Of a stretch of DNA of 64,000 nt, positions 1 through 64,000 are shown in pieces (the stretch's first letter is position 1; each line of letters begins with the position of its first letter). Below the pieces are notes generated by a model, which ran no database searches, was not told where the DNA came from, and worked only from the letters and a program-made list of their open reading frames with translations. Both the position numbers and the translations under genes were made by a program. Source of the stretch: Nitzschia sp. DOCU1 (Eukaryota > Bacillariophyta > Bacillariophyceae > Bacillariales > Bacillariaceae); the NCBI GenBank assembly GCA_951394045.1, contig OX595986.1:4741534-4805533 (forward strand), in the 5' to 3' direction.

Positions 1-513
1 TTTTCGTAAGAATCGGAGCAGCCGAAAATCGCTGTAAACATCTGGAAAGGCGTCCACCACTTTGACTTCCCGACCGTCAAGAGCTTTGACGGTCTTGTCA
101 GCAATCTTCTGCAAATCTCGTCCCAAGACAATCTTCATTGCCGCCAAGTGTCGCTGTTCTGCTTCGTCGGTACATGCCCAAGAAGGGAGATTCAAGTTGG
201 ACTGAGTCTTGGCGACTCCCCATGGATCAACATCAGCAACACTGAGGGCGGTTGGGCTGGCAGGGACCTTTTCAAGGCTTCGCTTTAGAAGCCGCACCTT
301 CCAAGGATTTCGAAGCCTTCTTTGTTGCTGCTTCTGAATTGCAGGAAGCGGGTAGTAAGTTGTCTCTACCTTTTCTGGCTCTGGGTTAACCGAAATCGGA
401 GCCGGTCGTATATGGCGCCGCAACAACGTCGCGGTGTTGAGCTCCAACGCGCCGATGAGCGGGAAGCAGCTGGCCAAAAGTGTAAGGATATGTATTCTAA
501 TCTTTCTATTCAT
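1..513 (-). CDS. CRAL-TRIO (Sec14-like) lipid-transfer protein, N-terminal part
   Basis: The reading frame is open from an ATG at 513 down to the window edge, so only about 171 N-terminal residues are visible and the C-terminus lies outside. The first 22 residues are hydrophobic (starting MNRKIRIHILTLLASC) and look like a signal peptide or anchor. A basic stretch follows, and then a segment ending DFRLLRFLRK, which matches the start of the CRAL-TRIO N-terminal helical region ('LLRFLRARKF' in Sec14-type proteins). Family members bind a hydrophobic ligand such as a phosphoinositide or tocopherol and move it between membranes. The lipid-binding pocket is not in the window, so family membership rests on this one motif and its position. 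A signal sequence would be uncommon for cytosolic Sec14 proteins and may mean ER or plastid routing. Confidence 0.5.
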   Translation of the reverse strand, partial: MNRKIRIHILTLLASCFPLIGALELNTATLLRRHIRPAPISVNPEPEKVETTYYPLPAIQKQQQRRLRNPWKVRLLKRSLEKVPASPTALSVADVDPWGVAKTQSNLNLPSWACTDEAEQRHLAAMKIVLGRDLQKIADKTVKALDGREVKVVDAFPDVYSDFRLLRFLRK

Positions 514-1192
514 TGTAAAGTTTTGGTTTCTCGATGGATGAGTTTATGGGACAATGCCCCACCCAAGAGATAAGAGACACAAGAAGGAGTAGATTACCCC
601 CGATTTGGTATTCCTGTTGGGTATGATTTTAATGTTCCTTTCCCATTCATCATGTCAGGAAGGTGGTTCGTGTTCCTTGAATGCAATCTTGATTTCAGTG
701 AGGCTCTTTGGCTTCGACGGCTTTTTCCAATTGTTCCTCCGATAGCCCCCGCGTCACTATTCTTCGCAGTTTGTGCGCTCGTTCTCTGCACTTCCAATTC
801 GCCCTTCGTGTCTTCTTTTGCTGATGTCAGCGCGTAGTTTGACACCCTTCTGTTCGCTCGAGCGCTATTGAACGTGACGAAGTCGTGAATAAAAATGAGT
901 CCCATGAACGGGGAGCAAAACCGAAGACCTCGAGGAAGAGGTGCAGGGGCTCGCGCACAGACGGCCACGTCACATTTCGAAAAGATGCAAGCCCGAGAAC
1001 AGAAGTTTCGCTTTGGAGGGTGGCGACGATGAGATGAGGTTCTCTGTGTCGAATCTTTAGAAGTCTTTCATTGCGACGGATAACAGGACTGCTTCTCGAA
1101 TATTCCTTGTCCATTTGTTGAAGCGTTCGGAATTTGCTTGTGACGGAGTTGTCTGGTTGTGCTCGTTGTCATCCGCTGGCGACCAAAGACGA
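514..1192. other. intergenic, divergent 5' flanks
   Basis: This gap lies between the minus-strand CRAL-TRIO gene and the plus-strand PDZ gene, so it should hold both promoters. Open frames here have no domain-like sequence. I see no repeat or RNA gene. Confidence 0.5.
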
Positions 1193-2159
1193 ATGAGGCA
1201 TCGGACACCCTTTGTGGCGCTCGTCGGGTCGTTCGTCGTCGCCACTTTGGCGTTTGCGCCAGACGTCCGAAGACCGTCGTTATGTTCCCCGTTTATCTCT
1301 TCGCGTCGTCGATTCCAGACTAACAGTCGCCTCCACGAATCTGTCGAAAAGGGTGTGGAAGAGGCCACTGAAGTGAGCGCCTTGGAAGTGGAGGTCAAAG
1401 AAGCCTATCCCAATGCCAAGATTTTGACCATGGAGTTGAAGGAGCACGTACCACTGGGGTGCACAGTAGAAGAGAGCATGGACACGGAGAATGATCCATC
1501 CATTGTCTTTGTGAGCAAGGTGGTCGAAGGGGGCAATGCAGAAAAGGTGGGAATCAAAGTTGGTGACGTGATCATTGGTGTTACAGGGTTGTTCGGTGAC
1601 ATGACCCCAGTGTTTCAATCCGGTATCGAGAAAATGTAAGATTTGGACATGAAAGGAAGCGTCAACGCCTTGTTGTTTCGTAGCTCATCTATCTGCTTGA
1701 TGATATCCTTTGGAATCGAATGCTTTCACTCTCAGTAAGGGATTTGTGGCTTCGGTTCCTGAAGAAGAACCGCTGCTGCTACAACTTGCTCGGGGAACTG
1801 GCGTGTTGGAACGGCACGAGGCTACCGTGGTTGATTTGTGTCAGTCTCCTGGCTCTTCGGATAAGGAAGTGGAAGAGTGCGTTGTCGACTTTTTGGCATC
1901 GGGCTACGACACATCGCCCGTAGTCGACCCAAATGAGGAGTGCGTATTGGACGACGATTCCGCGGATTGTATGCTAGATAACATGATGGCGTTATGGGCC
2001 GATGAGCTCCCACCCCCTCCAACAACATCCGGTATTACTGACGCTAATAATGGAGAGATGTCTGCGAAGAAGCCGAAACCATGGAGCTCTCGGTCGTCAG
2101 GGTCGGGTACATTTGTCCGCGATCCCGTCACAGGGCAAATGCGAAATATCGACGCATAG
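1193..2159 (+). CDS. plastid-targeted PDZ-domain protein
   Basis: Two exons, 1193-1635 and 1736-2159, are joined across a 100-base GT-AG intron (1636-1735; donor GTAAG, acceptor CTCTCAG) to give 288 residues. The start is the ATG at 1193. The first 18 residues are a hydrophobic signal peptide ending in LAFAP, the diatom 'ASAFAP' cleavage context, followed by a basic Ser/Arg-rich transit-like stretch, so import into the complex plastid is likely. Residues about 80-170 form a PDZ-like domain: a GCTVEES strand, the VSKVVEGGNAEKVGIKVGD core, then, across the splice, SGIEKIKGFVA and LARGTGVLERHE. Plant and algal chloroplast PDZ proteins have a similar core. The C-terminal third is acidic, then proline-rich, and ends in a DPVTGQMRNIDA-like tail. 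PDZ domains bind C-terminal peptides; the partner is unknown. Confidence 0.75.
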
Positions 2160-2382
2160 AGCTACAATAGATATAATACTAAAGACTGATACCTCTGTAT
2201 TTCAAAAATAGAAAGCACTACTTGTTTTATGGAAGTCAACTTGATTTCTTCATGGGCAATCGGTACTTGTTGAGGCCCGGAATCGGCGCCCACACTACCT
2301 GCCGATACTTCAAAACCGTGTAAAAATAATGATAATACCTCTAAATTGCACTTGTCTTTTGGATTATTCAAATCATACTCTT

Positions 2383-4055
2383 TTACAGCTCATCTTTGCC
2401 AAAGTCTGGTGGCTTTGCTTCCGACGATTCCGTTGCAGCGGGCCCCGGAGATTGTGTTGTTTCCTCCTCTTCGTCGCCGTCTTCCTCCTCCTCTCCATCT
2501 TCCTCGACGTAAAACGTGTGTGTCAAAATGTCATAGTTTGGACAAAAGTGATAGCTCGTGGTAAACCCATCCATTACCGGGTCGTCGAGATGTCGATGGA
2601 CCACCATAACCAACATGTTTGGTTCCGAATTGATATGGACGGCAGCATCGGGAAAGTGAATACCACCGAGGGTAGCATTCGCGTCTTGACCACAAAACAA
2701 AAATACATTGGCAACTTGATTCGGTTTGTCCACTACAAAGTGCTTGGTGGGCACTTTTGCCTTTGTAGCACCCGGTAGTTGGCAATGCTCGGGCGGTTTG
2801 GGATCCGTGGCATCAAATCCTTGGAGGTCTTCCTCTGTACAAGTTGGTAACACCGAAACTCCGTTTGTATCCTTGTAGATATCAAATAGTTCGACGCGAT
2901 GATTATCGTATTGCTCGCCAAACTCTAGAGTGGGCCAATCGAGAGCGACGCGGGCCAAATCATAAAATCTGCTCGCCAACAAGTGCACCAACTGGCCCTG
3001 TTTCGTCATATCATTGACTGTCAAAAAGGGAACTTGAGTTCCGTCGGGTGTCAAAAAGTATTTTAATGCATTGCATTCTTCCGGGGTAGTAAAGTTCCGA
3101 ATACGAAAGATATTGGACGTTGGTCGCTCGTGAAAGACTTGCAGTTGAAACTTGTCGTCTTCAAAAGTCCACGAACGATTGACGATTTCCCACGAATTTG
3201 GGAATTTAACATCCCCACATGCATATGGCGCCAACTCGTTCGCCATTTGGTGTCGGACTCTGGATTGAAAGGCGCGTTCCTCTTCTTGTTTAGAAATCGA
3301 TCGGTTGACTTCGACTTCCATGCACTCAGTAATAGCATCCACCAGTTCTAATGGATCCAAGCGGTCCCCCCATTCCTTCTCGATCTTCTTTTCGCACGTT
3401 TCCAGCATATTTTCGGCTTGATCAGACGCCCTGGTTTGATCGTCTTCATGCTTAACCTTCCACTCCTTGTCAATCGTAATCCCTGTTGTTACCGTTTCAA
3501 AGAACAAGTAGAGACACGACTGTTTGTGAGCCTATTCTTCTCATGATGGAACCAAAAAGCCCCGTGCCGGTATCGACCACCCATTGTTCCATCTTACTTA
3601 CTTTGTCTCTCTTGATCATTGACTTGAAAGTATGCCGTCCTGCAATCCCCCGGAATCATGCACTCGCCCGTCGTTTTGCTGGGCATTTCTCGAATTTGAA
3701 ATTCGTGTCCTATGTAGGAACTAATGGCTGTCCCAGATCCATAGGGATATCCTTTTCCATCTTCACTGTTGGATCGGTACTCGACTGGATCCGTCGATCG
3801 ATTGATCCAAAAGATATCGACGCGACGCCCCGATTGATTATTAAAGACAAAGCCGCGTTGAGTCGGTACTTCTCGTCGTTCGATGCCCAATCCAAAGGAG
3901 TTCACGGACGAAGGAAGAAGCAGAAATACAACAGACGCAAGGAGCATGAGGTTCCATGTCCTCAAAGGGGGTCGGAACGCCCCATAAGCTCGTCGATGAC
4001 TCTCATCCAAATCCGCCAGGAGCGAAGAGTTGCCGCGAGTAACAATTGACTTCAT
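2383..4055 (-). CDS. ER prolyl 4-hydroxylase-like 2-oxoglutarate oxygenase, ends KDEL
   Basis: Exon 1 (4055-3602) and exon 2 (3482-2383) join across a 119-base intron (donor GTAAGT, acceptor ACAACAG) to give about 517 residues. The junction reads VNDQERQ-R-ITIDKEW. Residues about 34-52 are a signal anchor. A beta-rich module follows (GRRVDIFWINR, SYIGHEFQIREMPS) of the kind found at the N-terminus of stramenopile P4H proteins; it is followed by a helical linker and then a P4H-type jelly-roll domain (from about 275: SNIFRIRNFTTPEEC; about 426: GGIHFPDAAVHI; then YHFCP). The protein ends in a canonical KDEL retrieval signal after an acidic tail, so it should sit in the ER lumen. The usual HxD iron ligand pair is not obvious: the matching stretch reads NHRVELFD. 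It may therefore be a divergent enzyme or an inactive relative. Confidence 0.72.
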
Positions 4056-4567
4056 GACGTTGACAGAATAATTCCCGGGGTAACCACGTTCAATCAGAGG
4101 AGGCAGGCGATGGGTCCAAGAGGAGGCAACTGCTTTGGATCAATATAGTGTTCGAAAGTGGCGAGAAAAGGTATAATAAAGGAACCAGAAGGTTGTCCAT
4201 ATACTTTTGACTTTTGGTCATTGTTTGTGTACCATTGCGAAGTGCCAACGACGAGACATGAGAAGCGGCCGGCGGTGAAAACGAATACATCTGTGATCAA
4301 TCCGAACCCTTTCGTTACCACCGCGTGAAAATTCCAGAATTCCGGATTCCTTCCTTCGTTCGTCCGTCGCTCGTCGAAAAGTAGCCGTTTGAGTGCGCGC
4401 CCGTCGTGCTTGCATGCCTACCCATTTGCGAGAAATCTATTTGAGCGCGCTCATCTTTTGTCATCATCTTCCTCACACTTTTCTTTCTTGTCAACAACAG
4501 CACAACCCAAAAGCACCTCTACAGCTCTTTGAAAGTCTTAGTTTCCTTTACTCTAGCAGTATTCATC
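4056..4567. promoter_or_regulatory. divergent intergenic region
   Basis: About 510 bases separate the start codons of the KDEL oxygenase (minus) and the coiled-coil gene (plus), so a shared bidirectional promoter is likely. GCGCGC-type and TCGTTCG-rich stretches occur near 4350-4450. No convincing ORF or specific factor site was identified. Confidence 0.35.
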
Positions 4568-5824
4568 ATGAAGTACGGCTTTGAAGATCCATTGGAAGCC
4601 TCCAATTCGCCTCCAACCCGTGAACAAGTCCAGACGGCGGCAACGAAAGCAGCAGCAGCGACAGCCTTGTCGTCGTCAAAATCTCCTTTTGACTCAACCT
4701 TGTCTCCCATGGCGCTTGCCGAGTCTCCTGTGGCGAACAAGGATGTTAGCATGATCACAACCCGTCGCTCTCGTCCAACCTTGTATGCGCCGGGTTCGTC
4801 TTCTTCTTCCGCCACCAAAGACTTCTTCGTGTCGCCATCCGGCATGACACCCGACGCCAAACGGTTGAAGCAGCAGCAGCTCGACAAGGACACCGCCACT
4901 CCCACGACTACGAGCGACAAAGCACCTGTCTCTCGGATTGAGTACCCGGATAGTAATAAGATTCCCGTGCCATCCAAGCCTACTTTGAGAAACTTGTTGA
5001 AGCAAGCCCTCAAGAGCAAGCAACGAGATCAGTTGGATTTGGCAGCACCTGGCATTTTGAGTTTGCAGCATGTTTTGTTGCCCGCCATTGCCTTGCAAGA
5101 GGAAGCCGCACTCAAAAAGGTACAAGCCAAGATTCAGCGGGATGCTCCCGAACACAAGGCCGTGGTGGAAGAAGGGCGGCGTCTCATTCGAGCGAGTATT
5201 CGCAATGCCATGCTAGCCGTGGAAGCCAATCGTCACAAACGCAACCAATTGCAAGAGATTCGTCGTCAAGAGGCGGCGGCTCGTGCACAACAGGAAAAGT
5301 TGGTCTTGCGTCAAGAACGGGAGCGACAACGACGGCTAGATTTGGAGTCCAAGCGTCAGACGGCGGAAGAAGTACGTCAACAGCGTCTCAAGGACTTGAG
5401 GCGTCAACACAATCGAAAGCTTTATACGGAGATTGTTTCCTTGACTCGAAGCATCACTCAGTTGCAAAAGGAAGAAAAAATGTGGAAAGAAGCGCTGGAA
5501 AAGCAAGAAGAATGGAAGGCTGCGGCTCCAGTCGACAATCATGCTACCGACGACGACGACGCAGATAGTACGCCGCACACTGGCGAGGCCGGCAAGAATG
5601 TGGCGGCGCTCTTGAAGGAACGTACTAGTGTTACGATTCAAGACATGATATTGGCATCCAAGCGTATCCAACAAGGCCTCAGTCACGTCTTGGAGATTAT
5701 GAAGGATTCGCAGTTGACACAGCAACAACTTTACAAGGAATATCGTCAGAACCATCACTTCCAGGGTTACCAAGGCGTCCGCAATCCTCGGGACTTGATT
5801 CGATTCCTCAGTCAAGAAGACTAG
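4568..5824 (+). CDS. coiled-coil protein of unknown function
   Basis: A single exon of 418 residues. I chose the ATG at 4568 (MKYGFEDPLEASNSP); the frame stays open upstream but has no other ATG. Residues 1-130 are low-complexity and rich in Ala, Ser and Thr. Residues about 150-310 are strongly helical and charged (runs of Arg, Gln and Glu such as VLRQERERQRRLDLESK), predicting a long coiled coil. An acidic DDDDAD linker and a second helical C-terminal segment (QDMILASKRIQQGLSHVLEIM) follow. No catalytic motif, membrane segment or targeting signal is visible. The layout suits a structural or scaffold component, but I do not recognise a family. Confidence 0.6.
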   Translation: MKYGFEDPLEASNSPPTREQVQTAATKAAAATALSSSKSPFDSTLSPMALAESPVANKDVSMITTRRSRPTLYAPGSSSSSATKDFFVSPSGMTPDAKRLKQQQLDKDTATPTTTSDKAPVSRIEYPDSNKIPVPSKPTLRNLLKQALKSKQRDQLDLAAPGILSLQHVLLPAIALQEEAALKKVQAKIQRDAPEHKAVVEEGRRLIRASIRNAMLAVEANRHKRNQLQEIRRQEAAARAQQEKLVLRQERERQRRLDLESKRQTAEEVRQQRLKDLRRQHNRKLYTEIVSLTRSITQLQKEEKMWKEALEKQEEWKAAAPVDNHATDDDDADSTPHTGEAGKNVAALLKERTSVTIQDMILASKRIQQGLSHVLEIMKDSQLTQQQLYKEYRQNHHFQGYQGVRNPRDLIRFLSQED

Positions 5825-6180
5825 TTAGCTAGAAGCGCCATACATTACATGGGGAGAGTGAATAGGGGCATGGCGTTGTGGGGGAACGGGAAAGCCCAGT
5901 GTGCGTCGATTCCTCCAACTAGCCTTTGTTGCACTACCAGACTTCTTTGAATAATCCTGTAGTTTCTTAGTATGACTTTAGCAGCTGTCAATGGTAGTTC
6001 ACTTATCTGGAGTCTCGAGGGCCCTCTACTTCCAGTTCGAGTTAAAGCTACTATAGTCTAGCAAGTTGCCTACACGCCGGGTGTCCATCGCCGCGGTTTT
6101 GAGTGTTGTTGATCCTGGCCTCTAATGAAAGATACTGGGACCGAACTTGGACACGGCGTTGCAATCCAAGCACTTAAATG
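5825..6180. other. intergenic, convergent 3' flanks
   Basis: This region lies between two converging genes (coiled-coil, plus; phospholipase-like, minus). I see nothing beyond presumed 3' untranslated sequence. Confidence 0.5.
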
Positions 6181-6939
6181 CTATAGCTCGATCTTTTCGT
6201 CGGCGGGTATTGGCTCATCGTCCATGCCATCACTTTCCTCCTCGCTAGTAGACTCTGGAGTCTCCATTTTAATCTTGTCAAACATAGCTTTCATGGGGTT
6301 TTCTTTGATGACAATAGCGTCTGGATACTTTAATAGCAACTTTTGAAATAGACCAGCCATTTTGCTGGTCGTTTCAGCTTTGGCCACCAAGTCCTTGGCC
6401 TTATCAACATTTTCAGGTGAATTCTTTTTATAAAAGTTTCGAATCGCGGCTTCCCTTTTGGAATCGGCCTTATCTTTGGGTGCACACTCGCAGACTTGGT
6501 ATTGAGATTCGTCAAACTTTTTGCATCCAGCCAATTTCATCATCATCAAGTTTAAACTAATGTCCTTGTTACATTTTTCGTCGTCTTCGCCACAAGCTTT
6601 CTTTGCGCAAGTTTCAAATGTGTCATCGCAAGTCTTCTTGGCCATTCCGCAGATTTGATAGCACGCATGCCATTGGTGGCAGCAGCTCTCATAAGGGGCC
6701 GCTTCATCACCATCGCCTCCTGCGTTCATGCTGACCATGCCGACACCCATGGTCGAGCATCCCGTAGATTCAAACTTTGTGCGAGACTTTGGTACTGGTG
6801 TGTAGCCTGCACTGCATTTAAAGTTGGGGCAATTCTTGTTCATCATGTCGTCCATGTTAAAATCTTGGGCGTCCACGACGGCGACAAAGACGGCCATGAT
6901 GAAGGCGCTAATACGAGCGAGAAAACTCGACCACTTCAT
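6181..6939 (-). CDS. secreted group XII-type phospholipase A2-like protein, altered active site
   Basis: A single exon of 252 residues from the ATG at 6939. Residues 1-24 are a signal peptide (cleavage near VDA-QDF). The Cys pattern around residues 86-111 (CC, CY, CG, CD, C) matches the phospholipase A2 group XII signature, which is normally CCxxHDxCYxxCG. Here the stretch reads CCHQWHACYQICG, so Trp90-His91 occupy the positions of the catalytic His-Asp pair. A further Cys-rich stretch ends at CEC (about 155). A long Lys/Glu-rich tail, not present in the animal enzymes as I know them, ends in EKIEL, which resembles but does not match a KDEL signal. It is probably secreted or held in the secretory pathway. 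Because the catalytic dyad is replaced, it may bind lipid without hydrolysing it, as in the animal PLA2G12B branch. Confidence 0.65.
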   Translation of the reverse strand: MKWSSFLARISAFIMAVFVAVVDAQDFNMDDMMNKNCPNFKCSAGYTPVPKSRTKFESTGCSTMGVGMVSMNAGGDGDEAAPYESCCHQWHACYQICGMAKKTCDDTFETCAKKACGEDDEKCNKDISLNLMMMKLAGCKKFDESQYQVCECAPKDKADSKREAAIRNFYKKNSPENVDKAKDLVAKAETTSKMAGLFQKLLLKYPDAIVIKENPMKAMFDKIKMETPESTSEEESDGMDDEPIPADEKIEL

Positions 6940-9437
6940 GATTCCAAGTTATTGATACGTGATGGCGGGGCTGCTTGCTAGAATGACAATAGATAGGCTA
7001 GCTCTGCTAAATACGCTAGCAGCGGCATTGCAACGCTCGAACACACCGCCTGCGGTAAAGCGAGAACGCCACGTGGAAAGGATCTTCTAAGATCGGGTGT
7101 TCAGTCGAAGGGATCGGAAAGCAAGTTTCCCGCCCGCCCGCCGCGCCTACTACCACTGCCGCCATGTTCCAGTCTCCTGATGATAAATGCTATTATCTAT
7201 TTCATAGCGAGCACAAATCGCCATCTGCCACAGACTTATTCGCTCGCTGCGAGTTCGTCTCCCCATTCCACAGTTCAGTTTCTGCTATGATGCAGTCAAT
7301 AGTAGATGCTGTTGTTGTCGTGTGGTGGAAGACGGTGGCGGAGGAGGACCGGCCCAAGGCGGGGGACGTACGGTAGTCGTCGTTCTTCTTGTAGCGCAGA
7401 GGACCACCACAAGAACGAAGAAAGTGGCGAGGGGACTGGGTAAGCGGCCGCTGACTCAGCAGTGGGGGCAATTTTGACGACTTCGAAACGTCGAACTGTG
7501 AGCAAATAGCTTTCAGTCCGCAGAAGCATGATGATGAGGTGCTGGTGCAGCTGCATTTCGAAGAAGAAATACACAGAAAAGTATGAAAATACGGTCAGTC
7601 CAACAGTAGTAGTTGTTGCTGTACAAGAAGAGCAGAGGAGTTACTTTGACGAAAAGCGTTTTCTACCACCCAATACTCTACTAGAAGAGAGGGGAGGTGG
7701 TGCGGAGGACCGGTCCTCACGATCGCACCACGACGACTGCTGCTGAGGAATAGGTAGCCTACCGGTAGTTACGATAGAAGTGCTCGTACTCTAGGCATCG
7801 ACGATGGATGCTCCCCTCTGAAAAAGGATGATGCAGTCCAACATAAATGGCGGAACCGCAAGGCTAAACTAGGTAATTGCATCGATGATGATGCGCTCAG
7901 ATTGAGAAATGATCCACCTTATTTGGAGAAGTTCTTGTAGGAACCCCAAATAATTGCATTGCAGGTCAACAATTCGACGCGTCATTACGTGCGTTAACTT
8001 TCACCTGTACAGTCCACGGCAACCAAGATGCACGTCGTCGTTTCCACTGAATTATTGACTGACGCACTTCAACCTCCCTTCTCGGAAGGGAACAAAGTGA
8101 AAAAGATGAAGTGTGACTTCACCTACGACATGCATTTTTTAAGTGAATCTGTTCGTGTGTATTCACACGCGAAGACGACAGCTAAATAGTGGATTGATAA
8201 GTCGAATATGTTCACATAGCGCTTACTGGAACTCCATATGAAGGGCAGCTGCCTTCTTGGTTCTGAACGTTGGTTTGCTATTTTATTTGCTCATTGTAGC
8301 GTTCCCTCAAGAATTCTCGATTGTAAAGGCTTGGATTTCCCTCCACTCTCCCATTTTCTTCGCTCCAGCTGGTTTCATCAAAGCATTGGAAATATTGTAA
8401 AACAAAACAACAACACTGAAACACCGACCATCTTCTCAACCAAAGAGCATCAAAAGAGTCAGGTCGACAAGGGTTGCATCAGTATTGTGGAAGCTTTTCT
8501 TGTCCAAAGATCACTCGAGAGGACGGGTTACTGTTTGGTGAGTCATTTCCGTGACTGATATGTGAAAAGCTTGGACTGGGAGTGCCGCTCTCGGCATTCC
8601 TTTCCCTAAAGCTCTTTTTGTGCCTTTTTCGTGTTTGACACAAGTACCCTTCCAGCATCATATCGTCTTCTTGCCATGTGCCGTTGTGTTTCCGGCTGAC
8701 GGTGACAATTCTTGTTTGTGGATGGGCGCCGCTGTTCTTCTTCTTCGATGTTTCGAGCTTGGACTGGGAGTGCCGCTCTCAGGATTCTTTCCCCTGCCTG
8801 TGGCTTTCTTTGTGCCCTTTTCGTGTTCGCGACAAGCAAGAATCCTTTCATCATATCGTCTCTGATCAGTACCGGTATGTTTCCGGCCAATGATGAAGAT
8901 TGTCTGTCAACGGAGCGACATTTTTCTTCTTCGTTGTTTCGTTGTCATCGTGCCTTGCGTGTCATCATTGTCTTGCCGTCGCCTTACTCCAGATTGGGTC
9001 TGGATCTACAGCACGTGTTGTTTGCCAACAACCCATCGTCCTCGTTCAGCCGCCGGCTGCCCCGTTGGATACAGCTGCCTCGAATGCGTCATTTCCCGCG
9101 CTAGGCAGTCCAATAATGAGGCTGGTTTCTGGCGCGTCACAGGGGGGCAGGCTCAGAGAAAGCGCTTCCTTAATTGAAAATTGATGAGGTCATCCACCTT
9201 CGCCGTTAAATATCAGTACCCACGCAGTTCAGTGCCAGCTCCATCAAAAGAAGAACACTGCAAAACTGAACATGCCAATTCCAAGAGAACAATGTAATAG
9301 TGGAACGCGTTATGGGAGGGAGGGAGAGGGTTCATATCATTTTTCTACTTGGCTTCGCTTTCCCGAAATGGCCTGCTGTTTGTCGAACATCGCTATATGC
9401 CCCCGAACCCCCGAACCCCAAGCAATGATCCTCGTCG
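6940..9437. other. 2.5-kb gene-poor intergenic region
   Basis: Frames here are short, overlap one another and carry no recognisable domain. Visible structure is limited to a 188-base imperfect tandem duplication (listed separately) and short simple-sequence stretches. It may hold promoters of the two flanking genes or a non-coding RNA, but I cannot show either. Confidence 0.5.
8568..8942. repeat. imperfect tandem duplication, two ~188-base units
   Basis: Unit 1 (8568-8755) and unit 2 (8756-8942) both begin AGCTTGGACTGGGAGTGCCG and end in TTCTTC...TGTTTCG, with matching landmarks between (TTTTCGTGTT, CATCATATCGTCT, TGTTTCCGGC). Differences are scattered along the unit, so the duplication is not very recent. 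The units do not share a conserved open frame. Confidence 0.75.
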
Positions 9438-11053
9438 ATGCTTCTCTCTTCAAAAACAGCAGAAAGTCTCACAATTGTTTGGTTGTTTCTGATAATGATG
9501 ACTCAAGGATTCCTGTCACAGACCATGAATGCTAACAGCAAAGGTAACAAGGCTGTAATGTCTCCTGACCGAGACTCTTTGGTTGCCTTGGATGCCCTAC
9601 TCCGGATCCGAGAATCCGGAGCTCTAGATTCTGCCTCGAACCAGAACGCTTTGCAAGCGCGGACTGAGGGTTCTTCAACCCCTCGCTTGCCTTCAATAGC
9701 AGTTGCTCCGGCCCCATTGCAACCTTTGCCGGAATGGGCTGCCAGGTTGGGTTCATTACTACCATTGACGACAGCGAGCTACCTTCTCAATGGCCACCAC
9801 CAGCATGCTGTCATGGCGCCTAGCCCAGCCCAAATCCACCTGGCAGCGGTTCAGGTTGCCGCTAAGAATTGGGGCAATAACCTTCTTGCCTCTCACGCGC
9901 CATCTCCATCGTCTAGCAAGGTGGTTTCGCCTCTGCGCACTCCTCCTCATGCTTCTGCCCCGACGGTGCAGTTGGAGCCCAAGCCTGAGGAGACTTCTAG
10001 GAGGAAGAATGAATCCCTCGAGCGAGCAGAAGCGATTAGAAAGGAAAAAGTTGCAGAGGCGCTGCGCTCCAAACCTCAACGTGGCCGAAAGAGGGATGAA
10101 CTTAACGATGACGAACGACTCGAGCTCACAAGGACTAGGAATCGTGAACATGCCAAGAGCACAAGGTACGGTCCATACCGCAATGTGCTGCTGCTACTAG
10201 TTGATCATGCGTTGGCGACGATACTGACACTTTTGCGCTTCTTTACAGGATTCGAAAGAAGGCGCGATATCAAGAACTGCTTGATCGCGAAGAGTTGTAC
10301 CTTGACATGCACGAGGAAGAACTTCGCCAAGCTCAAAGGAAGCAGTGTCTGCAGCACTTCTTTTCAGTTCGCCAGGCTATGCTTATTGAAAAGGCGAAAT
10401 GCCAGCCGAAGGACCAACAGTCTGGTGAGGCAACTTCGTCCTCTGGAAGGAGCTCTGAACCATCTGGTGAGAGCAAAGACGATATCTCGAGCCAGCTCTC
10501 CAACGTGATCGACGCCACCTTGCCATTCAATTTTGACTCGTTGCTTCCTGGTGGCGCCGAGGCAGCAGATGGCGAGGATGCTGTATCGAAAATGAACGAG
10601 TGGGACGCAGCCCTTCTGGATCGAATTGGTGGAGCTGTCAAGTCTTTGAACCCTGAAACACTTGCTTCAGTGGAGTACGAGATCGAATCCGGCTTGGAAG
10701 GTATTGCCCTGAACAATAGAGGGGAAGCCTTTTGCCGTGTCGAGCTTTCACTCGCGGTGCCCAAGTCTGAGGGCGAGAACAAGACGATCAGGAAACAGGT
10801 TATTTCTGGAATTTGTTCAGCCCAATTCAGTTCTCAATCAAATCGATTGGTCTCTTTGAAGTGGACTACTATGGAAGACCGATGCTCCGGTAGCCCCAAG
10901 CGTTCCGTGCCCGGAGAACCTGACAGCGCCGGAAGCCACAGTTCACGTGAAACATTGGCAAGCCAACTAGTGCATCCAAGTATGGTTTCCTTAGACATTG
11001 TGCGGAATGTCGAGCCCGATGAGAACCTTCATGAACCGGGCATGAACATCTGA
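9438..11053 (+). CDS. bZIP-type transcription factor
   Basis: Exons 9438-10165 and 10249-11053 join across an 83-base intron (donor GTACGG, acceptor CTTTACAG) to give up to 510 residues. The splice rebuilds an uninterrupted basic region, RNREHAKSTRIRKKARYQEL, which fits the bZIP rule N-x7-R-x9-L. Later heptad leucines are weak, so the zipper is short or non-canonical. Upstream is a Ser/Pro/Ala-rich region with a Lys/Arg-rich run (PQRGRKRDEL) that could be a nuclear signal; downstream is a mostly acidic Ser-rich region. The first ATG is at 9438, but its first 25 codons are hydrophobic. The ATG at 9525 has a better context (ACC before ATG) and may be the real start. The protein should bind DNA in the nucleus as a dimer; its targets are unknown. 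Confidence 0.68.
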
Positions 11054-11148
11054 AGCAGCTTTCAATACACTAGAGCTCGTGGGACGCCAACATGAGGCGT
11101 CGGTATATTTTGTGAAATGAATATTGGTCTCGAGCACCTATCTTGTGA

Positions 11149-11222
11149 TTTTTGCATTTGTTGACGATTACATGTTAGAAAAGTTCCGTAGATTTACACT
11201 AAACCTCGATCAGTTGATAAAC
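11149..11222. repeat. copy of the neighbouring gene's intron
   Basis: About 74 bases that match, by eye nearly throughout, the intron at 11530-11611, including the block GTTTAGTGTAAATCTACGG in the gene's orientation. The copy lies just downstream of the sulfotransferase stop codon in the same orientation as the intron. Confidence 0.75.
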
Positions 11223-11250
11223 GATACCCTCTACTAGATTTCATTAGACT

Positions 11251-13468
11251 TTACGGGCGAAACAGCGGGTATTTGCCCAATTTGAAGTCGCCGGCAAAGT
11301 GTCGTTCCAGCTGGGTGCGGACAGGAACGGTTAAATCCTCCGGTCCGAGACGAGATTCCGGAGCAACGCTGCCCGACTTGATCTTGGTGTCTAGCAGGGT
11401 CAAGTTCAAATGGTACCGTTGGACCAAATCATTGAATTCGGCTGTCAGGTTTTCGAATTTGAGAACGTGCCGGACTCGGCGACGGCCTTGATCATCGAAA
11501 ATATATTCGGACTGCGGAATCCAATGCACCTTTGCATTTGCATTTGATGACGATTACGTGTTAGAAAAGTTCCGTAGATTTACACTAAACCTGGATAGTT
11601 GATCAACGTACCATTTTTCCAGACCACCCAAGGTCTGGATCAACCAAACGCGCTTGATAACGGGTCAGTTTGTCAGCAATCCAGCGGTTCATAAACCTTT
11701 TATCTTCTAGCACGTGAACCTTACGCTGGACCGCAAAACCCGCTTGGAAGTAGAATTCACTAATGGCACGAGTGTAGGGGTTCCTCACCACGGCAAAGAA
11801 GTGCATATCCCGATCTTCTATAGGGCACTCGGTCGATGTCGTAGTGGTGTCGTCGGCAGCCACATTGTAATACGGATTGGATGGCATAGGATGAGCTTCC
11901 TGCGTTCGGTTGGATTCAAGCCAATGAAGTGGATAATGCCACAAATTGATCAACTTCTTATGACTAGGCCACTGATCAAGTGGCGTAGGCGTTGTTATCT
12001 CAAGCGGACAAACTCCTGTCCATGGTTTTTCCCCATAGTGCAAATGAAACTGGCAACATCCCCAGGCGAGATTGGCTTGTTGAAAAGCGGTTCGTTCAAT
12101 CGTACTTCCTCCCGTCTTGGGAATATGCAAAAACACTAGACGTGGTGGGCAGGATGAGCCCAGCTCTTCCTTTGTTGGAAAGTCTTGATATCGTTCAAAG
12201 TCGTCTGGGACCAGAACTTGCGGGGTATGATCCTGAATCGGGGTTGATATTTCATTGGACTCAGTGTTGTTCCTATTCCAAACGGGCCCATCATAAAAGG
12301 GATATGGTCCCAAGGCAAAGTCATTGGCGAAATGGCGTTCCAGTTCTCCAAGCACGGCCTCGTTTAAGTGTTGCGGCCCCATGCGAGCTTGCACCTTTCC
12401 CGATTTGGACATGAACCCAGCCGGATCTTTCATTGTAATGTTGAGACCATATTTCTGCATTAGCTCTGCAAAGTCGGTATCCAACTGCTCATATCGAAGA
12501 ACGTGCCGTACTCGACGTTGTCCCTTGTGGTCGAAAATAAACTCTGACTGCGGTATCCAATGCGTAAACCTTACTCTTTGTGTCCAGTTGTTATTTTGCA
12601 CGTCCTTCAACCTGTTCTTTATCCATCCATTCATAAACCAAGGATTGTGCATCATTTCCTTCTTGTCTTGGTGGAAAAAATCGGCCCGATAATAGTACTC
12701 ACTAATGGCTCGATCGTAGGGATTCCGTACCACGACGAAAAAGTGTACGGGTTGTTCTTGGGGCGAACATGACAATGAAGGAGATTTGTCGCTGGAATTG
12801 CCAAGTACCACATGATGATAGGGATTGGCGGGCAAGGATATATACTCTTCCAGATAGTGCAGAGGAAGATGCCAATACGTGTCCATTTTGTCATGTGACG
12901 GCCACTGTGCAAACGGAACGATTGGTTGCAATTCACCTAAACACATTGGCCACCGCTTCTTGTAATTGAAATGAAATTTACAACTTCCCCATGCAAGATT
13001 GGCTTGCTTGTAGGCATGTCGTTCAATGGTTGTCCCTGCTGCCTTGGGGATGTGAAGAAACTCGAGGCGTGGAGGACACGATGACGTTAACTCTTGGGCC
13101 GTCGGAAAGCTTTGGTAGCGTTGAAAGTTCTGGAATTTGGGGTCGATCGTACGGCGGGTGGTTCGATCATTACTCGTGGTAGTGTTCCAAGGCGTGTCTT
13201 GTTGCGAGTCTGTTGCTGGGCGATTCCCTGGTTTCGGCGATTTCTCGAGTCGGGAAAGATCTTTCTGCAAGTGAGCCAGAGAGAGTGTCTCGTCTGAAAT
13301 CACAACAGCGCTCTTGTCAGCAGTCGATTGAAACCACGAATACAGCCTGGCATATTGGAGTGTGAGTACTAATAGGCTAAAAAACAAGACGATGTATAAC
13401 CGAGAAGTCTTGACGGTGGTCTTGCGTGTTCCCGGAGAAATCGGCGGGATGCCGATGTTCGTTCTCAT
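11251..13468 (-). CDS. double-domain type II membrane sulfotransferase
   Basis: Exons 13468-11612 and 11529-11251 join across an 82-base intron (donor GTACGT, acceptor GCAAAG) to give 711 residues. Residues 24-40 are a signal anchor, suggesting a Golgi enzyme. Two homologous sulfotransferase domains follow. Domain 1 (about 130-393) has a 5'-phosphosulfate loop FLHIPKAAGTT at 137-147 and a 3'-phosphate loop VVRNPYDRAIS at 246-256. Domain 2 (about 438-711) has FLHIPKTGGST at 446-456 and VVRNPYTRAIS at 560-570. Both continue through a HWIPQSE motif (303-309 in domain 1). In domain 2 the intron falls between GWSGKM and VHWIPQSE; domain 1 has no intron there. These loops bind the sulfate donor PAPS, and the family sulfates glycans. 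Both loops look intact in both domains, so both may be active. The acceptor is unknown. Confidence 0.82.
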
Positions 13469-13971
13469 TCTTCAAACAACACAACTACTAGGTGCTAGTG
13501 GTGTGCATCATCAGCCGCCCCGAAACGCAGGACAATGCACAGCTCCCACATCAAATGCAATAGCCGGCGCTCCTTCTTTGGCAGGTCACAATAGCTACTT
13601 GTGGTGGCGGTGTCGTCATGGTCTCATCGGCGCACCTTGTGATGGCGGACGCAAAATGTGCTGCCGAGACGCTTCCGGTTGCCTTACAGACGACATAGGA
13701 TCACTCGAATGAATCGAACCCCCAGAATCAAAAATTCACCAAGTTATGGGGGTGCCCCAAAATTCAAGGGGTCGAAAGAATCGTTTCGCGATAGAACTCC
13801 GAAGAGAGCGAGAGGGATCGCTTGCGTCTCCATCGGAAAGGCAACAAATCGTCATGGCACAATCCCCACCTTTGCATGTCATTTCAGTCGTTGCTCGTCG
13901 CATGCTCTTTCAGTGAAACGTTCAACTTGCTTGTTACCCCACATCCCTGTCTTCTTAAAGCTGCTTTTGTC
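13469..13971. promoter_or_regulatory. divergent intergenic region
   Basis: About 500 bases between the divergent starts of the sulfotransferase (minus) and the UBL-PUB protein (plus). It should hold both promoters. No specific motif stands out. Confidence 0.35.
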
Positions 13972-14710
13972 ATGTCGGATTCGATCAATGTCTTTTGCAC
14001 CATAACCGCCAAGAACGGGGAGCGCATTCCCCTTGCCCTGAGCACCTCCAGCACGGCGACGCAAATACGACACAAAGTGGCCGAGGCCACCAAGATTCCG
14101 CTCGATCAACTACGCTTGATTTTTCGTGGGAAAATGATCAAGGACGATGATTCGACTAGTGCCGTGTCGGCGTACAAACTGGAACCGGATTGTGTCTTGC
14201 ATTGCATGGGGAAACCATCCGAAGACTCGACACCAGCAGCTGCTGCAACAGTATCAGTGGCAGCAGCCGCACCTAGCACTTCCAGCAGCGCCGCGACGGC
14301 AGCAGTGCCAAGCATCCCGCCTGCGGCTGCTGCTGCAATGGCAGCAGTACCGGTCGTTGATCCACTGCAAACCGCACTACAGACATTACGAACCTCCAAC
14401 TCGCCTCAAGTTTACGAAACGGCGTTATCGACCTTGGCCAAAATTTTGTCCAATATTTCCGATCATCCCATGGAAGAAAAGTATCGCAAGGTCAAGCTTC
14501 AAAATGTGGCATTTCAGAAGCGTCTGGGAGGATTGAATGGTGGGGATGCGGCCATGAAAGCAGTGGGATTTCTAGTGGAACAACAAGAAGGTGTTCCAGT
14601 TTATCAACTGCATGCCTCACCAGAAGCATGGCCCAAACTCATGGCAGCCAAGGCGACGATTGATGCAGCGGCCACTGAAGCTAAACGAGCCTTGGCATCA
14701 CCACTACCTA

Positions 14711-14741
<31 letters not shown>

Positions 14742-15393
14742 CAACAACAACAACAACATGTTTGGTGCTCCGGGAGTAGCAGGCGGTGGTGCTGCCAATC
14801 CATTCATGATGGGCGGGGGTGGCATGCCTGGAATGATGGGGGGTGCTGCGGGGATGCCAGATATGAATGATCCCAACATGCGGGCGGTAATGGCAAACAT
14901 GATGAGCAATCCAGAAGCATTGAGGTCCATGTTGCAGGTACGACTTGTGTGTGTTGTTTGATATTATTGATACCACCGATATCTACAATGAAATGCCCAA
15001 ACGCTAACACTTCTTCGCCGTCGTCTGTCGCCGTTCTAGAATCCCATGGTACAGCAAATGATTCAAAATGATCCCAATGTGTCACCCATGCTTCGTACGA
15101 GTATGCAACAATTGGCAAGCAATCCTGCCATGCTCAATCAATTGTCAGCAATGATGAGTGATCCTAGCACGCGGGCGCGTATGGAATCCATGATGGGAAA
15201 TGCAATGGCTGGTGGTGGGGGCATGCCTGGAATGGGCAGTATGATGCCTCCAGGAATGCCTTCAGCAGCTGCCAATAACAACAGTGGTGCTGCTACCAAT
15301 AATAGCAACAACAACAATGCGGCGAGCGATCAAGAACAGACTGAGGATGAAATGATTGCCGAAGCTATTCGAAGGTCATTGGAAGAAAGCTAG
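13972..15393 (+). CDS. ubiquilin-like shuttle protein: UBL, PUB, STI1, UIM
   Basis: Exons 13972-14937 and 15040-15393 join across a 102-base intron (phase 0; donor GTACGA, acceptor TTCTAG) to give 439 residues. The start is the ATG giving MSDSINVF; frames upstream of it are non-homologous. Domains in order: ubiquitin-like fold (about 4-80, IRHKVAEATKIPLDQLRLIF and the GK...D core); an Ala/Ser linker; a PUB-like domain (about 130-235, YRKVKLQNVAFQKRL and GGDAAMKAVGFLV); poly-Ser/poly-Asn; a Gly/Met-rich segment with STI1-type repeats (about 295-375, MANMMSNPEALRSMLQNP and SNPAMLNQL); and a C-terminal ubiquitin-interacting motif (about 421-438, EDEMIAEAIRRSLEES). UBL domains dock on the proteasome, PUB domains bind p97/Cdc48 tails, STI1 regions bind clients or Hsp70, and UIMs bind ubiquitin. 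The protein therefore probably links Cdc48 to the proteasome in protein quality control. Confidence 0.82.
14711..14757. repeat. coding AGC/AAC trinucleotide repeat
   Basis: Eight AGC units followed by eight AAC-type units, encoding Ser8-Asn8 within the UBL-PUB protein linker. Length polymorphism between strains would be expected. Confidence 0.85.
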
Positions 15394-15559
15394 ATAGGTA
15401 GCCAGACGGATACTACGCGCAAAGACGAACAAGAAAGAGTGCGACAGTTTTGGATATCCCAACAAGAACCACTGCCTTGGTTGTGTTTGCAATATATCAT
15501 CATAATGGTAGTCGATTACACTTTTGCAATCTTCAGTTTGTAGATGAGAAAGCTTATGG

Positions 15560-16327
15560 CTATTGTCTCGTATCCCACACTGGCGGTGTTTCCCACAGCC
15601 CCGGAAGCGCGCTGGGTAATTCTTCAATCGTAGCTAGACTAAAGTCCACAGCGGGATCATTCGCTTCAGGACGATCGTCGGGCAGGATACGCCCGTCTTC
15701 TGTTTTACCCGTGATGAGTATCGTCTTCATTCCCAGCCTCTTGGCCTGACGGATATTTTTCATGGAATCCTCCACCATTATACATGATCCAGGATCAGGA
15801 TGTCCAATATTGGCGAAAATCTTTTCAAATGCTGCTGCTTCTGGCTTACAATATGGCAAGACATCATCCACAGCATATAATCGCTCTTCTCCAAACAAGT
15901 CCATCATGTCCAATGCCTCCAAAACCTTTTGAACATATTTCCGCGGTCCATTCGAAAAAGCAACCAGTGTCAACGGCAACGATTGTAACTTCTTTTTCAA
16001 TTCCGTCTTGGGACCTCCTACTTTTGAATAATCCAAGTTCGCCGCCCAATATTCTGCCAAATGAGCCGTATCAAAGGTTGGAGCATGGGGTGGAAAGCGT
16101 CCTTCTTGTTGGGCCACTGTCAAGGCCTTGGCGGTGGCGTGATAACGCTCAAAGTACTCGTCTCGAAGTATCTTGGCTTCCTGTAGAGAACCAAAGTTTA
16201 AATGATCCACCATGTATTGTTGAACCACTTCCCCGTTGCGATGCGCTGTGAATCCTGTGCCAACATCATACAGGGTATCGTCGACATCAAAAATGATGGT
16301 CGTCACACTGGTAGAATCACCAGCCAT
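15560..16327 (-). CDS. HAD-family pyrimidine 5'-nucleotidase-like phosphatase
   Basis: A single exon of 255 residues from the ATG at 16327. Motif I is IIFDVDDTLYD (nucleophile and acid Asp), motif II is the Ser in LVAFSNGPRKY, motif III is the Lys in YCKPEAAAFE and motif IV is MVEDSMKN. All four haloacid-dehalogenase motifs are therefore present. The helical cap after motif I (residues about 25-105) and the overall length fit the pyrimidine 5'-nucleotidase group (yeast Sdt1/Phm8-like), which removes phosphate from nucleoside monophosphates. There is no clear targeting sequence, so it is probably cytosolic. It converges on the UBL-PUB gene, with 166 bases between the stop codons. Confidence 0.82.
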   Translation of the reverse strand: MAGDSTSVTTIIFDVDDTLYDVGTGFTAHRNGEVVQQYMVDHLNFGSLQEAKILRDEYFERYHATAKALTVAQQEGRFPPHAPTFDTAHLAEYWAANLDYSKVGGPKTELKKKLQSLPLTLVAFSNGPRKYVQKVLEALDMMDLFGEERLYAVDDVLPYCKPEAAAFEKIFANIGHPDPGSCIMVEDSMKNIRQAKRLGMKTILITGKTEDGRILPDDRPEANDPAVDFSLATIEELPSALPGLWETPPVWDTRQ

Positions 16328-17052
16328 TCTCGTCGAAGGCGTAAAGGCAAGTTAGGCCTACGAGGTTAACCGACGTTGAACTAACAGTTGTGCCAGAAAA
16401 CGAGGTCGAGCGACCGACTCTGATGGATGAGAGTGGCGAGGGCCACCATGGTCAAAGAAATGAGCCCAGAAAAGAGACGTACGGAAGAAGAAAAGCTGAC
16501 GCACCACGTGGCGTCCTCGTAGCCGGCGTGCTTTTCGCTCGCGAGTTTGAGAATCAGAACCGATAGTGATTATGCCCTTTGTGGTGGGCGCACAAATCTT
16601 TGAAACATCTTAATCTTCAGCCTTGAATATAAACAAACATATGTTCGTGCAACCAACATCATTTATTTACAAACTTAAAGGGAAGTGGTATGCGAGACGT
16701 TGGCGCACCCTAAATAGATTTATCGCGAAGAAGCGTGTACATTCTCTCGAGAACCTGGCCCTCGCAATCGTGCTAATAAGCCAGAGGAAGAAGGATGACA
16801 ATGACAGATTTCATTTCTTGGAAGTTGTCTCTTCTTCTTTTGTTACCACTACTGCAACCTGATGACAACGCCACAGCCTTCTATGCGTCGTTCCTCTTTG
16901 GTTCTTTATCTCTTGGTCTAAATATTGGTCGCCTTTCGTAGCTAGAGATCGTTTGGATACCCTTAAAGTTACCTCGATCTCTGACCTGACGAAAAGATTC
17001 TTTTTTCCATTCACTTTCTGCGACTACTCTAGCGGCTCATCGTCACATCAAA
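16328..17052. other. divergent intergenic region
   Basis: About 725 bases between divergent genes. A G-box core CACGTG occurs near 16505. The stretch around 16620-16860 has an open frame without an ATG or any domain. No RNA gene is evident. Confidence 0.4.
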
Positions 17053-17676
17053 ATGGGGAATCAAGCATCATCACCAGCGCCTTGTTTCGATGATCAAGTC
17101 TATACGACTCTTTCTTGGGCAGATGGAAAGGAGACCTGCCGAACCCTCTTCGAGGATTGTCAAGACAAGAAGAAACGCGAGGGCTCACCCCAAAAGATAT
17201 TATCACAAGACTCTTCTCTACGATCACCACAGCTTTCAAAGGAAATTCTCAACGACCCGCTGGCAGTGACGACGTTACTTTCTCCGCCGTCTCCACAGGA
17301 CGAACTGCCAGCCTTGACAGACAGGATATCAAGTCCAGAACCCTCATCCACGGACGAGGATGAGCATGATCACTTCAGAACCGCCATTACTTCAAGACGC
17401 CGCCCCGCGAGACAACAACAACAACAACAAGTCAATGTGATTGCATTGCACTATCCAGAACCTGTTCTGAGTCCAACAAGGAGTGCGGAATACTACCTGG
17501 GTTTGGGTGCTGTATCTTCCAACGATGATACCCACGGAACTAGCGGTAGTTTCAACCGAGACGCTCGAGCAGACTTGGGTACATCCAGAGGAAGTAGTGT
17601 GCAGGGTCGAGAAAGCTTTGATGAGTTTGATGAATACCGCACGGATGTGTCCGAGCGCATTCAACCACGAGAGTAA
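17053..17676 (+). CDS. putative N-myristoylated protein, unknown function
   Basis: A single exon of 207 residues. The N-terminus MGNQASS fits the N-myristoylation rule (Gly2, small residue at position 6), so attachment to a membrane is likely; Cys11 could also be acylated. The rest is hydrophilic, rich in Ser, Pro, Asp and Gln, with a QQQQQQ run near residue 120 and an acidic STDEDEHDH cluster. It is predicted to be mostly disordered, with many possible phosphorylation sites. No enzymatic domain is visible and I do not recognise a family. Confidence 0.55.
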   Translation: MGNQASSPAPCFDDQVYTTLSWADGKETCRTLFEDCQDKKKREGSPQKILSQDSSLRSPQLSKEILNDPLAVTTLLSPPSPQDELPALTDRISSPEPSSTDEDEHDHFRTAITSRRRPARQQQQQQVNVIALHYPEPVLSPTRSAEYYLGLGAVSSNDDTHGTSGSFNRDARADLGTSRGSSVQGRESFDEFDEYRTDVSERIQPRE

Positions 17677-18442
17677 TGAAAATGAACAGAGATTTTCTTG
17701 AGCCGTTGCCTCTGAACAACCTCGTGCTTTATAGTATGAAATAATGCGAGTTTGCATACTACTACGTGGAATCTTACTTGTGGTCATTGATGTATTCCAA
17801 CATTCGGAGAATATGCGCTACTTACTACTATAGTTAGTGCCGATCAATGCATTCGGTATCGACTCATCTACTATCCTCCACAAGTTGTTGTTTTTCCCGC
17901 CGTCGTTACTCATGTCCAAGAACCACAGCAAAAAGACGAAGATTCAGACAAAACCAGCGTAGAGTAGTAGTCTCTCTACTACTACCGGTAGTAGTTTTCT
18001 TTCCCACACAATAATGATCCTCTGTGTACTACTAGAACCATCACCATGACTATCATAGCTAGATACTGTTGCGTCAGGAATCGCGTTGGCTATGCGATAG
18101 TTTATATCCTGTAGAAGCAAATGACAGCTCAACTCATTAATGTTACGCTGTTTCTTTTTTTTGCACTATCCAGCTACCGGTAGCTACTACTATGATAGTG
18201 CAAAGAACGACGAGGAACTATACCTCCGGACGGCTATGGGTGACGCCGCCTTGCAGTCAACCGCGCCTTCGACATTTTTGGAGGGAACGCCCGGCGCGCT
18301 CCCCTCTTTACCATCACCGCGACGATGATGCTCGGATGGGAAAGGAGGCGCTCCGACACCTCTACCATAACATCACCTCGTCTGCACCTGATGATATCAT
18401 TGTGGTGGTGTGCATTAACGCTATCGGCCTCTAGATTACACA
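17677..18442. other. intergenic region
   Basis: About 765 bases with TAGTAG/ACTACTAC-rich stretches near 17960-18000 and short inverted motifs such as CTACCGGTAG (18174-18183). No supported gene. Confidence 0.4.
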
Positions 18443-21400
18443 ATGGCGTTCTCAGCTCATTCCGGTTCGACCTCTAGTTCTGCATACGCATTTCAGGACG
18501 ACGATGAAGAGACTTGGAAGTTGGTGGCATCCTCCGAGTCCCCCGCCGATCTAGGGCAACGATTGACCAGTTTGGCGGGGCGTCTGGAGGAAGACCACCC
18601 ATCCAATCCTTTCTGGGAGACCATATTGGAGAAGGTGCAGTCGCATGGCTTTCGCTATTCGTCGGGGGGAGTGCAATCCTTGTCCAAGAGTAACAATTCC
18701 ACAAAGCCTCCAGTGGCATTTGAATCCGAGGCGGGGCAACGCCACATTGCTGCTGTGTCCGCTTTGCTAGGCGGCATTTCGAATGATCGGGCAGTGCAAG
18801 TCACATTGAATGCTTTGAGAAGTATCGATAGCGATGGGTCCCAGTTTCAATCTCTTCTGGGATCTCGAGATTTGTTATGGAAGACGTTGCTGCATCATCA
18901 GCAACAGCGCTTGGCCCGCCTGGGTGTCCTCACTGAATGCCTCCGTCTCGAGCAGGATCCAGAAGCTTCGGCTCACGGTCAGGTGCAATCTTTTCTAGAT
19001 TCACTAGATTCTCTTTTCAAGGATGAAGATCGTTACCGAGGTTTGTTCCGACGGCTGTTGACAATTGCATGTGGCCCCACAATTACTCCCAGTCGAGAGC
19101 AGCTGGAACCAGCCAAGGAGCTGCGTACCGATCAATCGCGACTGAACTCGGGAACTAGTACGCCACAACAGGAATGGCATGCTTTTGGTGCTTCGCTAGT
19201 GGAAGAATTGCAAATGCAGCAAATGAGAGAGCGCCGTGAAGCCTGCGAAGCACTACTAGTTCTCTTGTACGAACGAATCAACGACGGTGTCCGACGTTCA
19301 GATTATGCAATTCTTCTCCTGGCCTTTCAGTCTTCAAACGAGTTCTTTACCAAGGCACCTGGTCCACCGGGTCAGGTGACGCGCCTGACGCAGCTGGCTG
19401 GACTGATCTGTGCGGAATGCACCGCTCTTTGGAGGACTCTGGAGGATTCGTCCTCCCATTCCGTTTGGGCGGCCCAGCACCCGCTGCTGCTGGAAATATC
19501 GGGTAGTGGGCATCCTCAAGTGGCCAAACAGGAAATTGAAGCTTTGAGAGTTATCCTGTCAGACTTGGTTCAGGAAGCTCTGCTACGAAACGCTGGAGTG
19601 GCACCGGAGTCTCTGGGGATGTTGTCCTTTGGACTGCTCTTGTGCCTGGCGCACCAGTCCTTTCAAGCATCTGCCCCCGGCCCGCACGACGTTTGGTCGT
19701 CGTTTGCCACAACGGGGACGGAAATGGTGCAGCTAGCCAACGATCAATGCGGCGCCTTTGACTATTTGTACACGGTGCTGGACGACCTCACTCGCACTGC
19801 TTCATCCAAACGAAGTTCGGCGGCGCATGACCGACTCTACGACTGGCAATTTGCCAACAAAACACATTCCCTTCTTTTGGAGAATGGTGCTATTAGTAGC
19901 AAAGATACTGCTCCAGACAGTACTGCATTTACAAGCATTGCTCGCGAAATTTTGGCCGCCTCGATTTCCTCGTTTGAAGGTTCGGTTCTCGCCATTGACA
20001 AGTCCGATTCCTGTGACAATATCGGCATGCTATGCAAAATCGGTGCGAAAGTATTTCAGAATAACCCATTGCTTTGCGAGCAATTCTGGAGCGACTGGGA
20101 AGAATACAGTGGCGGAAATTCCTCGACCAGCCCGTTTCCGATTTGCAAATTGCTAGACGCTTCTCATCGTCTTGCAATCGCAGCCTTACAAGCCTACGGG
20201 CAAGGTCAGGTCCCCAAAGAATTCTTCGTGCAGGCGGTAGCACCCTTTTTCCAGTTATTGTCGACGCTGTGTCATACGTCCGAGCTGGTCGAAACGACCG
20301 TAGCAACATTGCCCGAGGGGTTGGTGCGTCATGCGCTGCTTTCGTGTCGTTTGTCCTTGTCAAGCCCAGGACTGCCCACTAGTGACTACCAGAAGAGTCG
20401 CTTCGTCTTGCTAACTGCCATTGGGCGGCTGGCGCTGTACGGAAACTCCAGATCCTGTCTCGAGCAATTGCGTCTCTCACTCGAGGAATCGTCCCAAAGG
20501 GGGGTTGTGGATGGACCACGAGTGCTTTCTCGACTCATCGTTGGAGAGAATCAACTCCAGGATACGGTGGAGCCTGTCCTTACTATTATGGCCCATCTCT
20601 TAGATGGCGCCCCGCAGGAGTGGGCATTGCACTTGGCACGAGAAATCATGGAATCGCAGGATTCGCAAAAGGTCACCTTGGCCAAGTGCTTTTCACCTGG
20701 GGGGCCAACGGTTCATGCCGCTTCGCTAGTACTTGCGGAACTAATTGAGCACTTGACCGCGGTGGTTTTTTGTGATGCTGTGAATGCTCACGATGCAATC
20801 GTCTTTTTGCATTGCGTCAAAAGTAGTTTGCTGGCTGCTGCGGCCGCGTTGGCGTCTTCGCTGTCGATCCCGACCATGACAAGCTCAGCTACTATCTTCT
20901 CTTTTGAAACTGCACAGACAATTTTGCAGTCGCTGTCGAACTTTCTAAAGGTTGTTCGTACAGTCATTGAACTCCATGGGTCTGGTCTTGTTCGCGATAA
21001 TGGAGTACAAGTGAGAGACTCTATAATTGACGCGCTAGCTACTAGCACCGGACTGGGGCATGCTATCATCTACTATGCAACGGCCCCTGTGTCGCTTACA
21101 TTGGCTATTAAGTTGCAAGGGGCAATGGAAGACCGATCTATCTTGCAGCAGGTTGCAATTGGCGCTAGTTATGATGCTGACGAGGCGCAAAAGTATGGAG
21201 CATGGCAAGCATATCTGGCCGAGAATCAACGAAATTCCAGTACAGACTTGGGTAAACAATTCTTGTTTGAGTCGATTGCAAAACTTACCAGCGATGATAT
21301 TGATCTGGACGGGATCATGGCCAGAAACTGGACGGGAGTCCCCGATGCCAAGGCGCCTTTTGATACCGCCTTTTCCGCAATTCGATTGTTGTCCCAATGG

Positions 21401-24400
21401 GCATCCCACGTTGAAGACATTATTTCTACCCAGCTCGACACTCGTCAAATCGTTCTCGGTCAGCTCGACGCTCATACCAAGGCATTCGTGGAATCAAAAA
21501 GTCCCCACAAGATGCTTTCGAGCCTTGCAACGTTGCCCATGCCATGCCGCCGGGACGGCGCTATTTCGTTGGTTTGGAGTGCCGCCGGAATTTCAAACTT
21601 TGAGTTGCTACTACCATACCTTTCCGGACCTACCGAAAGTAACCCAGAGCTCTATGAATCCATTCCATCTTCGACACTGTTGGATTTGTTGCACGCTTGC
21701 CTTGGACATGTCTGGTCCATCAGCCAGAAAGAGATGGTTGCGGACTCATTGTTGTTCCGGGCTGTCTATCGCTCCTCGAGATTTGCACAGTTGCTTTTTG
21801 ATTGCATTGATCGCGCCCTAGAAGTGAACAAGAAATACGGTGATCCTGATGAGGTTGAAAGGGCGCAATTGCTTGATGGTATCTTAAGTCTCCGTGTACT
21901 TGCGTCGTGCGTGGGATCCAACGTTACGGTTGCCGATTCTGTGTTGCACCCTCAAGGCAAGTCCATCATCTCCAAGTTGGTGTCAGCTGCATCTGAAGTC
22001 AAATCCCTTCCTCTGTCTTCGGGGGGAACCTTGTTTGACATAGAAGCCGAGATCACAGGTCTGCGCCTCGCCACTGGATGTCTCGCTGTCCTTGCTGTCT
22101 TGTGGCAAATTGGCAGGTCCCTCTCGCCGGCCCAGACGGATTCCAAGGGATCCAAGTTGATCGGTGCTCTGGACGATCATGGGAGTTTGATCACTGACCT
22201 TGTGACTATTGTCTCGTCGTATGCCCTTTCGAGCGATCTCGAGGCTAGAGTGGGGGATTCTGCTACCGCCGATTATGCGAGAGGTTCGTTGATAACTTAC
22301 ATGGGCTTGGCTCTTCAGCTACTGGGCACCGAGGCAGCCCATGACGCAAACAAGCAAAGCCCCCGAAATGCTGCACTTCAGAATTTTCTTCTGAAAGACT
22401 TCGTGCGATCGAGTCGATTTATCGGTTTTGAAGGCTATGCAAGGGTAGCCGCAATCTTGGAGGGCTTTCAGACACTTGGGTTTTCAAAGGCCCCTCAGCC
22501 AATAAAGATTCTCCAGTGTTTTCCTGCAACCTCCACCACGCTCTTGGCGCCAGACTTCTTTTCAGGTGGGAATTCGTTTGACGTCTCCGCAGCGGCATAT
22601 TGGCTCTCACAATCGAGCCATGTAGACGAACACACGGTCAATGAGCTTGTCACGAAATTGTCGGTTTCGCAGCAGGTTCTCAATGCGGAGTTATTCGTCA
22701 TGGAAGCATGGAAACGATTCGCAGAAATGGGCGTTCTCTATCATGCCCACCTGGCCGATGGCGTATCGAGCACGGAACGTGTATTCGGTTTTGTACAAGA
22801 TACGATACAAGCTTTCTGTATGCAACTTGGGACCGTGAACATGGTTCAAGTCGAGAAAGGCGATTTCTTGGCGGCTGAATGTCGTCGAATGGCCAACACC
22901 TTAGCCGATACCCTGCTTTACTTTTTGAACATGGGTGCGCAGTATACGGATCCACGCAGGCTCTCCTTCGACGAACTCGTCACCATATTGGGGAAGGTCG
23001 CCGATGGTGCCGTCTTGGTGCTAGCAGTATCCTTTCCTACCGGCATCGATTCGGAACCAGCTTCAGAACAATCGTGCTTGGCCCTTTCAAAGACTATCTT
23101 GGCGAGCGCTATTGTTGTTCTAAACACTATCGACGCAAACGGAACGACATCAGATGGAGACCAAAGCTCTCGGGTTTACGAATCATTTAAGTCTCTGTGC
23201 CGGGTAAACAGCAAAACTCTACAGATTGCTTGTAATCTTTTGCAGCGCAATCCGCCGTTGGCCCTTCAACAAGATCTGCATGAGTCGTTTGTATGCTGTA
23301 TTTCTTTGTTCACATCATTGCTCACGAGAAATCACGGCTCGCGCCTTGACGATAATCTTTATTTCAAGGCCGTCACTGAAATCATGTTGGAGTACAATGT
23401 TGCAGAATACTTTCTGGAACAAGCAATTCGCTGTTCCGTCGAAGCGGCGAAGTGTATATCAAAGGATGGATCATCACGCACCCCCGGTGCTCAGGAGCAT
23501 CTCCTGCTTCTCCAAGGAGTGCTCGATCTTTTGTTCTCGATCGCGGAAGCGGGTAGCACGGACTTGGTGGGAATGCTTCCCTGCCCCAAGCTGGCGCAGC
23601 TTCTTGTTCGCAATCCCCTGTTTTCTTTGCCTCACGGCGACAATAACAATGGCATGCCTCGGGGCTACGTTGTGTCGAAACCGAATAATGGAGGCTACGT
23701 CCCAGGCACGTTCCAAGTGGGCGAAGATGACCCGCTACATATTGTGTGGACTACGTCAATGAAGATTTTGACGGCTTGCATGCACGGGTCGTCGAGCAGT
23801 GGGACCGGACACGAGTTTCTTGACATATCGCTGGAGTTTCTTCAAGTTTATCACGCCGAACACATTTTCGCTCTCAAAGCTTGCGGATCTAGACTGACCA
23901 GAAACGGTCTGAACGAAGCGAGTTCTCTTCTGGGCTTAGTGGCTGCAATTTGCAAGAGGAACACACGCGACTACTCGTTACGTGCCCAACGGGCCCTCTG
24001 CCTAGAATTGGTGGAGTGGGCAAAGGTGGTTGTGGCAAGTCTTGCGAAATTTCTAGGTGCTGCGGGAGCTGCCAGAGAATTGTTTCATTGCATTGAACAG
24101 TTATGTTCGGAAAGTGAAAACCTTGAAATCGGTTCAAGTCTAAACGTCGAACTCTGGCACCCGCTCCTTGACGAAGGCGTCCCCAGCGCAAAACACGAAG
24201 CTGTCAAATTCTCTCATTATGCATCAAAGTGCTACCAGCGCGTTACGGCCAGCGATTTCCGGGCGTCTTCTGGCACGTCCCAGCGATTGATTGGTTTGGA
24301 AAAATCTAACGAAAACGACACGGACCTCGAACGCGCATCACGTGTATCTATCACAAACGAATTTGCTGGCATAATGGAAAGGTGCGCTGCCGCATGTCTA

Positions 24401-25300
24401 GGACAGGCCGTTTCGGTACTTTGGAGGATGCACCCATCCTCCTTTTCGTTCAGGATGGTCGGGCAAGCCGAAATAGGCAACTTTGCCGTCATGACCCTGG
24501 TAAAAACTGGGACTATTATTGGTTTCCATCCTTTTGAGGGCGGAGGTGCGTTGCTAAAGAAAGGTGACGGCTTTGACGCATTGAACTTTGGAAGAGTTGT
24601 CTCCATTGATACAATCAAGAGGACATGGACAGTTTCGCCTCTAAAACACAGCGGTTCCAAGATTGGATCGGAGGTCGATTGCCCGACATGGCTGGTTCGG
24701 GCTGGCCAACTGGCTGGTTTCGAGGATCCATCGTACCGAAAGGCGTCGACTGCCTACCTACCCGCTCCAAATCCAATGTCAGAGCTTGAAAACACTGGCA
24801 ACAAACTCAGTCTTGGTCACTTAATTCTCATTCTACGCTGGTGCCATCAGGAAACCTTGTTCCAACATGGCGGGTCGTCCGTCGAGAATGGGCCGACCGT
24901 TGACGGGGCGGTTCGGACGCTGGCTGAACAAGCCACTGCTTTACTTGGGGCTGAACTCGCGATTCATGAGGAAGTTGGAAGTGGACTGCACTCGCCACCC
25001 GAAGCCAAACAAAAACTGGACGCTCAGATCTTCGAACTTTTTGCATGCCGAGCTAGCGATTGTCCTGATGACGAAGCTGCCGTCGGCATGAGAGATGGAA
25101 GGTTGAAGTCCGTAATCGATAGCTCCGCCTGGGATACGGTGCGATCGCAGGTCGGTGCCGAAGTCCAACGCTACTGGAGGGAAAGACAAGAAAAGGAACG
25201 ACGTCGTAGTGAAAAGCGGGTCCATGGAAGCGACATGTGGTACCCTGGGCTGCATCGGAAAGGCCATTCCCAAAAGAGCGCCTTTCGGGGAATTGGATAA
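18443..25300 (+). CDS. giant alpha-helical protein, tentative Nup188/Nup205-type nucleoporin
   Basis: One uninterrupted exon of 2285 residues from the ATG at 18443 (MAFSAHSGSTSSS). It is almost wholly helical, with amphipathic Leu/Ala-rich helices along its length, no signal peptide and no clear membrane segment, as expected for an alpha-solenoid. The N-terminal part (about 95-260: AAVSALLGGIS, HHQQQRLARLGVLTECL, RREACEALLVLLYERI) and the part near 1800 (LDISLEFLQVYHAEHIFALK) recall the large inner-ring scaffold nucleoporins Nup188/Nup205, and the length is close to theirs. The C-terminus is charged and basic. Such proteins build the nuclear pore inner ring. The match rests on length, fold type and loose motif resemblance, so another giant HEAT/ARM-like protein remains possible. 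That a real protein is encoded is almost certain from the intact frame. Confidence 0.75.
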   Translation: MAFSAHSGSTSSSAYAFQDDDEETWKLVASSESPADLGQRLTSLAGRLEEDHPSNPFWETILEKVQSHGFRYSSGGVQSLSKSNNSTKPPVAFESEAGQRHIAAVSALLGGISNDRAVQVTLNALRSIDSDGSQFQSLLGSRDLLWKTLLHHQQQRLARLGVLTECLRLEQDPEASAHGQVQSFLDSLDSLFKDEDRYRGLFRRLLTIACGPTITPSREQLEPAKELRTDQSRLNSGTSTPQQEWHAFGASLVEELQMQQMRERREACEALLVLLYERINDGVRRSDYAILLLAFQSSNEFFTKAPGPPGQVTRLTQLAGLICAECTALWRTLEDSSSHSVWAAQHPLLLEISGSGHPQVAKQEIEALRVILSDLVQEALLRNAGVAPESLGMLSFGLLLCLAHQSFQASAPGPHDVWSSFATTGTEMVQLANDQCGAFDYLYTVLDDLTRTASSKRSSAAHDRLYDWQFANKTHSLLLENGAISSKDTAPDSTAFTSIAREILAASISSFEGSVLAIDKSDSCDNIGMLCKIGAKVFQNNPLLCEQFWSDWEEYSGGNSSTSPFPICKLLDASHRLAIAALQAYGQGQVPKEFFVQAVAPFFQLLSTLCHTSELVETTVATLPEGLVRHALLSCRLSLSSPGLPTSDYQKSRFVLLTAIGRLALYGNSRSCLEQLRLSLEESSQRGVVDGPRVLSRLIVGENQLQDTVEPVLTIMAHLLDGAPQEWALHLAREIMESQDSQKVTLAKCFSPGGPTVHAASLVLAELIEHLTAVVFCDAVNAHDAIVFLHCVKSSLLAAAAALASSLSIPTMTSSATIFSFETAQTILQSLSNFLKVVRTVIELHGSGLVRDNGVQVRDSIIDALATSTGLGHAIIYYATAPVSLTLAIKLQGAMEDRSILQQVAIGASYDADEAQKYGAWQAYLAENQRNSSTDLGKQFLFESIAKLTSDDIDLDGIMARNWTGVPDAKAPFDTAFSAIRLLSQWASHVEDIISTQLDTRQIVLGQLDAHTKAFVESKSPHKMLSSLATLPMPCRRDGAISLVWSAAGISNFELLLPYLSGPTESNPELYESIPSSTLLDLLHACLGHVWSISQKEMVADSLLFRAVYRSSRFAQLLFDCIDRALEVNKKYGDPDEVERAQLLDGILSLRVLASCVGSNVTVADSVLHPQGKSIISKLVSAASEVKSLPLSSGGTLFDIEAEITGLRLATGCLAVLAVLWQIGRSLSPAQTDSKGSKLIGALDDHGSLITDLVTIVSSYALSSDLEARVGDSATADYARGSLITYMGLALQLLGTEAAHDANKQSPRNAALQNFLLKDFVRSSRFIGFEGYARVAAILEGFQTLGFSKAPQPIKILQCFPATSTTLLAPDFFSGGNSFDVSAAAYWLSQSSHVDEHTVNELVTKLSVSQQVLNAELFVMEAWKRFAEMGVLYHAHLADGVSSTERVFGFVQDTIQAFCMQLGTVNMVQVEKGDFLAAECRRMANTLADTLLYFLNMGAQYTDPRRLSFDELVTILGKVADGAVLVLAVSFPTGIDSEPASEQSCLALSKTILASAIVVLNTIDANGTTSDGDQSSRVYESFKSLCRVNSKTLQIACNLLQRNPPLALQQDLHESFVCCISLFTSLLTRNHGSRLDDNLYFKAVTEIMLEYNVAEYFLEQAIRCSVEAAKCISKDGSSRTPGAQEHLLLLQGVLDLLFSIAEAGSTDLVGMLPCPKLAQLLVRNPLFSLPHGDNNNGMPRGYVVSKPNNGGYVPGTFQVGEDDPLHIVWTTSMKILTACMHGSSSSGTGHEFLDISLEFLQVYHAEHIFALKACGSRLTRNGLNEASSLLGLVAAICKRNTRDYSLRAQRALCLELVEWAKVVVASLAKFLGAAGAARELFHCIEQLCSESENLEIGSSLNVELWHPLLDEGVPSAKHEAVKFSHYASKCYQRVTASDFRASSGTSQRLIGLEKSNENDTDLERASRVSITNEFAGIMERCAAACLGQAVSVLWRMHPSSFSFRMVGQAEIGNFAVMTLVKTGTIIGFHPFEGGGALLKKGDGFDALNFGRVVSIDTIKRTWTVSPLKHSGSKIGSEVDCPTWLVRAGQLAGFEDPSYRKASTAYLPAPNPMSELENTGNKLSLGHLILILRWCHQETLFQHGGSSVENGPTVDGAVRTLAEQATALLGAELAIHEEVGSGLHSPPEAKQKLDAQIFELFACRASDCPDDEAAVGMRDGRLKSVIDSSAWDTVRSQVGAEVQRYWRERQEKERRRSEKRVHGSDMWYPGLHRKGHSQKSAFRGIG

Positions 25301-26312
25301 AAACCTTCGAAGCAAGTCCTCTTAATGCAGCAATACAGTAGCTACTACTAGGTAGAGCTACTAGGTAGAGTGAGATTATCGTCCGGTATGCCTCTAGTAG
25401 TAGAGTCTAGTATGAATACTGCGGTAGCTGTGACACCGCTCTAGCTAGGGTAACAGTTTTAGTTGCACTTTTAGCGTGCCACTCATTATGTTTGTACCTG
25501 GTAAGACAGATCGTATAGTCGTACAGTATCATAGATGACCACGACCACCCGTCATTTTCTCCCTCCTACTAGAGCTCTAGTAGAGTAGAGACGAAGGCCC
25601 TTTTTCGGCGCGCTGCAATTGACACTCATTTTCTCCCTCCTGCGATGATAGCTCTAGTAGAGTAGAGACGAAGGCCCTTTTCTCGACCCGCTGCAATTGA
25701 AGCAAACAGTCGAAAGGATGAGACCAACGACGAGTGATGATGGATGACGTGCTGCGTGCTCCGAAGATAATCCGAAAATACAAAAATTCTGCACAGCCAT
25801 AATGCCGAGGCAGGTAACGCCGTGGTGTGTTATGTCTCTCGGCATATAAGTGAATCAGCGTCTCATAAGCAATACCTTGTAGTACCTAGGCCAGAAACTG
25901 AAGCGCCAAGGTGGCCGGAGTGCGTTTTCTGACAGTTTGCTAAAGCCGAATGACTTTCGGGCTTCACAAGAAGAATGGATAATACTACCCTTAAATATCA
26001 ATATTAAGCCTTTCATTTAGTGTTCCCACAATCGGGGAAATATATTTAATGACTCGGAACATCCACTCTCAACTTTTAAGCCCCTGGGGTGCCTTCGACT
26101 ACCTCGTAGCCAGGTGCAATAAATAAGAGACACGAAATTACATACCACGTACCCGGTATATTTTAGTTGCAAAACCGGATTGCAGCGACGCGGAGAAAAC
26201 CAACTATTTCTCGCCACAACCTGTTGGCCTCAAAATTTGCGACTGTCTGTGGAATACAACGAAGTCTCACAAAATTGAATCCCAAGCAAACACCAGCAGT
26301 TTCCGTCTTTCT
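25301..26312. other. intergenic region with CTAG-rich simple sequence
   Basis: About 1 kb. The first 150 bases are rich in CTACTAGGTAGAG-type repeats. A duplicated ~72-base unit is listed separately. A CGGAGTGCG stretch near 25915 and A/T-rich DNA near 25980 have no coding content that I can see. Confidence 0.5.
25552..25700. repeat. tandem duplication, units of 71 and 75 bases
   Basis: Unit 1 (25552-25622) and unit 2 (25626-25700) both run from TCATTTTCTCCCTCCT through CTCTAGTAGAGTAGAGACGA to CTGCAATTGA. They differ by a few substitutions and a short insertion. The core CTCTAGTAGAG is close to an inverted repeat. Confidence 0.8.
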
Positions 26313-26843
26313 ATGATACCATCCATCATGCCTCCTTTCAGCAACGACAACACTCTTGCTGTGAAACTTTCCGGGCAACATGCGGAACCATGCCTGTCAC
26401 CGTCAAAGGGTCCTTTGCACCAGTCACAAAGAAAATCTGTGAATTTCAATGAGCGCGTAAGAGCCAAGAAATGCTTACACTACACAGACTTCTCGGATGA
26501 AGAAGTAAAGGCCTATTGGTACACAGAGGAGGATTTCAAGACAATGAAGAATGCTGTTCGATTCGAAGTCAATCTTCTCGAGAATGGGTGCTTGGATCCA
26601 AATACTACCAGCACTCAATACTGCTGCCGTGGTCTTGAGAACTTTACTCCTGAAGGCATTAAGCGACGAATGAGCAACAAAAACCACTGCTTTGCTGTGG
26701 TGCTTGAAGAGCAACACCTTCAGCGAGAAGAGGGCAGCTTTGATCAAGAATATATTGCTGAGATCTATGAGAAAGCAGTTGCTTCCGCACGAAGAGCCGC
26801 ACTCGTTCTTGCCCTCCAAGATCGTGCTGACGCTATGCGATAG
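26313..26843 (+). CDS. conserved diatom-type protein with VxFNExVRxK motif
   Basis: A single exon of 176 residues; ATG at 26313 or the in-frame ATG at 26328. The core has VNFNERVRAKKCLHY, YTDFSDEEVKAYWYTEEDF, CCRGLENFTPEG and a helical C-terminal stretch (IAEIYEKAVASARRAALV). From family knowledge, this order of motifs (basic 'VRFNExVRVK', then 'DEExxAxWYTxxDF', then 'RGLE') recurs in many diatom proteins of unknown function, often in multigene families. The protein has no signal peptide, membrane segment or known catalytic site. It converges on the EH-domain gene, with about 200 bases between stop codons. Confidence 0.65.
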   Translation: MIPSIMPPFSNDNTLAVKLSGQHAEPCLSPSKGPLHQSQRKSVNFNERVRAKKCLHYTDFSDEEVKAYWYTEEDFKTMKNAVRFEVNLLENGCLDPNTTSTQYCCRGLENFTPEGIKRRMSNKNHCFAVVLEEQHLQREEGSFDQEYIAEIYEKAVASARRAALVLALQDRADAMR

Positions 26844-27044
26844 ACAAAACAAATACAACACTAGAGAATACAAATGCTACACTACACTGCTCTCACCTAT
26901 TAAGCATATTTTAGGCTTCTACTTACAAAGAATCACAAACCCCTCTCTCTTTCCCACCATACTAACCGAGCTTCGATCGAACGCATGGCAACTACTACAA
27001 ACGGTTTCAAAGAAAAGGTGGAGGACTGGGCAGTGTAAACTAAA

Positions 27045-30000
27045 TTATTGTCCAAATGGATTTGTGTGCTCGCCACCGTCGGGAGGACCGAGTTGATTCG
27101 GTGATGGAAGATCGAAACCTCTGTCCCCGCCTCCACCCATGACTCCTGCGGCAAACCCATTGTCCATGGGAGGTGGTGCCATATTACCATAATGCGGACC
27201 CGGTGGCTTCCCATACTCCTGTTGGGGTTGGCCGTATCCCTGAGGAGGAAGGCCCGGTTGCCCGTATCCCTGAGGAGGGCCGTACCCGTGGGGAGGCTGT
27301 CCGTAGCCTGTAGGAGGTTGGCCATAACCACCATTGGCCGGAGGCAACGGTCCAGGCGGCTGCCCATATCCCTGAGAAGGATGGCCGTATCCATATTGAA
27401 CAGGAGGAGGTCCCTGGGCAGCGTATCCGTTGGAGCTCGTTGGAGCTGAATGTGCATGTGCCTGTTGATGCTGGACGGACTTTTGCTGGTCTCTCATTGA
27501 CGCAGCCGCTGCCATTTCCAACTCAGCCTTTTCAGCGGCCTCCCGCAACTTGTCTGCCTCACGTCTCGTCTCCATCGCCAACGCACCGGCGTCTCTGGCT
27601 TGGCCTGACACCTCCAAGAATCGTTTGCGAATGTCTTGGGCATCCTCGGCGGCTCGTTCCATTTCTCGCTGCAAGTCTGTGGTGAGTTTCTAATTATGTG
27701 GCACAATACATTCACATCTCCAAGCGTTCCGGCACGTACCATAATCTTCTTTTTGTCACCCCCGCTTCGGCCAAAGCGGCCTTTCTTCTTTTCTGCTGCG
27801 GCGGCCTTCAAACTTCGGGCCGTCGCTTCCGCTTTGTCGGCATCTGCTCGAAGCTCATCCGCCTCATTCATCAGTCGCCGATGAGCAGCCTCCGCATCAC
27901 GAGCAGCTTCGGCTGCAGACTCGGCCTTCCTCTTCATTTCCTCGACGTTCTGGTAAGACTCCTCGTCCTCGTATCCAAAGTCGGCACTACTGGACTTTGT
28001 TCTGGCAGCCGGAGAGATTCCCGTCTCGCCGCCATCGGGCAAGGGCTCTGCGGATCCACCCATGATGAACTCAGAATTAAAACCCACCGAGGACTGGCGA
28101 GGGGTGTGCCTGCTCACGGCAGCAGGGCGTCCCATGTTTGGCGTAGGCTGGGCAGAAGGTGGCTGGCTGTACACAGAAGGTTGAACGTATTGGGGAGTTG
28201 GCGGAGCACTATATTGCTGAGCCTGCGGCATTGGAGAAGGTGCCGGCTCAGGAACAGGAGCTGGTCGACCATATTCATTCGAAAACAGTTCTTGCCCATC
28301 CGAATCATCGTCGTCGCCGCCTTCTTTGTCACCTGCTTCAGCACCCTCTGGTTCCTCCGAACTGACGGTTTGCACCATGGGGATACCACCAGGTGCTGGA
28401 ATGGGTTGTGGAGCCGGCGGCTGGCTTCCATACATATCACCAGGTGGAGGACCACTGTTCTGATATTGAGGTGCACCGCCGCTGCCGGCACCACCATGAA
28501 AATCAAAGAGGTTGGATTCAAAGGTACTGCTCATCTGCATTGCTTCAGACTTCTTCTGCTCCGTGTGGTGCGATACCACGTTTGCATTTTGCATTGCCGC
28601 CGTTGCATCATCAATCGCCTCCTTGGTCTCCTTGGCTTCTTTGATCAAGTCGGTAATTACACTAAAGTGGCAACAGCATGGAATATACAGCGTGATGAGA
28701 CAAGATCAAGACTTGCAAAGGACCTCGACTAAAAAGTGAACCTACCCTTTTCGTTCATGAGCCGACTTGAGCTCCGCGCTGGCTTCCAACAAACGGGTCT
28801 TTGCTTGTAGCACTTGCGACCGAAGAGTATGAAGTTCGTTGGACAGTTTGCCAATCTCTGCAACTACCGCGCCCAATTCTTTCTGGACATCCTTTTCTTC
28901 ATCGGACATGCTTCCTAGCTGAGCCTTGAGACTAATATTTTCCGCCTGCAACTTTTGCAACACTGACTTGAGTTTATGCAGCTCAGAGTTTGCATCCCCC
29001 ATGTCGTAATTTGCCGCCAAGGCTTTTGAAGAAGGTGGCGGCGAGGGAGCGGGGGCAGGGGTTTCTGCGTACGGAGCTGGAGCAGGTTGAGTCGGAGCCG
29101 ATGTGTACGCTGGTTCCTCAGGCACGACTGAAGGAGGGTTGACAGTGTTTCCGTATCCATGATGTTCTGGAACATATGAAGGCAACGCTGTGCCCCCCTG
29201 TGACGGGGACGCATGGGCATCCGAATTCATACTGAGACCCTCAAAAGCGTCCGAAATGCTTAGTCCTCCAGTGGAAACGATAGGAGGCGGGCCGTGTTCA
29301 AACGACGTGGCTGGAGGAATACCTCTCTGTAGACCAGGTGGAGCCATTCCCTGTGGCCCGGGGGGTGACGGAATCTCTGCAGGTCGTTGCGGAGCCGGTG
29401 GGGCAGCAGGCTCAGGCTGAGGTGCTCGTTGCGCCGCAGGAGGTGCAGAGTTTGCGGCCTTGAGCGCTTTTAGCGAATTCGGCAATCCACCTTGGGGCGC
29501 GGGTAAGTTCTTCTTGGAAATACAGACAATCAAATGCATAGCCATGGCAAATTCCAACCTGTCCAAACGGTTATCCACGGGCCTATCCACCATGTTCCAG
29601 ATATCGCGCAATACCCCCTGATCCAAGCCTGATTTCAAAAAGAGTTCAACGGCCTCCTTTCCATAGACGAAACCATCTGGTTTACCATACTGTGGAAACA
29701 AATCTTCGTAGCGGGAACGCTCCTGAGGACTCATACTGTAAGGATCTTGCGTCACCAGAGCACTGCTGCTACCTCCAGCTGTCGCCGGTGGGGGCATTCC
29801 TTGTCGCATCGGAGTCGGAGGAGCCGACGGCATCGGTTGCGACATAGGACTAGAAGGGCCTTGTTGCTGCCCGGGAGGGCGCTGTTGCGCCATGGGCGAC
29901 TGCTGCCCGGGGGAGGGTGGAATAGGAACCGAGACGCCGCTAACTCCCTCAAAAAATGCCGGACGTAGCGTCACTCCTTCCGTTACCGCCAGGGTCGGCC

Positions 30001-30440
30001 CTTGCCCCTTTTGTCCATTTTGCGTTAGCTGAATCAGTCGAACGGCAACGGCAAACTTCTTCAAGTCCAGGGAACTCGTCGAAGGCTGATCGGCGACAGT
30101 CCAGATATTCTTCAACACTTCGATCGGCAACTTGGACCGAGCAAAAAATTGCACAGCTTCGCCGCCGCTCAAAGATCCTCTGCCTGTGTGATCGGCTGAT
30201 CGAAAGAGAGCCTCATAATAAGGCTACGGTAGTCAAATCGAAATAACACAAGTGTGAGCGACATCGGCATTAACACAAGACAGGGAGAATCATATCGCCA
30301 AGGAGGGAACGACCACCCGATTGCATGGCGGAGTGACCGTTGCGTGACCCTTTGGATACATTGCTGATACGCGATCTCGAACTGATGCTGCAGTACAAAC
30401 TCACTCTTTCATAAGGTTCCGGAATGTAAGAGACACTCAT
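27045..30440 (-). CDS. EH-domain endocytic scaffold (Eps15/Ede1/Pan1-like)
   Basis: Four exons (30440-30405, 30223-28746, 28661-27740, 27689-27045), with introns of 181, 84 and 50 bases, give about 1026 residues. All junctions keep frame; the first rebuilds the start of EH domain 1 ([18 protein letters not shown]). EH1 spans about 13-100 ([20 protein letters not shown]) and EH2 about 180-280 ([30 protein letters not shown]). Pro/Gln-rich linkers, a coiled coil (about 420-485), a longer Ala/Glu/Lys-rich coiled coil (about 715-905) and a Gly-Tyr-Gly-Gln-Pro repeat tail follow. The tail ends TNPFGQ, an NPF motif of the kind EH domains bind. Such scaffolds organise clathrin coat assembly at the plasma membrane. 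The tiny first exon (12 codons) is the least certain part. Confidence 0.82.
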
Positions 30441-31357
30441 GGTCTTGTTTGCTTGTGGGATATAATGCACAATGCAGAAAGGTTCCTGCCTGCCCGATGA
30501 TAGACGACTCAAGTCAAGGGGAATGCGGCGGTGGTCGTCGGTGGGAGATGCATCATGTATCCATGGCGGCATCATGGCGCCGCTATCCGTTTGGCTCCCG
30601 AGGCAGGCCGATCGTGTGTGTCCGACATGGTACGACCCGTTGGATTCAATTTTGGTAGGAGTAGACCCGCCACCACACAGCTTTTGTGTAGGGCGCGCAC
30701 GTGCAGCAATGCGTTGAACCGCGAAAAATCAAAAATTTCATGTGTGTCGACGTCACGAGCGAAGTGATGGAAGAAAGTCTGCCCACCCACCGCCCACAAC
30801 CAACGATATGTCAATCGATCGAGTCGATCTGCCTACTACTGTACTCTTCGCTGCTTTAATAGTAGTTCTACCGGTAATACTATTACGAAGCTTCTCAAAG
30901 TATCATACAGGACCCAAGCCTTTTCCACGAAGATTCACGTAGATTCACGTAGATTCATGTTTAGTTTGCATACGAAGCAGCGACAGGACCCACACTTCAA
31001 ACTAGCGAGTTTTCGTCGTTCGAGAAGCTTTTTCTTGCCGAAGAAACCCATACGTAGAACCCGGTAGACCCCACACGCCGCGTTGCCAAATGCTTCTCAA
31101 GAATGCCTTTAGTAGTTTGAGAAGCTTTTACTCTACCATCACTACTGGTATTATTTCTACGACAAATGGATCTTTGATTTGCAAAAGCTTCTCAAAATGA
31201 AGGAGCCGTGTAACTTTCAGCGTAGACTCTACTGGGTCCACCACTTTCCGATCAAACCTTCTCAAACATTGCAACTCAACAATATAACATTCCAGAAAGG
31301 CTCACAATTTCGTTTCGACGACTTTCGCGCAACTACTACTTCTACTCACTCTCCAAG
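30441..31357. promoter_or_regulatory. intergenic region with repeated AAGCTTCTCAAA-type motif
   Basis: About 0.9 kb between the divergent EH-scaffold and secreted-peptide genes. It holds a GTGACGTCGAC stretch (RC of about 30748-30758), three 10-base direct repeats of AGATTCACGT (30933-30959, last copy altered), and at least five forms of GCTTCTCAA/TTGAGAAGC on both strands (near 30889, 31022, 31090, 31121, 31185). Confidence 0.55.
30933..30959. repeat. AGATTCACGT direct repeat, three units
   Basis: Three consecutive 10-base units, the last reading AGATTCATGT. They lie 400 bases upstream of the secreted-peptide gene. Confidence 0.8.
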
Positions 31358-31594
31358 ATGAAGTTCTCTGCTTTCGCCACCCTCTTCGCCGCCCTTCTTG
31401 TCTCTGGACAAGCGGTCAATCCCGAAGCCAATGCCGTGGATGCTTCCCCTGTTGCCAACGTCGTCGATGTTCCTGCCCCAGAAGCTGCTGCCCATACTAG
31501 CAACGAGCGTCAGGTTCGCGGCGCCTCCGATGGCGAGCCTGGTGCCCGCGATTTGAGTTGCCGATTGTGCTGCAGTGACGATATTAGATGCTAA
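31358..31594 (+). CDS. small secreted peptide with C-terminal Cys cluster
   Basis: A single exon of 78 residues from the ATG at 31358. Residues 1-19 are a clear signal peptide (MKFSAFATLFAALLVSGQA). A mid-section of about 40 residues is rich in Ala, Val, Pro and Asn and has no Cys. The C-terminal 13 residues hold all four cysteines in the pattern C-x2-CC-x5-C (SCRLCC...IRC). This layout (signal, spacer, short Cys-bearing end) is that of a processed peptide precursor, with possible cleavage near the basic sites ERQVR or GAR. The mature product could be a signalling, wall-binding or defence peptide; the sequence does not show which. No homologue is recognised. Confidence 0.62.
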   Translation: MKFSAFATLFAALLVSGQAVNPEANAVDASPVANVVDVPAPEAAAHTSNERQVRGASDGEPGARDLSCRLCCSDDIRC

Positions 31595-32174
31595 GCATCT
31601 CGTCATTCACACGTCTTGGTGTGTTTGCGAGGCCAAGGATCATCAGGGATTTCTGGCTTGGAGGAAAATTTGTTATTGGTTTGTTGACGAGTTCGAGCGA
31701 TGGGCGGACAAGTGGTATGTTATGTAGATACCACTCTTAATAATTCATAGTGATTCAAGTATCATTGAAACTGCGTGTCTGATAGCAGCTTGAGTTTCCC
31801 ATCGTATGGACCTAGCCCTTGCTTGAATAGCAACATTTAGCATCCCACTCGTCGTGCAAGTGAAGCCAGTCTCTAGGTTGTGATTGTGATGTCGGCAGAG
31901 ATTGCCGGGAGGCTCCAAAATCATTCGTAGAACTACAACGCTTTCCAAGTCTTACAAGGGAGCTCGAGCCGTTCTTCCCGGCGGCGGTGATCTCCAGGCA
32001 TCCATGCCATCAAGGACAGGCGCAGCCATGACATGCTACTCCGGGTAGAAGAGAGTTGGCCCCACCTCAAGCCTATTCCGTCTGCACTCGAAATTTCACG
32101 TACTTTACATCACTTTACAATATATCCGCCTGATCCCTGGGGAATCTTGGTCGCCAGAGGTTGCCAAAAGCATC
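31595..32174. other. intergenic, convergent 3' flanks
   Basis: About 580 bases between the secreted-peptide gene (plus) and a sulfotransferase-like gene (minus). No coding or repeat structure seen. Confidence 0.45.
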
Positions 32175-33152
32175 TCACAAGGCTTCAAATGGAAGGTTAA
32201 AGTTCTTCCAATCGTTCGTGGGCGACTGGAACGTCCATTTACATTTTCCCGCTGACTTGAATCCAAATTTCTTGTCCAGAGTCGAGAGTGTGCCGTCGCT
32301 GTCCACATTGAGGTGTAGAAAGGGATGCGAAGATAGTTGTCGCGCCCATTGATAGATAGTCATTGTATGATTTTCGTAGACACGCTGCAAGAGCACCAGC
32401 TTGCGCATGTATTCTGTTTCATTGTAGACTCGTGAGTCCAACTGCCGTTGCATGTCGATTTCCAGTTCTTCTGCAGATACGCTGTCTGTTGGTTCGGGGG
32501 GAGGACTCGTCAACGCATGGCGCGGCTCCGACTCGAGATCGAAGGATGTAAAGAATCTGCGAGTCATGCTATCCCAGTGAAAAATGGATTCCGCCCACTC
32601 TCGAGCCGATCCTCTAGTATTCAAGATCCAAGTGGCGTTTGGATACGCTTCATGAAGCAACCCTAATGCAAAGTGTTGCGGCAGGAACCACGCAGCGGAC
32701 GTTTCCACGTCAAATTGACTCCAAACTTGGACCTGAGCAGGACCGCAACTTTCAAAAGCAGGTCGATGATTCTGGAGATTCCTCAGAACGCAACCCCCAC
32801 AGGTGGGAGCGCTGCTCTCGAGACAGGGAAATTGAGTGGCAGCGTGCGTCTTGCCACAACAATAATGCGCCGACGTCAAGCCGTGACACTCAAAGTAATT
32901 GTGAATTCCTAGCGATCCCGACCGAGGCAAGCCTAGGAGAATTACAGGATTATCAGGCGTCGGGGGCGACCTGGGCCACGACACGCTGCCACTTAAGTCA
33001 GCGATATTCAGAGATTCATCATCGGAGGGAGACACGAACAAGAGCAGTCCGACTTGAAACAGCAAGATCGCAACGGCCACTACGGACGCTATCAACAGCC
33101 CCCGAGATTCCTTGCCATGCCGAGTTCTCGACGACCACTCGTCGCTCATCAT
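32175..33152 (-). CDS. membrane-anchored sulfotransferase-like protein
   Basis: A single exon of 325 residues from tandem ATG codons at 33152. The frame continues upstream through a possible acceptor (ACTTGCAG), so a 5' exon cannot be excluded. Residues about 20-42 form a signal anchor (LLIASVVAVAILLFQVGLLLF). VILLGLPRSGSLGIHNYF matches the PAPS 5'-phosphosulfate loop of the sulfotransferase superfamily, and WILNTRGSAREWAESI lies where the 3'-phosphate loop is expected. Seven Cys in the next 70 residues suggest a disulfide-rich lumenal domain. The C-terminal DGTLSTLDKKFGF...W motif also recurs in this family. It is probably a Golgi enzyme that sulfates a glycan or small molecule, only distantly related to the double-domain enzyme at 11251-13468. 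Confidence 0.68.
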   Translation of the reverse strand: MMSDEWSSRTRHGKESRGLLIASVVAVAILLFQVGLLLFVSPSDDESLNIADLSGSVSWPRSPPTPDNPVILLGLPRSGSLGIHNYFECHGLTSAHYCCGKTHAATQFPCLESSAPTCGGCVLRNLQNHRPAFESCGPAQVQVWSQFDVETSAAWFLPQHFALGLLHEAYPNATWILNTRGSAREWAESIFHWDSMTRRFFTSFDLESEPRHALTSPPPEPTDSVSAEELEIDMQRQLDSRVYNETEYMRKLVLLQRVYENHTMTIYQWARQLSSHPFLHLNVDSDGTLSTLDKKFGFKSAGKCKWTFQSPTNDWKNFNLPFEAL

Positions 33153-33683
33153 CTGCAGCACAGACGAACGAGTAGAACTTTCGCGCTCCGCCACACTCTG
33201 CAGAGTCGATAGCTGGTACACTGCAAGTCAATAAGACTGGCCTTATCGAATGCGTTTGGATTGGATGGAGTGTTGTACTACCGCGGTACCGATAACGGCA
33301 GAGTGCAAGTCTTCACCGGTATTACCCGCCTATGATACTAGCGGAGAGGGAGGCAGCGCAGCGGGGCGGTAACGAATCGAAGGAATCTGCATCCAATCAT
33401 CTCGCATCGTCATTGTCGAGTCCGAGTCGAGTGAGTCGAGGAGCGAGGCGGGAGCACGACAGACAATTTTGTCAAAAGATCCATGACGTCATCGTTTTTA
33501 AAATAAATAAATAAGTACGCTTGTGAAATCTGTCCGTCGTTCCACAGCCAATTGCGCGTTAAGTCGTCGTCAGCCAGCGACGAGGAAATCCGAACCGGGC
33601 ATCTTACATCACCCCCCAAAGGAGCGAAAGGAAGACATCAACCACCATCCAATTTCATCAAGTACCATCATGCCCACTCGAGC
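33153..33683. promoter_or_regulatory. divergent promoter region
   Basis: About 530 bases between the divergent sulfotransferase-like and ThiO genes, containing a perfect TGACGTCA palindrome at 33484-33491 (listed separately). Confidence 0.45.
33484..33491. promoter_or_regulatory. TGACGTCA (CRE-type palindrome)
   Basis: A perfect 8-base cAMP-response-element palindrome 193 bases upstream of the ThiO start codon. bZIP proteins bind this sequence; TGACGT-type elements act in CO2/cAMP-responsive diatom promoters. Function here is inferred. Confidence 0.45.
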
Positions 33684-36542
33684 ATGATGAACCTATCACG
33701 AACGCCTTGCCTTTACTTGGCCTTAGTCCTGACGTCGTTCTCTCTATATTGTCCTCTTGCGGTATGGGCATTTCAAGCGACCTATCGACTTCCTTTTCGA
33801 TCATTGAAAGATTCGACCGATTCTCATGATTTCCTACTAGCGAGCTCAGTGGGGCGAGAACCACGAACAACGTCAACGCCGCTAGAATCGTCTAGCTCTA
33901 ATAACAATGATCGAGGGGGGAGTCTGACAATTCTGGGGTCTTCATCCAGTCGCAGCAGTGGAAGACTTTACAAAGATGTCGTGATTGTAGGTGGAGGTTT
34001 GGCAGGATTGAGTGCTGCGTTGCATCTGAGTCAGTTGGATCCGACGCGTCAAATTACCATTTTGGAAAAGAGTGAAATGCTAGCAAGTCCAACGGGTAGT
34101 TTTGCAGCTGCTGGCATGTTGGCGCCGCAATCGGAGCGCCTTCCAAAGGGGCACTATCTAGATTTGTGCATGGCTTCCAGACGTCTCTTCCCTGATTTCT
34201 GTCAACAAGTGGAACGTCTGGCGCGAGAGGCCGGTGAGGAAGGAGCTCCATATTTGGTGCAAGAGTCTGAAGAGAAGAGCAACGGACTGGAGCCTTGGAA
34301 TATTGGGTATGTTGCTGCTGGTGGATTTCTCGCACCTGCTTTTGCCGGCGACAGCGTCGCAACCTGGGCACCACCGGAAGAGACGAATGGATCGGCTATC
34401 TGGTTGGATGCGACACAAGTTCGAGAGCTCGAACCCAATTTAAGCCCGAAGGTTGTCGGTGGCTGGTGGTTTCCGGAAGATGCCAGTGTTGACGCCCGAC
34501 GATTGACCGGCAGTTTAAAGGCTGCGTGCGTCGGGGCAGGTGTCCAGTTTCTATGTGGGGATAGCTACGAAGTTTCATCCCTCGACTTGGAGAACGGAAA
34601 TTGTAACGGACTTTGGCTCAAAACTGGAAAGTACATTGCTGCCAAGGCAGTACTAGTCGCCAATGGAGCTTGGATGCGAACTCTGTTGCCTGTTCCGATT
34701 GAACCTCACAAAGGACAATCTCTGTCGCTACGAATGCCCAAAGGGCAGCCACCCATCCTACGGCGTGTCTTATTTGGTCAAGATTCCTACATTGTTCCCA
34801 AGGCAGATGGTCGTATCGTGATTGGTGCTACAGTCGAAGCTGGAAGTTATGATGGCAAGGTTACACCGGCCGGCATTATGCACATTTTGACTTATGCGAT
34901 TGATCTGGTACCGGAACTAGCCGAATTGCCTTTGGAGGAAACGTGGGCTGGGTTGCGACCTACAACTCCCGACAAGGGACCCATTCTTGGAGAGACGCCA
35001 TGGAAAGGCCTATTCTTAGCGGGCGGATATTGGAGAAATGGAGTATTACTGGCCCCGAAAACTGGGGAGCTTATTGCATCCCTCATTGCCGGCGTGCCTC
35101 TTAGTGAGGAGGATAAAACTTATCTCAAGGCATTTGCATGGGACCGGTTTACTTCTCCAGAAGGAGGAGCTGCATTGGCGGCTAATGCCCGATACGCTGC
35201 TTCACTGTATCCTATTCATCGACGTAAATCGGGTGCGGGAGTGTCGGCAGCTGTAGGAACCGAGCTTGGATCCTACTCTACAGCAGCAGCCGCGGTTGAT
35301 GAACGAAGGAAGGACCGTGAAAGTCTTTTTGCACAAGATGGGGACGATGACGCCTTTGAAAGGGCGGCCATGATGGGAAAGAAAGATGGAACTGTTTTCT
35401 CCTTTGGTGGTGACAAATCGCTGCCACGCACGAGCTCTCCCGATGCGAAAGATCCACTCTCTACTTTCAATGAGTTTCCCCCCACACCACCAGCCCTTCC
35501 TCTGGATCCATCCAAGTTAAAGAAGTCGGACCTTCCGCATTTTTTGGATCTCAAGGCCGACACTGAGGAGACAGAGTCAAATGACCAGTACGCCGACAGC
35601 CAGAGCGATCTCTCCTCTATTTACAAGAGTATCCAAGAAAACAAGGCGAAACAAAATATAGAACTGGAGGAGAGTACAGAGGATGCACGTCCAGACCCAC
35701 CATTTCGGATTTTGCACGTGGACCAAGAGACTGGCGAGCGCCGCGAGGTTCCGCCGTACACTTCACCGGCTGAGTTCTTGGCTAGCATTCACAAGCAGAG
35801 CGGACCGCAATCGGCTGTCAACGGCATCACCGAGGTCGCGCCAACAATGAGCGTTGAGAAGGAGACAACTAAGATATATGATGGGTACCAATCAATCATC
35901 GAGGCAGCTGCCCACGACAACAATATCGCCGAGACGATGAGACAAGCACGGCTGAAGAACCGTGGACTCGACAGTACTCCAATGCAATATCCGGCTGTAA
36001 AAGGAGATCCGTATGTAGATGTTCAGCTGGACACCATCATGGAAGAGACGCCTGAGAATGATCTTTCCAGTGTATACGATCAAATCCGGCAACGAAAAGC
36101 CATGACTGAGAATGAGTTGAGCGAGGCGGCTCCAGATGCCCGCCCAGATCCAGGCTTTCGCATCTATCATATCGACCCGGAAACTGGAAAACGCCGAGAA
36201 GTCCCGCCCTATACGTCACCAGGAGACTTCTTGAACTCTTTAGAGGCCGAGCAGCTTGAGCCACTACATGCCGCTGTTCAAAGTTCCCCGCTTGAAGTCG
36301 CTATGGACCGCAACGGGACTGCCTCTTTGCCAAAAATCCCTCGGACTAACGGAGTAACAAAGTCTTCGCCGGATTCGTCGGGTATCCAGCAGCCAGACGA
36401 AAAGACATTTGATGGGTATCAAGACATCATCCAATCAAGCTCGTCGTTATCTCAAGAGGCCGCGCTAGATGCGATGCGAGAAGCAAGGCGGAAAAATAGA
36501 TTAGGAACACCCGGAGTCGACGAAAGTAAACTAGACCTTTAG
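33684..36542 (+). CDS. THIO: plastid glycine oxidase (ThiO-type) with duplicated C-terminal extension
   Basis: A single exon of 952 residues from tandem ATG codons at 33684. Residues 1-29 are a signal peptide ending VWA before Phe30, followed by a basic stretch: a diatom-type plastid presequence. Residues about 97-485 are a FAD-dependent D-amino-acid-oxidase-family domain: DVVIVGGGLAGLSAA (dinucleotide fold), FAAAGMLAPQSE, WLDATQVRELEPNL, GQDSYIVPKADGRIVIGATVE and the C-terminal GPILGETPWKGLFLAGGYWRNG, as in glycine oxidase ThiO. ThiO makes iminoglycine for the thiazole ring of thiamine. About 460 more residues follow: a variable linker, then two copies of a ~130-150-residue unit (about 636-762 and 788-944) with motifs DLSSxY, DARPDPxFRI, REVPPYTSPxxFL and FDGYQxII...AxxKNR. 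These extensions are absent from bacterial ThiO. Confidence 0.85.
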   Translation: MMNLSRTPCLYLALVLTSFSLYCPLAVWAFQATYRLPFRSLKDSTDSHDFLLASSVGREPRTTSTPLESSSSNNNDRGGSLTILGSSSSRSSGRLYKDVVIVGGGLAGLSAALHLSQLDPTRQITILEKSEMLASPTGSFAAAGMLAPQSERLPKGHYLDLCMASRRLFPDFCQQVERLAREAGEEGAPYLVQESEEKSNGLEPWNIGYVAAGGFLAPAFAGDSVATWAPPEETNGSAIWLDATQVRELEPNLSPKVVGGWWFPEDASVDARRLTGSLKAACVGAGVQFLCGDSYEVSSLDLENGNCNGLWLKTGKYIAAKAVLVANGAWMRTLLPVPIEPHKGQSLSLRMPKGQPPILRRVLFGQDSYIVPKADGRIVIGATVEAGSYDGKVTPAGIMHILTYAIDLVPELAELPLEETWAGLRPTTPDKGPILGETPWKGLFLAGGYWRNGVLLAPKTGELIASLIAGVPLSEEDKTYLKAFAWDRFTSPEGGAALAANARYAASLYPIHRRKSGAGVSAAVGTELGSYSTAAAAVDERRKDRESLFAQDGDDDAFERAAMMGKKDGTVFSFGGDKSLPRTSSPDAKDPLSTFNEFPPTPPALPLDPSKLKKSDLPHFLDLKADTEETESNDQYADSQSDLSSIYKSIQENKAKQNIELEESTEDARPDPPFRILHVDQETGERREVPPYTSPAEFLASIHKQSGPQSAVNGITEVAPTMSVEKETTKIYDGYQSIIEAAAHDNNIAETMRQARLKNRGLDSTPMQYPAVKGDPYVDVQLDTIMEETPENDLSSVYDQIRQRKAMTENELSEAAPDARPDPGFRIYHIDPETGKRREVPPYTSPGDFLNSLEAEQLEPLHAAVQSSPLEVAMDRNGTASLPKIPRTNGVTKSSPDSSGIQQPDEKTFDGYQDIIQSSSSLSQEAALDAMREARRKNRLGTPGVDESKLDL

Positions 36543-37287
36543 GACTGGCCATCAAGACAGTGGCGAACAAAGCTAGCGCTGACCAAATCCAGGTACCGTG
36601 TTGTTCCTCTATTCAGCAAGATACTACTAAGATAGCCTTATTTTTTACAACGAATATTCAGTTGCCTGCTCTTGAGGATTTGTAGCCAGTTCAAATGCCA
36701 CCTAGAGAGGCGTGCGACAGCTGATTCTTCAACTAAGTACAATCATTCGCAGTAGTGGGATAGGCACAGTCAGGATTAGGTTTTGGCAGCATCAAAAGAA
36801 ACGTTACAGTGCTTCATCGTCGACCTACTTGTTGCTAGAGCATTGTACCAAACATTACCAGTATTGAGTAGAGCATAATAACAATCATTGCGCTAGTTCA
36901 CGGCGCTAGCAGTGTTGTCGCTTCGTGCTGCTTTCCCTATGTGGCCTACCTTTGCTACCGGGGTCCAAATTGGAAATTGGATGCTCGAGATTCGCGATGC
37001 GCGGCACCGTTCTCTTCTTTGTGTGAGATGATGGTGAAAATTTGCGAGCTCGACTGGCGCGCACGGGATTTCTCATCCAACGTACTAAACACATTCAAAC
37101 TCCCTAAGTATCTTGAAGAACGCCCAACGCTCCATCATCCGTTGATTGATCCGCACGTGACGTCACACTACTACCGATGCTACCGTAGCTAATAAATGTA
37201 GCGCTCTCGTGGAAAGTTGGACATCTTCGGCAAAGGACCATTTTTGCCAAGGCTGCAACACGTCTCTCAAGATAGTAGACGAGAACG
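36543..37287. other. intergenic region upstream of the zinc-finger-like cluster
   Basis: About 745 bases between two plus-strand genes. It holds a compound CACGTGACGTCA site at 37154-37165. No gene is supported; short frames lack domains. Confidence 0.45.
37154..37165. promoter_or_regulatory. overlapping G-box and CRE (CACGTGACGTCA)
   Basis: CACGTG (37154-37159) overlaps a perfect TGACGTCA palindrome (37158-37165), about 123 bases upstream of the ATG at 37288. The pair could bind bHLH and bZIP proteins in competition. Inferred from sequence only. Confidence 0.5.
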
Positions 37288-39192
37288 ATGAAGGTCGATA
37301 TGCAACGACATCGATCTTTTACTCGGGCTATATCGAGAAGTTTCACGCGGTCAAGGAGCAAACTGAGGAAGAATGAAGAAAATGAAGAAATTGTGGGAGA
37401 CCAAGTTGCTTGGAAAGGCGAGGAAGGCCTCGCCCATGAAGATACGGCTGAGGAAGTGCGGCAGCCTGTTGATAATACTTCAAATGAAGGCGTGATAACA
37501 CCTTCGTATATTGCTCAAGCATTTAAAGAAATTTTGTACAAGGATGAGGATCTCGAGGAAGATTACTCGTTCAGTAGCGACGACGCCGACCCAGACGAGG
37601 GAAACTATGGTGAAAGCATGTGTTTGTGTTCTTGGGACGGAGGCGATACACTCCTGCATGAAAGTCCAGACTGGGCAGAGCAGGGAGACTTTGACGACAC
37701 CCGAGATGATTCAAATAGCCTTGTTGTTGACGAGATTTCAAGAGAAGAGGGCGACGAAATCCATCCAGAAGAAAGTGGATGCGACTGCTTCGGAGGGTGT
37801 TTTGGCAACAAAAAATTGGGAGACAGTCCCGAAGTGCTTGCTAATGCCGATGAAGATGACTCGTCGATACTTACCAGTCCTAGCCTTTTGCTGGCTCGCA
37901 TGATTCAAGAGAACGATGGCCACCAAAGGAATATTATTCGACGTTATGAGCGCGATGAGGACGCTGCAAATTTGACGTCTCCGAGCATGTTTCGTGAAAG
38001 ATTGGTGCCGCACGAAGCCGACAATAATGGGACCAACGATGAAACGTGCAAGCAATCCTCGTCGGGTGCAAACGATGTTTCTCCCGTTTCTCTTTTGACG
38101 TCAACTTTGGATGATGCCTTTATTTTCTTGAATGGACATTCCAAGGCATGTTGCGAGCACTGTCGCCAGCCCTTCGACTTTGCAGAAACAAGGATCGCCG
38201 ATTTCTGCGGCATAAGAACCTCGAACGTGAGAGCTCTTTTTCACCCACACTGCAGGCTTGTCCGCAACGAAATCAAGAAACAGAAGAAACTCGTTCTAAG
38301 GCAAATCTCTCTTTTTGGGTACCTCAAAAGGGAACGACTCCTCCAGGCGAGACGCGCTAGGAACACAACCAGACAGTTGGCATTGGAAAAGCAACGTCAA
38401 CGTCAAGGCATCCAAGAAGTTCGCCTTGCACACCACGAAGTAGAAGGTAAAGCATTGAACAAACGGTTTCCAAACAACAAGAAGTCCCATGATGATGCTA
38501 TTTCAAGCAAGAAGAAGAGTAAGAGACATCAAGCCAAAGATCTCCAGCCCTCCAGGACGGCTCAAATACACCGACGTCCAAATGCAACTAGCGGAGCTCG
38601 ACGTGTGAATTCACGCTCAAAGAGTCCAGTCAAGAGCCAGCCGAACACGCAGCCCCTGCAGTCATCCACTCGATCTGAACGTGTCAAACCAAACCAAAGC
38701 CTACTTGAGCGTTTTTCAGTTCGTACTCGAAATCGCCAAGCTGAAAGCCAACCCCTTTTATCGATTCCAAAGTCCTCACCAAAGACAACTAGACGTCAGG
38801 GAACGAGTCTTGAAAGATCTGCGCGTATTCGAAATATCTCTTTAGGAGGAAATGCGAAACCATCTGAAATGAGAGCAAAGGAACATCGTCCAAGCACGAA
38901 ATTTCCAAGCAAAACTCAAAGCCAGAGAGATCAGGTGAAGATGGGACAGCGAAAACCTATAACCTCGAACGTCAATGCACTCTCATCAGACGCCGAAGCT
39001 TTGGATATGCCAATCTCTATGAACGCGAGGCAAGGAGGCCAGGGAACGAGGCAAAGAACGAAATCTCCGAACCGTAATGCTCAACGATATCGCCGCTCCG
39101 CCTCACCGAGCAGGAAGCCTTGTGCATCGAAGAAAAGCACGAAATCGACGACCCATTCGATGGGGGCCTTCCTTCAGAGAGCAAGACGGTGA
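37288..39192 (+). CDS. C2HC zinc-finger-like disordered protein, cluster member 1
   Basis: A single exon of 634 residues from the ATG at 37288. The N-terminus is basic (RHRSFTRAISRSFTRSRSK) and is followed by an acidic region to about 280. Residues 289-319 hold C-x2-C-x26-H-x2-C (CEHCRQPFDF ... LFHPHC), and a basic helical segment (VLRQISLFGYLKRERLLQARR) follows. The remaining 270 residues are Ser/Arg/Lys-rich, with SRSKSPVKS and RTKSPNRN motifs as in SR proteins. A separate Cys cluster (CDCFGGCF, about 168-175) is unique to this member. There is no signal peptide or membrane span, so nuclear or cytosolic action is likely. The Cys/His spacing is near that of PARP-type zinc fingers (C-x2-C-x28/30-H-x2-C), which sense DNA ends. 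The family is not one I recognise. Confidence 0.68.
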   Translation: MKVDMQRHRSFTRAISRSFTRSRSKLRKNEENEEIVGDQVAWKGEEGLAHEDTAEEVRQPVDNTSNEGVITPSYIAQAFKEILYKDEDLEEDYSFSSDDADPDEGNYGESMCLCSWDGGDTLLHESPDWAEQGDFDDTRDDSNSLVVDEISREEGDEIHPEESGCDCFGGCFGNKKLGDSPEVLANADEDDSSILTSPSLLLARMIQENDGHQRNIIRRYERDEDAANLTSPSMFRERLVPHEADNNGTNDETCKQSSSGANDVSPVSLLTSTLDDAFIFLNGHSKACCEHCRQPFDFAETRIADFCGIRTSNVRALFHPHCRLVRNEIKKQKKLVLRQISLFGYLKRERLLQARRARNTTRQLALEKQRQRQGIQEVRLAHHEVEGKALNKRFPNNKKSHDDAISSKKKSKRHQAKDLQPSRTAQIHRRPNATSGARRVNSRSKSPVKSQPNTQPLQSSTRSERVKPNQSLLERFSVRTRNRQAESQPLLSIPKSSPKTTRRQGTSLERSARIRNISLGGNAKPSEMRAKEHRPSTKFPSKTQSQRDQVKMGQRKPITSNVNALSSDAEALDMPISMNARQGGQGTRQRTKSPNRNAQRYRRSASPSRKPCASKKSTKSTTHSMGAFLQRARR

Positions 39193-40044
39193 TGGAGGCT
39201 TTGTCTGGTGATAGCGCAGCCCACGAGAACAGCGACTATTGTTTTTGTGAATGGGATTAATGTCGACGATGGCGTTTCAGTGATGTTGATAAATATTTAA
39301 GATTGCACTGTGTGTTTCAGGTAGCTCTAGATTGGCGGTTCGGGCAGGACTATTAACCGCTGCCCCTCTCTTGCACAAGATCAAAAAAGACTTCTCATGT
39401 CATAGGAACCCGGCGGGATGTCGTCGTAGATATTGAAATGTTTCGGTATGCTACAGCGATATGCCAAACAAATACCGCACAGACAGACAGTTCGGCGGCT
39501 ACACCCGCGAACGGACAGGCAGTTAATCATTTTGTGCATAGGGAATCAGAGATCGGCGAGAGCCCCAGCCACTGTCTGTACCTGGTATTTATTTACAGTC
39601 AGTACAACCGAATTGCTTCAACGCAAGCTCCCGTGGTAGCTGAATAGGTTTTTCGGTGATCGCCATGCTTGCTTGGCGCTGCTAGCGTCGTTGGGGCGGG
39701 GCCTTAATTGTACTCCACGTGTTCCTCACGACGTAATATATTTCAGTGGTGCGCAATAAGTCAGTTTCAACGGCGGGCTATATTGAAATCGGCACGCGGA
39801 TTCGCGAGGGCAATAATGAGACCCGGCTTCAACGCCAGGAAGGCATGAACACATAGTACTTATCGAGCAGTCTCCTCTGTACCCTCAACGGTCTCAGTCC
39901 GTCCGTTTTGCCGCGCATCTCCGCCGGAGGTTAAAATAGAGGTAATTTTTCCTTCTTTTGTCGGCATAAAAGTGACCTACCCAACACTGTTGAAAGCACA
40001 GAATACAAAAGCTCAAAGCACTAACGACAATCGATTCCATCACC
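39193..40044. other. intergenic region between cluster members 1 and 2
   Basis: About 850 bases. The frames around 39433-39647 lack domain-like sequence. No repeat shared with the gaps around the other cluster members was seen. Confidence 0.45.
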
Positions 40045-43000
40045 ATGAAGTTTCGTGGTAAACTTAACCGCTCTGTTGTTGTTCAGAAGTTTTCGAAGGT
40101 GCTTCATGCGAAGAACGAAGCAACTGCAGAACACGCCGAGTCGTCCTCAACCATGCAGAGCAGCGACAAGGATGCTCGGTGCGATAGCGCTTCGTTACAC
40201 CGAGGTAATGGGCCATCTTCTTCACAAGTACGGGAGCACCCTGGAGAGCAGGATATTGAAGATAAAGCAGTTATATCGACAATTCATGACTCCACGATAT
40301 CGGCTCCTGACCAAATTGATTCTCAGGGTCCAACCCCAGATGAAACCAAAAGCGGTGGATCGCGGTCATCAAGAGATGACGTTTCTCAGGGTCTAACCCC
40401 AGGTGACACCAAAAGCCATAGATCGCGGTCGTCAAGAGATGATGCTTCCACTTGGTACTCAAGAGATGACGCTTCCACTTGTTATTCACGAAGGACTGGT
40501 GGCTCATCATATACATCAGACTCTTCGTACTACACAGAAAGCGAGGACGAGAGCGTCATTTCGCCGTCTTTTGTTTTGGATGCAATTCACGAGTTGGATT
40601 GGTACTTCGATAAAAGCTTCGATGAGAGCGAGCCTACGCATCTGGAAGTGATAGAATCGTTCTCTAGCTACGAAACTGGGGACAGTCAGAGCAGTTGTTC
40701 AAGTCAGAGCGAGACAGATGCCATTGATCAAACAAGCCACAAAACAGACAAAAGTACTAGCGCTAAGAAGCAAGAGTTGCTGCCAGAGGAGAACAGCAAG
40801 TGTGATAATCTCGTGGATGGCAAACGTCTACACGAAGAAAGCGAAGACAGCATTGACAAAGGTGAGACAGCTGCAACACTAAACTCATCATGTCAAGAAG
40901 CCGTGAGTGATCAGGAGTATGAGGTGCAGTATGCGCGACCGCCAGCCGAGTGTAACACGAGCTTGTCTGAAGAAAAGAAGATCACGGATGGAGCAGAAAC
41001 GAATTTCAGCGACGAAGGAAAGGACGCTTCAGAGTCGCAGTCGGGCAGAAGAGTCGAAAACAAGAATCCAACATTGCAGAAAAAGAATTCGACAAGCACA
41101 GCAAGCGTTGCTTTCGAGATGACGGTGTTGGATCATCTCCAACAGAAGAAGATTATGGATGCCGACAACATTTCCCACACAAGCGGGCTCCCGGAACTCG
41201 GAGGAGGCGAAAAACCCATCGAAGATGGATTTGAGAAAGAGTTGCCGCCCGCGAAACTTGTCGTCGGCAACGGGAACAACAAAGTAATCGATGACGGAGT
41301 CGAAGAATCGTTGTCAACCTATCTCCAGTGGAAGACTGAAGCTGTTGCAACACGCGATCGAAATCTCAGGTTCACCCAGCGCCATGAGGAAACAGCCAAG
41401 AAATGTTCAGTGGCACTCGATGGTAATGTATATGGAAAATGGCGCAATTTCCTTTTTAGTAGCAAGAGAAGCGCAGAGGACCGTGGTCAATGCCAGAAAG
41501 GTGCAGCGACTGGCTCGCGCCCTCCGTCACTGCGTTCTACTGAGAAGGACACCCCAAGCAATGAATTAGTGCGAAACAAAATGGAACTCAACGCCGACAA
41601 AACTGGGCCAAACATGTCCTCGACCAAAAGGAACAAGACAGAATATGATGCCATCAAGCGAGATTCTCGTTCCTCGGATATGCTGAGAGACCGCATTGCA
41701 GAGCAGTCAAAAAACCCTACAATCCTGTTACAGACAAATACAGAAGAAAGCTATGAGGAAATTGCATGGTGTGCCCCGGAGATACAAGATGGTACGCCTC
41801 GGTCCGATGACCGTGAAGAGATCCAAGGAAGTGAAAATAACCAGTCTGTCATGATTGACAATAAGTCTGGCGCATCACCAATGTTGGATTTCTGGAGGAA
41901 AATTCTGGGAGAAGACCCCGAAGATATACACAGGTCTATGCTCCCCCATGATCAATCCGACAGTCATAAAGGGAGTAACAATGCACAGCTGGAGGAACTC
42001 CAAGGATCCTTTTTCGGCTTCCATCTCGGTAGCAAGAGGAACTCAGAAGATCGTGGCCATTACCAGAAAGATGTATCCACTCAATCACGCCCTCCATCAC
42101 TACGTCGTACTGAGAAGGATGCCCCAAGCAACCACGGATGTGTGGCCAACGAAACGGGATCCACCGACAAAACTGGGACAACCATGTCGCCGACTAAAAG
42201 GAACAAGACAGTAGATGATGCCATCAAGCGAGATGCTCGCTCCTCGGATATGTTGAGAGACCGCAACGCAGAGAAGCCAAAAACCCCTACAACTCCGGTG
42301 CAGTCATACACAAACGAAAGCCATGAAGAAATTGCATGTCGTGCCCCGGAGATACAAGTTGGTCCGCCTCGGTCCGACGATCGCGAAGGAATCCAAGAAA
42401 ATGAAAACAAACAGTCTGCCATGATTGACAATTCGTCTGGCACATCACCAATGTTGGATTTCTGGAGGAAAATTCTGGGAGAAGACCAAGATACACACAG
42501 GTCTATGTCCTCCAATGAACAGTCCGACAGTCCTATAAGGAGTGCCAATACGCAGCCAGAGGAACTCCAAGGATCCGTTTTTGGCAGCTGGCTCGCCCCT
42601 TTTACCACGTCATCTGTTGCTTGTGAGCATTGCAAGAAACACTTCTCGTTCGTCGACAGCAAAGTCGAGGAATACGTTGGCAACCCACGTTCGGGGGTCA
42701 AATCAATGTTTCATACTTCTTGTAGAGAAGAGCGCGCATTATTTCATCGAGAGAAGCGAAAAGCGCTTCGTCAAATCGCGTTGTACGGCTATCTGAAAAG
42801 GAGGCGTGCACCAATGATGCAGCCAAGGAAGATTAAAAAACTCACGAAACAAAAGAGACACGAGCAATCGAAAATACCTGAACGCGTTGAGAAGACCAAT
42901 GTTTTGCACAGGATTTTCGGTCGTCGAACCAAAAATTCGCTCGATAAAGTGCAATCGAACAAGGAAGATTCTGATAAGGCTGAGAAGAAAAGCCTAGTGC

Positions 43001-43902
43001 CGGTTGAGGAAAGAAAACTCGTAGCCTTCCACGAGTCAACCAAAACAACGGGCCATGGGAAAACGTCCTTGCAAGTCCATAACCTCGGAAGCCGCGAAAT
43101 TGAGAGGAGACCATTGAAACCGCCGACGACACGACAAAGAAGTCTCAGTCCAGCAAAGAAGAAAATGGAACACCAGGGTCGCGAAGCAAGAATTTTCGCC
43201 AGATTGACTGCTCCAGGGCACCCTAGGAGCCCACTCCGCGGGCAAGCCGCGCTACGTATGATCAAGCCAAAGCGCTCCGGAACTTCAAACCCAGTTCCCC
43301 AACGGCGCCCCGGAACTTTAAGCCCAGTACCCCGTCGTGTCATGAATGAACCATCAAATCCTCAAAATCAAAAGGCACCTGCAAAATTCAATGACCGACA
43401 ACTTCAAAGCACGCATCTGGGCTCTGCAAGTCGTCCCGCCAGACGACAAGAGGATGTAGCGGTGCGACGCCGGTTTGAAGACACTGGGAAAGGCAAGTCA
43501 CCGAAAACCATGTTAGCCTCCCAAGAAAGATCATCGAAAACTTGGGGTAAGCCCGTCGATACAACGACCACTACACCATGGACACCTGCCCGAAGAAGTT
43601 CCCGATCTCTGACCGACGAAAAGGTTTGGCCTTGCCGCAAGTCCCCTACAGTTGACCAAACTGGACGAGGGTGTACTCAGCAGGAAAGTTACGACAACAA
43701 CAACAACAACCGGCACAACCGTGGTGCCGGGCCACAAACATCTGCGATGCGATCATCTCGTTTTACACCGCCCAGGAGTCCTGCCATGAAAGAATCCAGG
43801 GATTACAACTATCTGGTTGATCCCGAAGTCGCATTTCGCATGGTACCAACCGAGAAATACCTGAGACTGAATCCAACTCAACCAATGAAGAAACACCGGT
43901 AA
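40045..43902 (+). CDS. C2HC zinc-finger-like disordered protein, cluster member 2, with internal tandem repeat
   Basis: A single exon of 1285 residues from the ATG at 40045 (MKFRGKLNR). Residues about 80-170 are SR/DD-rich short repeats (SRSSRDD, STWYSRDD/STCYSRR). Residues about 470-655 and 655-840 form a tandem repeat of about 185 residues, with landmarks SRPPSLR, TKRNKT, SDMLRDR, PEIQ and SPMLDFWRKILGED in both. The signature C-x2-C-x26-H-x2-C starts at residue 860 (CEHCKKHFSF ... MFHTSC), followed by the basic helix ALRQIALYGYLKRRR. The C-terminal 350 residues are basic, with repeated RSLSPAKK, PVPQRRPGTLSPVPRR and an Asn run, and end PTQPMKKHR. No targeting signal is seen. It is the closest relative of member 1 by the finger and flanking helix. 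Its function is unknown. Confidence 0.7.
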   Translation: MKFRGKLNRSVVVQKFSKVLHAKNEATAEHAESSSTMQSSDKDARCDSASLHRGNGPSSSQVREHPGEQDIEDKAVISTIHDSTISAPDQIDSQGPTPDETKSGGSRSSRDDVSQGLTPGDTKSHRSRSSRDDASTWYSRDDASTCYSRRTGGSSYTSDSSYYTESEDESVISPSFVLDAIHELDWYFDKSFDESEPTHLEVIESFSSYETGDSQSSCSSQSETDAIDQTSHKTDKSTSAKKQELLPEENSKCDNLVDGKRLHEESEDSIDKGETAATLNSSCQEAVSDQEYEVQYARPPAECNTSLSEEKKITDGAETNFSDEGKDASESQSGRRVENKNPTLQKKNSTSTASVAFEMTVLDHLQQKKIMDADNISHTSGLPELGGGEKPIEDGFEKELPPAKLVVGNGNNKVIDDGVEESLSTYLQWKTEAVATRDRNLRFTQRHEETAKKCSVALDGNVYGKWRNFLFSSKRSAEDRGQCQKGAATGSRPPSLRSTEKDTPSNELVRNKMELNADKTGPNMSSTKRNKTEYDAIKRDSRSSDMLRDRIAEQSKNPTILLQTNTEESYEEIAWCAPEIQDGTPRSDDREEIQGSENNQSVMIDNKSGASPMLDFWRKILGEDPEDIHRSMLPHDQSDSHKGSNNAQLEELQGSFFGFHLGSKRNSEDRGHYQKDVSTQSRPPSLRRTEKDAPSNHGCVANETGSTDKTGTTMSPTKRNKTVDDAIKRDARSSDMLRDRNAEKPKTPTTPVQSYTNESHEEIACRAPEIQVGPPRSDDREGIQENENKQSAMIDNSSGTSPMLDFWRKILGEDQDTHRSMSSNEQSDSPIRSANTQPEELQGSVFGSWLAPFTTSSVACEHCKKHFSFVDSKVEEYVGNPRSGVKSMFHTSCREERALFHREKRKALRQIALYGYLKRRRAPMMQPRKIKKLTKQKRHEQSKIPERVEKTNVLHRIFGRRTKNSLDKVQSNKEDSDKAEKKSLVPVEERKLVAFHESTKTTGHGKTSLQVHNLGSREIERRPLKPPTTRQRSLSPAKKKMEHQGREARIFARLTAPGHPRSPLRGQAALRMIKPKRSGTSNPVPQRRPGTLSPVPRRVMNEPSNPQNQKAPAKFNDRQLQSTHLGSASRPARRQEDVAVRRRFEDTGKGKSPKTMLASQERSSKTWGKPVDTTTTTPWTPARRSSRSLTDEKVWPCRKSPTVDQTGRGCTQQESYDNNNNNRHNRGAGPQTSAMRSSRFTPPRSPAMKESRDYNYLVDPEVAFRMVPTEKYLRLNPTQPMKKHR

Positions 43903-44090
43903 AGTGTCACACAAGAACATAAACAACAACAACCGGCAAAACCGTGGTGCCGAATCACAAACATCTGCGTTGCGATCAAAGTGTTTCGCACCCAAGAGTT
44001 CTGCCATGAAAGAGTCCAGGGATTACAACCATCTTGTTGAGCTCGATGTAGTTTTTCAAATCGTACCAACCGAGAAAAACCCGAAACTAT
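43694..44090. repeat. tandem duplication of the 3' end of cluster member 2
   Basis: Two units offset by about 222 bases share ACAACAACAACCGGCA, CGTGGTGCCG, CTGCCATGAAAGA, TCCAGGGATTACAAC and GTACCAACCGAGAAA. Unit 1 is coding (the gene's C-terminus); unit 2 lies after the stop codon and has drifted. Confidence 0.8.
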
Positions 44091-44796
44091 ATCCGCCTTC
44101 TGCCATTGAAACCGAATCACCACTTCGGGATCTACAACTAGCCGATTCTTTATTCAAACGGGAGAGTGCGGAACCGCTGTTTGATAAGGAAGACATGATG
44201 CGCGAAAAGGAAGCGTCGCCAAAAATCGATTTGTAATAGTAGTAGGACTATAACGTTTTCTGTTAGGATCAATAATATGTTATGTATCATGCTAGAGCGA
44301 TGCAACGCAGCTACCAACTCATAGCCAGCACGATTCATGACGCAACTGTTTCTCTAGTACTTGTAATTTGGACTCTCTATGAACCAGGTATGACATGCTG
44401 TATGTCGCATCGCCCCAAGGCTTTCGTACTTTCCGTTGGAGCACATGGTAATTAGATGGTAAAGATACGGTGGTGCTCGTTGCTGGATGCGTTTTGCTTC
44501 GTGAAATATGCCTCCAAAAGAGAATCACATTGTTCAACGGTCTATGAAGTAGTATGGTAAAATTACCGTAGAGCGAAACTTCTTGTGAGCTTGGATACCG
44601 GTATCCTGGTGCCAAGATTTTCGTCTTGTTTCTCAACGACACCAAACAGCTCAAATTCCGATACAACAATCGTCTTTTTTCAATCTTTTGTTCAATCGCC
44701 CTCAAGGGCATTGGGGGCTTCTCAAAACCATATGACAATAAAAGGGATAACTTCACACGCAGGAGCCAAGAACAAACGGTGCACCAAGAATCCAAT
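43903..44796. other. intergenic region with a duplicated gene tail
   Basis: The first ~180 bases (about 43915-44090) copy the last ~180 bases of cluster member 2 (about 43694-43870) in another frame relative to that gene, with no usable ATG. The rest (44240-44796) may hold the promoter or an unseen 5' exon of member 3. Confidence 0.6.
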
Positions 44797-47700
44797 ATGT
44801 TATCTAATGAAAAGCCTTTGGGAACAACCGAAGGTTTCTTTGGAATGCACGTAAGGGGGGCATTGAATTCAATGTTGAACCAGGAGACAACAAAAGAAGC
44901 GAGCCAGACCAAGATTTCTGATACGTCGCCAGCATATCAGCCTGATTTGGAGGGCGCAAATGAATGCTACGAAACCAGAGATGAAACGACGCCGTTCAGA
45001 GAAGAGGAAGGAGAGCGTGATTTCTCTCGTTCAAACGACGAGGAAAAGAACACCTCAAATACAAAGAAGCGAATTGGTTGGTTCCCCTTTCAGCCTCCAA
45101 CTCACAAGACTCAAGATATGAAAGTCATCAAACCCGATAACCACGTCCAACATGCTGACACTTGGACGGCGCCTGATGGGTCATCATTTGATTCTAGTAT
45201 CACCAGCGTAGGCAGTCACGATGACTTCTTTTTGTCGCGGGCTTTCGGGGCATTCGATAGCATCCTATTGGGTGATATGCGTGGCTTGGAAGGAAACGAA
45301 GATGCTGACAAAGACGATGATACGATACACAAGTTGGGAGAAATGATACAGAAGAACGGTCAACTGTCCGTTATCCATGAAATGGACGAGGATACAGTGT
45401 CTACCTCGGTTGCACCAACCAATAAAGCGCTTCATCCTGTCAGTCATTTGCTTGGTGGAATTGCTGGGCCGTTATTTACTGATGCGACAAAACCTTACAA
45501 AAGAGAACAACTTCCTTCACCCGCTGAAATGAAGCTCCCTCCAAGTGAAGATGACCATGGGTCTCCAACGACGTCTCCACGGGACATCATCGACGCCAAA
45601 AACTGCGAAAATGGGGTGGGGTCAAGTAACAGCAACCTGTTCAAGAGCACCTCCGCTCGTTCCGGTTTCTGGAGAAGTCAATCTCATGCTAAAGTTGACT
45701 CCATTGGCCCTCTCAAGGACCTGGGGTCTGATGCTCGTACGTGGATTGATGATGATGGTGCAATCGATTCCGTCGAACAATGTGAAGCTCCCTCTACAAA
45801 GAGCCAGGTCCAAGTATTCGACGCCCGCTCCGAAAGCGACAGCGTGGGCACGGCATCGACTGCCAATAATTCACATTCACCGTCAGTTGTGGTCCCACCA
45901 AACGTAAAGACGACCGAAGCCCAGAGCATACGCTTATTTTCCTTGCTTCCACAGTGGACCCACGATAAAGACACAGGCACTTATTGTCCACAATCAAATC
46001 AAGACCCGGAATCAGACCATGGCGCTCCGCCGGGGAACGCGTCTTCTGCCATGACAGTGAAACCGAACGGCGAATGCACGAGAGCCGAAGACACAAGCAA
46101 GGCCAAGTCCGAGATGCGACCTACAGAAAAAGTTCAAAATAGCATAAGAAAGTTTCCCACTTTGTCCTTCACACTGGCGAAGCCGAACAATCATGGCTAT
46201 GGAGCTACTATCGTCGAAGAGAACCATGGAATTGAGATTCTCCCAACTGCATCGTTGGATTCGACGAAAGATTTTTTCACGAGTAGGACCAAGTCCGAAA
46301 AGAGACATTCGGAGAGGGTTCGTAATAGCAGGAGGAAGTTTCCCTCTTTGTCCTTCACACTGGCAAAGCCGAACAATCATGACGATAAGACTCCAATTGC
46401 ATTGTTGGAATCGACAAAAGACTTTTTCAAGAGCGTAATTCAGAGGGTCGACGATACCGAAAAAAGAAAACCATTTTCAAAAACACCGAAATCCGAGAAG
46501 AGGATAAATCAGGATACAGTCACGGCCAATTCGTCTAGGATTCCCTGGCTACAGCGTTCAAAGCCTAAAAACCATGAAGTGCTGACGCAAAACGTTGATG
46601 TGGGTGTCGAGTTGGTTTCATTGCCCCTTCCGAGGAATATAATAGGGGAACGCCACGGAGACTCCCAACCCGCAGATTCGAATTTGGATTCCGCTTCGGT
46701 GCAAAGTCCCGAACCTGCCAAAGAGCAATCGAGCGTCATGCTGAAAGAATTGGGAGTGAAATCAGCACTCGTCGTTCATCCAGGCATGATAAATCAACCA
46801 ATTGTCGCAACCTTGCTGAAAAGAGAGAAGGTCGACCAGAAGGTTGCCGTCCCGTCCGAACATTGGCTATCGACACCGGCTCTCATGTCATCGTCGGTTG
46901 CGATATGGATGAGGAATACATTCCAGGTCGAATCCGAATTCTGTGAACATTGCAAGGAAATTTTTCAATTTATGGACGCACGGAGCTACGAGTACGTCGC
47001 AAGTCCTCGTTGCCATGTAAAGGGAAACTTCCACCCTGCTTGTTTCAAGGCTCGACACGAAACGATGAAAGAAATGCACAAGGCATTGCGATGTATTCTT
47101 GTGTTTGGACAATTGCGCAGACTCCATGCAAAGAAAGCACTAATGCAGCGAAGGGAAACAAGTAATGCCTCCCCTCCCCATTACACACTCTTTGGCTCGT
47201 TCGTCTATGGTTTGATGCGAAGACAGAAGGATGTGACAAAGCTTGCGATTTCTTTGGACACCTCGACGAACGGTAGCACTTTTTGTAAAAAGGAACACAG
47301 CAGCAGCCAGACAACTGGCATTCAACCGATATCCCATCGTCCGCGTGGGAGAAGTCGTTCACCCCAAGCCAAGTCGGCGAAACCGGCACGAGACAAGAGC
47401 CCTGTCGATTCCAGGGCAAATAGTGCGGATTCCCTCCCTCGGCGTTTAAACAGGAGCCGACCCCATATCCAAGCCCGGACGGCTAAAGGGGCCCGGGACA
47501 AGAGCCCTGTCGCTTCTAGGACAAAAGGTGTTTATTTTTCCCCCCGGTCGCGAAGCGGGAGTCGGCCCCCTCCACAATCCTCGACAACCAAAGCGGCCCG
47601 AAACAAGCAGCCCGTCGTTTCCAAACCCAAAAGAGTGGATTCTCCGCCTAGGCCACGGCGCAGAAGTCGATCCCCTCCACATGCACAGACAGCAAAAGCC

Positions 47701-48066
47701 GTCCGAGATAAAAGCCCCGTCGCCCCCAGGATCAATAGAGCACACTCCCCCTCTCGGTCGCGAAACAAGAGTCGGTCACCTTCCCCTGGAAGGCAAAAGT
47801 CTGCCGCCTCTGATCGTCGGACAAGTAGTAGCGACGTGAGCCAACGATCCGCTTTTTTCCGACGGAAGCCAAAGCTGAACTCGCGGCCACTGTCACCTCC
47901 AAGGAAAAGCTCCCGAAAGGAAGCTTTGCCCCATTCATTGTTGGCTTCCCGTGAGAATCATGGTAAGTTTGAGACGCAGACCAGGGTGGCATCACCAGCG
48001 AAGCGTTCTAGTTGGAGCACGAAACAATCGCAAGCGAGGAAGAGGTGGCCCCACCACAGAGGCTGA
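44797..48066 (+). CDS. C2HC zinc-finger-like RS-repeat protein, cluster member 3
   Basis: A single exon of 1089 residues from the first ATG in frame (44797). The frame is open 171 bases further upstream without an ATG, and that stretch (KFRYNNRL...) faintly resembles the start of member 2, so a 5' exon is possible. The N-terminal 700 residues are acidic and Ser-rich with a duplicated FPTLSFTLAKPNNH/FPSLSFTLAKPNNH module. The C-x2-C-x26-H-x2-C signature begins at residue 716 (CEHCKEIFQF ... NFHPAC), followed by ALRCILVFGQLRRL. Residues about 848-1000 are about four units of a ~36-residue repeat (RSRSP...AKxARDKSPVxSR...SPR), very like an SR-protein RS domain. Nuclear, RNA- or chromatin-related action is a reasonable guess only. 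It converges on RACK1, 95 bases away. Confidence 0.68.
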   Translation: MLSNEKPLGTTEGFFGMHVRGALNSMLNQETTKEASQTKISDTSPAYQPDLEGANECYETRDETTPFREEEGERDFSRSNDEEKNTSNTKKRIGWFPFQPPTHKTQDMKVIKPDNHVQHADTWTAPDGSSFDSSITSVGSHDDFFLSRAFGAFDSILLGDMRGLEGNEDADKDDDTIHKLGEMIQKNGQLSVIHEMDEDTVSTSVAPTNKALHPVSHLLGGIAGPLFTDATKPYKREQLPSPAEMKLPPSEDDHGSPTTSPRDIIDAKNCENGVGSSNSNLFKSTSARSGFWRSQSHAKVDSIGPLKDLGSDARTWIDDDGAIDSVEQCEAPSTKSQVQVFDARSESDSVGTASTANNSHSPSVVVPPNVKTTEAQSIRLFSLLPQWTHDKDTGTYCPQSNQDPESDHGAPPGNASSAMTVKPNGECTRAEDTSKAKSEMRPTEKVQNSIRKFPTLSFTLAKPNNHGYGATIVEENHGIEILPTASLDSTKDFFTSRTKSEKRHSERVRNSRRKFPSLSFTLAKPNNHDDKTPIALLESTKDFFKSVIQRVDDTEKRKPFSKTPKSEKRINQDTVTANSSRIPWLQRSKPKNHEVLTQNVDVGVELVSLPLPRNIIGERHGDSQPADSNLDSASVQSPEPAKEQSSVMLKELGVKSALVVHPGMINQPIVATLLKREKVDQKVAVPSEHWLSTPALMSSSVAIWMRNTFQVESEFCEHCKEIFQFMDARSYEYVASPRCHVKGNFHPACFKARHETMKEMHKALRCILVFGQLRRLHAKKALMQRRETSNASPPHYTLFGSFVYGLMRRQKDVTKLAISLDTSTNGSTFCKKEHSSSQTTGIQPISHRPRGRSRSPQAKSAKPARDKSPVDSRANSADSLPRRLNRSRPHIQARTAKGARDKSPVASRTKGVYFSPRSRSGSRPPPQSSTTKAARNKQPVVSKPKRVDSPPRPRRRSRSPPHAQTAKAVRDKSPVAPRINRAHSPSRSRNKSRSPSPGRQKSAASDRRTSSSDVSQRSAFFRRKPKLNSRPLSPPRKSSRKEALPHSLLASRENHGKFETQTRVASPAKRSSWSTKQSQARKRWPHHRG
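47338..47790 (+). repeat. coding RS-type repeat, ~108-base units
   Basis: About four units, each carrying codons for RDKSPV-like and SRSP-like motifs, in the C-terminal region of cluster member 3. Copies vary in sequence but keep phase. Confidence 0.7.
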
Positions 48067-48161
48067 GGGATAAGCGCAACATAATTCATAATTGTACTTC
48101 GAAAATACTAGCAAAAAACGTAGTTAAAACAAGTTTAGTGCTTGTGGTATTGGTTGTGACC

Positions 48162-49214
48162 TTAGATGGAAGTGACGGCGTAGACGCGGATGACGTTGTC
48201 CGTGTATCCAGCGAACAAGGTCGAACCATCGGCACTCCAAGACAAGCAAGTGCAGCTAGGGATCTTTCCAGACTCGTTTTCTTCAGGACGCAAGGTATCA
48301 ACGACGACCTTGCTTTCCAAATCCCAAATCTTGATGCTATCGTCAGTGGCGGCACACAACCAGTATCGGTTGGGGGAGAACACCAATCCATTGATGATTT
48401 CACCGGCATCCAAGCTGTAAAGGCGCTTGCCCTCGTTCAAGTCCCACAACATGGCAGTGTTGTCCTTGCCACCAGAGGCAGCCAAAGAACCATCGGGGGA
48501 GACGCATACAGTGTTCAAGTAGCCAGTGTGTCCAACAAGGTCGTTTCGGAGCTTGCAGTTGACCAAGTTCCAGACCTTAACGAGTTTGTCCCAGCCGCAC
48601 GAAACGATCAAAGGAACAGATTGACTAGGCGAAAATCGAACACAAGAGACCCACTCGGTGTGTCCTTCGGACTCTCCAGAAATCTTGAACTTGCACTCAC
48701 CAAGAGTGTTCCAGAGACGAATGGATCCATCTCGGGCACCTAAAACCGGGAGACGCAAAGAGCGATGCTTCTAGTGAGCAAGACACGCCACGGACGAAAC
48801 GCTAAAAATGGACCATCGACACTCATAGAACGTACCGGAAACGATTTGACGGTTATCAGCAGAAAAGGCCACGCTCAAAACATCCTTCTCGTGTCCAACA
48901 AAGCGGCGAGTGGTCTTTCCAGTTCCAATATCCCAAAGACGAAGTTCGGAGTCCCACGAGGCGGAAAGAGCAAATGCACCATCGCTAGAGATGACAACGT
49001 CGCTGACAAAGTGGGAATGTCCACGAAGGGCGCGACGAGCGAATCCGTAGCTGTTGTCTCCGCTACCGCCGGAATGGGTGAGTTGCCAGACAATCACGGA
49101 CTTGTCACGAGAGCTGGACAACAACAAGTTGGGGTCTTCGGGAGTGGTGGCAAGGCTAGTGACCCAGTCACCGTGACCCTTGAGGGTTCCGCGGAGTACC
49201 AAAGTTTCAGACAT
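48162..49214 (-). CDS. RACK1: RACK1, ribosome-associated WD-repeat scaffold
   Basis: Exons 49214-48836 and 48739-48162 join across a 96-base intron (donor GTACGT, acceptor GTTTTAG) to give 318 residues, the normal RACK1 length. Seven WD40 repeats are visible from [16 protein letters not shown] through IRVYAVTSI, with WD-type ends IVWQL, LRLWDI, IRLWN, VKVWNL, AMLWDL, IKIWDL. The splice rebuilds [15 protein letters not shown]. The second repeat has the family sequence [18 protein letters not shown] and the next [16 protein letters not shown]1 forms a seven-bladed propeller on the 40S ribosomal subunit near the mRNA exit and docks signalling kinases. The sequence is highly conserved, so the call is secure. 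Confidence 0.96.
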
Positions 49215-49711
49215 GGTGTAGTTTTAGTAGCAAGAAATACGTTCCTTTGGTTGCTGGTGCAATGAGTTAGTTTTCGGACGCCCGTCATGGTGGACTGTCG
49301 ACGGTCTCGTGCTGGTTGGAGCCACCGATGTTTTACAACTTACGAGCTTACTAGATTTGGAGTCATGGAGGTCGACCCATTTCCACTGAGGTGGAGGGGC
49401 GAGCGACAGACGATACGAGCGATAACGGACAGTCGGCTACGCGCCACGACTGATTGGTATCTTTAATCCGTGATCCACGCAAATTGCTACGTGCTCGAAT
49501 ACTGCGACCACAATGACTCCCTCTCGGTAAAGAAGACGACGAGACGAGACCAATGCTCTCCGAGCGCCAATCGTTCTCGGCATTGCTGGTAGTTCGTTTC
49601 GCCATTGACATTCGATAGAGAAATTGTTGCTGGAAAGGCGAAAGAAATCGCTTCCAGTAGTTTCAAAAACCACCGACGAATCCCATAATTCAGAGGCAAG
49701 CAGAATCCAAG
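49215..49711. promoter_or_regulatory. divergent promoter region, RACK1 and Myb-like gene
   Basis: About 500 bases between two divergent start codons, so probably a bidirectional promoter. GACGAGACGAGACC and GAGCGACAGACGATACGAGCG stretches occur, but no known factor site stands out. Confidence 0.4.
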
Positions 49712-50491
49712 ATGAAGCGCGTTCTTGATAAGCCACGTTGTTTTCGGGGTCGTCTTCGTAAACGACGTGCTATCATGGGGTTTGAACCTCGTGTAGTGTC
49801 ACCCATGGCTTTGGGCACAATTGAGTCGGCGGACAGCAGCAGTTCCGAAGACCTCAGAAACGTGCCAGCATTGCAGTCATCGCCGGGTGATACAAAGAAC
49901 GCTCAACCCGTAGAGCATGGGGGCGGCTCTCCCGACAGAAAGAAGCCCACTTCACAGCAAACTTTGCCTCTGAGTGCACGAAAGGTGACACCGAAGCCAC
50001 CGCCGGACGACGGTACTTCTGATTCTCTTCGGACTACTTTGCGAAAATGGAGCGATGAGGAAAATTTTCTCTTCTACAAAGGCATTGAAAGATTTGGGGC
50101 CGTGCGAAAACGAGGACCAGCATGGGACCGAATCATGGAGTCAATCCCCACTCGATCGCACAAGCAAGTTCGCGATCAACTACACAAATTTTTCAATGGA
50201 CAGAGAAAATCTTCATACCGTAAATACCTTGCCCGGAAACAACATGGCGGCAAGGGTGGATGGACCGACAAAGAGAACGCTTTACTTTTCGGCACGATCA
50301 AGAAGACAAAGGCTGGTCCAACAAAAAGACTAGCTTGGCCTGAGATTGGCAACTCGGTTCGACAATTATACGAGAAAGTAAAGGCACATTTCATCCGACC
50401 CCTAACGTCGACAACCGCCTTACTCGTCGACCGGAAAACGCATGTGAACGGCGAGCAACGAGGATTGAAACGTAACGCGAGCGCATTGTAG
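49712..50491 (+). CDS. Myb/SANT-like DNA-binding protein
   Basis: A single exon of 259 residues from the ATG at 49712. The N-terminus is basic (RGRLRKRR), compatible with a nuclear signal. Residues about 110-165 form a Myb/SANT domain: KWSDEENFLFYKGIERFG (helix 1 with Trp and acidic residues), AWDRIMESIPTRSHKQVRDQLHKFF (helices 2 and 3). The form TRSHKQVRDQ resembles the R-S-x-x-Q-x-R helix 3 of single-repeat Myb proteins. A second, poorly matching repeat starts at GGWTDKENALLFGTI (about 182) and includes AWPEIGNSV. It probably binds DNA or chromatin in the nucleus. Confidence 0.75.
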   Translation: MKRVLDKPRCFRGRLRKRRAIMGFEPRVVSPMALGTIESADSSSSEDLRNVPALQSSPGDTKNAQPVEHGGGSPDRKKPTSQQTLPLSARKVTPKPPPDDGTSDSLRTTLRKWSDEENFLFYKGIERFGAVRKRGPAWDRIMESIPTRSHKQVRDQLHKFFNGQRKSSYRKYLARKQHGGKGGWTDKENALLFGTIKKTKAGPTKRLAWPEIGNSVRQLYEKVKAHFIRPLTSTTALLVDRKTHVNGEQRGLKRNASAL

Positions 50492-50657
50492 TCGAGAAAG
50501 GGCTACGACGAGTACTCGATAGTTTTTGGGGCCGCAAAAAATGAAGGACGAGACAAAAGCTGACGAGATTGTCGACTAGAGAATCCTGGAGCAACAAGTT
50601 TCAGGGATAATAGAAAAGCAAAAGTTGACTCCTATAACATCACCTCTACTCGTTTAG

Positions 50658-52645
50658 CTATTCACAAACCACTTCGCTGGCATCACTTGCTTCGGTAATA
50701 TCCAGTCTCCAGTAAGTCCGTCCTGCTCCATTCCAATCGTCAACTGTTGGGCGTAGAAGGGGGAGAATCTGTTGGTAAGGCAAGAGGGAACCACGAACGT
50801 AGGATTGGGTGTAGCGACACGTACCTTGTCCCCATTCGTCACATCTCGGAGCGCCATCAAGTCCAATATCCAAACCTGCTCTAGCCTTTGCTTCTGTAGA
50901 GTACGACGGAAGAGGTGAATTGAGATACTTTGAGATATCTGCTGCGAACATGTCGGCCAATCACTGTACCTTGTTCTCCACAATCGAAAGGTCCATTTCG
51001 GTCGTATCCGTAGCATCATACCAACTACTCCATTGCAACTCTATGTTGACATCGTCGCTGCCAGTTGGGGCAAAGTCCATTTTGGGTAACGGAAACAATG
51101 GGCACAACTCGACCAGCGAATCCGGTCGAGACCAACAGTGACCGTAGGTCGATCCCCTCGGCGGACAAGATCCTTCCGCTGCACCTTCCACTTCTGGCTG
51201 GCATTCGGTTGACGGAGATCCTTCCGATTTGAAACGCACCAAAACTGGAAGTGGATGGACACGCCCTCCTTTTGTCACGCTTCGGTTCGTCGTGAGCGCG
51301 TCGGTGTTGGCGACGGTCACATCGGACAGACACAACCCATTCCTCGCCAACCCGTTCAGTGTTTGATTGTGCAATGCAAAATACAAGGACGTGACTTCAT
51401 CCACTCTTCCTGTATATTTCGATAATGCTTGTAGAGCGATTGGTAAGAGCTTGGACACAGCCGGACGATACCTCGCTACAACTCGTTGAACCATGCGTAA
51501 TGCTTGACCGACCATGCCCGTTTGTTGATTTTGGTTGGCCTTTCGTCCTCGAGGTCCCAGGGGTTCTCGAAAGGTTCTTCTGGCCTCCATGATCAAAAAG
51601 TCGGCTTCCACGTAGTCATCGTGTACTGGAAAGACTTGATCAAACCATTCTGGCAACACCGAATGCAAATGCTGATTGAAACTCAGCAACAACTCCTCGC
51701 CTGCCACAATGGGTTGAGACGTTTTCATGACAATTGCACCAGACGAACCAGGTTCTATTGTCGTTGTCCAAAGTGGTTGCGACGGCTGTATATTCGGCAA
51801 AGTGGGATGATGTTTGAACAGTAACGACTCTGGTGCAATCCAAAGCGGAGATGTTGCCGAGCCGATTTTCATGAACGCGCCACTCAAAACCATCTGTCGT
51901 ATCCATCAAAACCAGGAAAAGAACAAATGAATGAATCCAATAATGAGACGAACTCACACACATAAACCATTCCTTCGTTTGCTGCTTGCTCGACCGTTTT
52001 GCTTACAATTTCTTCTCCGGTCGTGTAATTCCGTCCCGCAAAGACTCCCAGCCCCGTGTTGGGAATGCTACTCTTGGCATAAAACAAGTCACACTCCTCC
52101 TCTCGTCGTGGATTCGCCTCATATTGTTGTTTCAAAAATGCGCCAATGGCATTCCGCATCTGTTTGAGTCGAGTAAAGGAGGATCGTCCTCCTCCATTTG
52201 CCTTGAGTTCCTGGACTACATCATTCGACGCAGGGTCCTCTTCGTGAAAATAGGTTCCGACGGAATCCAAACCCGAAGCAATGAAATAAAACAGGAGAAT
52301 GATAATCAAAAAGATTCCCAAATCCCGCATAGGATCTGCCTTTCCGACCCTCGCACTCCGTGTCGCCTTTGCTTGACCCTTTTGGACGGCCTGGAAGGCG
52401 TCGGCACTGTCTTCGAGATGCGAAAAGGATACGCGTTTCTTTTCGCCAGACAAGGGAGACGAAATAGCATCATCCGCCGCTGCTGGTTGACCACTGCTGC
52501 TGTTGCTGTACTTTGGAGACTTTAGCAGCCCCGAATCCACTTTAGGTATATTGCTAGTCGATTTGGATTCCGAGGCACCGCCGTGGTTCGAATCAGCACC
52601 CACAGCAGCAGGTGAGACATCTTTGTCGTCGTCGTTCTCGCTCAT
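50658..52645 (-). CDS. membrane-anchored SET-domain protein
   Basis: The proposed exons 52645-51962, 51893-50970 and 50927-50658 give about 625 residues, with introns of 68 and 42 bases. The second intron is unusually short, and a different acceptor (about 30 bases further) would also keep frame. Residues 1-105 are disordered, and 109-125 form a membrane segment (LGIFLIIILLFYFIASG). The SET fold begins about 192 (SSIPNTGLGVFAGRNYTTGEEI) and continues in exon 2 to IVAGEELLLSFNQH. The usual catalytic-knot sequence NHSCxPN is replaced by KHHPTLPN. The remaining 250 residues hold a basic RxPLGPRGRK patch and a Cys-containing C-terminus (CDEWGQGTCRYTQSY). SET proteins methylate lysines; here the altered site and anchor suggest a non-histone substrate or lost activity. 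Confidence 0.66.
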
Positions 52646-53369
52646 GATGATTCTGCAGATGAAAAACAGCGACTGCAGCACAGCCGATATACACTCGTCT
52701 CTATCAATAAGATAGAACAAGGACAAAAGTGGTGGTAGGGACACCAAAGACTTGCAATGAATACAAAGAAGGAGCGAAGGAAACGGGTAGATTCTTTGGA
52801 TTTCAACGGCTCGGTGGCAATTTTCATTTTATCGAAGTAGTCAATCTTCGCGGAACGATAGGTGCGCGCTGACGTCAGCGTTTTCACGCGCGAGAAAGTG
52901 GTCCGTCATGCTGTCAAACGGAACAACTCGTCATACAGAGCTGGGAGGGCCGCTACTAGAAGAAGATCATGGCACCTCGAACATTACTTATGATACAGAA
53001 TAGCTTGATAATAGCGTTTCTTGGTGCTCTCTATTTAGCTATGAGTTGACTTGTTATACTCTACTAGCTGTAGTGCTACTATCAAAGTAGTCGACAAGTC
53101 CTCGTTGTTTCTTCGTCGTCACTTAGAATTTATTTTTCTATCAGTTAGAAGAACCGACAGTCTCTAGTCGTATATATTCTTGCAGCAGTGGCCCTTGAAA
53201 TAATGACCAACTTATGGTAGTGTTATTACTAGTAGGTCCTCGTTTCTTGCTTTTCGTCCTTTAAAAGTGTAGTTTTGAGTTCTATCCTCTGTCTTTACAC
53301 TGTCTATTCTTTTTATTTTGCTGGTGGAATGTGTAGCAGTAGCTAGTAGTGTGATGATGTGAATGATGA
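52646..53369. other. intergenic region, includes SET-gene promoter
   Basis: About 720 bases. A TGACGTCA palindrome lies at 52870-52877. The rest is T-rich with TAGTAG/CTACTAG motifs and no coding content. Confidence 0.45.
52870..52877. promoter_or_regulatory. TGACGTCA (CRE-type palindrome)
   Basis: A perfect palindrome within GCGCTGACGTCAGCG, 225 bases upstream of the SET-protein start codon on the minus strand. The flanks extend the symmetry. Function inferred. Confidence 0.45.
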
Positions 53370-54113
53370 TTAGGCCGCAGCTGCACAAGGGACCAGTGTT
53401 GGGACGCCTCCGTTTTGTTCGGAGGACACCACCAAAGTAAAGACATTGGCTACAATTTCATCGTCCCACGCACTGGATTCCAGGAACGCTTGGGGTTCGG
53501 CCAACCAGGTCACCAATGTTTGCAATGACATTGCCGCTTGTTCGGCATGCTCAAACTCTCCCAGCTCCAGACAAGCTTTAAGCGCATTGTTGAGGGCGAC
53601 AATACCCAACTCGAATGCAAACATATTTCGGCAGCATTCGTCGTCATTGACAAGCCTGACGACAGTGGAGTAAAGTTTTTCGGCTTTGCACAATGCCCCC
53701 TTGACACCCGAACGACTTTGCAAGTGCAAAAGTAACGCCACGTTGAAAATGATACCGGCATAAAGAAGCCGGCCAAGTTGAGCCGAAGGTGCCGCCGTCA
53801 TGATGTTGCCAAAGATGATGGGGCGATTGTAGACAAAGAATCCGTCGTCTTGAAGAGCTTCAATAGCATACTGCGAGGTGCAGGGCGATGATGAGCAAGA
53901 GAGACGTCTTGTCTTGCGGCATGCTTTGTTGTAGTCCGAGGAGCCTTGTTCGTTGTTGTCCAGGTTAACTACGACCCGGCATTCCTTGTTCTTGTTGTTG
54001 ACAAGAAGATCCAAGCATTCTTGAAGATTGCGATCGGAAGCATTAATGTTTCCTTGAAGCATTTGATCGACAGCTTGGTCGTTGAGTTGAATCACTTGGG
54101 CAAAGGTGGTCAT
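53370..54113 (-). CDS. helical repeat (TPR-like) protein, tandem copy A
   Basis: A single exon of 247 residues from the ATG at 54113 (MTTFAQVIQLNDQAV). The frame is open upstream but has no ATG. The sequence is helical: AGIIFNVALLLHLQS, ALCKAEKLYSTVVRLV and ELGIVALNNALKACLELGEFEHAEQAAMSLQTLV follow a TPR-like pattern. A Cys-rich, Ser-rich segment (CSSSPCTS) and FFVYNRPIIFGN lie in the middle. The latter recalls a diatom multigene family in which 'xYNRPI' is conserved. There is no signal peptide or catalytic motif. It is about as similar to copy B as recent duplicates are, over both coding and flanking sequence. Confidence 0.68.
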   Translation of the reverse strand: MTTFAQVIQLNDQAVDQMLQGNINASDRNLQECLDLLVNNKNKECRVVVNLDNNEQGSSDYNKACRKTRRLSCSSSPCTSQYAIEALQDDGFFVYNRPIIFGNIMTAAPSAQLGRLLYAGIIFNVALLLHLQSRSGVKGALCKAEKLYSTVVRLVNDDECCRNMFAFELGIVALNNALKACLELGEFEHAEQAAMSLQTLVTWLAEPQAFLESSAWDDEIVANVFTLVVSSEQNGGVPTLVPCAAAA

Positions 54114-54737
54114 GGTCGTTGTTTTGGGGATTGGTGGGTGTTTCAATTGTGGACGATTTGGATTTTGTGAGGCGATATTCCCCAACCAATGCCGCCTTAT
54201 GTCAGGAATTCGGAGGAACGTTCGACATTGCACACAAAGAATAAACAGAACAATAATTTCGGGACCGACTTCGGCTTCATTAAGCACGAGGGCATACCTG
54301 GTAAGGAAGAATCATCAAACCCGGAAGCGATCCTGCCGTCAACAAAATACCTAATAGAGGGAAACTGTGACTGTTGACGCTTACGTGAGCACTACTGCCC
54401 CGCGCGAGGGGGTGGTCCGTCGTCAGCTCCATAGGAACAAATGGTCGCAGTACGTCAGACAATGCGACGCTTCTTGGATGATAATGAAGGGCAAGGCAAG
54501 ACCGCTAGTCCCGGAGTATTACACGTGATGCAAGATCGTTAGATTAGAGCGTTTATTGGTGATCTCAACGCTAGTAGCCGCTATTACTTAGCTATGAGGA
54601 GTTGTGGGTGTACTCTACTAGTTTAACTTCTGGTGGTAGTATTAGTAGTACTATTCGTTTCTTGCTTCTTCCTCTATTCTATCTTTAAAATGTCTATTCT
54701 TTCTTTACAGTAGCCAGTAGCGTGGTGTGAATGATGA
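54114..54737. other. intergenic region between tandem copies
   Basis: About 620 bases. The parts next to each gene are repeated at the other copy, so the duplicated unit is about 1365 bases. The centre (54380-54640) is unique and has no gene. Confidence 0.5.
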
Positions 54738-55478
54738 TTAGGCCGCAGGTGCGCAAGGGATCAATGTTGGGACGCCTCCATGCTGTTTGGAGGACACCAC
54801 CAGAGTAAAGACATTGGCAACAATTTCATCCCACGCACTGGATTCCAGGAACGCTTGGGGTTCGGCCAACAAGGTCACCATTGTTTGCAATGACATTGCC
54901 GCTTGTTCGGCATGCTCAAACTCTCCCAGCTCCAGACAAGCTTTAAGCGAATTGTTGAGGGCAACAATACCCAACTCGAAGGCAAACATATTCCGGCAGC
55001 ATTCGTCGTCATTGACAAGCCTGACGACAGTGGAGTAAAGTTTTTCGGCTTTGGACAATGCCCCCTTGACACCCGAACGACTTTGCAAGTGCATGAGCAA
55101 CGCCATGTTGAAAATGATACCGGCCGATAGCAGACGGCCAAGTTGAGCCGAAGGTACCGCGGCCACCATGTGGCCAAAGATGATGGGGCGGTTGTAGATG
55201 AAGAATTCGTCGTCTTGAAGAGCTTGAATGGCATACTGCGAGGTGCAGGACGATGATGAGCAAGAGAGACGTCTCGTCTTGCGGCACGCTTTGTTGTAGT
55301 CCGAAGAGCCTTCTTGATGATCGGCTTCTTGGGCGTTGGTGTTGTCAAGATTTACGAGACATTTCTTGACGAGATCCAAGCATTCTCGAAGATTGCGATT
55401 GGAAGCATTAATGTTTCCTTGAAGCATTTGATTGACAGCTTGGTCGTTGAGTTGAATCACTTGGGCAAAGGTGGTCAT
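54738..55478 (-). CDS. helical repeat (TPR-like) protein, tandem copy B
   Basis: A single exon of 246 residues. I chose the ATG at 55478, matching copy A. An in-frame ATG at 55580 would add 34 residues (MSHVPSLSALVLEK), but the matching upstream stretch of copy A has no ATG. It differs from copy A mainly in the segment after residue 35, where an insertion/deletion changes LVNNKNKECR to LVKKCLVNL, and in scattered substitutions such as AGIIFNMALLMHL. The frame is intact, so both copies appear functional. Role unknown. Confidence 0.68.
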   Translation of the reverse strand: MTTFAQVIQLNDQAVNQMLQGNINASNRNLRECLDLVKKCLVNLDNTNAQEADHQEGSSDYNKACRKTRRLSCSSSSCTSQYAIQALQDDEFFIYNRPIIFGHMVAAVPSAQLGRLLSAGIIFNMALLMHLQSRSGVKGALSKAEKLYSTVVRLVNDDECCRNMFAFELGIVALNNSLKACLELGEFEHAEQAAMSLQTMVTLLAEPQAFLESSAWDEIVANVFTLVVSSKQHGGVPTLIPCAPAA

Positions 55479-56198
55479 GGTCGTTGTTTTGGGGATTGGT
55501 GGGTGTTTCGATCGTGGTCGATTTGGATTTTGTGAGGCCTTTTCCAACACCAACGCCGAAAGCGAAGGAACGTGCGACATCCGATAAAGAATACATAGAA
55601 CATTGGCTTCTTTGTGACCGACTCCGGCATTTCATTAAGAAAGGGGCATATAAGTGCTGAACCCGGAAGAATCCTGCTGTCAACAAAAGAGATCGCATTT
55701 CTCATTGTTGGACGCACAATGACGAGCAATGACGCACCGGGCACTGTCTGTACTGACTGTCTCTACCACAAATCATATCACAGGATTGGACAGAACGAGG
55801 CGAACTTTTCTTCATTGAAGTTCCTAAATGAAACTGCGCCGGGTCTAATGCGCAGAACGTTCTGCGCGCGTCTTTCGGGCGAAAAGGCGGCGCGCTGTCA
55901 ATTCAATGGAGCCATTCGACCCAATTGGATATTGGTCCTCTCAGTCGATTTCAGAAATTTGTTCCGACCCCTTTGAATGCTCGTACGCCGACACAACCCG
56001 CACGTCCTTCCTAACAAAAGCACGAAGGTATCGTGCGTAAGCCAAGGACAATGACGGCCAATCGATCGATGAAATATCCAGCACTCTACCATATGCTTGC
56101 TACCCAAGCTTAACGTGTCGCCTCTGTACAGCGTTTGTAAAGCAGGTCGAACTGTTAAAGCGAGGAACTTACAAAACGAAGAAGGCGACTACACGACC
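55479..56198. other. divergent intergenic region
   Basis: About 720 bases between copy B (minus) and the kinase-like gene (plus). GCGCAGAACGTTCTGCGCGC (55850-55869) is a strong inverted repeat. No gene is supported. Confidence 0.45.
55850..55869. promoter_or_regulatory. inverted repeat around AACGTT
   Basis: GCGCAGAACGTTCTGCGC is a perfect 18-base palindrome in the gap upstream of two divergent genes, followed by a further GC. It could be a dimer-binding site or a stem; nothing else identifies it. Confidence 0.45.
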
Positions 56199-57899
56199 AT
56201 GCGTTTTGTCACGAATGCCAATAATGCTGGGAGACGTGGTGGTGACGAGAGCGATAATGACGACAACGACTCGTCGTCCTCGTCATCAGGCTATTCTACG
56301 AGCTCATCTTCGTCCTCGTTATCATCCTCCTCCTCTCGATCGGGCAGTTTTCTGCCGTCTCTTCCCTTTTTGAGAAAACGCAAATCAGGCAGCAATGCGT
56401 CTTCAGGGCGGCAAAGAACGCAACACCAGGACAACGAAGAAGATGCAAAGAATAATGATGACGATTATCGAAACAAGAAATCCAGTGGCTCTTCTGCTGC
56501 TACAGCCACTAGTAGCAATATCCACGCTCTTTGGCTACGGCGACGGCAGTGCCTGTATGGAGTATTCGTTCGACAACGCCAACAACATCAACATTGGTCG
56601 ACGTGGTGTTTTCTTGCGTCGTTTTGCATTTGGCTCTGGGTTCATTGCATGAACACCATGCTGGGTTGGAGTGTCATTCGCGTCGCCCCACAGCCCGTAT
56701 GGCAAGCTTCACCCCGAGATTTGCCTTTTGTACAAGCCGTTCAGTCTCGAATGATGCATCTTCGAGATGGCGAAGCACATGCATCCATTTCGAAACCTCA
56801 AGGTAACTTTTGGGACACTGCGCCAGCCCCCCACAACAAAAGAAAAGATATGGAAGACATGCCAGATGGTTGTGCCTTTATTCATCCTTGGCAAACGACG
56901 AGTTTTCCTAATTGCAATGTCTTGCACGAAATTGATTTGCACGAACATTTGAAACTATTCAAACAAAATCAAGAAGAAAAGGAATATTTTGTATCGGATG
57001 GAATGTGGCGTCATGTCTTTTCCATACAACTCCAACAGGATGGAATTTCGGTAGTGATGAAACTCATGAAACCCGAACACGACTCGGATGATCGCAATTT
57101 GGATCGGCATCGCAGAGACGCTCTGGCAATGGAACGCTCCACAGCCTCGCCCAATGTCGTGGATATCTATGGATATTGTGGAAATACCATTGTGACGGAA
57201 CAAGCCGAAATGGGTTTGGATACCTATCTCAAAACGTACTCGAAGAATATTACTTTGGAGGAACAGTTACGGATAGCCCTGGAGGCGGCTCGGGGATTGG
57301 CGACCTTGCATGCATTGGATATCATTCATGCCGATTTACAAACGAAGCAATATCTGGTAGTGCGATCTACAACGACAACGACAACGACAACAATGACGGT
57401 CAAGGTGAATGATTTCAATCGATGTCGCTTTTTGCCACGCCGCAACGATACAATGGCACTCTCTACCACCGGCAACTCTACTACTACAAAGAACGTGCTG
57501 CCACCCATTTGTCCTATTCGTATTCCCAGTGCTCCCGGTTCTTGGAGATCGCCCGAAGAATATTCCGAAAAACCATTGGATCATGCCATGGATGTGTATA
57601 GTTTGGGAAATGTTCTACACCACATTTTAATGGGCAATCGGCCATTTGCTGGCATGGGCACGACGCGTCTCAAAGCAAATGTCCGCAATGGTGTACATCC
57701 CGACATTCGATTACCAGACAATGCCGATCCACGTGCTCGTCGACTGGCCGTGTTGATTCAATTGTGTCTACAATTAGACATTGACAAACGGATCAGCGCG
57801 CAAGATCTAGTACGAGAATTGGAGCTGCTACAACAACAACAACAACAAGTTGGGGAAGAATTCCTCGAGCACACAGCGTCGGGTGTTTCTGCGACATAG
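56199..57899 (+). CDS. type II membrane protein kinase-like protein, atypical active site
   Basis: A single exon of 566 residues from the ATG at 56199. Residues 1-110 are poly-Ser and charged. Residues about 133-152 form a membrane segment (WSTWCFLASFCIWLWVHC), giving a type II anchor. Residues about 270-555 are kinase-like: VVMK (Lys288, ATP site), ALAMERS with Glu in helix C, EQAEMGLDTYL, IIHADLQTKQYLV (377-387; catalytic Asp kept, the Asn of HRDxxxxN replaced by Gln), DFN at 405-407 in place of DFG, SWRSPEE (APE region) and DVYSLGNVLHHIL (helix F). Such membrane kinases with the domain in the lumen (for example POMK-type) phosphorylate glycans or secreted proteins. Whether this one is active is uncertain. 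The Thr run at 390-398 and the Gln run near the C-terminus are coding simple repeats. Confidence 0.75.
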   Translation: MRFVTNANNAGRRGGDESDNDDNDSSSSSSGYSTSSSSSSLSSSSSRSGSFLPSLPFLRKRKSGSNASSGRQRTQHQDNEEDAKNNDDDYRNKKSSGSSAATATSSNIHALWLRRRQCLYGVFVRQRQQHQHWSTWCFLASFCIWLWVHCMNTMLGWSVIRVAPQPVWQASPRDLPFVQAVQSRMMHLRDGEAHASISKPQGNFWDTAPAPHNKRKDMEDMPDGCAFIHPWQTTSFPNCNVLHEIDLHEHLKLFKQNQEEKEYFVSDGMWRHVFSIQLQQDGISVVMKLMKPEHDSDDRNLDRHRRDALAMERSTASPNVVDIYGYCGNTIVTEQAEMGLDTYLKTYSKNITLEEQLRIALEAARGLATLHALDIIHADLQTKQYLVVRSTTTTTTTTMTVKVNDFNRCRFLPRRNDTMALSTTGNSTTTKNVLPPICPIRIPSAPGSWRSPEEYSEKPLDHAMDVYSLGNVLHHILMGNRPFAGMGTTRLKANVRNGVHPDIRLPDNADPRARRLAVLIQLCLQLDIDKRISAQDLVRELELLQQQQQQVGEEFLEHTASGVSAT

Positions 57900-58291
57900 G
57901 GCTGTGCGTGCAGGGCAGGAAATAGTACCAAAGTCGCACGACTACAACTAGTCTGTCGATGCTGGCTCCGTGACTTGCAATCGGGCGTTAATCATTTATT
58001 GCGTTTGCGCTCAATCGGTTTAGTAATGGATTGGTAAAAAGAAGAGCTCGAGCTGAAGGTAGCGCAATATGGCAATGGAGTAGACGAGGACGGGTGCTAC
58101 AATACCTGCCAGTCGTCAGACGGCGGTGTGAAGGGCTGCGATGTACGCCGACGCGATTCCCTCCTCGCTCTTGTTGCGCAACTCTGCTTGTCGGTGCTGC
58201 CAATGTCAACACGAGCCACTGCATTTTCCACGCTACCTACTAGAATTTTCACCTGCTATTAAAACAACGAAGAGTGCGCTATCCCGTTATG
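57900..58291. other. intergenic, convergent 3' flanks
   Basis: About 390 bases between converging genes; nothing recognised. Confidence 0.45.
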
Positions 58292-59659
58292 CTACCTAGA
58301 AACTTGCCCATATAATTGTTTTTGTAGATATTCATAGTCTTGGATTGTTTGCAAAAAGCGAGCCTCCATTCTGGCTGCCAAGGTGGGCGCTCTTTTCCAG
58401 TTTACACAAGCAACGTTAGACCACTCCTTCAACTCATCGTAGTGATCCAACCAACAGTCCGAAATCCGCCATAGTTTCCCTCCGCGGCCTGCCCAATAGC
58501 AGACAAAGCCACCTCCATCTGATGTTTGCTCTTGCAGTGCATCAATGACCGGCTTTAATTTGTATTCTTTCCACTTTCCAACATTGTGGTACTCGAACTC
58601 CAAGTATTTCACTCGAGGTAGTGTCACCTGACTAGCACCTTTGAGAACCGGCCAGTCATTTCCTTCCACGTCAATACTCAAATAATCAATATCTCCTGTA
58701 AGATGCTGCGCCTGCACAAAGGCGTCCAAAGTCATAAGTGGGACATCCTCACAGTTCTTTCGAAACTTTGGTTTCAAGCAATCTTGTATTCCTAGATACT
58801 CGGTACCCACCACAGCATTAGGAAATAGCACCGAAGTCTGATTGATATCGTCCGCCAAGGCAGCGTGAAACACACGCAACGAATTCTGCCATCCTAGTTG
58901 CTTTGCCGTTCGATCTAGTTTCGCAAACGTGCTGGGCATTGCCTCTATACAGTACACTTGTGCCTCACGCATTAGCTTTCTTGGCCAGTCCGCATCAATG
59001 GAAAATTGCGGTGATTTATGTTGCCCACAGACTGATTCGGTGATTCCCATGGCTCCCTTCCACTGCCACTTGTCATACTTTGGATCTAACGATAGCATCC
59101 GTAAAGTATCAACGGCATCCAAGGCCTTGTTGCAACCCACAAAAATGGCAGTTGGGGGATTTGTACGACTGCTGGCTTGTGGTACTTCCCACAATATTGG
59201 CAATTCAGCAACCGAAGAAATCTCGTCTCGACCGGGGACAGAGTCTTCCATCCAAGTGTGATCCGGACAATTAGTGCTCACTTTAAGCGTTTGGTTATCT
59301 GGAAGCATTGCTTGGATCGTTTCGCGTTGCTTGGTTGTGCAAGGAGGCGGCGGGGAACTCCAGGTCGTAATAAGTCGGGCAGGTTGGCCCCTAATCATGT
59401 CAGACGACTCTCTTTTGGAAGCATCAACTGTTTTTTTCCACTCTAGAACATCAATCGTGGGGCGGCGCGTCAGGGACCAAACAGATAGAACCGACACCAA
59501 GCCGCACACCACAACCTTGTTGAAGATCATGATACGGCGACGAGGGACACGTCCCCCCGTGGCGGCAATACCACCATCAGTAGGGCTTTCAATAACAGGA
59601 ACAACAAGAACTCCTTCTTGCTGCTCTTGCTTCCGCCTTGTTCCTCTTTGGTATACCAT
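58292..59659 (-). CDS. FkbM-type methyltransferase, membrane-anchored
   Basis: A single exon of 455 residues from the ATG at 59659. Residues about 45-62 are a signal anchor after a basic RRRIMIF stretch. Residues about 155-400 form an FkbM-like class I methyltransferase: AIFVGCNKALDAVDTLRML (an altered motif I), VYCIEAMPSTFAKLDRTAK (motif II acidic residue binding the SAM ribose), LRVFHAALAD, then MTLDAFV and DIDYLSIDVEGNDWPVLKGA (the FkbM hallmark DxEGxD/E). The C-terminal Trp-rich part (WAGRGGKLWRISDCW) is typical of algal members. FkbM enzymes O-methylate sugars or small molecules. A Golgi or ER lumen location fits the anchor. The acceptor is unknown. Confidence 0.8.
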   Translation of the reverse strand: MVYQRGTRRKQEQQEGVLVVPVIESPTDGGIAATGGRVPRRRIMIFNKVVVCGLVSVLSVWSLTRRPTIDVLEWKKTVDASKRESSDMIRGQPARLITTWSSPPPPCTTKQRETIQAMLPDNQTLKVSTNCPDHTWMEDSVPGRDEISSVAELPILWEVPQASSRTNPPTAIFVGCNKALDAVDTLRMLSLDPKYDKWQWKGAMGITESVCGQHKSPQFSIDADWPRKLMREAQVYCIEAMPSTFAKLDRTAKQLGWQNSLRVFHAALADDINQTSVLFPNAVVGTEYLGIQDCLKPKFRKNCEDVPLMTLDAFVQAQHLTGDIDYLSIDVEGNDWPVLKGASQVTLPRVKYLEFEYHNVGKWKEYKLKPVIDALQEQTSDGGGFVCYWAGRGGKLWRISDCWLDHYDELKEWSNVACVNWKRAPTLAARMEARFLQTIQDYEYLQKQLYGQVSR

Positions 59660-60126
59660 GACTTCAGATGAAGGGCACCCGTGACGCGGACTCCATCACT
59701 TTCCAATCCCACTTTGGATCGCCCCTGTATTTCTTCCACTCTTTCTACAATAGTCCTGTGACTCCAATCGCACTTTGGATCTACGCCTTCCCCCTTTTCC
59801 GTTTTGGTGCTATTTGCCATGAAGCAGTCGTCAGGCCGATCGTACCCGGGACAAAAGGGTAACACAGCATGAATACTCTGGGTATTCTATCCTGGTGACA
59901 AAGTTAAACGCCTATGATGAAACATAACAGGTATAGTCGTAGTTAGCAAAATGCCAGCCTTGCTGTGTTACGCATCTATCAGGTGCTGCTTTGTGCGATA
60001 AATCTTTTGTTTTGCGGAAGCTGCCAGCATGCACCATTTTTGTCATATCTCGGGTGCGCGGGAGGACGAAATAATTAACCTACGAGAATGGAGACAATCA
60101 TGAAAGTTCCTTCCAACCAAAGTTAA
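59660..60126. other. intergenic region left of the transposon
   Basis: About 470 bases, upstream of the FkbM gene. No gene is supported; it ends in A/T-rich DNA at the transposon insertion point. Confidence 0.45.
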
Positions 60127-60145
60127 TTAACGCCAATTAGTTCTA

Positions 60146-60192
60146 CAGACGCTATAGCGTCTGTTAATTTTTTACAGACGCTATAGCGTCTA
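60146..60192. repeat. two palindromes in the transposon left end
   Basis: CAGACGCTATAGCGTCTG (60146-60163), a perfect palindrome, and CAGACGCTATAGCGTCTA (60175-60192) lie 11 bases apart. A related sequence occurs inverted at the right end (63476-63494). These are likely transposase-binding sites. Confidence 0.75.
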
Positions 60193-60289
60193 TTAAAACT
60201 TCTTCTCCTCTTATCTCCTGGTAAATCCATTTCTCGACAAAACCGACACGACCAGTGGAAAGCTCGTGCGATTTTGTGTAGGTCATGTC

Positions 60290-62401
60290 ATGACCGCCTC
60301 GCCTCAATCCGGTATACCGTTGCACCAGCACCACTCGAAATTTCACCTGTCGGCATCAAAATTTCAAAACTTGAGAACGACCACCATGTCCGTCGGCTCC
60401 CTGAACTCTGTGGATCTTCAATTTTCCTGTCCTTCATCCCCTCTCCAAGGGGAGATAGTACGGAAGGAGATTGATGTGTCGCAATTTACGACTCATGACT
60501 ACATGGCCCGAGTTACTGGTGGCCAAACTATTGTTACAAATTCGACAATTCGCGCTGAAATAGCACCAGACACTCATCCTGATAGTCTACGAGCGACGCC
60601 ACCCTCATCGCCTATGGCGGAGCCTGATAATCATCAAGCAAACGCCTCGCCGATGGTGCAACCCAACGATTCTGCCGGCGCGGTGCCGCAGCCTCCTGCT
60701 CCAAATGTTCAAACCGTGGGTACAACGGAAGAGACCGAGCCCAAACGCAAACGCTACCGGTACTCCGGAAAGAAACTACTTGCGGGATCCATGTTATTTT
60801 CAGTCAATGGCACGCCAGTTGAAGGTGTCAATGGGTTTCTAGTTGGGGTCATTGTGGAATGCCCCAACAGAGTCAAGAATGGTGGGCGTTTCCGTGTGGA
60901 TTGGACGAAACATTCCATCGGCATGCCGCCAACTGTGGACAGACAGTTGTTACGTTCATGGTACCCAAATGACGATGCCACGAAGGAGCTATTCCATATA
61001 GCTATTGACGAATATAACAAGGTTGGAGCAGCAGGAATTCCCAACCTTTTGCGATTGTCCTTCCCTGGGAATCCACTCGCGGCCACACCTACGACCGGCG
61101 TTGCTGCCGGTGCTACAGCTACACAACAACAAGAGGATCCAATTGTGGCTGCGACACCCATTCGATTCTACGCTCGCGCAAGTCTGATGACTGCTGCCGA
61201 CTCATTGTCTACGTTGACTCATTCAAATCGCGACCAAGAGCAACAAGTGGCAACCCGTTCCACTCGGTCGAACCAATCGTCAGTCGCTGACTCAACTACA
61301 GACGATGGAACATTGGATGAGGAGGATAATGCTTGGGTGTCGATCCCAGAAATCGTGAACTTAGAAGAAATGGACGAAGACTCGGATGACGGTAGCCTAA
61401 CCGACAATGACGACAAAGAATGGTTGAAAAGAAAGTCGAACAACGAGGCCCCAGGAGCTGTCGCCGAACTTGTGAAGAACATCATTTGGAACTTCGAAGT
61501 GGTTGACGGTGGGAAGGTCTTGGGCGATCTACCCCAGCCATACGATGGTCCTTCTGGCTTGCGACCTGGCGTGGCAGAGTCGTTTAGCACGCCAACTGAG
61601 TGCTTTGAGATTTGTGGTGGCTTCACTCCCCAGTTCGTCCGGAAGCTTTGCGCCGAGACGAATGATTATTTTCATGTCTACATCAAGCCGAAATGCGACA
61701 AGAATCTGACATATTGCAAGGAAAAGTGGGTCAACGTCGACGAGTGGGAGATGAAGCGCTTCTTCGGCATAATGTTAAAAATCTCGCTCAAGGAACAGGA
61801 CGGTGGTGGGTACACGGCGTACTTTCGGAATGAGGACTGGGTTCTGCATACAGGACACGGCACCGACAGGAAGACAAAAGTGATCGGCGACTCGAAGGGC
61901 TGGGCGAGCAAATACATGTCGCTCAATCGTTTCAAGCAAATCAGGGGTGCCTTCCATCCGATGAACAAAGTGGCAGGCTACGGCGGCGACAAGTGCTACC
62001 AACTTCGGCAGGTTTTGAACCAACTCAACGTTGCATCGAAGGCTACTTTCGTTCCATCGGGAAATTTGACCTTTGACGAGGGCGGTGTCGGATGCAGAAG
62101 TCGGCTTTGTCCTGTACGACAATACAACAAGGACAAGCCGCAGAAGTTTCGAGTCGATTTCTTCATCCTTGCCGATGCTAAGTCGTATGCAATCTACCAC
62201 ATGGATGTATACCAAGGCAAAAATCCGGCAGAAAACTATATCCATCCAACTGCCAAGGGGCTGCCGCCAACGCAGAAGGCAGTAGTGAATGCCGTCATGG
62301 AGACTGGAATCGCGAACGACTCAACACCCATGAACATCTTCTCTCGACGAAAAGGAAGATCCACGAGTTGTTTCCAGAGTCGATGTCGTGCCACGACATA
62401 G
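60290..62401 (+). CDS. piggyBac-type transposase, C-terminally truncated
   Basis: About 703 residues from the ATG at 60290; the ATG at 60386 is an alternative start. Residues 1-130 are Pro/Ser-rich and disordered, and about 155-235 form a small domain (GSMLFSVNGTPVEGVNGFLVGVIVE ... FRVDWTK) often found before the transposase core. The DDE_Tnp_1_7 core runs from about 440 (EWEMKRFFGIMLKISL) through MSLNRFKQIRGAFH to LTFDEGGVGCRSR, which contains the first catalytic Asp, and FFILADAKSYAIYHMDVYQGK. At about 685 (GIANDSTPMNIF) the family sequence stops and a short unrelated tail ends the frame. The expected second and third catalytic Asp are therefore missing, so the product should be inactive. 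A frameshift or internal deletion near 62340 is the likely cause. Confidence 0.75.
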   Translation: MTASPQSGIPLHQHHSKFHLSASKFQNLRTTTMSVGSLNSVDLQFSCPSSPLQGEIVRKEIDVSQFTTHDYMARVTGGQTIVTNSTIRAEIAPDTHPDSLRATPPSSPMAEPDNHQANASPMVQPNDSAGAVPQPPAPNVQTVGTTEETEPKRKRYRYSGKKLLAGSMLFSVNGTPVEGVNGFLVGVIVECPNRVKNGGRFRVDWTKHSIGMPPTVDRQLLRSWYPNDDATKELFHIAIDEYNKVGAAGIPNLLRLSFPGNPLAATPTTGVAAGATATQQQEDPIVAATPIRFYARASLMTAADSLSTLTHSNRDQEQQVATRSTRSNQSSVADSTTDDGTLDEEDNAWVSIPEIVNLEEMDEDSDDGSLTDNDDKEWLKRKSNNEAPGAVAELVKNIIWNFEVVDGGKVLGDLPQPYDGPSGLRPGVAESFSTPTECFEICGGFTPQFVRKLCAETNDYFHVYIKPKCDKNLTYCKEKWVNVDEWEMKRFFGIMLKISLKEQDGGGYTAYFRNEDWVLHTGHGTDRKTKVIGDSKGWASKYMSLNRFKQIRGAFHPMNKVAGYGGDKCYQLRQVLNQLNVASKATFVPSGNLTFDEGGVGCRSRLCPVRQYNKDKPQKFRVDFFILADAKSYAIYHMDVYQGKNPAENYIHPTAKGLPPTQKAVVNAVMETGIANDSTPMNIFSRRKGRSTSCFQSRCRATT

Positions 62402-62574
62402 TAAGAAGTGAAGTAGGCCAGGAGATTTGGGGTGGAAAAAGCAAAAGACCGAAGAGGTCACACCCGGTGCTAGTACAACTAAGGGTACTACACGGACCGG
62501 TGAAGAAGAAGAAAAAAGTTCAATAGTTACTGTATAAACTAGAATAGTAATACTACTATTAAAGGAGAGGACTA

Positions 62575-63270
62575 CTAGTTCAAGAAACCTTTCTTGAACC
62601 CTGTGTAGACACCATCTTTTGATGGGAAACAATCGCGAATCTCGCCCTCGACGCACACAGGCAGTTTTTTGCGTTTACCCTTACCGAGATAACCGTTGAT
62701 AAAGGTAGTTGCATCGCGATAAAGGGCGTGGCGAATCTCGTGATTCGGCACACCCTGTTCCTTGAGTTCGTCGCCTTTGCCGGCGATGATAAACTCGAAC
62801 ATGGTCTTACCACCCGTACCCTCGACAACCTGGTTCACAAAGCAAGGGGTCTGTCGACAATAGTCGCATGGCTTCTCAGCAAGGACGGCGGTGGTGGCGG
62901 TGCTTGGAGCAGGTTGATCGATTGGAGGCAAGGTTGCGCCAGCTGAAAACTTGCCCGAGTTGCGCAAGTACAACTGAAAAGCCACAACATCCTCCTCGGT
63001 TATCTCGTCGGGGAAGTCGAAGGTGATAAACCGAGGGTCAGGACCCGGCTCGCTGAACATGCGAATGTTGCCTCCGATGTTGGTAACCTGGATCCTATCC
63101 AGGGTCTCATTCTTACCAGTGCGACGGTTCTGCTCTTCGTTCGAGAGCCGGATCGCCGCTGCAACCTTGGCGTCCATCGGATCGGGTTCGACGTCCGGAT
63201 CGTACTCTACGGCACCGAGAAAGTCCATGCCGTAGGGGTTGTACGACCGATCATTCATGTTGGAAGACAT
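62575..63270 (-). CDS. transposon accessory protein with Cys motif
   Basis: A single exon of 231 residues from the ATG at 63270, inside the transposon and convergent with the transposase. The N-terminal half is acidic (AVEYDPDVEPDPMDAKVA). The C-terminal half has CDYCRQTPC (about 134-142), then HALYRDATTFINGYLGKGKRKKLPVCVEGEIRDCFP and DGVYTGFKKG. From memory, proteins with the order C-x2-C-x3-C, RxxxYR...G.LGKGxRxxxPxCV and PDxDGxYxGF occur in many copies in diatom genomes, consistent with spread by mobile elements. The function is not known; a DNA-binding or regulatory role in transposition is a guess. The frame is intact although the transposase is broken. Confidence 0.65.
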   Translation of the reverse strand: MSSNMNDRSYNPYGMDFLGAVEYDPDVEPDPMDAKVAAAIRLSNEEQNRRTGKNETLDRIQVTNIGGNIRMFSEPGPDPRFITFDFPDEITEEDVVAFQLYLRNSGKFSAGATLPPIDQPAPSTATTAVLAEKPCDYCRQTPCFVNQVVEGTGGKTMFEFIIAGKGDELKEQGVPNHEIRHALYRDATTFINGYLGKGKRKKLPVCVEGEIRDCFPSKDGVYTGFKKGFLN

Positions 63271-63407
63271 CGTGCACCAGGATGAAAAGTTGCGATTTGT
63301 GGAAGCGGCATTGGTGGAAGGATTTTTGCGTCGGAGGGAGAGGGGGTACGTGAAAAGTCAGTACTCGGTTAAGACGAGTTAAGATGGGATAAGGATGGGT
63401 TAAGAAA

Positions 63408-63434
63408 AATCGTCTATAAAAATCGTCTATAAAG
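63408..63434. repeat. subterminal AATCGTCTATAAA direct repeat
   Basis: Two adjacent 13-base units, AATCGTCTATAAA, near the right end of the transposon, with GTTAAGA-type repeats just inside (63367-63404). Probably subterminal transposase-binding repeats. Confidence 0.65.
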
Positions 63435-63520
63435 AAGTTAACAGACAGCTAAATTTTTAATAGACGATTTTTTATGGACGCTATATCGTCTGTAAACGGC
63501 CTGACCCTGATTGGGGTTAA

Positions 63521-63851
63521 ACATCGGCTTTACACATATAAGAAAATTATGCCAACGCTTATGAACGCCGCCCGATCGGACAGTTTCAACGGCACGTGTC
63601 AGGGTATCAGTTGCCTCCACAGTAGAGGTACCTCGCACGTGTGATAGGGACCTCACCGACACCCAACAAGGGCGATCACAACAAACCAATTACAGTCCGC
63701 GTTTCGATGAACGAGGCTGCTTTCAATAGTTTCTCGTAGTATCTTTGAGATCTTTTCGGAGGCATCAAGGTATATTTGACGGAATTGAAGGAATTATTGA
63801 GTAGATTATCTATCTAGTTTATCTCATCATGCTTGTTTTGTGTTGTCGCAG
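63521..63851. other. intergenic region right of the transposon
   Basis: About 330 bases of presumed promoter or 5' untranslated sequence. It ends in TTGTGTTGTCGCAG directly before the next ATG, which looks like a splice acceptor, so a 5' leader intron is possible. Confidence 0.4.
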
Positions 63852-64000
63852 ATGAAATTCTCCCCTTGTAAGCTCTTCAAGTATGTTTACTCATCATGCC
63901 TATTACTCTTCTGTGCGGCAATAGTCATCTCGCTCATCCTGAGCGAGCAAACTCGAGCCTCTCAAGCGATTACTCCGGGCTTTACTCTTCTAGGCCTGGT
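63852..64000 (+). CDS. N-terminal fragment of a membrane protein
   Basis: Open from the ATG at 63852 to the window edge (about 49 residues). MKFSPCKLFKYVYSS is followed by a hydrophobic helix (CLLLFCAAIVISLIL), then SEQTRASQAITPGFTLLGLV, which begins a second hydrophobic stretch. This fits a signal anchor followed by further membrane spans, but the fragment is too short to name. The upstream sequence TTGTCGCAG may be the acceptor of a 5' untranslated intron. Confidence 0.5.
   Translation, partial: MKFSPCKLFKYVYSSCLLLFCAAIVISLILSEQTRASQAITPGFTLLGL

Follow-up and report, generated by a model that had tools for sequence, protein, structure and literature searches.

Three tandem genes of a Nitzschia genome share a predicted treble-clef finger that looks like remote kin of the zf-PARP finger

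In a 64-kb stretch of the genome of the diatom Nitzschia sp. DOCU1 (the whole stretch analysed, called the window below), three tandem genes on one strand, W1 to W3, raise the question of what kind of block they have in common, how far it extends beyond them and what it may do. The three ORFs of 634, 1285 and 1089 residues were found as originally described, and the block has the arrangement CEHC-x26-H-x2-C in all three, free of gaps from ligand to ligand. The features are, in window coordinates:

37288..39192, + strand: W1, 634-residue member, C-x2-C at residue 289; in-frame stop 3 codons 5′ of the ATG
38152..38265, + strand: W1 finger, C-x2-C-x26-H-x2-C-x3-R (motif scan)
38254..38370, + strand: W1 H-x2-C and basic helix, helix net charge +9
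38371..39189, + strand: W1 basic tail, net charge +47, 4 SP/TP
40045..43902, + strand: W2, 1285-residue member, C-x2-C at residue 860; in-frame stop 17 codons upstream
41449..42588, + strand: W2 in-frame tandem duplication, 570 bp per copy, DFWRKILGE in each copy
42622..42735, + strand: W2 finger (motif scan)
42724..42840, + strand: W2 H-x2-C and basic helix, helix net charge +12; helix present in the model of the W2 block
42841..43899, + strand: W2 basic tail, net charge +43, 9 SP/TP
44797..48066, + strand: W3, 1089-residue member, C-x2-C at residue 716; frame open for 75 codons upstream, so that the start is less sure
46942..47055, + strand: W3 finger (motif scan)
47044..47160, + strand: W3 H-x2-C and basic helix, helix net charge +6
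47161..48063, + strand: W3 basic tail, net charge +58, 13 SP/TP, 18 RS/SR

When the window is translated in six frames, C-x2-C-x26-H-x2-C uninterrupted by a stop turns up exactly three times, once in each ORF of the trio, and composition shuffles of W1, W2 and W3 yield it in 0, 3 and 0 of 20000 cases. W1 and W2 match with an E-value of 3e-14 in a search of the whole genome (58.6 bits, residues 2-67 of a 72-residue query). The claim that the three proteins share little beyond the block holds for W1 and W3, where matches (BLASTP with SEG masking, E up to 0.05) are confined to it; under the same settings the match between W2 and W3 reaches about 20 residues further towards the N-terminus.

The tails are basic, in line with the original description, and the N-terminal parts are indeed acidic (net charge -38, -44 and -19 in W1, W2 and W3). 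For the disorder that was claimed along with this acidity, the backing is a composition proxy, a low content of W/F/Y/I/L/M/V/C (0.21-0.22). The DFWRKILGE motif of the duplicated W2 segment (dN/dS 0.61 between the copies, 189 codons) resembles the helix that precedes the finger in other members.

The family is larger than the trio. Repeated genome searches gave at least nine open members (W1-W3 and C2d, C6a-C6e; contigs C2 and C6) and one truncated copy, while four further relatives (P0001-P0004) come from other data; counts out of 13 given here rest on the nine open genes plus these four. The signature C-x2-C...H-x2-C-x3-R is kept in all 13, which makes the arginine at C4+4 invariant. The spacing from C-x2-C to H is 26 in only 7 of 13 members (22 in five, 27 in one), and thus the exact spacing of 26, correct for the trio, is no family rule. 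Nor is the basic helix a family trait. Over the 35 residues past the finger the net charge is +10 in C2d and C6c, +4 in C6d and +2 in C6e, and it lies between -5 and +1 in the five short members (C6a, C6b, P0001, P0002, P0004), so that a strongly basic helix is restricted to the trio, C2d and C6c. The short members, to which three of the four relatives from outside the genome belong, have a KLFGGCRS-like C-terminal motif in common. For C6a and C6b the dN/dS of 0.21 indicates that this short pair is under purifying selection. A search with C6c also returned two faint matches, C3 (E 0.37, containing a stop) and C7 (E 1.83).

It could be argued that unrelated unstructured proteins resemble each other by chance, as they are otherwise dissimilar and compositionally biased. 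This is refuted by the W1-W2 match, the ligands invariant in 13 of 13 members, the selection on C6a/C6b and the rarity of the motif, and we regard its probability as practically nil.

A tree was computed from 79 columns and rooted at its midpoint, with no third family as outgroup and with 11 of its 18 inner branches drawn open. In this tree the trio forms a single clade (support 98/94), with C2d, the remaining member on contig C2, as its sister (92/85). The monophyly of the trio indicates that it stems from local duplication inside the C2 branch, and the predicted local expansion is borne out. The trio, C2d and C6c are grouped together (83/88), and these are the members whose helix is strongly basic.

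At the Pfam cut-offs no known family claims the block, as had been surmised. No member reaches the cut-off of any Pfam model, and the complete window proteins show no match to zf-PARP at E up to 10. NCBIfam assigns no model to the window proteins or to P0001; its sole match, to a dehydrogenase model in W2 (E 0.086), is at chance level. When the W1 finger region was compared with 5.8 billion proteins, 19 candidates but none at E up to 0.1 were obtained; a profile of nine rows, its length guided by W1, scored 7992 sequences, none of them at E up to 1. Among viral contigs searched with P0001, one stretch fits a pattern and no relative was found. A Pfam search of the nine genome proteins found no catalytic or ligase domain, and our literature search found no paper on such a family. 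Upstream of the nine genes (600 bp each, 362 bp for C6d) no 8-mer is common to more than five of them; CACGTGACGTCA is found 134 bp upstream of W1, and none of the other eight upstream regions contains its TGACGTCA part.

The fold was modelled on the short relative P0001. In the AF2 model a C-x2-C knuckle is followed by a hairpin (residues 91-95 and 98-102) and a predicted helix of 60 residues (104-163), with ten-residue mean pLDDT values of 80-98 from residue 71 to 160. As in the model of the W2 block, the helix begins at H-x2-C. On this short relative the block is predicted to be a treble clef. When the P0001 model was compared with known folds, ribosomal chains, which we take to be eL24, and a PHD finger came at or near the top of the matches that cover the finger (about 40 residues).

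The sequence points to zf-PARP (PF00645), which alone among Pfam families matches more than one of the nine blocks (two of nine with E up to 1, best E 0.0022). Below the threshold it recurs in short members, namely in full-length C6b (E 0.0092, 17.2 bits) and, as the best case, in P0004 (E 0.00036, 21.6 bits), while the curated cut-off is 39.3 bits. The likeness computed here goes beyond ligand spacing. When 11 of the 13 blocks (C6b and P0003 were dropped as near copies) were scored against the zf-PARP HMM, the sum was 117.3, and none of 1000 ligand-preserving permutations was as high (mean 10.0, sd 13.3). In the reverse direction, with eight of nine zf-PARP fingers (L052 was dropped for its H-x3-C), again 0 of 1000 were as high. 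W1 taken singly shows no zf-PARP likeness beyond permutations. The ligand pattern C-x2-C-x(21-31)-H-x2-C is present in all 13 members, with spacings of 22-27. Three positions after the knuckle are largely kept: a hydrophobic residue at C2+4 (13/13 in the family, 9/9 in zf-PARP), an arginine at C2+10 (10/13 and 9/9; W2 has K, C2d N and C6e C) and a hydrophobic residue at C2+11 (12/13 and 9/9; W3 has S). The resemblance to a PARP-type finger, noted originally, is thus upheld as a remote one, and the finger looks like an altered relative of zf-PARP, not a member.

As the trio combines a basic helix and a basic S/P-rich tail with an acidic N-terminal part, we infer that its proteins are nuclear and hold DNA or RNA. 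In the anatomy that we propose, a short amphipathic-looking helix (in most members) would lead to the C-x2-C knuckle, a beta-hairpin and the H-x2-C that opens the long helix with its invariant arginine. A hairpin loop of variable length would account for spacings of 22, 26 or 27. Putative zinc would clamp the hairpin to the start of the helix and so provide a small rigid platform within a largely unstructured protein. The strongly basic helix of the trio and the tail into which it leads would hold nucleic acid loosely and with no sequence specificity, and phosphorylation at SP sites might modulate this hold. We consider it about evenly balanced whether this whole reading, an unnamed diatom family with a treble-clef finger remotely akin to zf-PARP and a trio of nuclear, loosely binding proteins, is correct. 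Given the charge pattern, nucleic-acid binding, originally suggested for the family as a whole, is a plausible guess for one branch only, the trio with C2d and C6c.

The short members may point to another function, that of a protein-protein adaptor in the cytoplasm or at membranes. Zinc would then cap a long helix able to pair with a second copy or with a partner, and the basic parts of the trio would have been added later. The helices of the short members are neutral or acidic, and these members prevail among the outside relatives; the 60-residue helix of P0001 and the shared C-terminal motif would fit, as would the motifs resembling the pre-finger helix that W2 and C6c repeat at a distance from the finger. 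Arginine at C1-3, the DNA-grip position of PARP1 (R18/R122), is found in none of the 13 members, a weak criterion as only five of nine zf-PARP fingers have it. Against an adaptor stand the strong basicity of helix and tails in the trio and the likeness to zf-PARP, a finger with which PARP1 binds DNA breaks. We regard an adaptor as possible, though not probable. The same likeness, with the arginine at C2+10, might instead suggest that the finger is still a break sensor like PARP1 F1/F2. This is improbable given the lack of arginine at C1-3, a segment shorter than those of F1 and F2, and nine proteins with no detected catalytic or ligase domain; the trio are probably not break sensors of the PARP1 type.

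Kinship with zf-PARP itself could be doubted if a LIM-, PHD-, FYVE- or eL24-like treble clef had converged on PARP-like positions. The fold matches to PHD and presumed eL24 would fit such an origin, as would a sub-threshold FYVE_2 match in P0002 (E 0.0016) and one of the two LIM fingers used in a likeness test with the same 11 blocks (z 2.67), and the permutations also break hairpin patterning that is common to many treble clefs. Against this, the Pfam matches listed for blocks, full-length members and relatives (E up to 1) include neither LIM nor PHD nor Ribosomal_L24e, the likeness to eL24 beyond the ligands is negligible (z 0.11, with one of two genome copies as representative) and the zf-PARP excess is seen in both directions. 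We therefore judge an independent origin unlikely.

The genome encodes silicon transporters, and the C2 cluster of the family is interleaved with a cluster of them, the nearest transporter match beginning 15.8 kb past W3. A diatom-specific role tied to silica, in which SP-rich, largely unstructured proteins would help to control genes for silicification or to shape the wall from inside the cell, seems very improbable to us; if true, a PARP-like finger would have lost the task of sensing DNA breaks and taken on that of a scaffold. PARP genes are reported to be patchy in the group to which the diatom belongs (PMC4245714). The signature C-x2-C-x22-27-H-x2-C-x3-R defines a nameable family, represented by at least nine genes in a single diatom, and would allow annotators to label proteins for which Pfam currently has no model. 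It offers a testable link between a diatom family and the PARP-type finger, possibly a case where a DNA-break finger has drifted to another use.

Compared with known systems, the finger shares C-x2-C...H-x2-C with the first module of LIM (PF00412), but its H-x2-C is followed by C-x3-R and the helix; the aligned blocks have no C-x2-C there, hence no second module, and LIM membership was rejected. PHD and FYVE fingers require eight zinc ligands (C4HC3 in PHD), whereas only four ligand positions are conserved in the family, which separates it from FYVE and led us to reject PHD membership. From eL24 it differs in having no sequence likeness past the ligands. With zf-PARP (PARP1 F1/F2, DNA ligase III) it has in common C-x2-C...H-x2-C, an aromatic residue before H in 11 of 13 members and an overlapping spacing (22-27, compared to 21-31 in the zf-PARP fingers used), although the segment from C2 to H is 28 and 30 residues long in PARP1 F1 and F2. 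Membership was rejected on the score below the curated cut-off, the missing C1-3 arginine and the tree, where the nine zf-PARP fingers lie on one side of a branch of length 2.37 (100/100). The long helix after the finger also sets the family apart, as does C-x3-R after the last cysteine, which is found in 13 of 13 members and in none of the nine zf-PARP fingers, one of which is cut off before that place.

The three genes of the original prediction, W1, W2 and W3, are present as open reading frames, and each carries one copy of a common block, namely a finger of the form C-x2-C-x26-H-x2-C without a stop and the helix that follows. In a six-frame translation the finger pattern occurs three times in the whole window, and it was regained in 0, 3 and 0 of 20000 shuffles of W1, W2 and W3, respectively. 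The proteins are otherwise as dissimilar as predicted, with BLASTP matches among them confined to the block and its edge (the W1-W2 match was taken from the genome-wide block search, the other pairs from protein-protein BLASTP). The acidic N-terminal parts and basic C-tails were also found; the tails have net charges of +47, +43 and +58 and contain 4, 9 and 13 SP/TP sites.

Six-frame searches with several blocks (52.08 Mb, 63 contigs) extended the trio to at least nine open-frame members in this genome, a lower bound because the search scores its best candidates only.

Family members in the genome (L-numbers denote stretches cut from it)
W1: window 37288-39192, + strand, 634 aa
W2: window 40045-43902, + strand, 1285 aa
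W3: window 44797-48066, + strand, 1089 aa
C2d: contig C2, about 123 kb after W3, opposite strand, L038:5863-7614, 583 aa
C6a: contig C6, L034:3758-4321, 187 aa
C6b: contig C6, L035:481-1278, 265 aa
C6c: contig C6, L035:1892-3799, 635 aa
C6d: contig C6, L036:363-1499, 378 aa
C6e: contig C6, L036:2471-4744, 757 aa

This is a real family, and it has no name. The genome search links W1 to W2 (E 3e-14) and to C2d (E 2e-6), and C6d to C6e (E 3e-11). C6c and C6e match a trio-like consensus at E 0.36 and 0.29 only and are tied to the family via short members (E 2.3e-4 and 4.4e-4). In the tree the trio forms a clade (98/94) that is sister to C2d (92/85), and C6c joins these four at 83/88. Support for the placement of the short members is weak, and they do not group as one clade. 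A dN/dS of 0.21 between C6a and C6b (138 codons) indicates purifying selection on the short form.

The trio locus is duplicating. W2 contains an in-frame tandem duplication of 570 bp per copy (41449-42018 and 42019-42588), and its 3′ end (about 180 bp, 43694-43874) is repeated beyond the stop codon at 43917-44094 with 82-83% identity. The two 570-bp copies have a dN/dS of 0.61 (189 codons), which is what a loosely constrained part would show. A tenth place on contig C2 (L007) holds a shortened copy of C2d without the C-x2-C, truncated in the finger and fused to other, presumably retroelement-like sequence. Over 2624 bp (L037:1-2623 versus L038:4098-6721) this copy, which spans at least 2.6 kb, matches the parent region at 99.92% identity; it is either a recent duplication or an assembly effect.

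Elsewhere in the window, a 2285-aa ORF (18443-25300, + strand) has no Pfam match at E<=0.01, and a 703-aa ORF (60290-62401) has a DDE_Tnp_1_7 transposase domain (E 6.6e-20), which we take to be piggyBac-like. At 37154-37165, 134 bp ahead of the W1 start, lies CACGTGACGTCA, presumably a composite G-box/CRE-like site; its TGACGTCA part was not found upstream of the other eight members (600 bp each, 362 bp for C6d). Matches to the silicon-transporter family (PF03842), a diatom marker, reach 604 bits in this genome, which identifies the organism as a diatom, and are interleaved with the finger genes of contig C2.

Silicon-transporter matches near the finger genes
C2:4805391-4809131: nearest match, from window 63858, 15.8 kb after W3
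C2:4837445-4844309: flanks C2d on one side
C2:4952465-4954161: flanks C2d on the other side

Further matches occur at 1.5 Mb of contig C2 and on contigs C5 and C12. When four transporter loci and three finger loci were placed randomly on a line of genome size, 1.4% of the trials had a pair no more than 30 kb apart, and 6.7% had one no more than 150 kb apart. The proximity was noticed post hoc and is only a lead.

Outside this genome, a profile search guided in length by C6b retrieved four proteins (P0001-P0004; sources lgn and ena) from 3704 candidates. Three are short (177-190 aa), with 48, 56 and 38% identity to C6b over 79, 51 and 79% of its length; the fourth is a 377-aa near copy of C6d. 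Searches with length ranges around W1 gave no relatives, which says little, as the diatom coverage of the collection is uncertain. The spacing of exactly 26 residues between the second cysteine and the histidine, correct for the trio, does not hold across the family: it occurs in 7 of 13 members (W1, W2, W3, C2d, C6c, C6d, P0003), while five have 22 (C6a, C6b, P0001, P0002, P0004) and one has 27 (C6e). It is thus a trait of part of the family. All 13 share the four ligands and an arginine four residues after the last cysteine; the motif search pattern required this arginine, and alignments built without that requirement also show it.

The block had been likened to a PARP-type finger, and Pfam was to be consulted. 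The whole W1-W3 proteins have no Pfam match, and the blocks of the four contig C2 members have none to zf-PARP (PF00645). In other members zf-PARP stays below its cut-off of 39.3 bits (C6b 17.2, P0004 21.6), yet it is the only Pfam family that matches more than one of nine blocks at E<=1 (two, best E 0.0022). FYVE_2 has a single match (P0002, 19.1 bits versus a cut-off of 27.2, E 0.0016); this, the Zn_ribbon_4 result and the unmatched contig C2 blocks run against the interpretation given below, without altering its probability. In a PDB profile search the DNA ligase III finger ranks fourth (E 0.47) with an alignment spanning all four ligands; ranks 1 and 2 are other proteins without the ligand pattern, and rank 3 is a LIM protein matched in pieces only.

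For likeness beyond ligand spacing, the columns of 11 family blocks were permuted with the ligands held and compared with an HMM of nine zf-PARP fingers, six from this genome and three from the PDB output. Among the genomic fingers, L051:499-1986 (contig C1) has two, with spacings of 21 and 27, before a stretch resembling the start of an SNF2-type helicase; L053 (contig C4) and L054 (contig C12) have near-alike fingers in frames of 306 and 262 aa, with a charged stretch behind each finger. The family blocks sum to 117.3 (permuted mean 10.0, sd 13.3), and in reverse eight zf-PARP fingers score 92.1 against the family HMM (permuted 9.1, sd 10.6), with 0 of 1000 permutations as high either way. 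The trio alone was equalled by 5 of 1000 permutations over all segments and by 11 of 1000 over the hairpin only, and C6c, C6d and C6e together by none of 1000; W1 by itself shows no likeness to this HMM (0.4 bits, 312 of 1000). As single-sequence queries, the nine zf-PARP fingers give z values of 2.07-5.21, with ligase III at the top; among comparison treble clefs two LIM fingers give 1.72 and 2.67, and eL24 gives 0.11. Judged from these sequence comparisons, a remote kinship between the family and zf-PARP is likely. The family finger is probably a treble clef. Membership in zf-PARP is not supported: the cut-off is missed, and a branch with 100/100 support and a length of 2.37 separates the nine zf-PARP fingers from the rest of the tree. 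The predicted block stands, and its interpretation only in part.

The finger would be a zinc-locked platform that carries a helix. This helix is strongly basic in W1 (+9), W2 (+12), W3 (+6), C2d (+10) and C6c (+10), which form one branch of the tree; it is mildly basic in C6d (+4) and C6e (+2), and in the five short members its charge lies between -5 and +1. We infer that nucleic-acid contact may be a property of the trio/C2d/C6c branch.

With zf-PARP the family shares a hydrophobic residue four positions and an arginine ten positions after the second cysteine, a hydrophobic residue at the next position and an aromatic residue before the histidine. According to passages in PMC8150716 and PMC4678113, PARP1 fingers use R18 and R122 to touch DNA, together with a base-stacking loop (F44 or L161/I164). 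R18 and R122 lie three residues ahead of the first cysteine of their fingers. A role as break sensor is unlikely for the family, because an arginine at that position is found in none of its 13 members, as opposed to five of nine zf-PARP fingers, and because its segment between second cysteine and histidine is 22-27 residues long, shorter than the 28 and 30 residues of PARP1 fingers F1 and F2.
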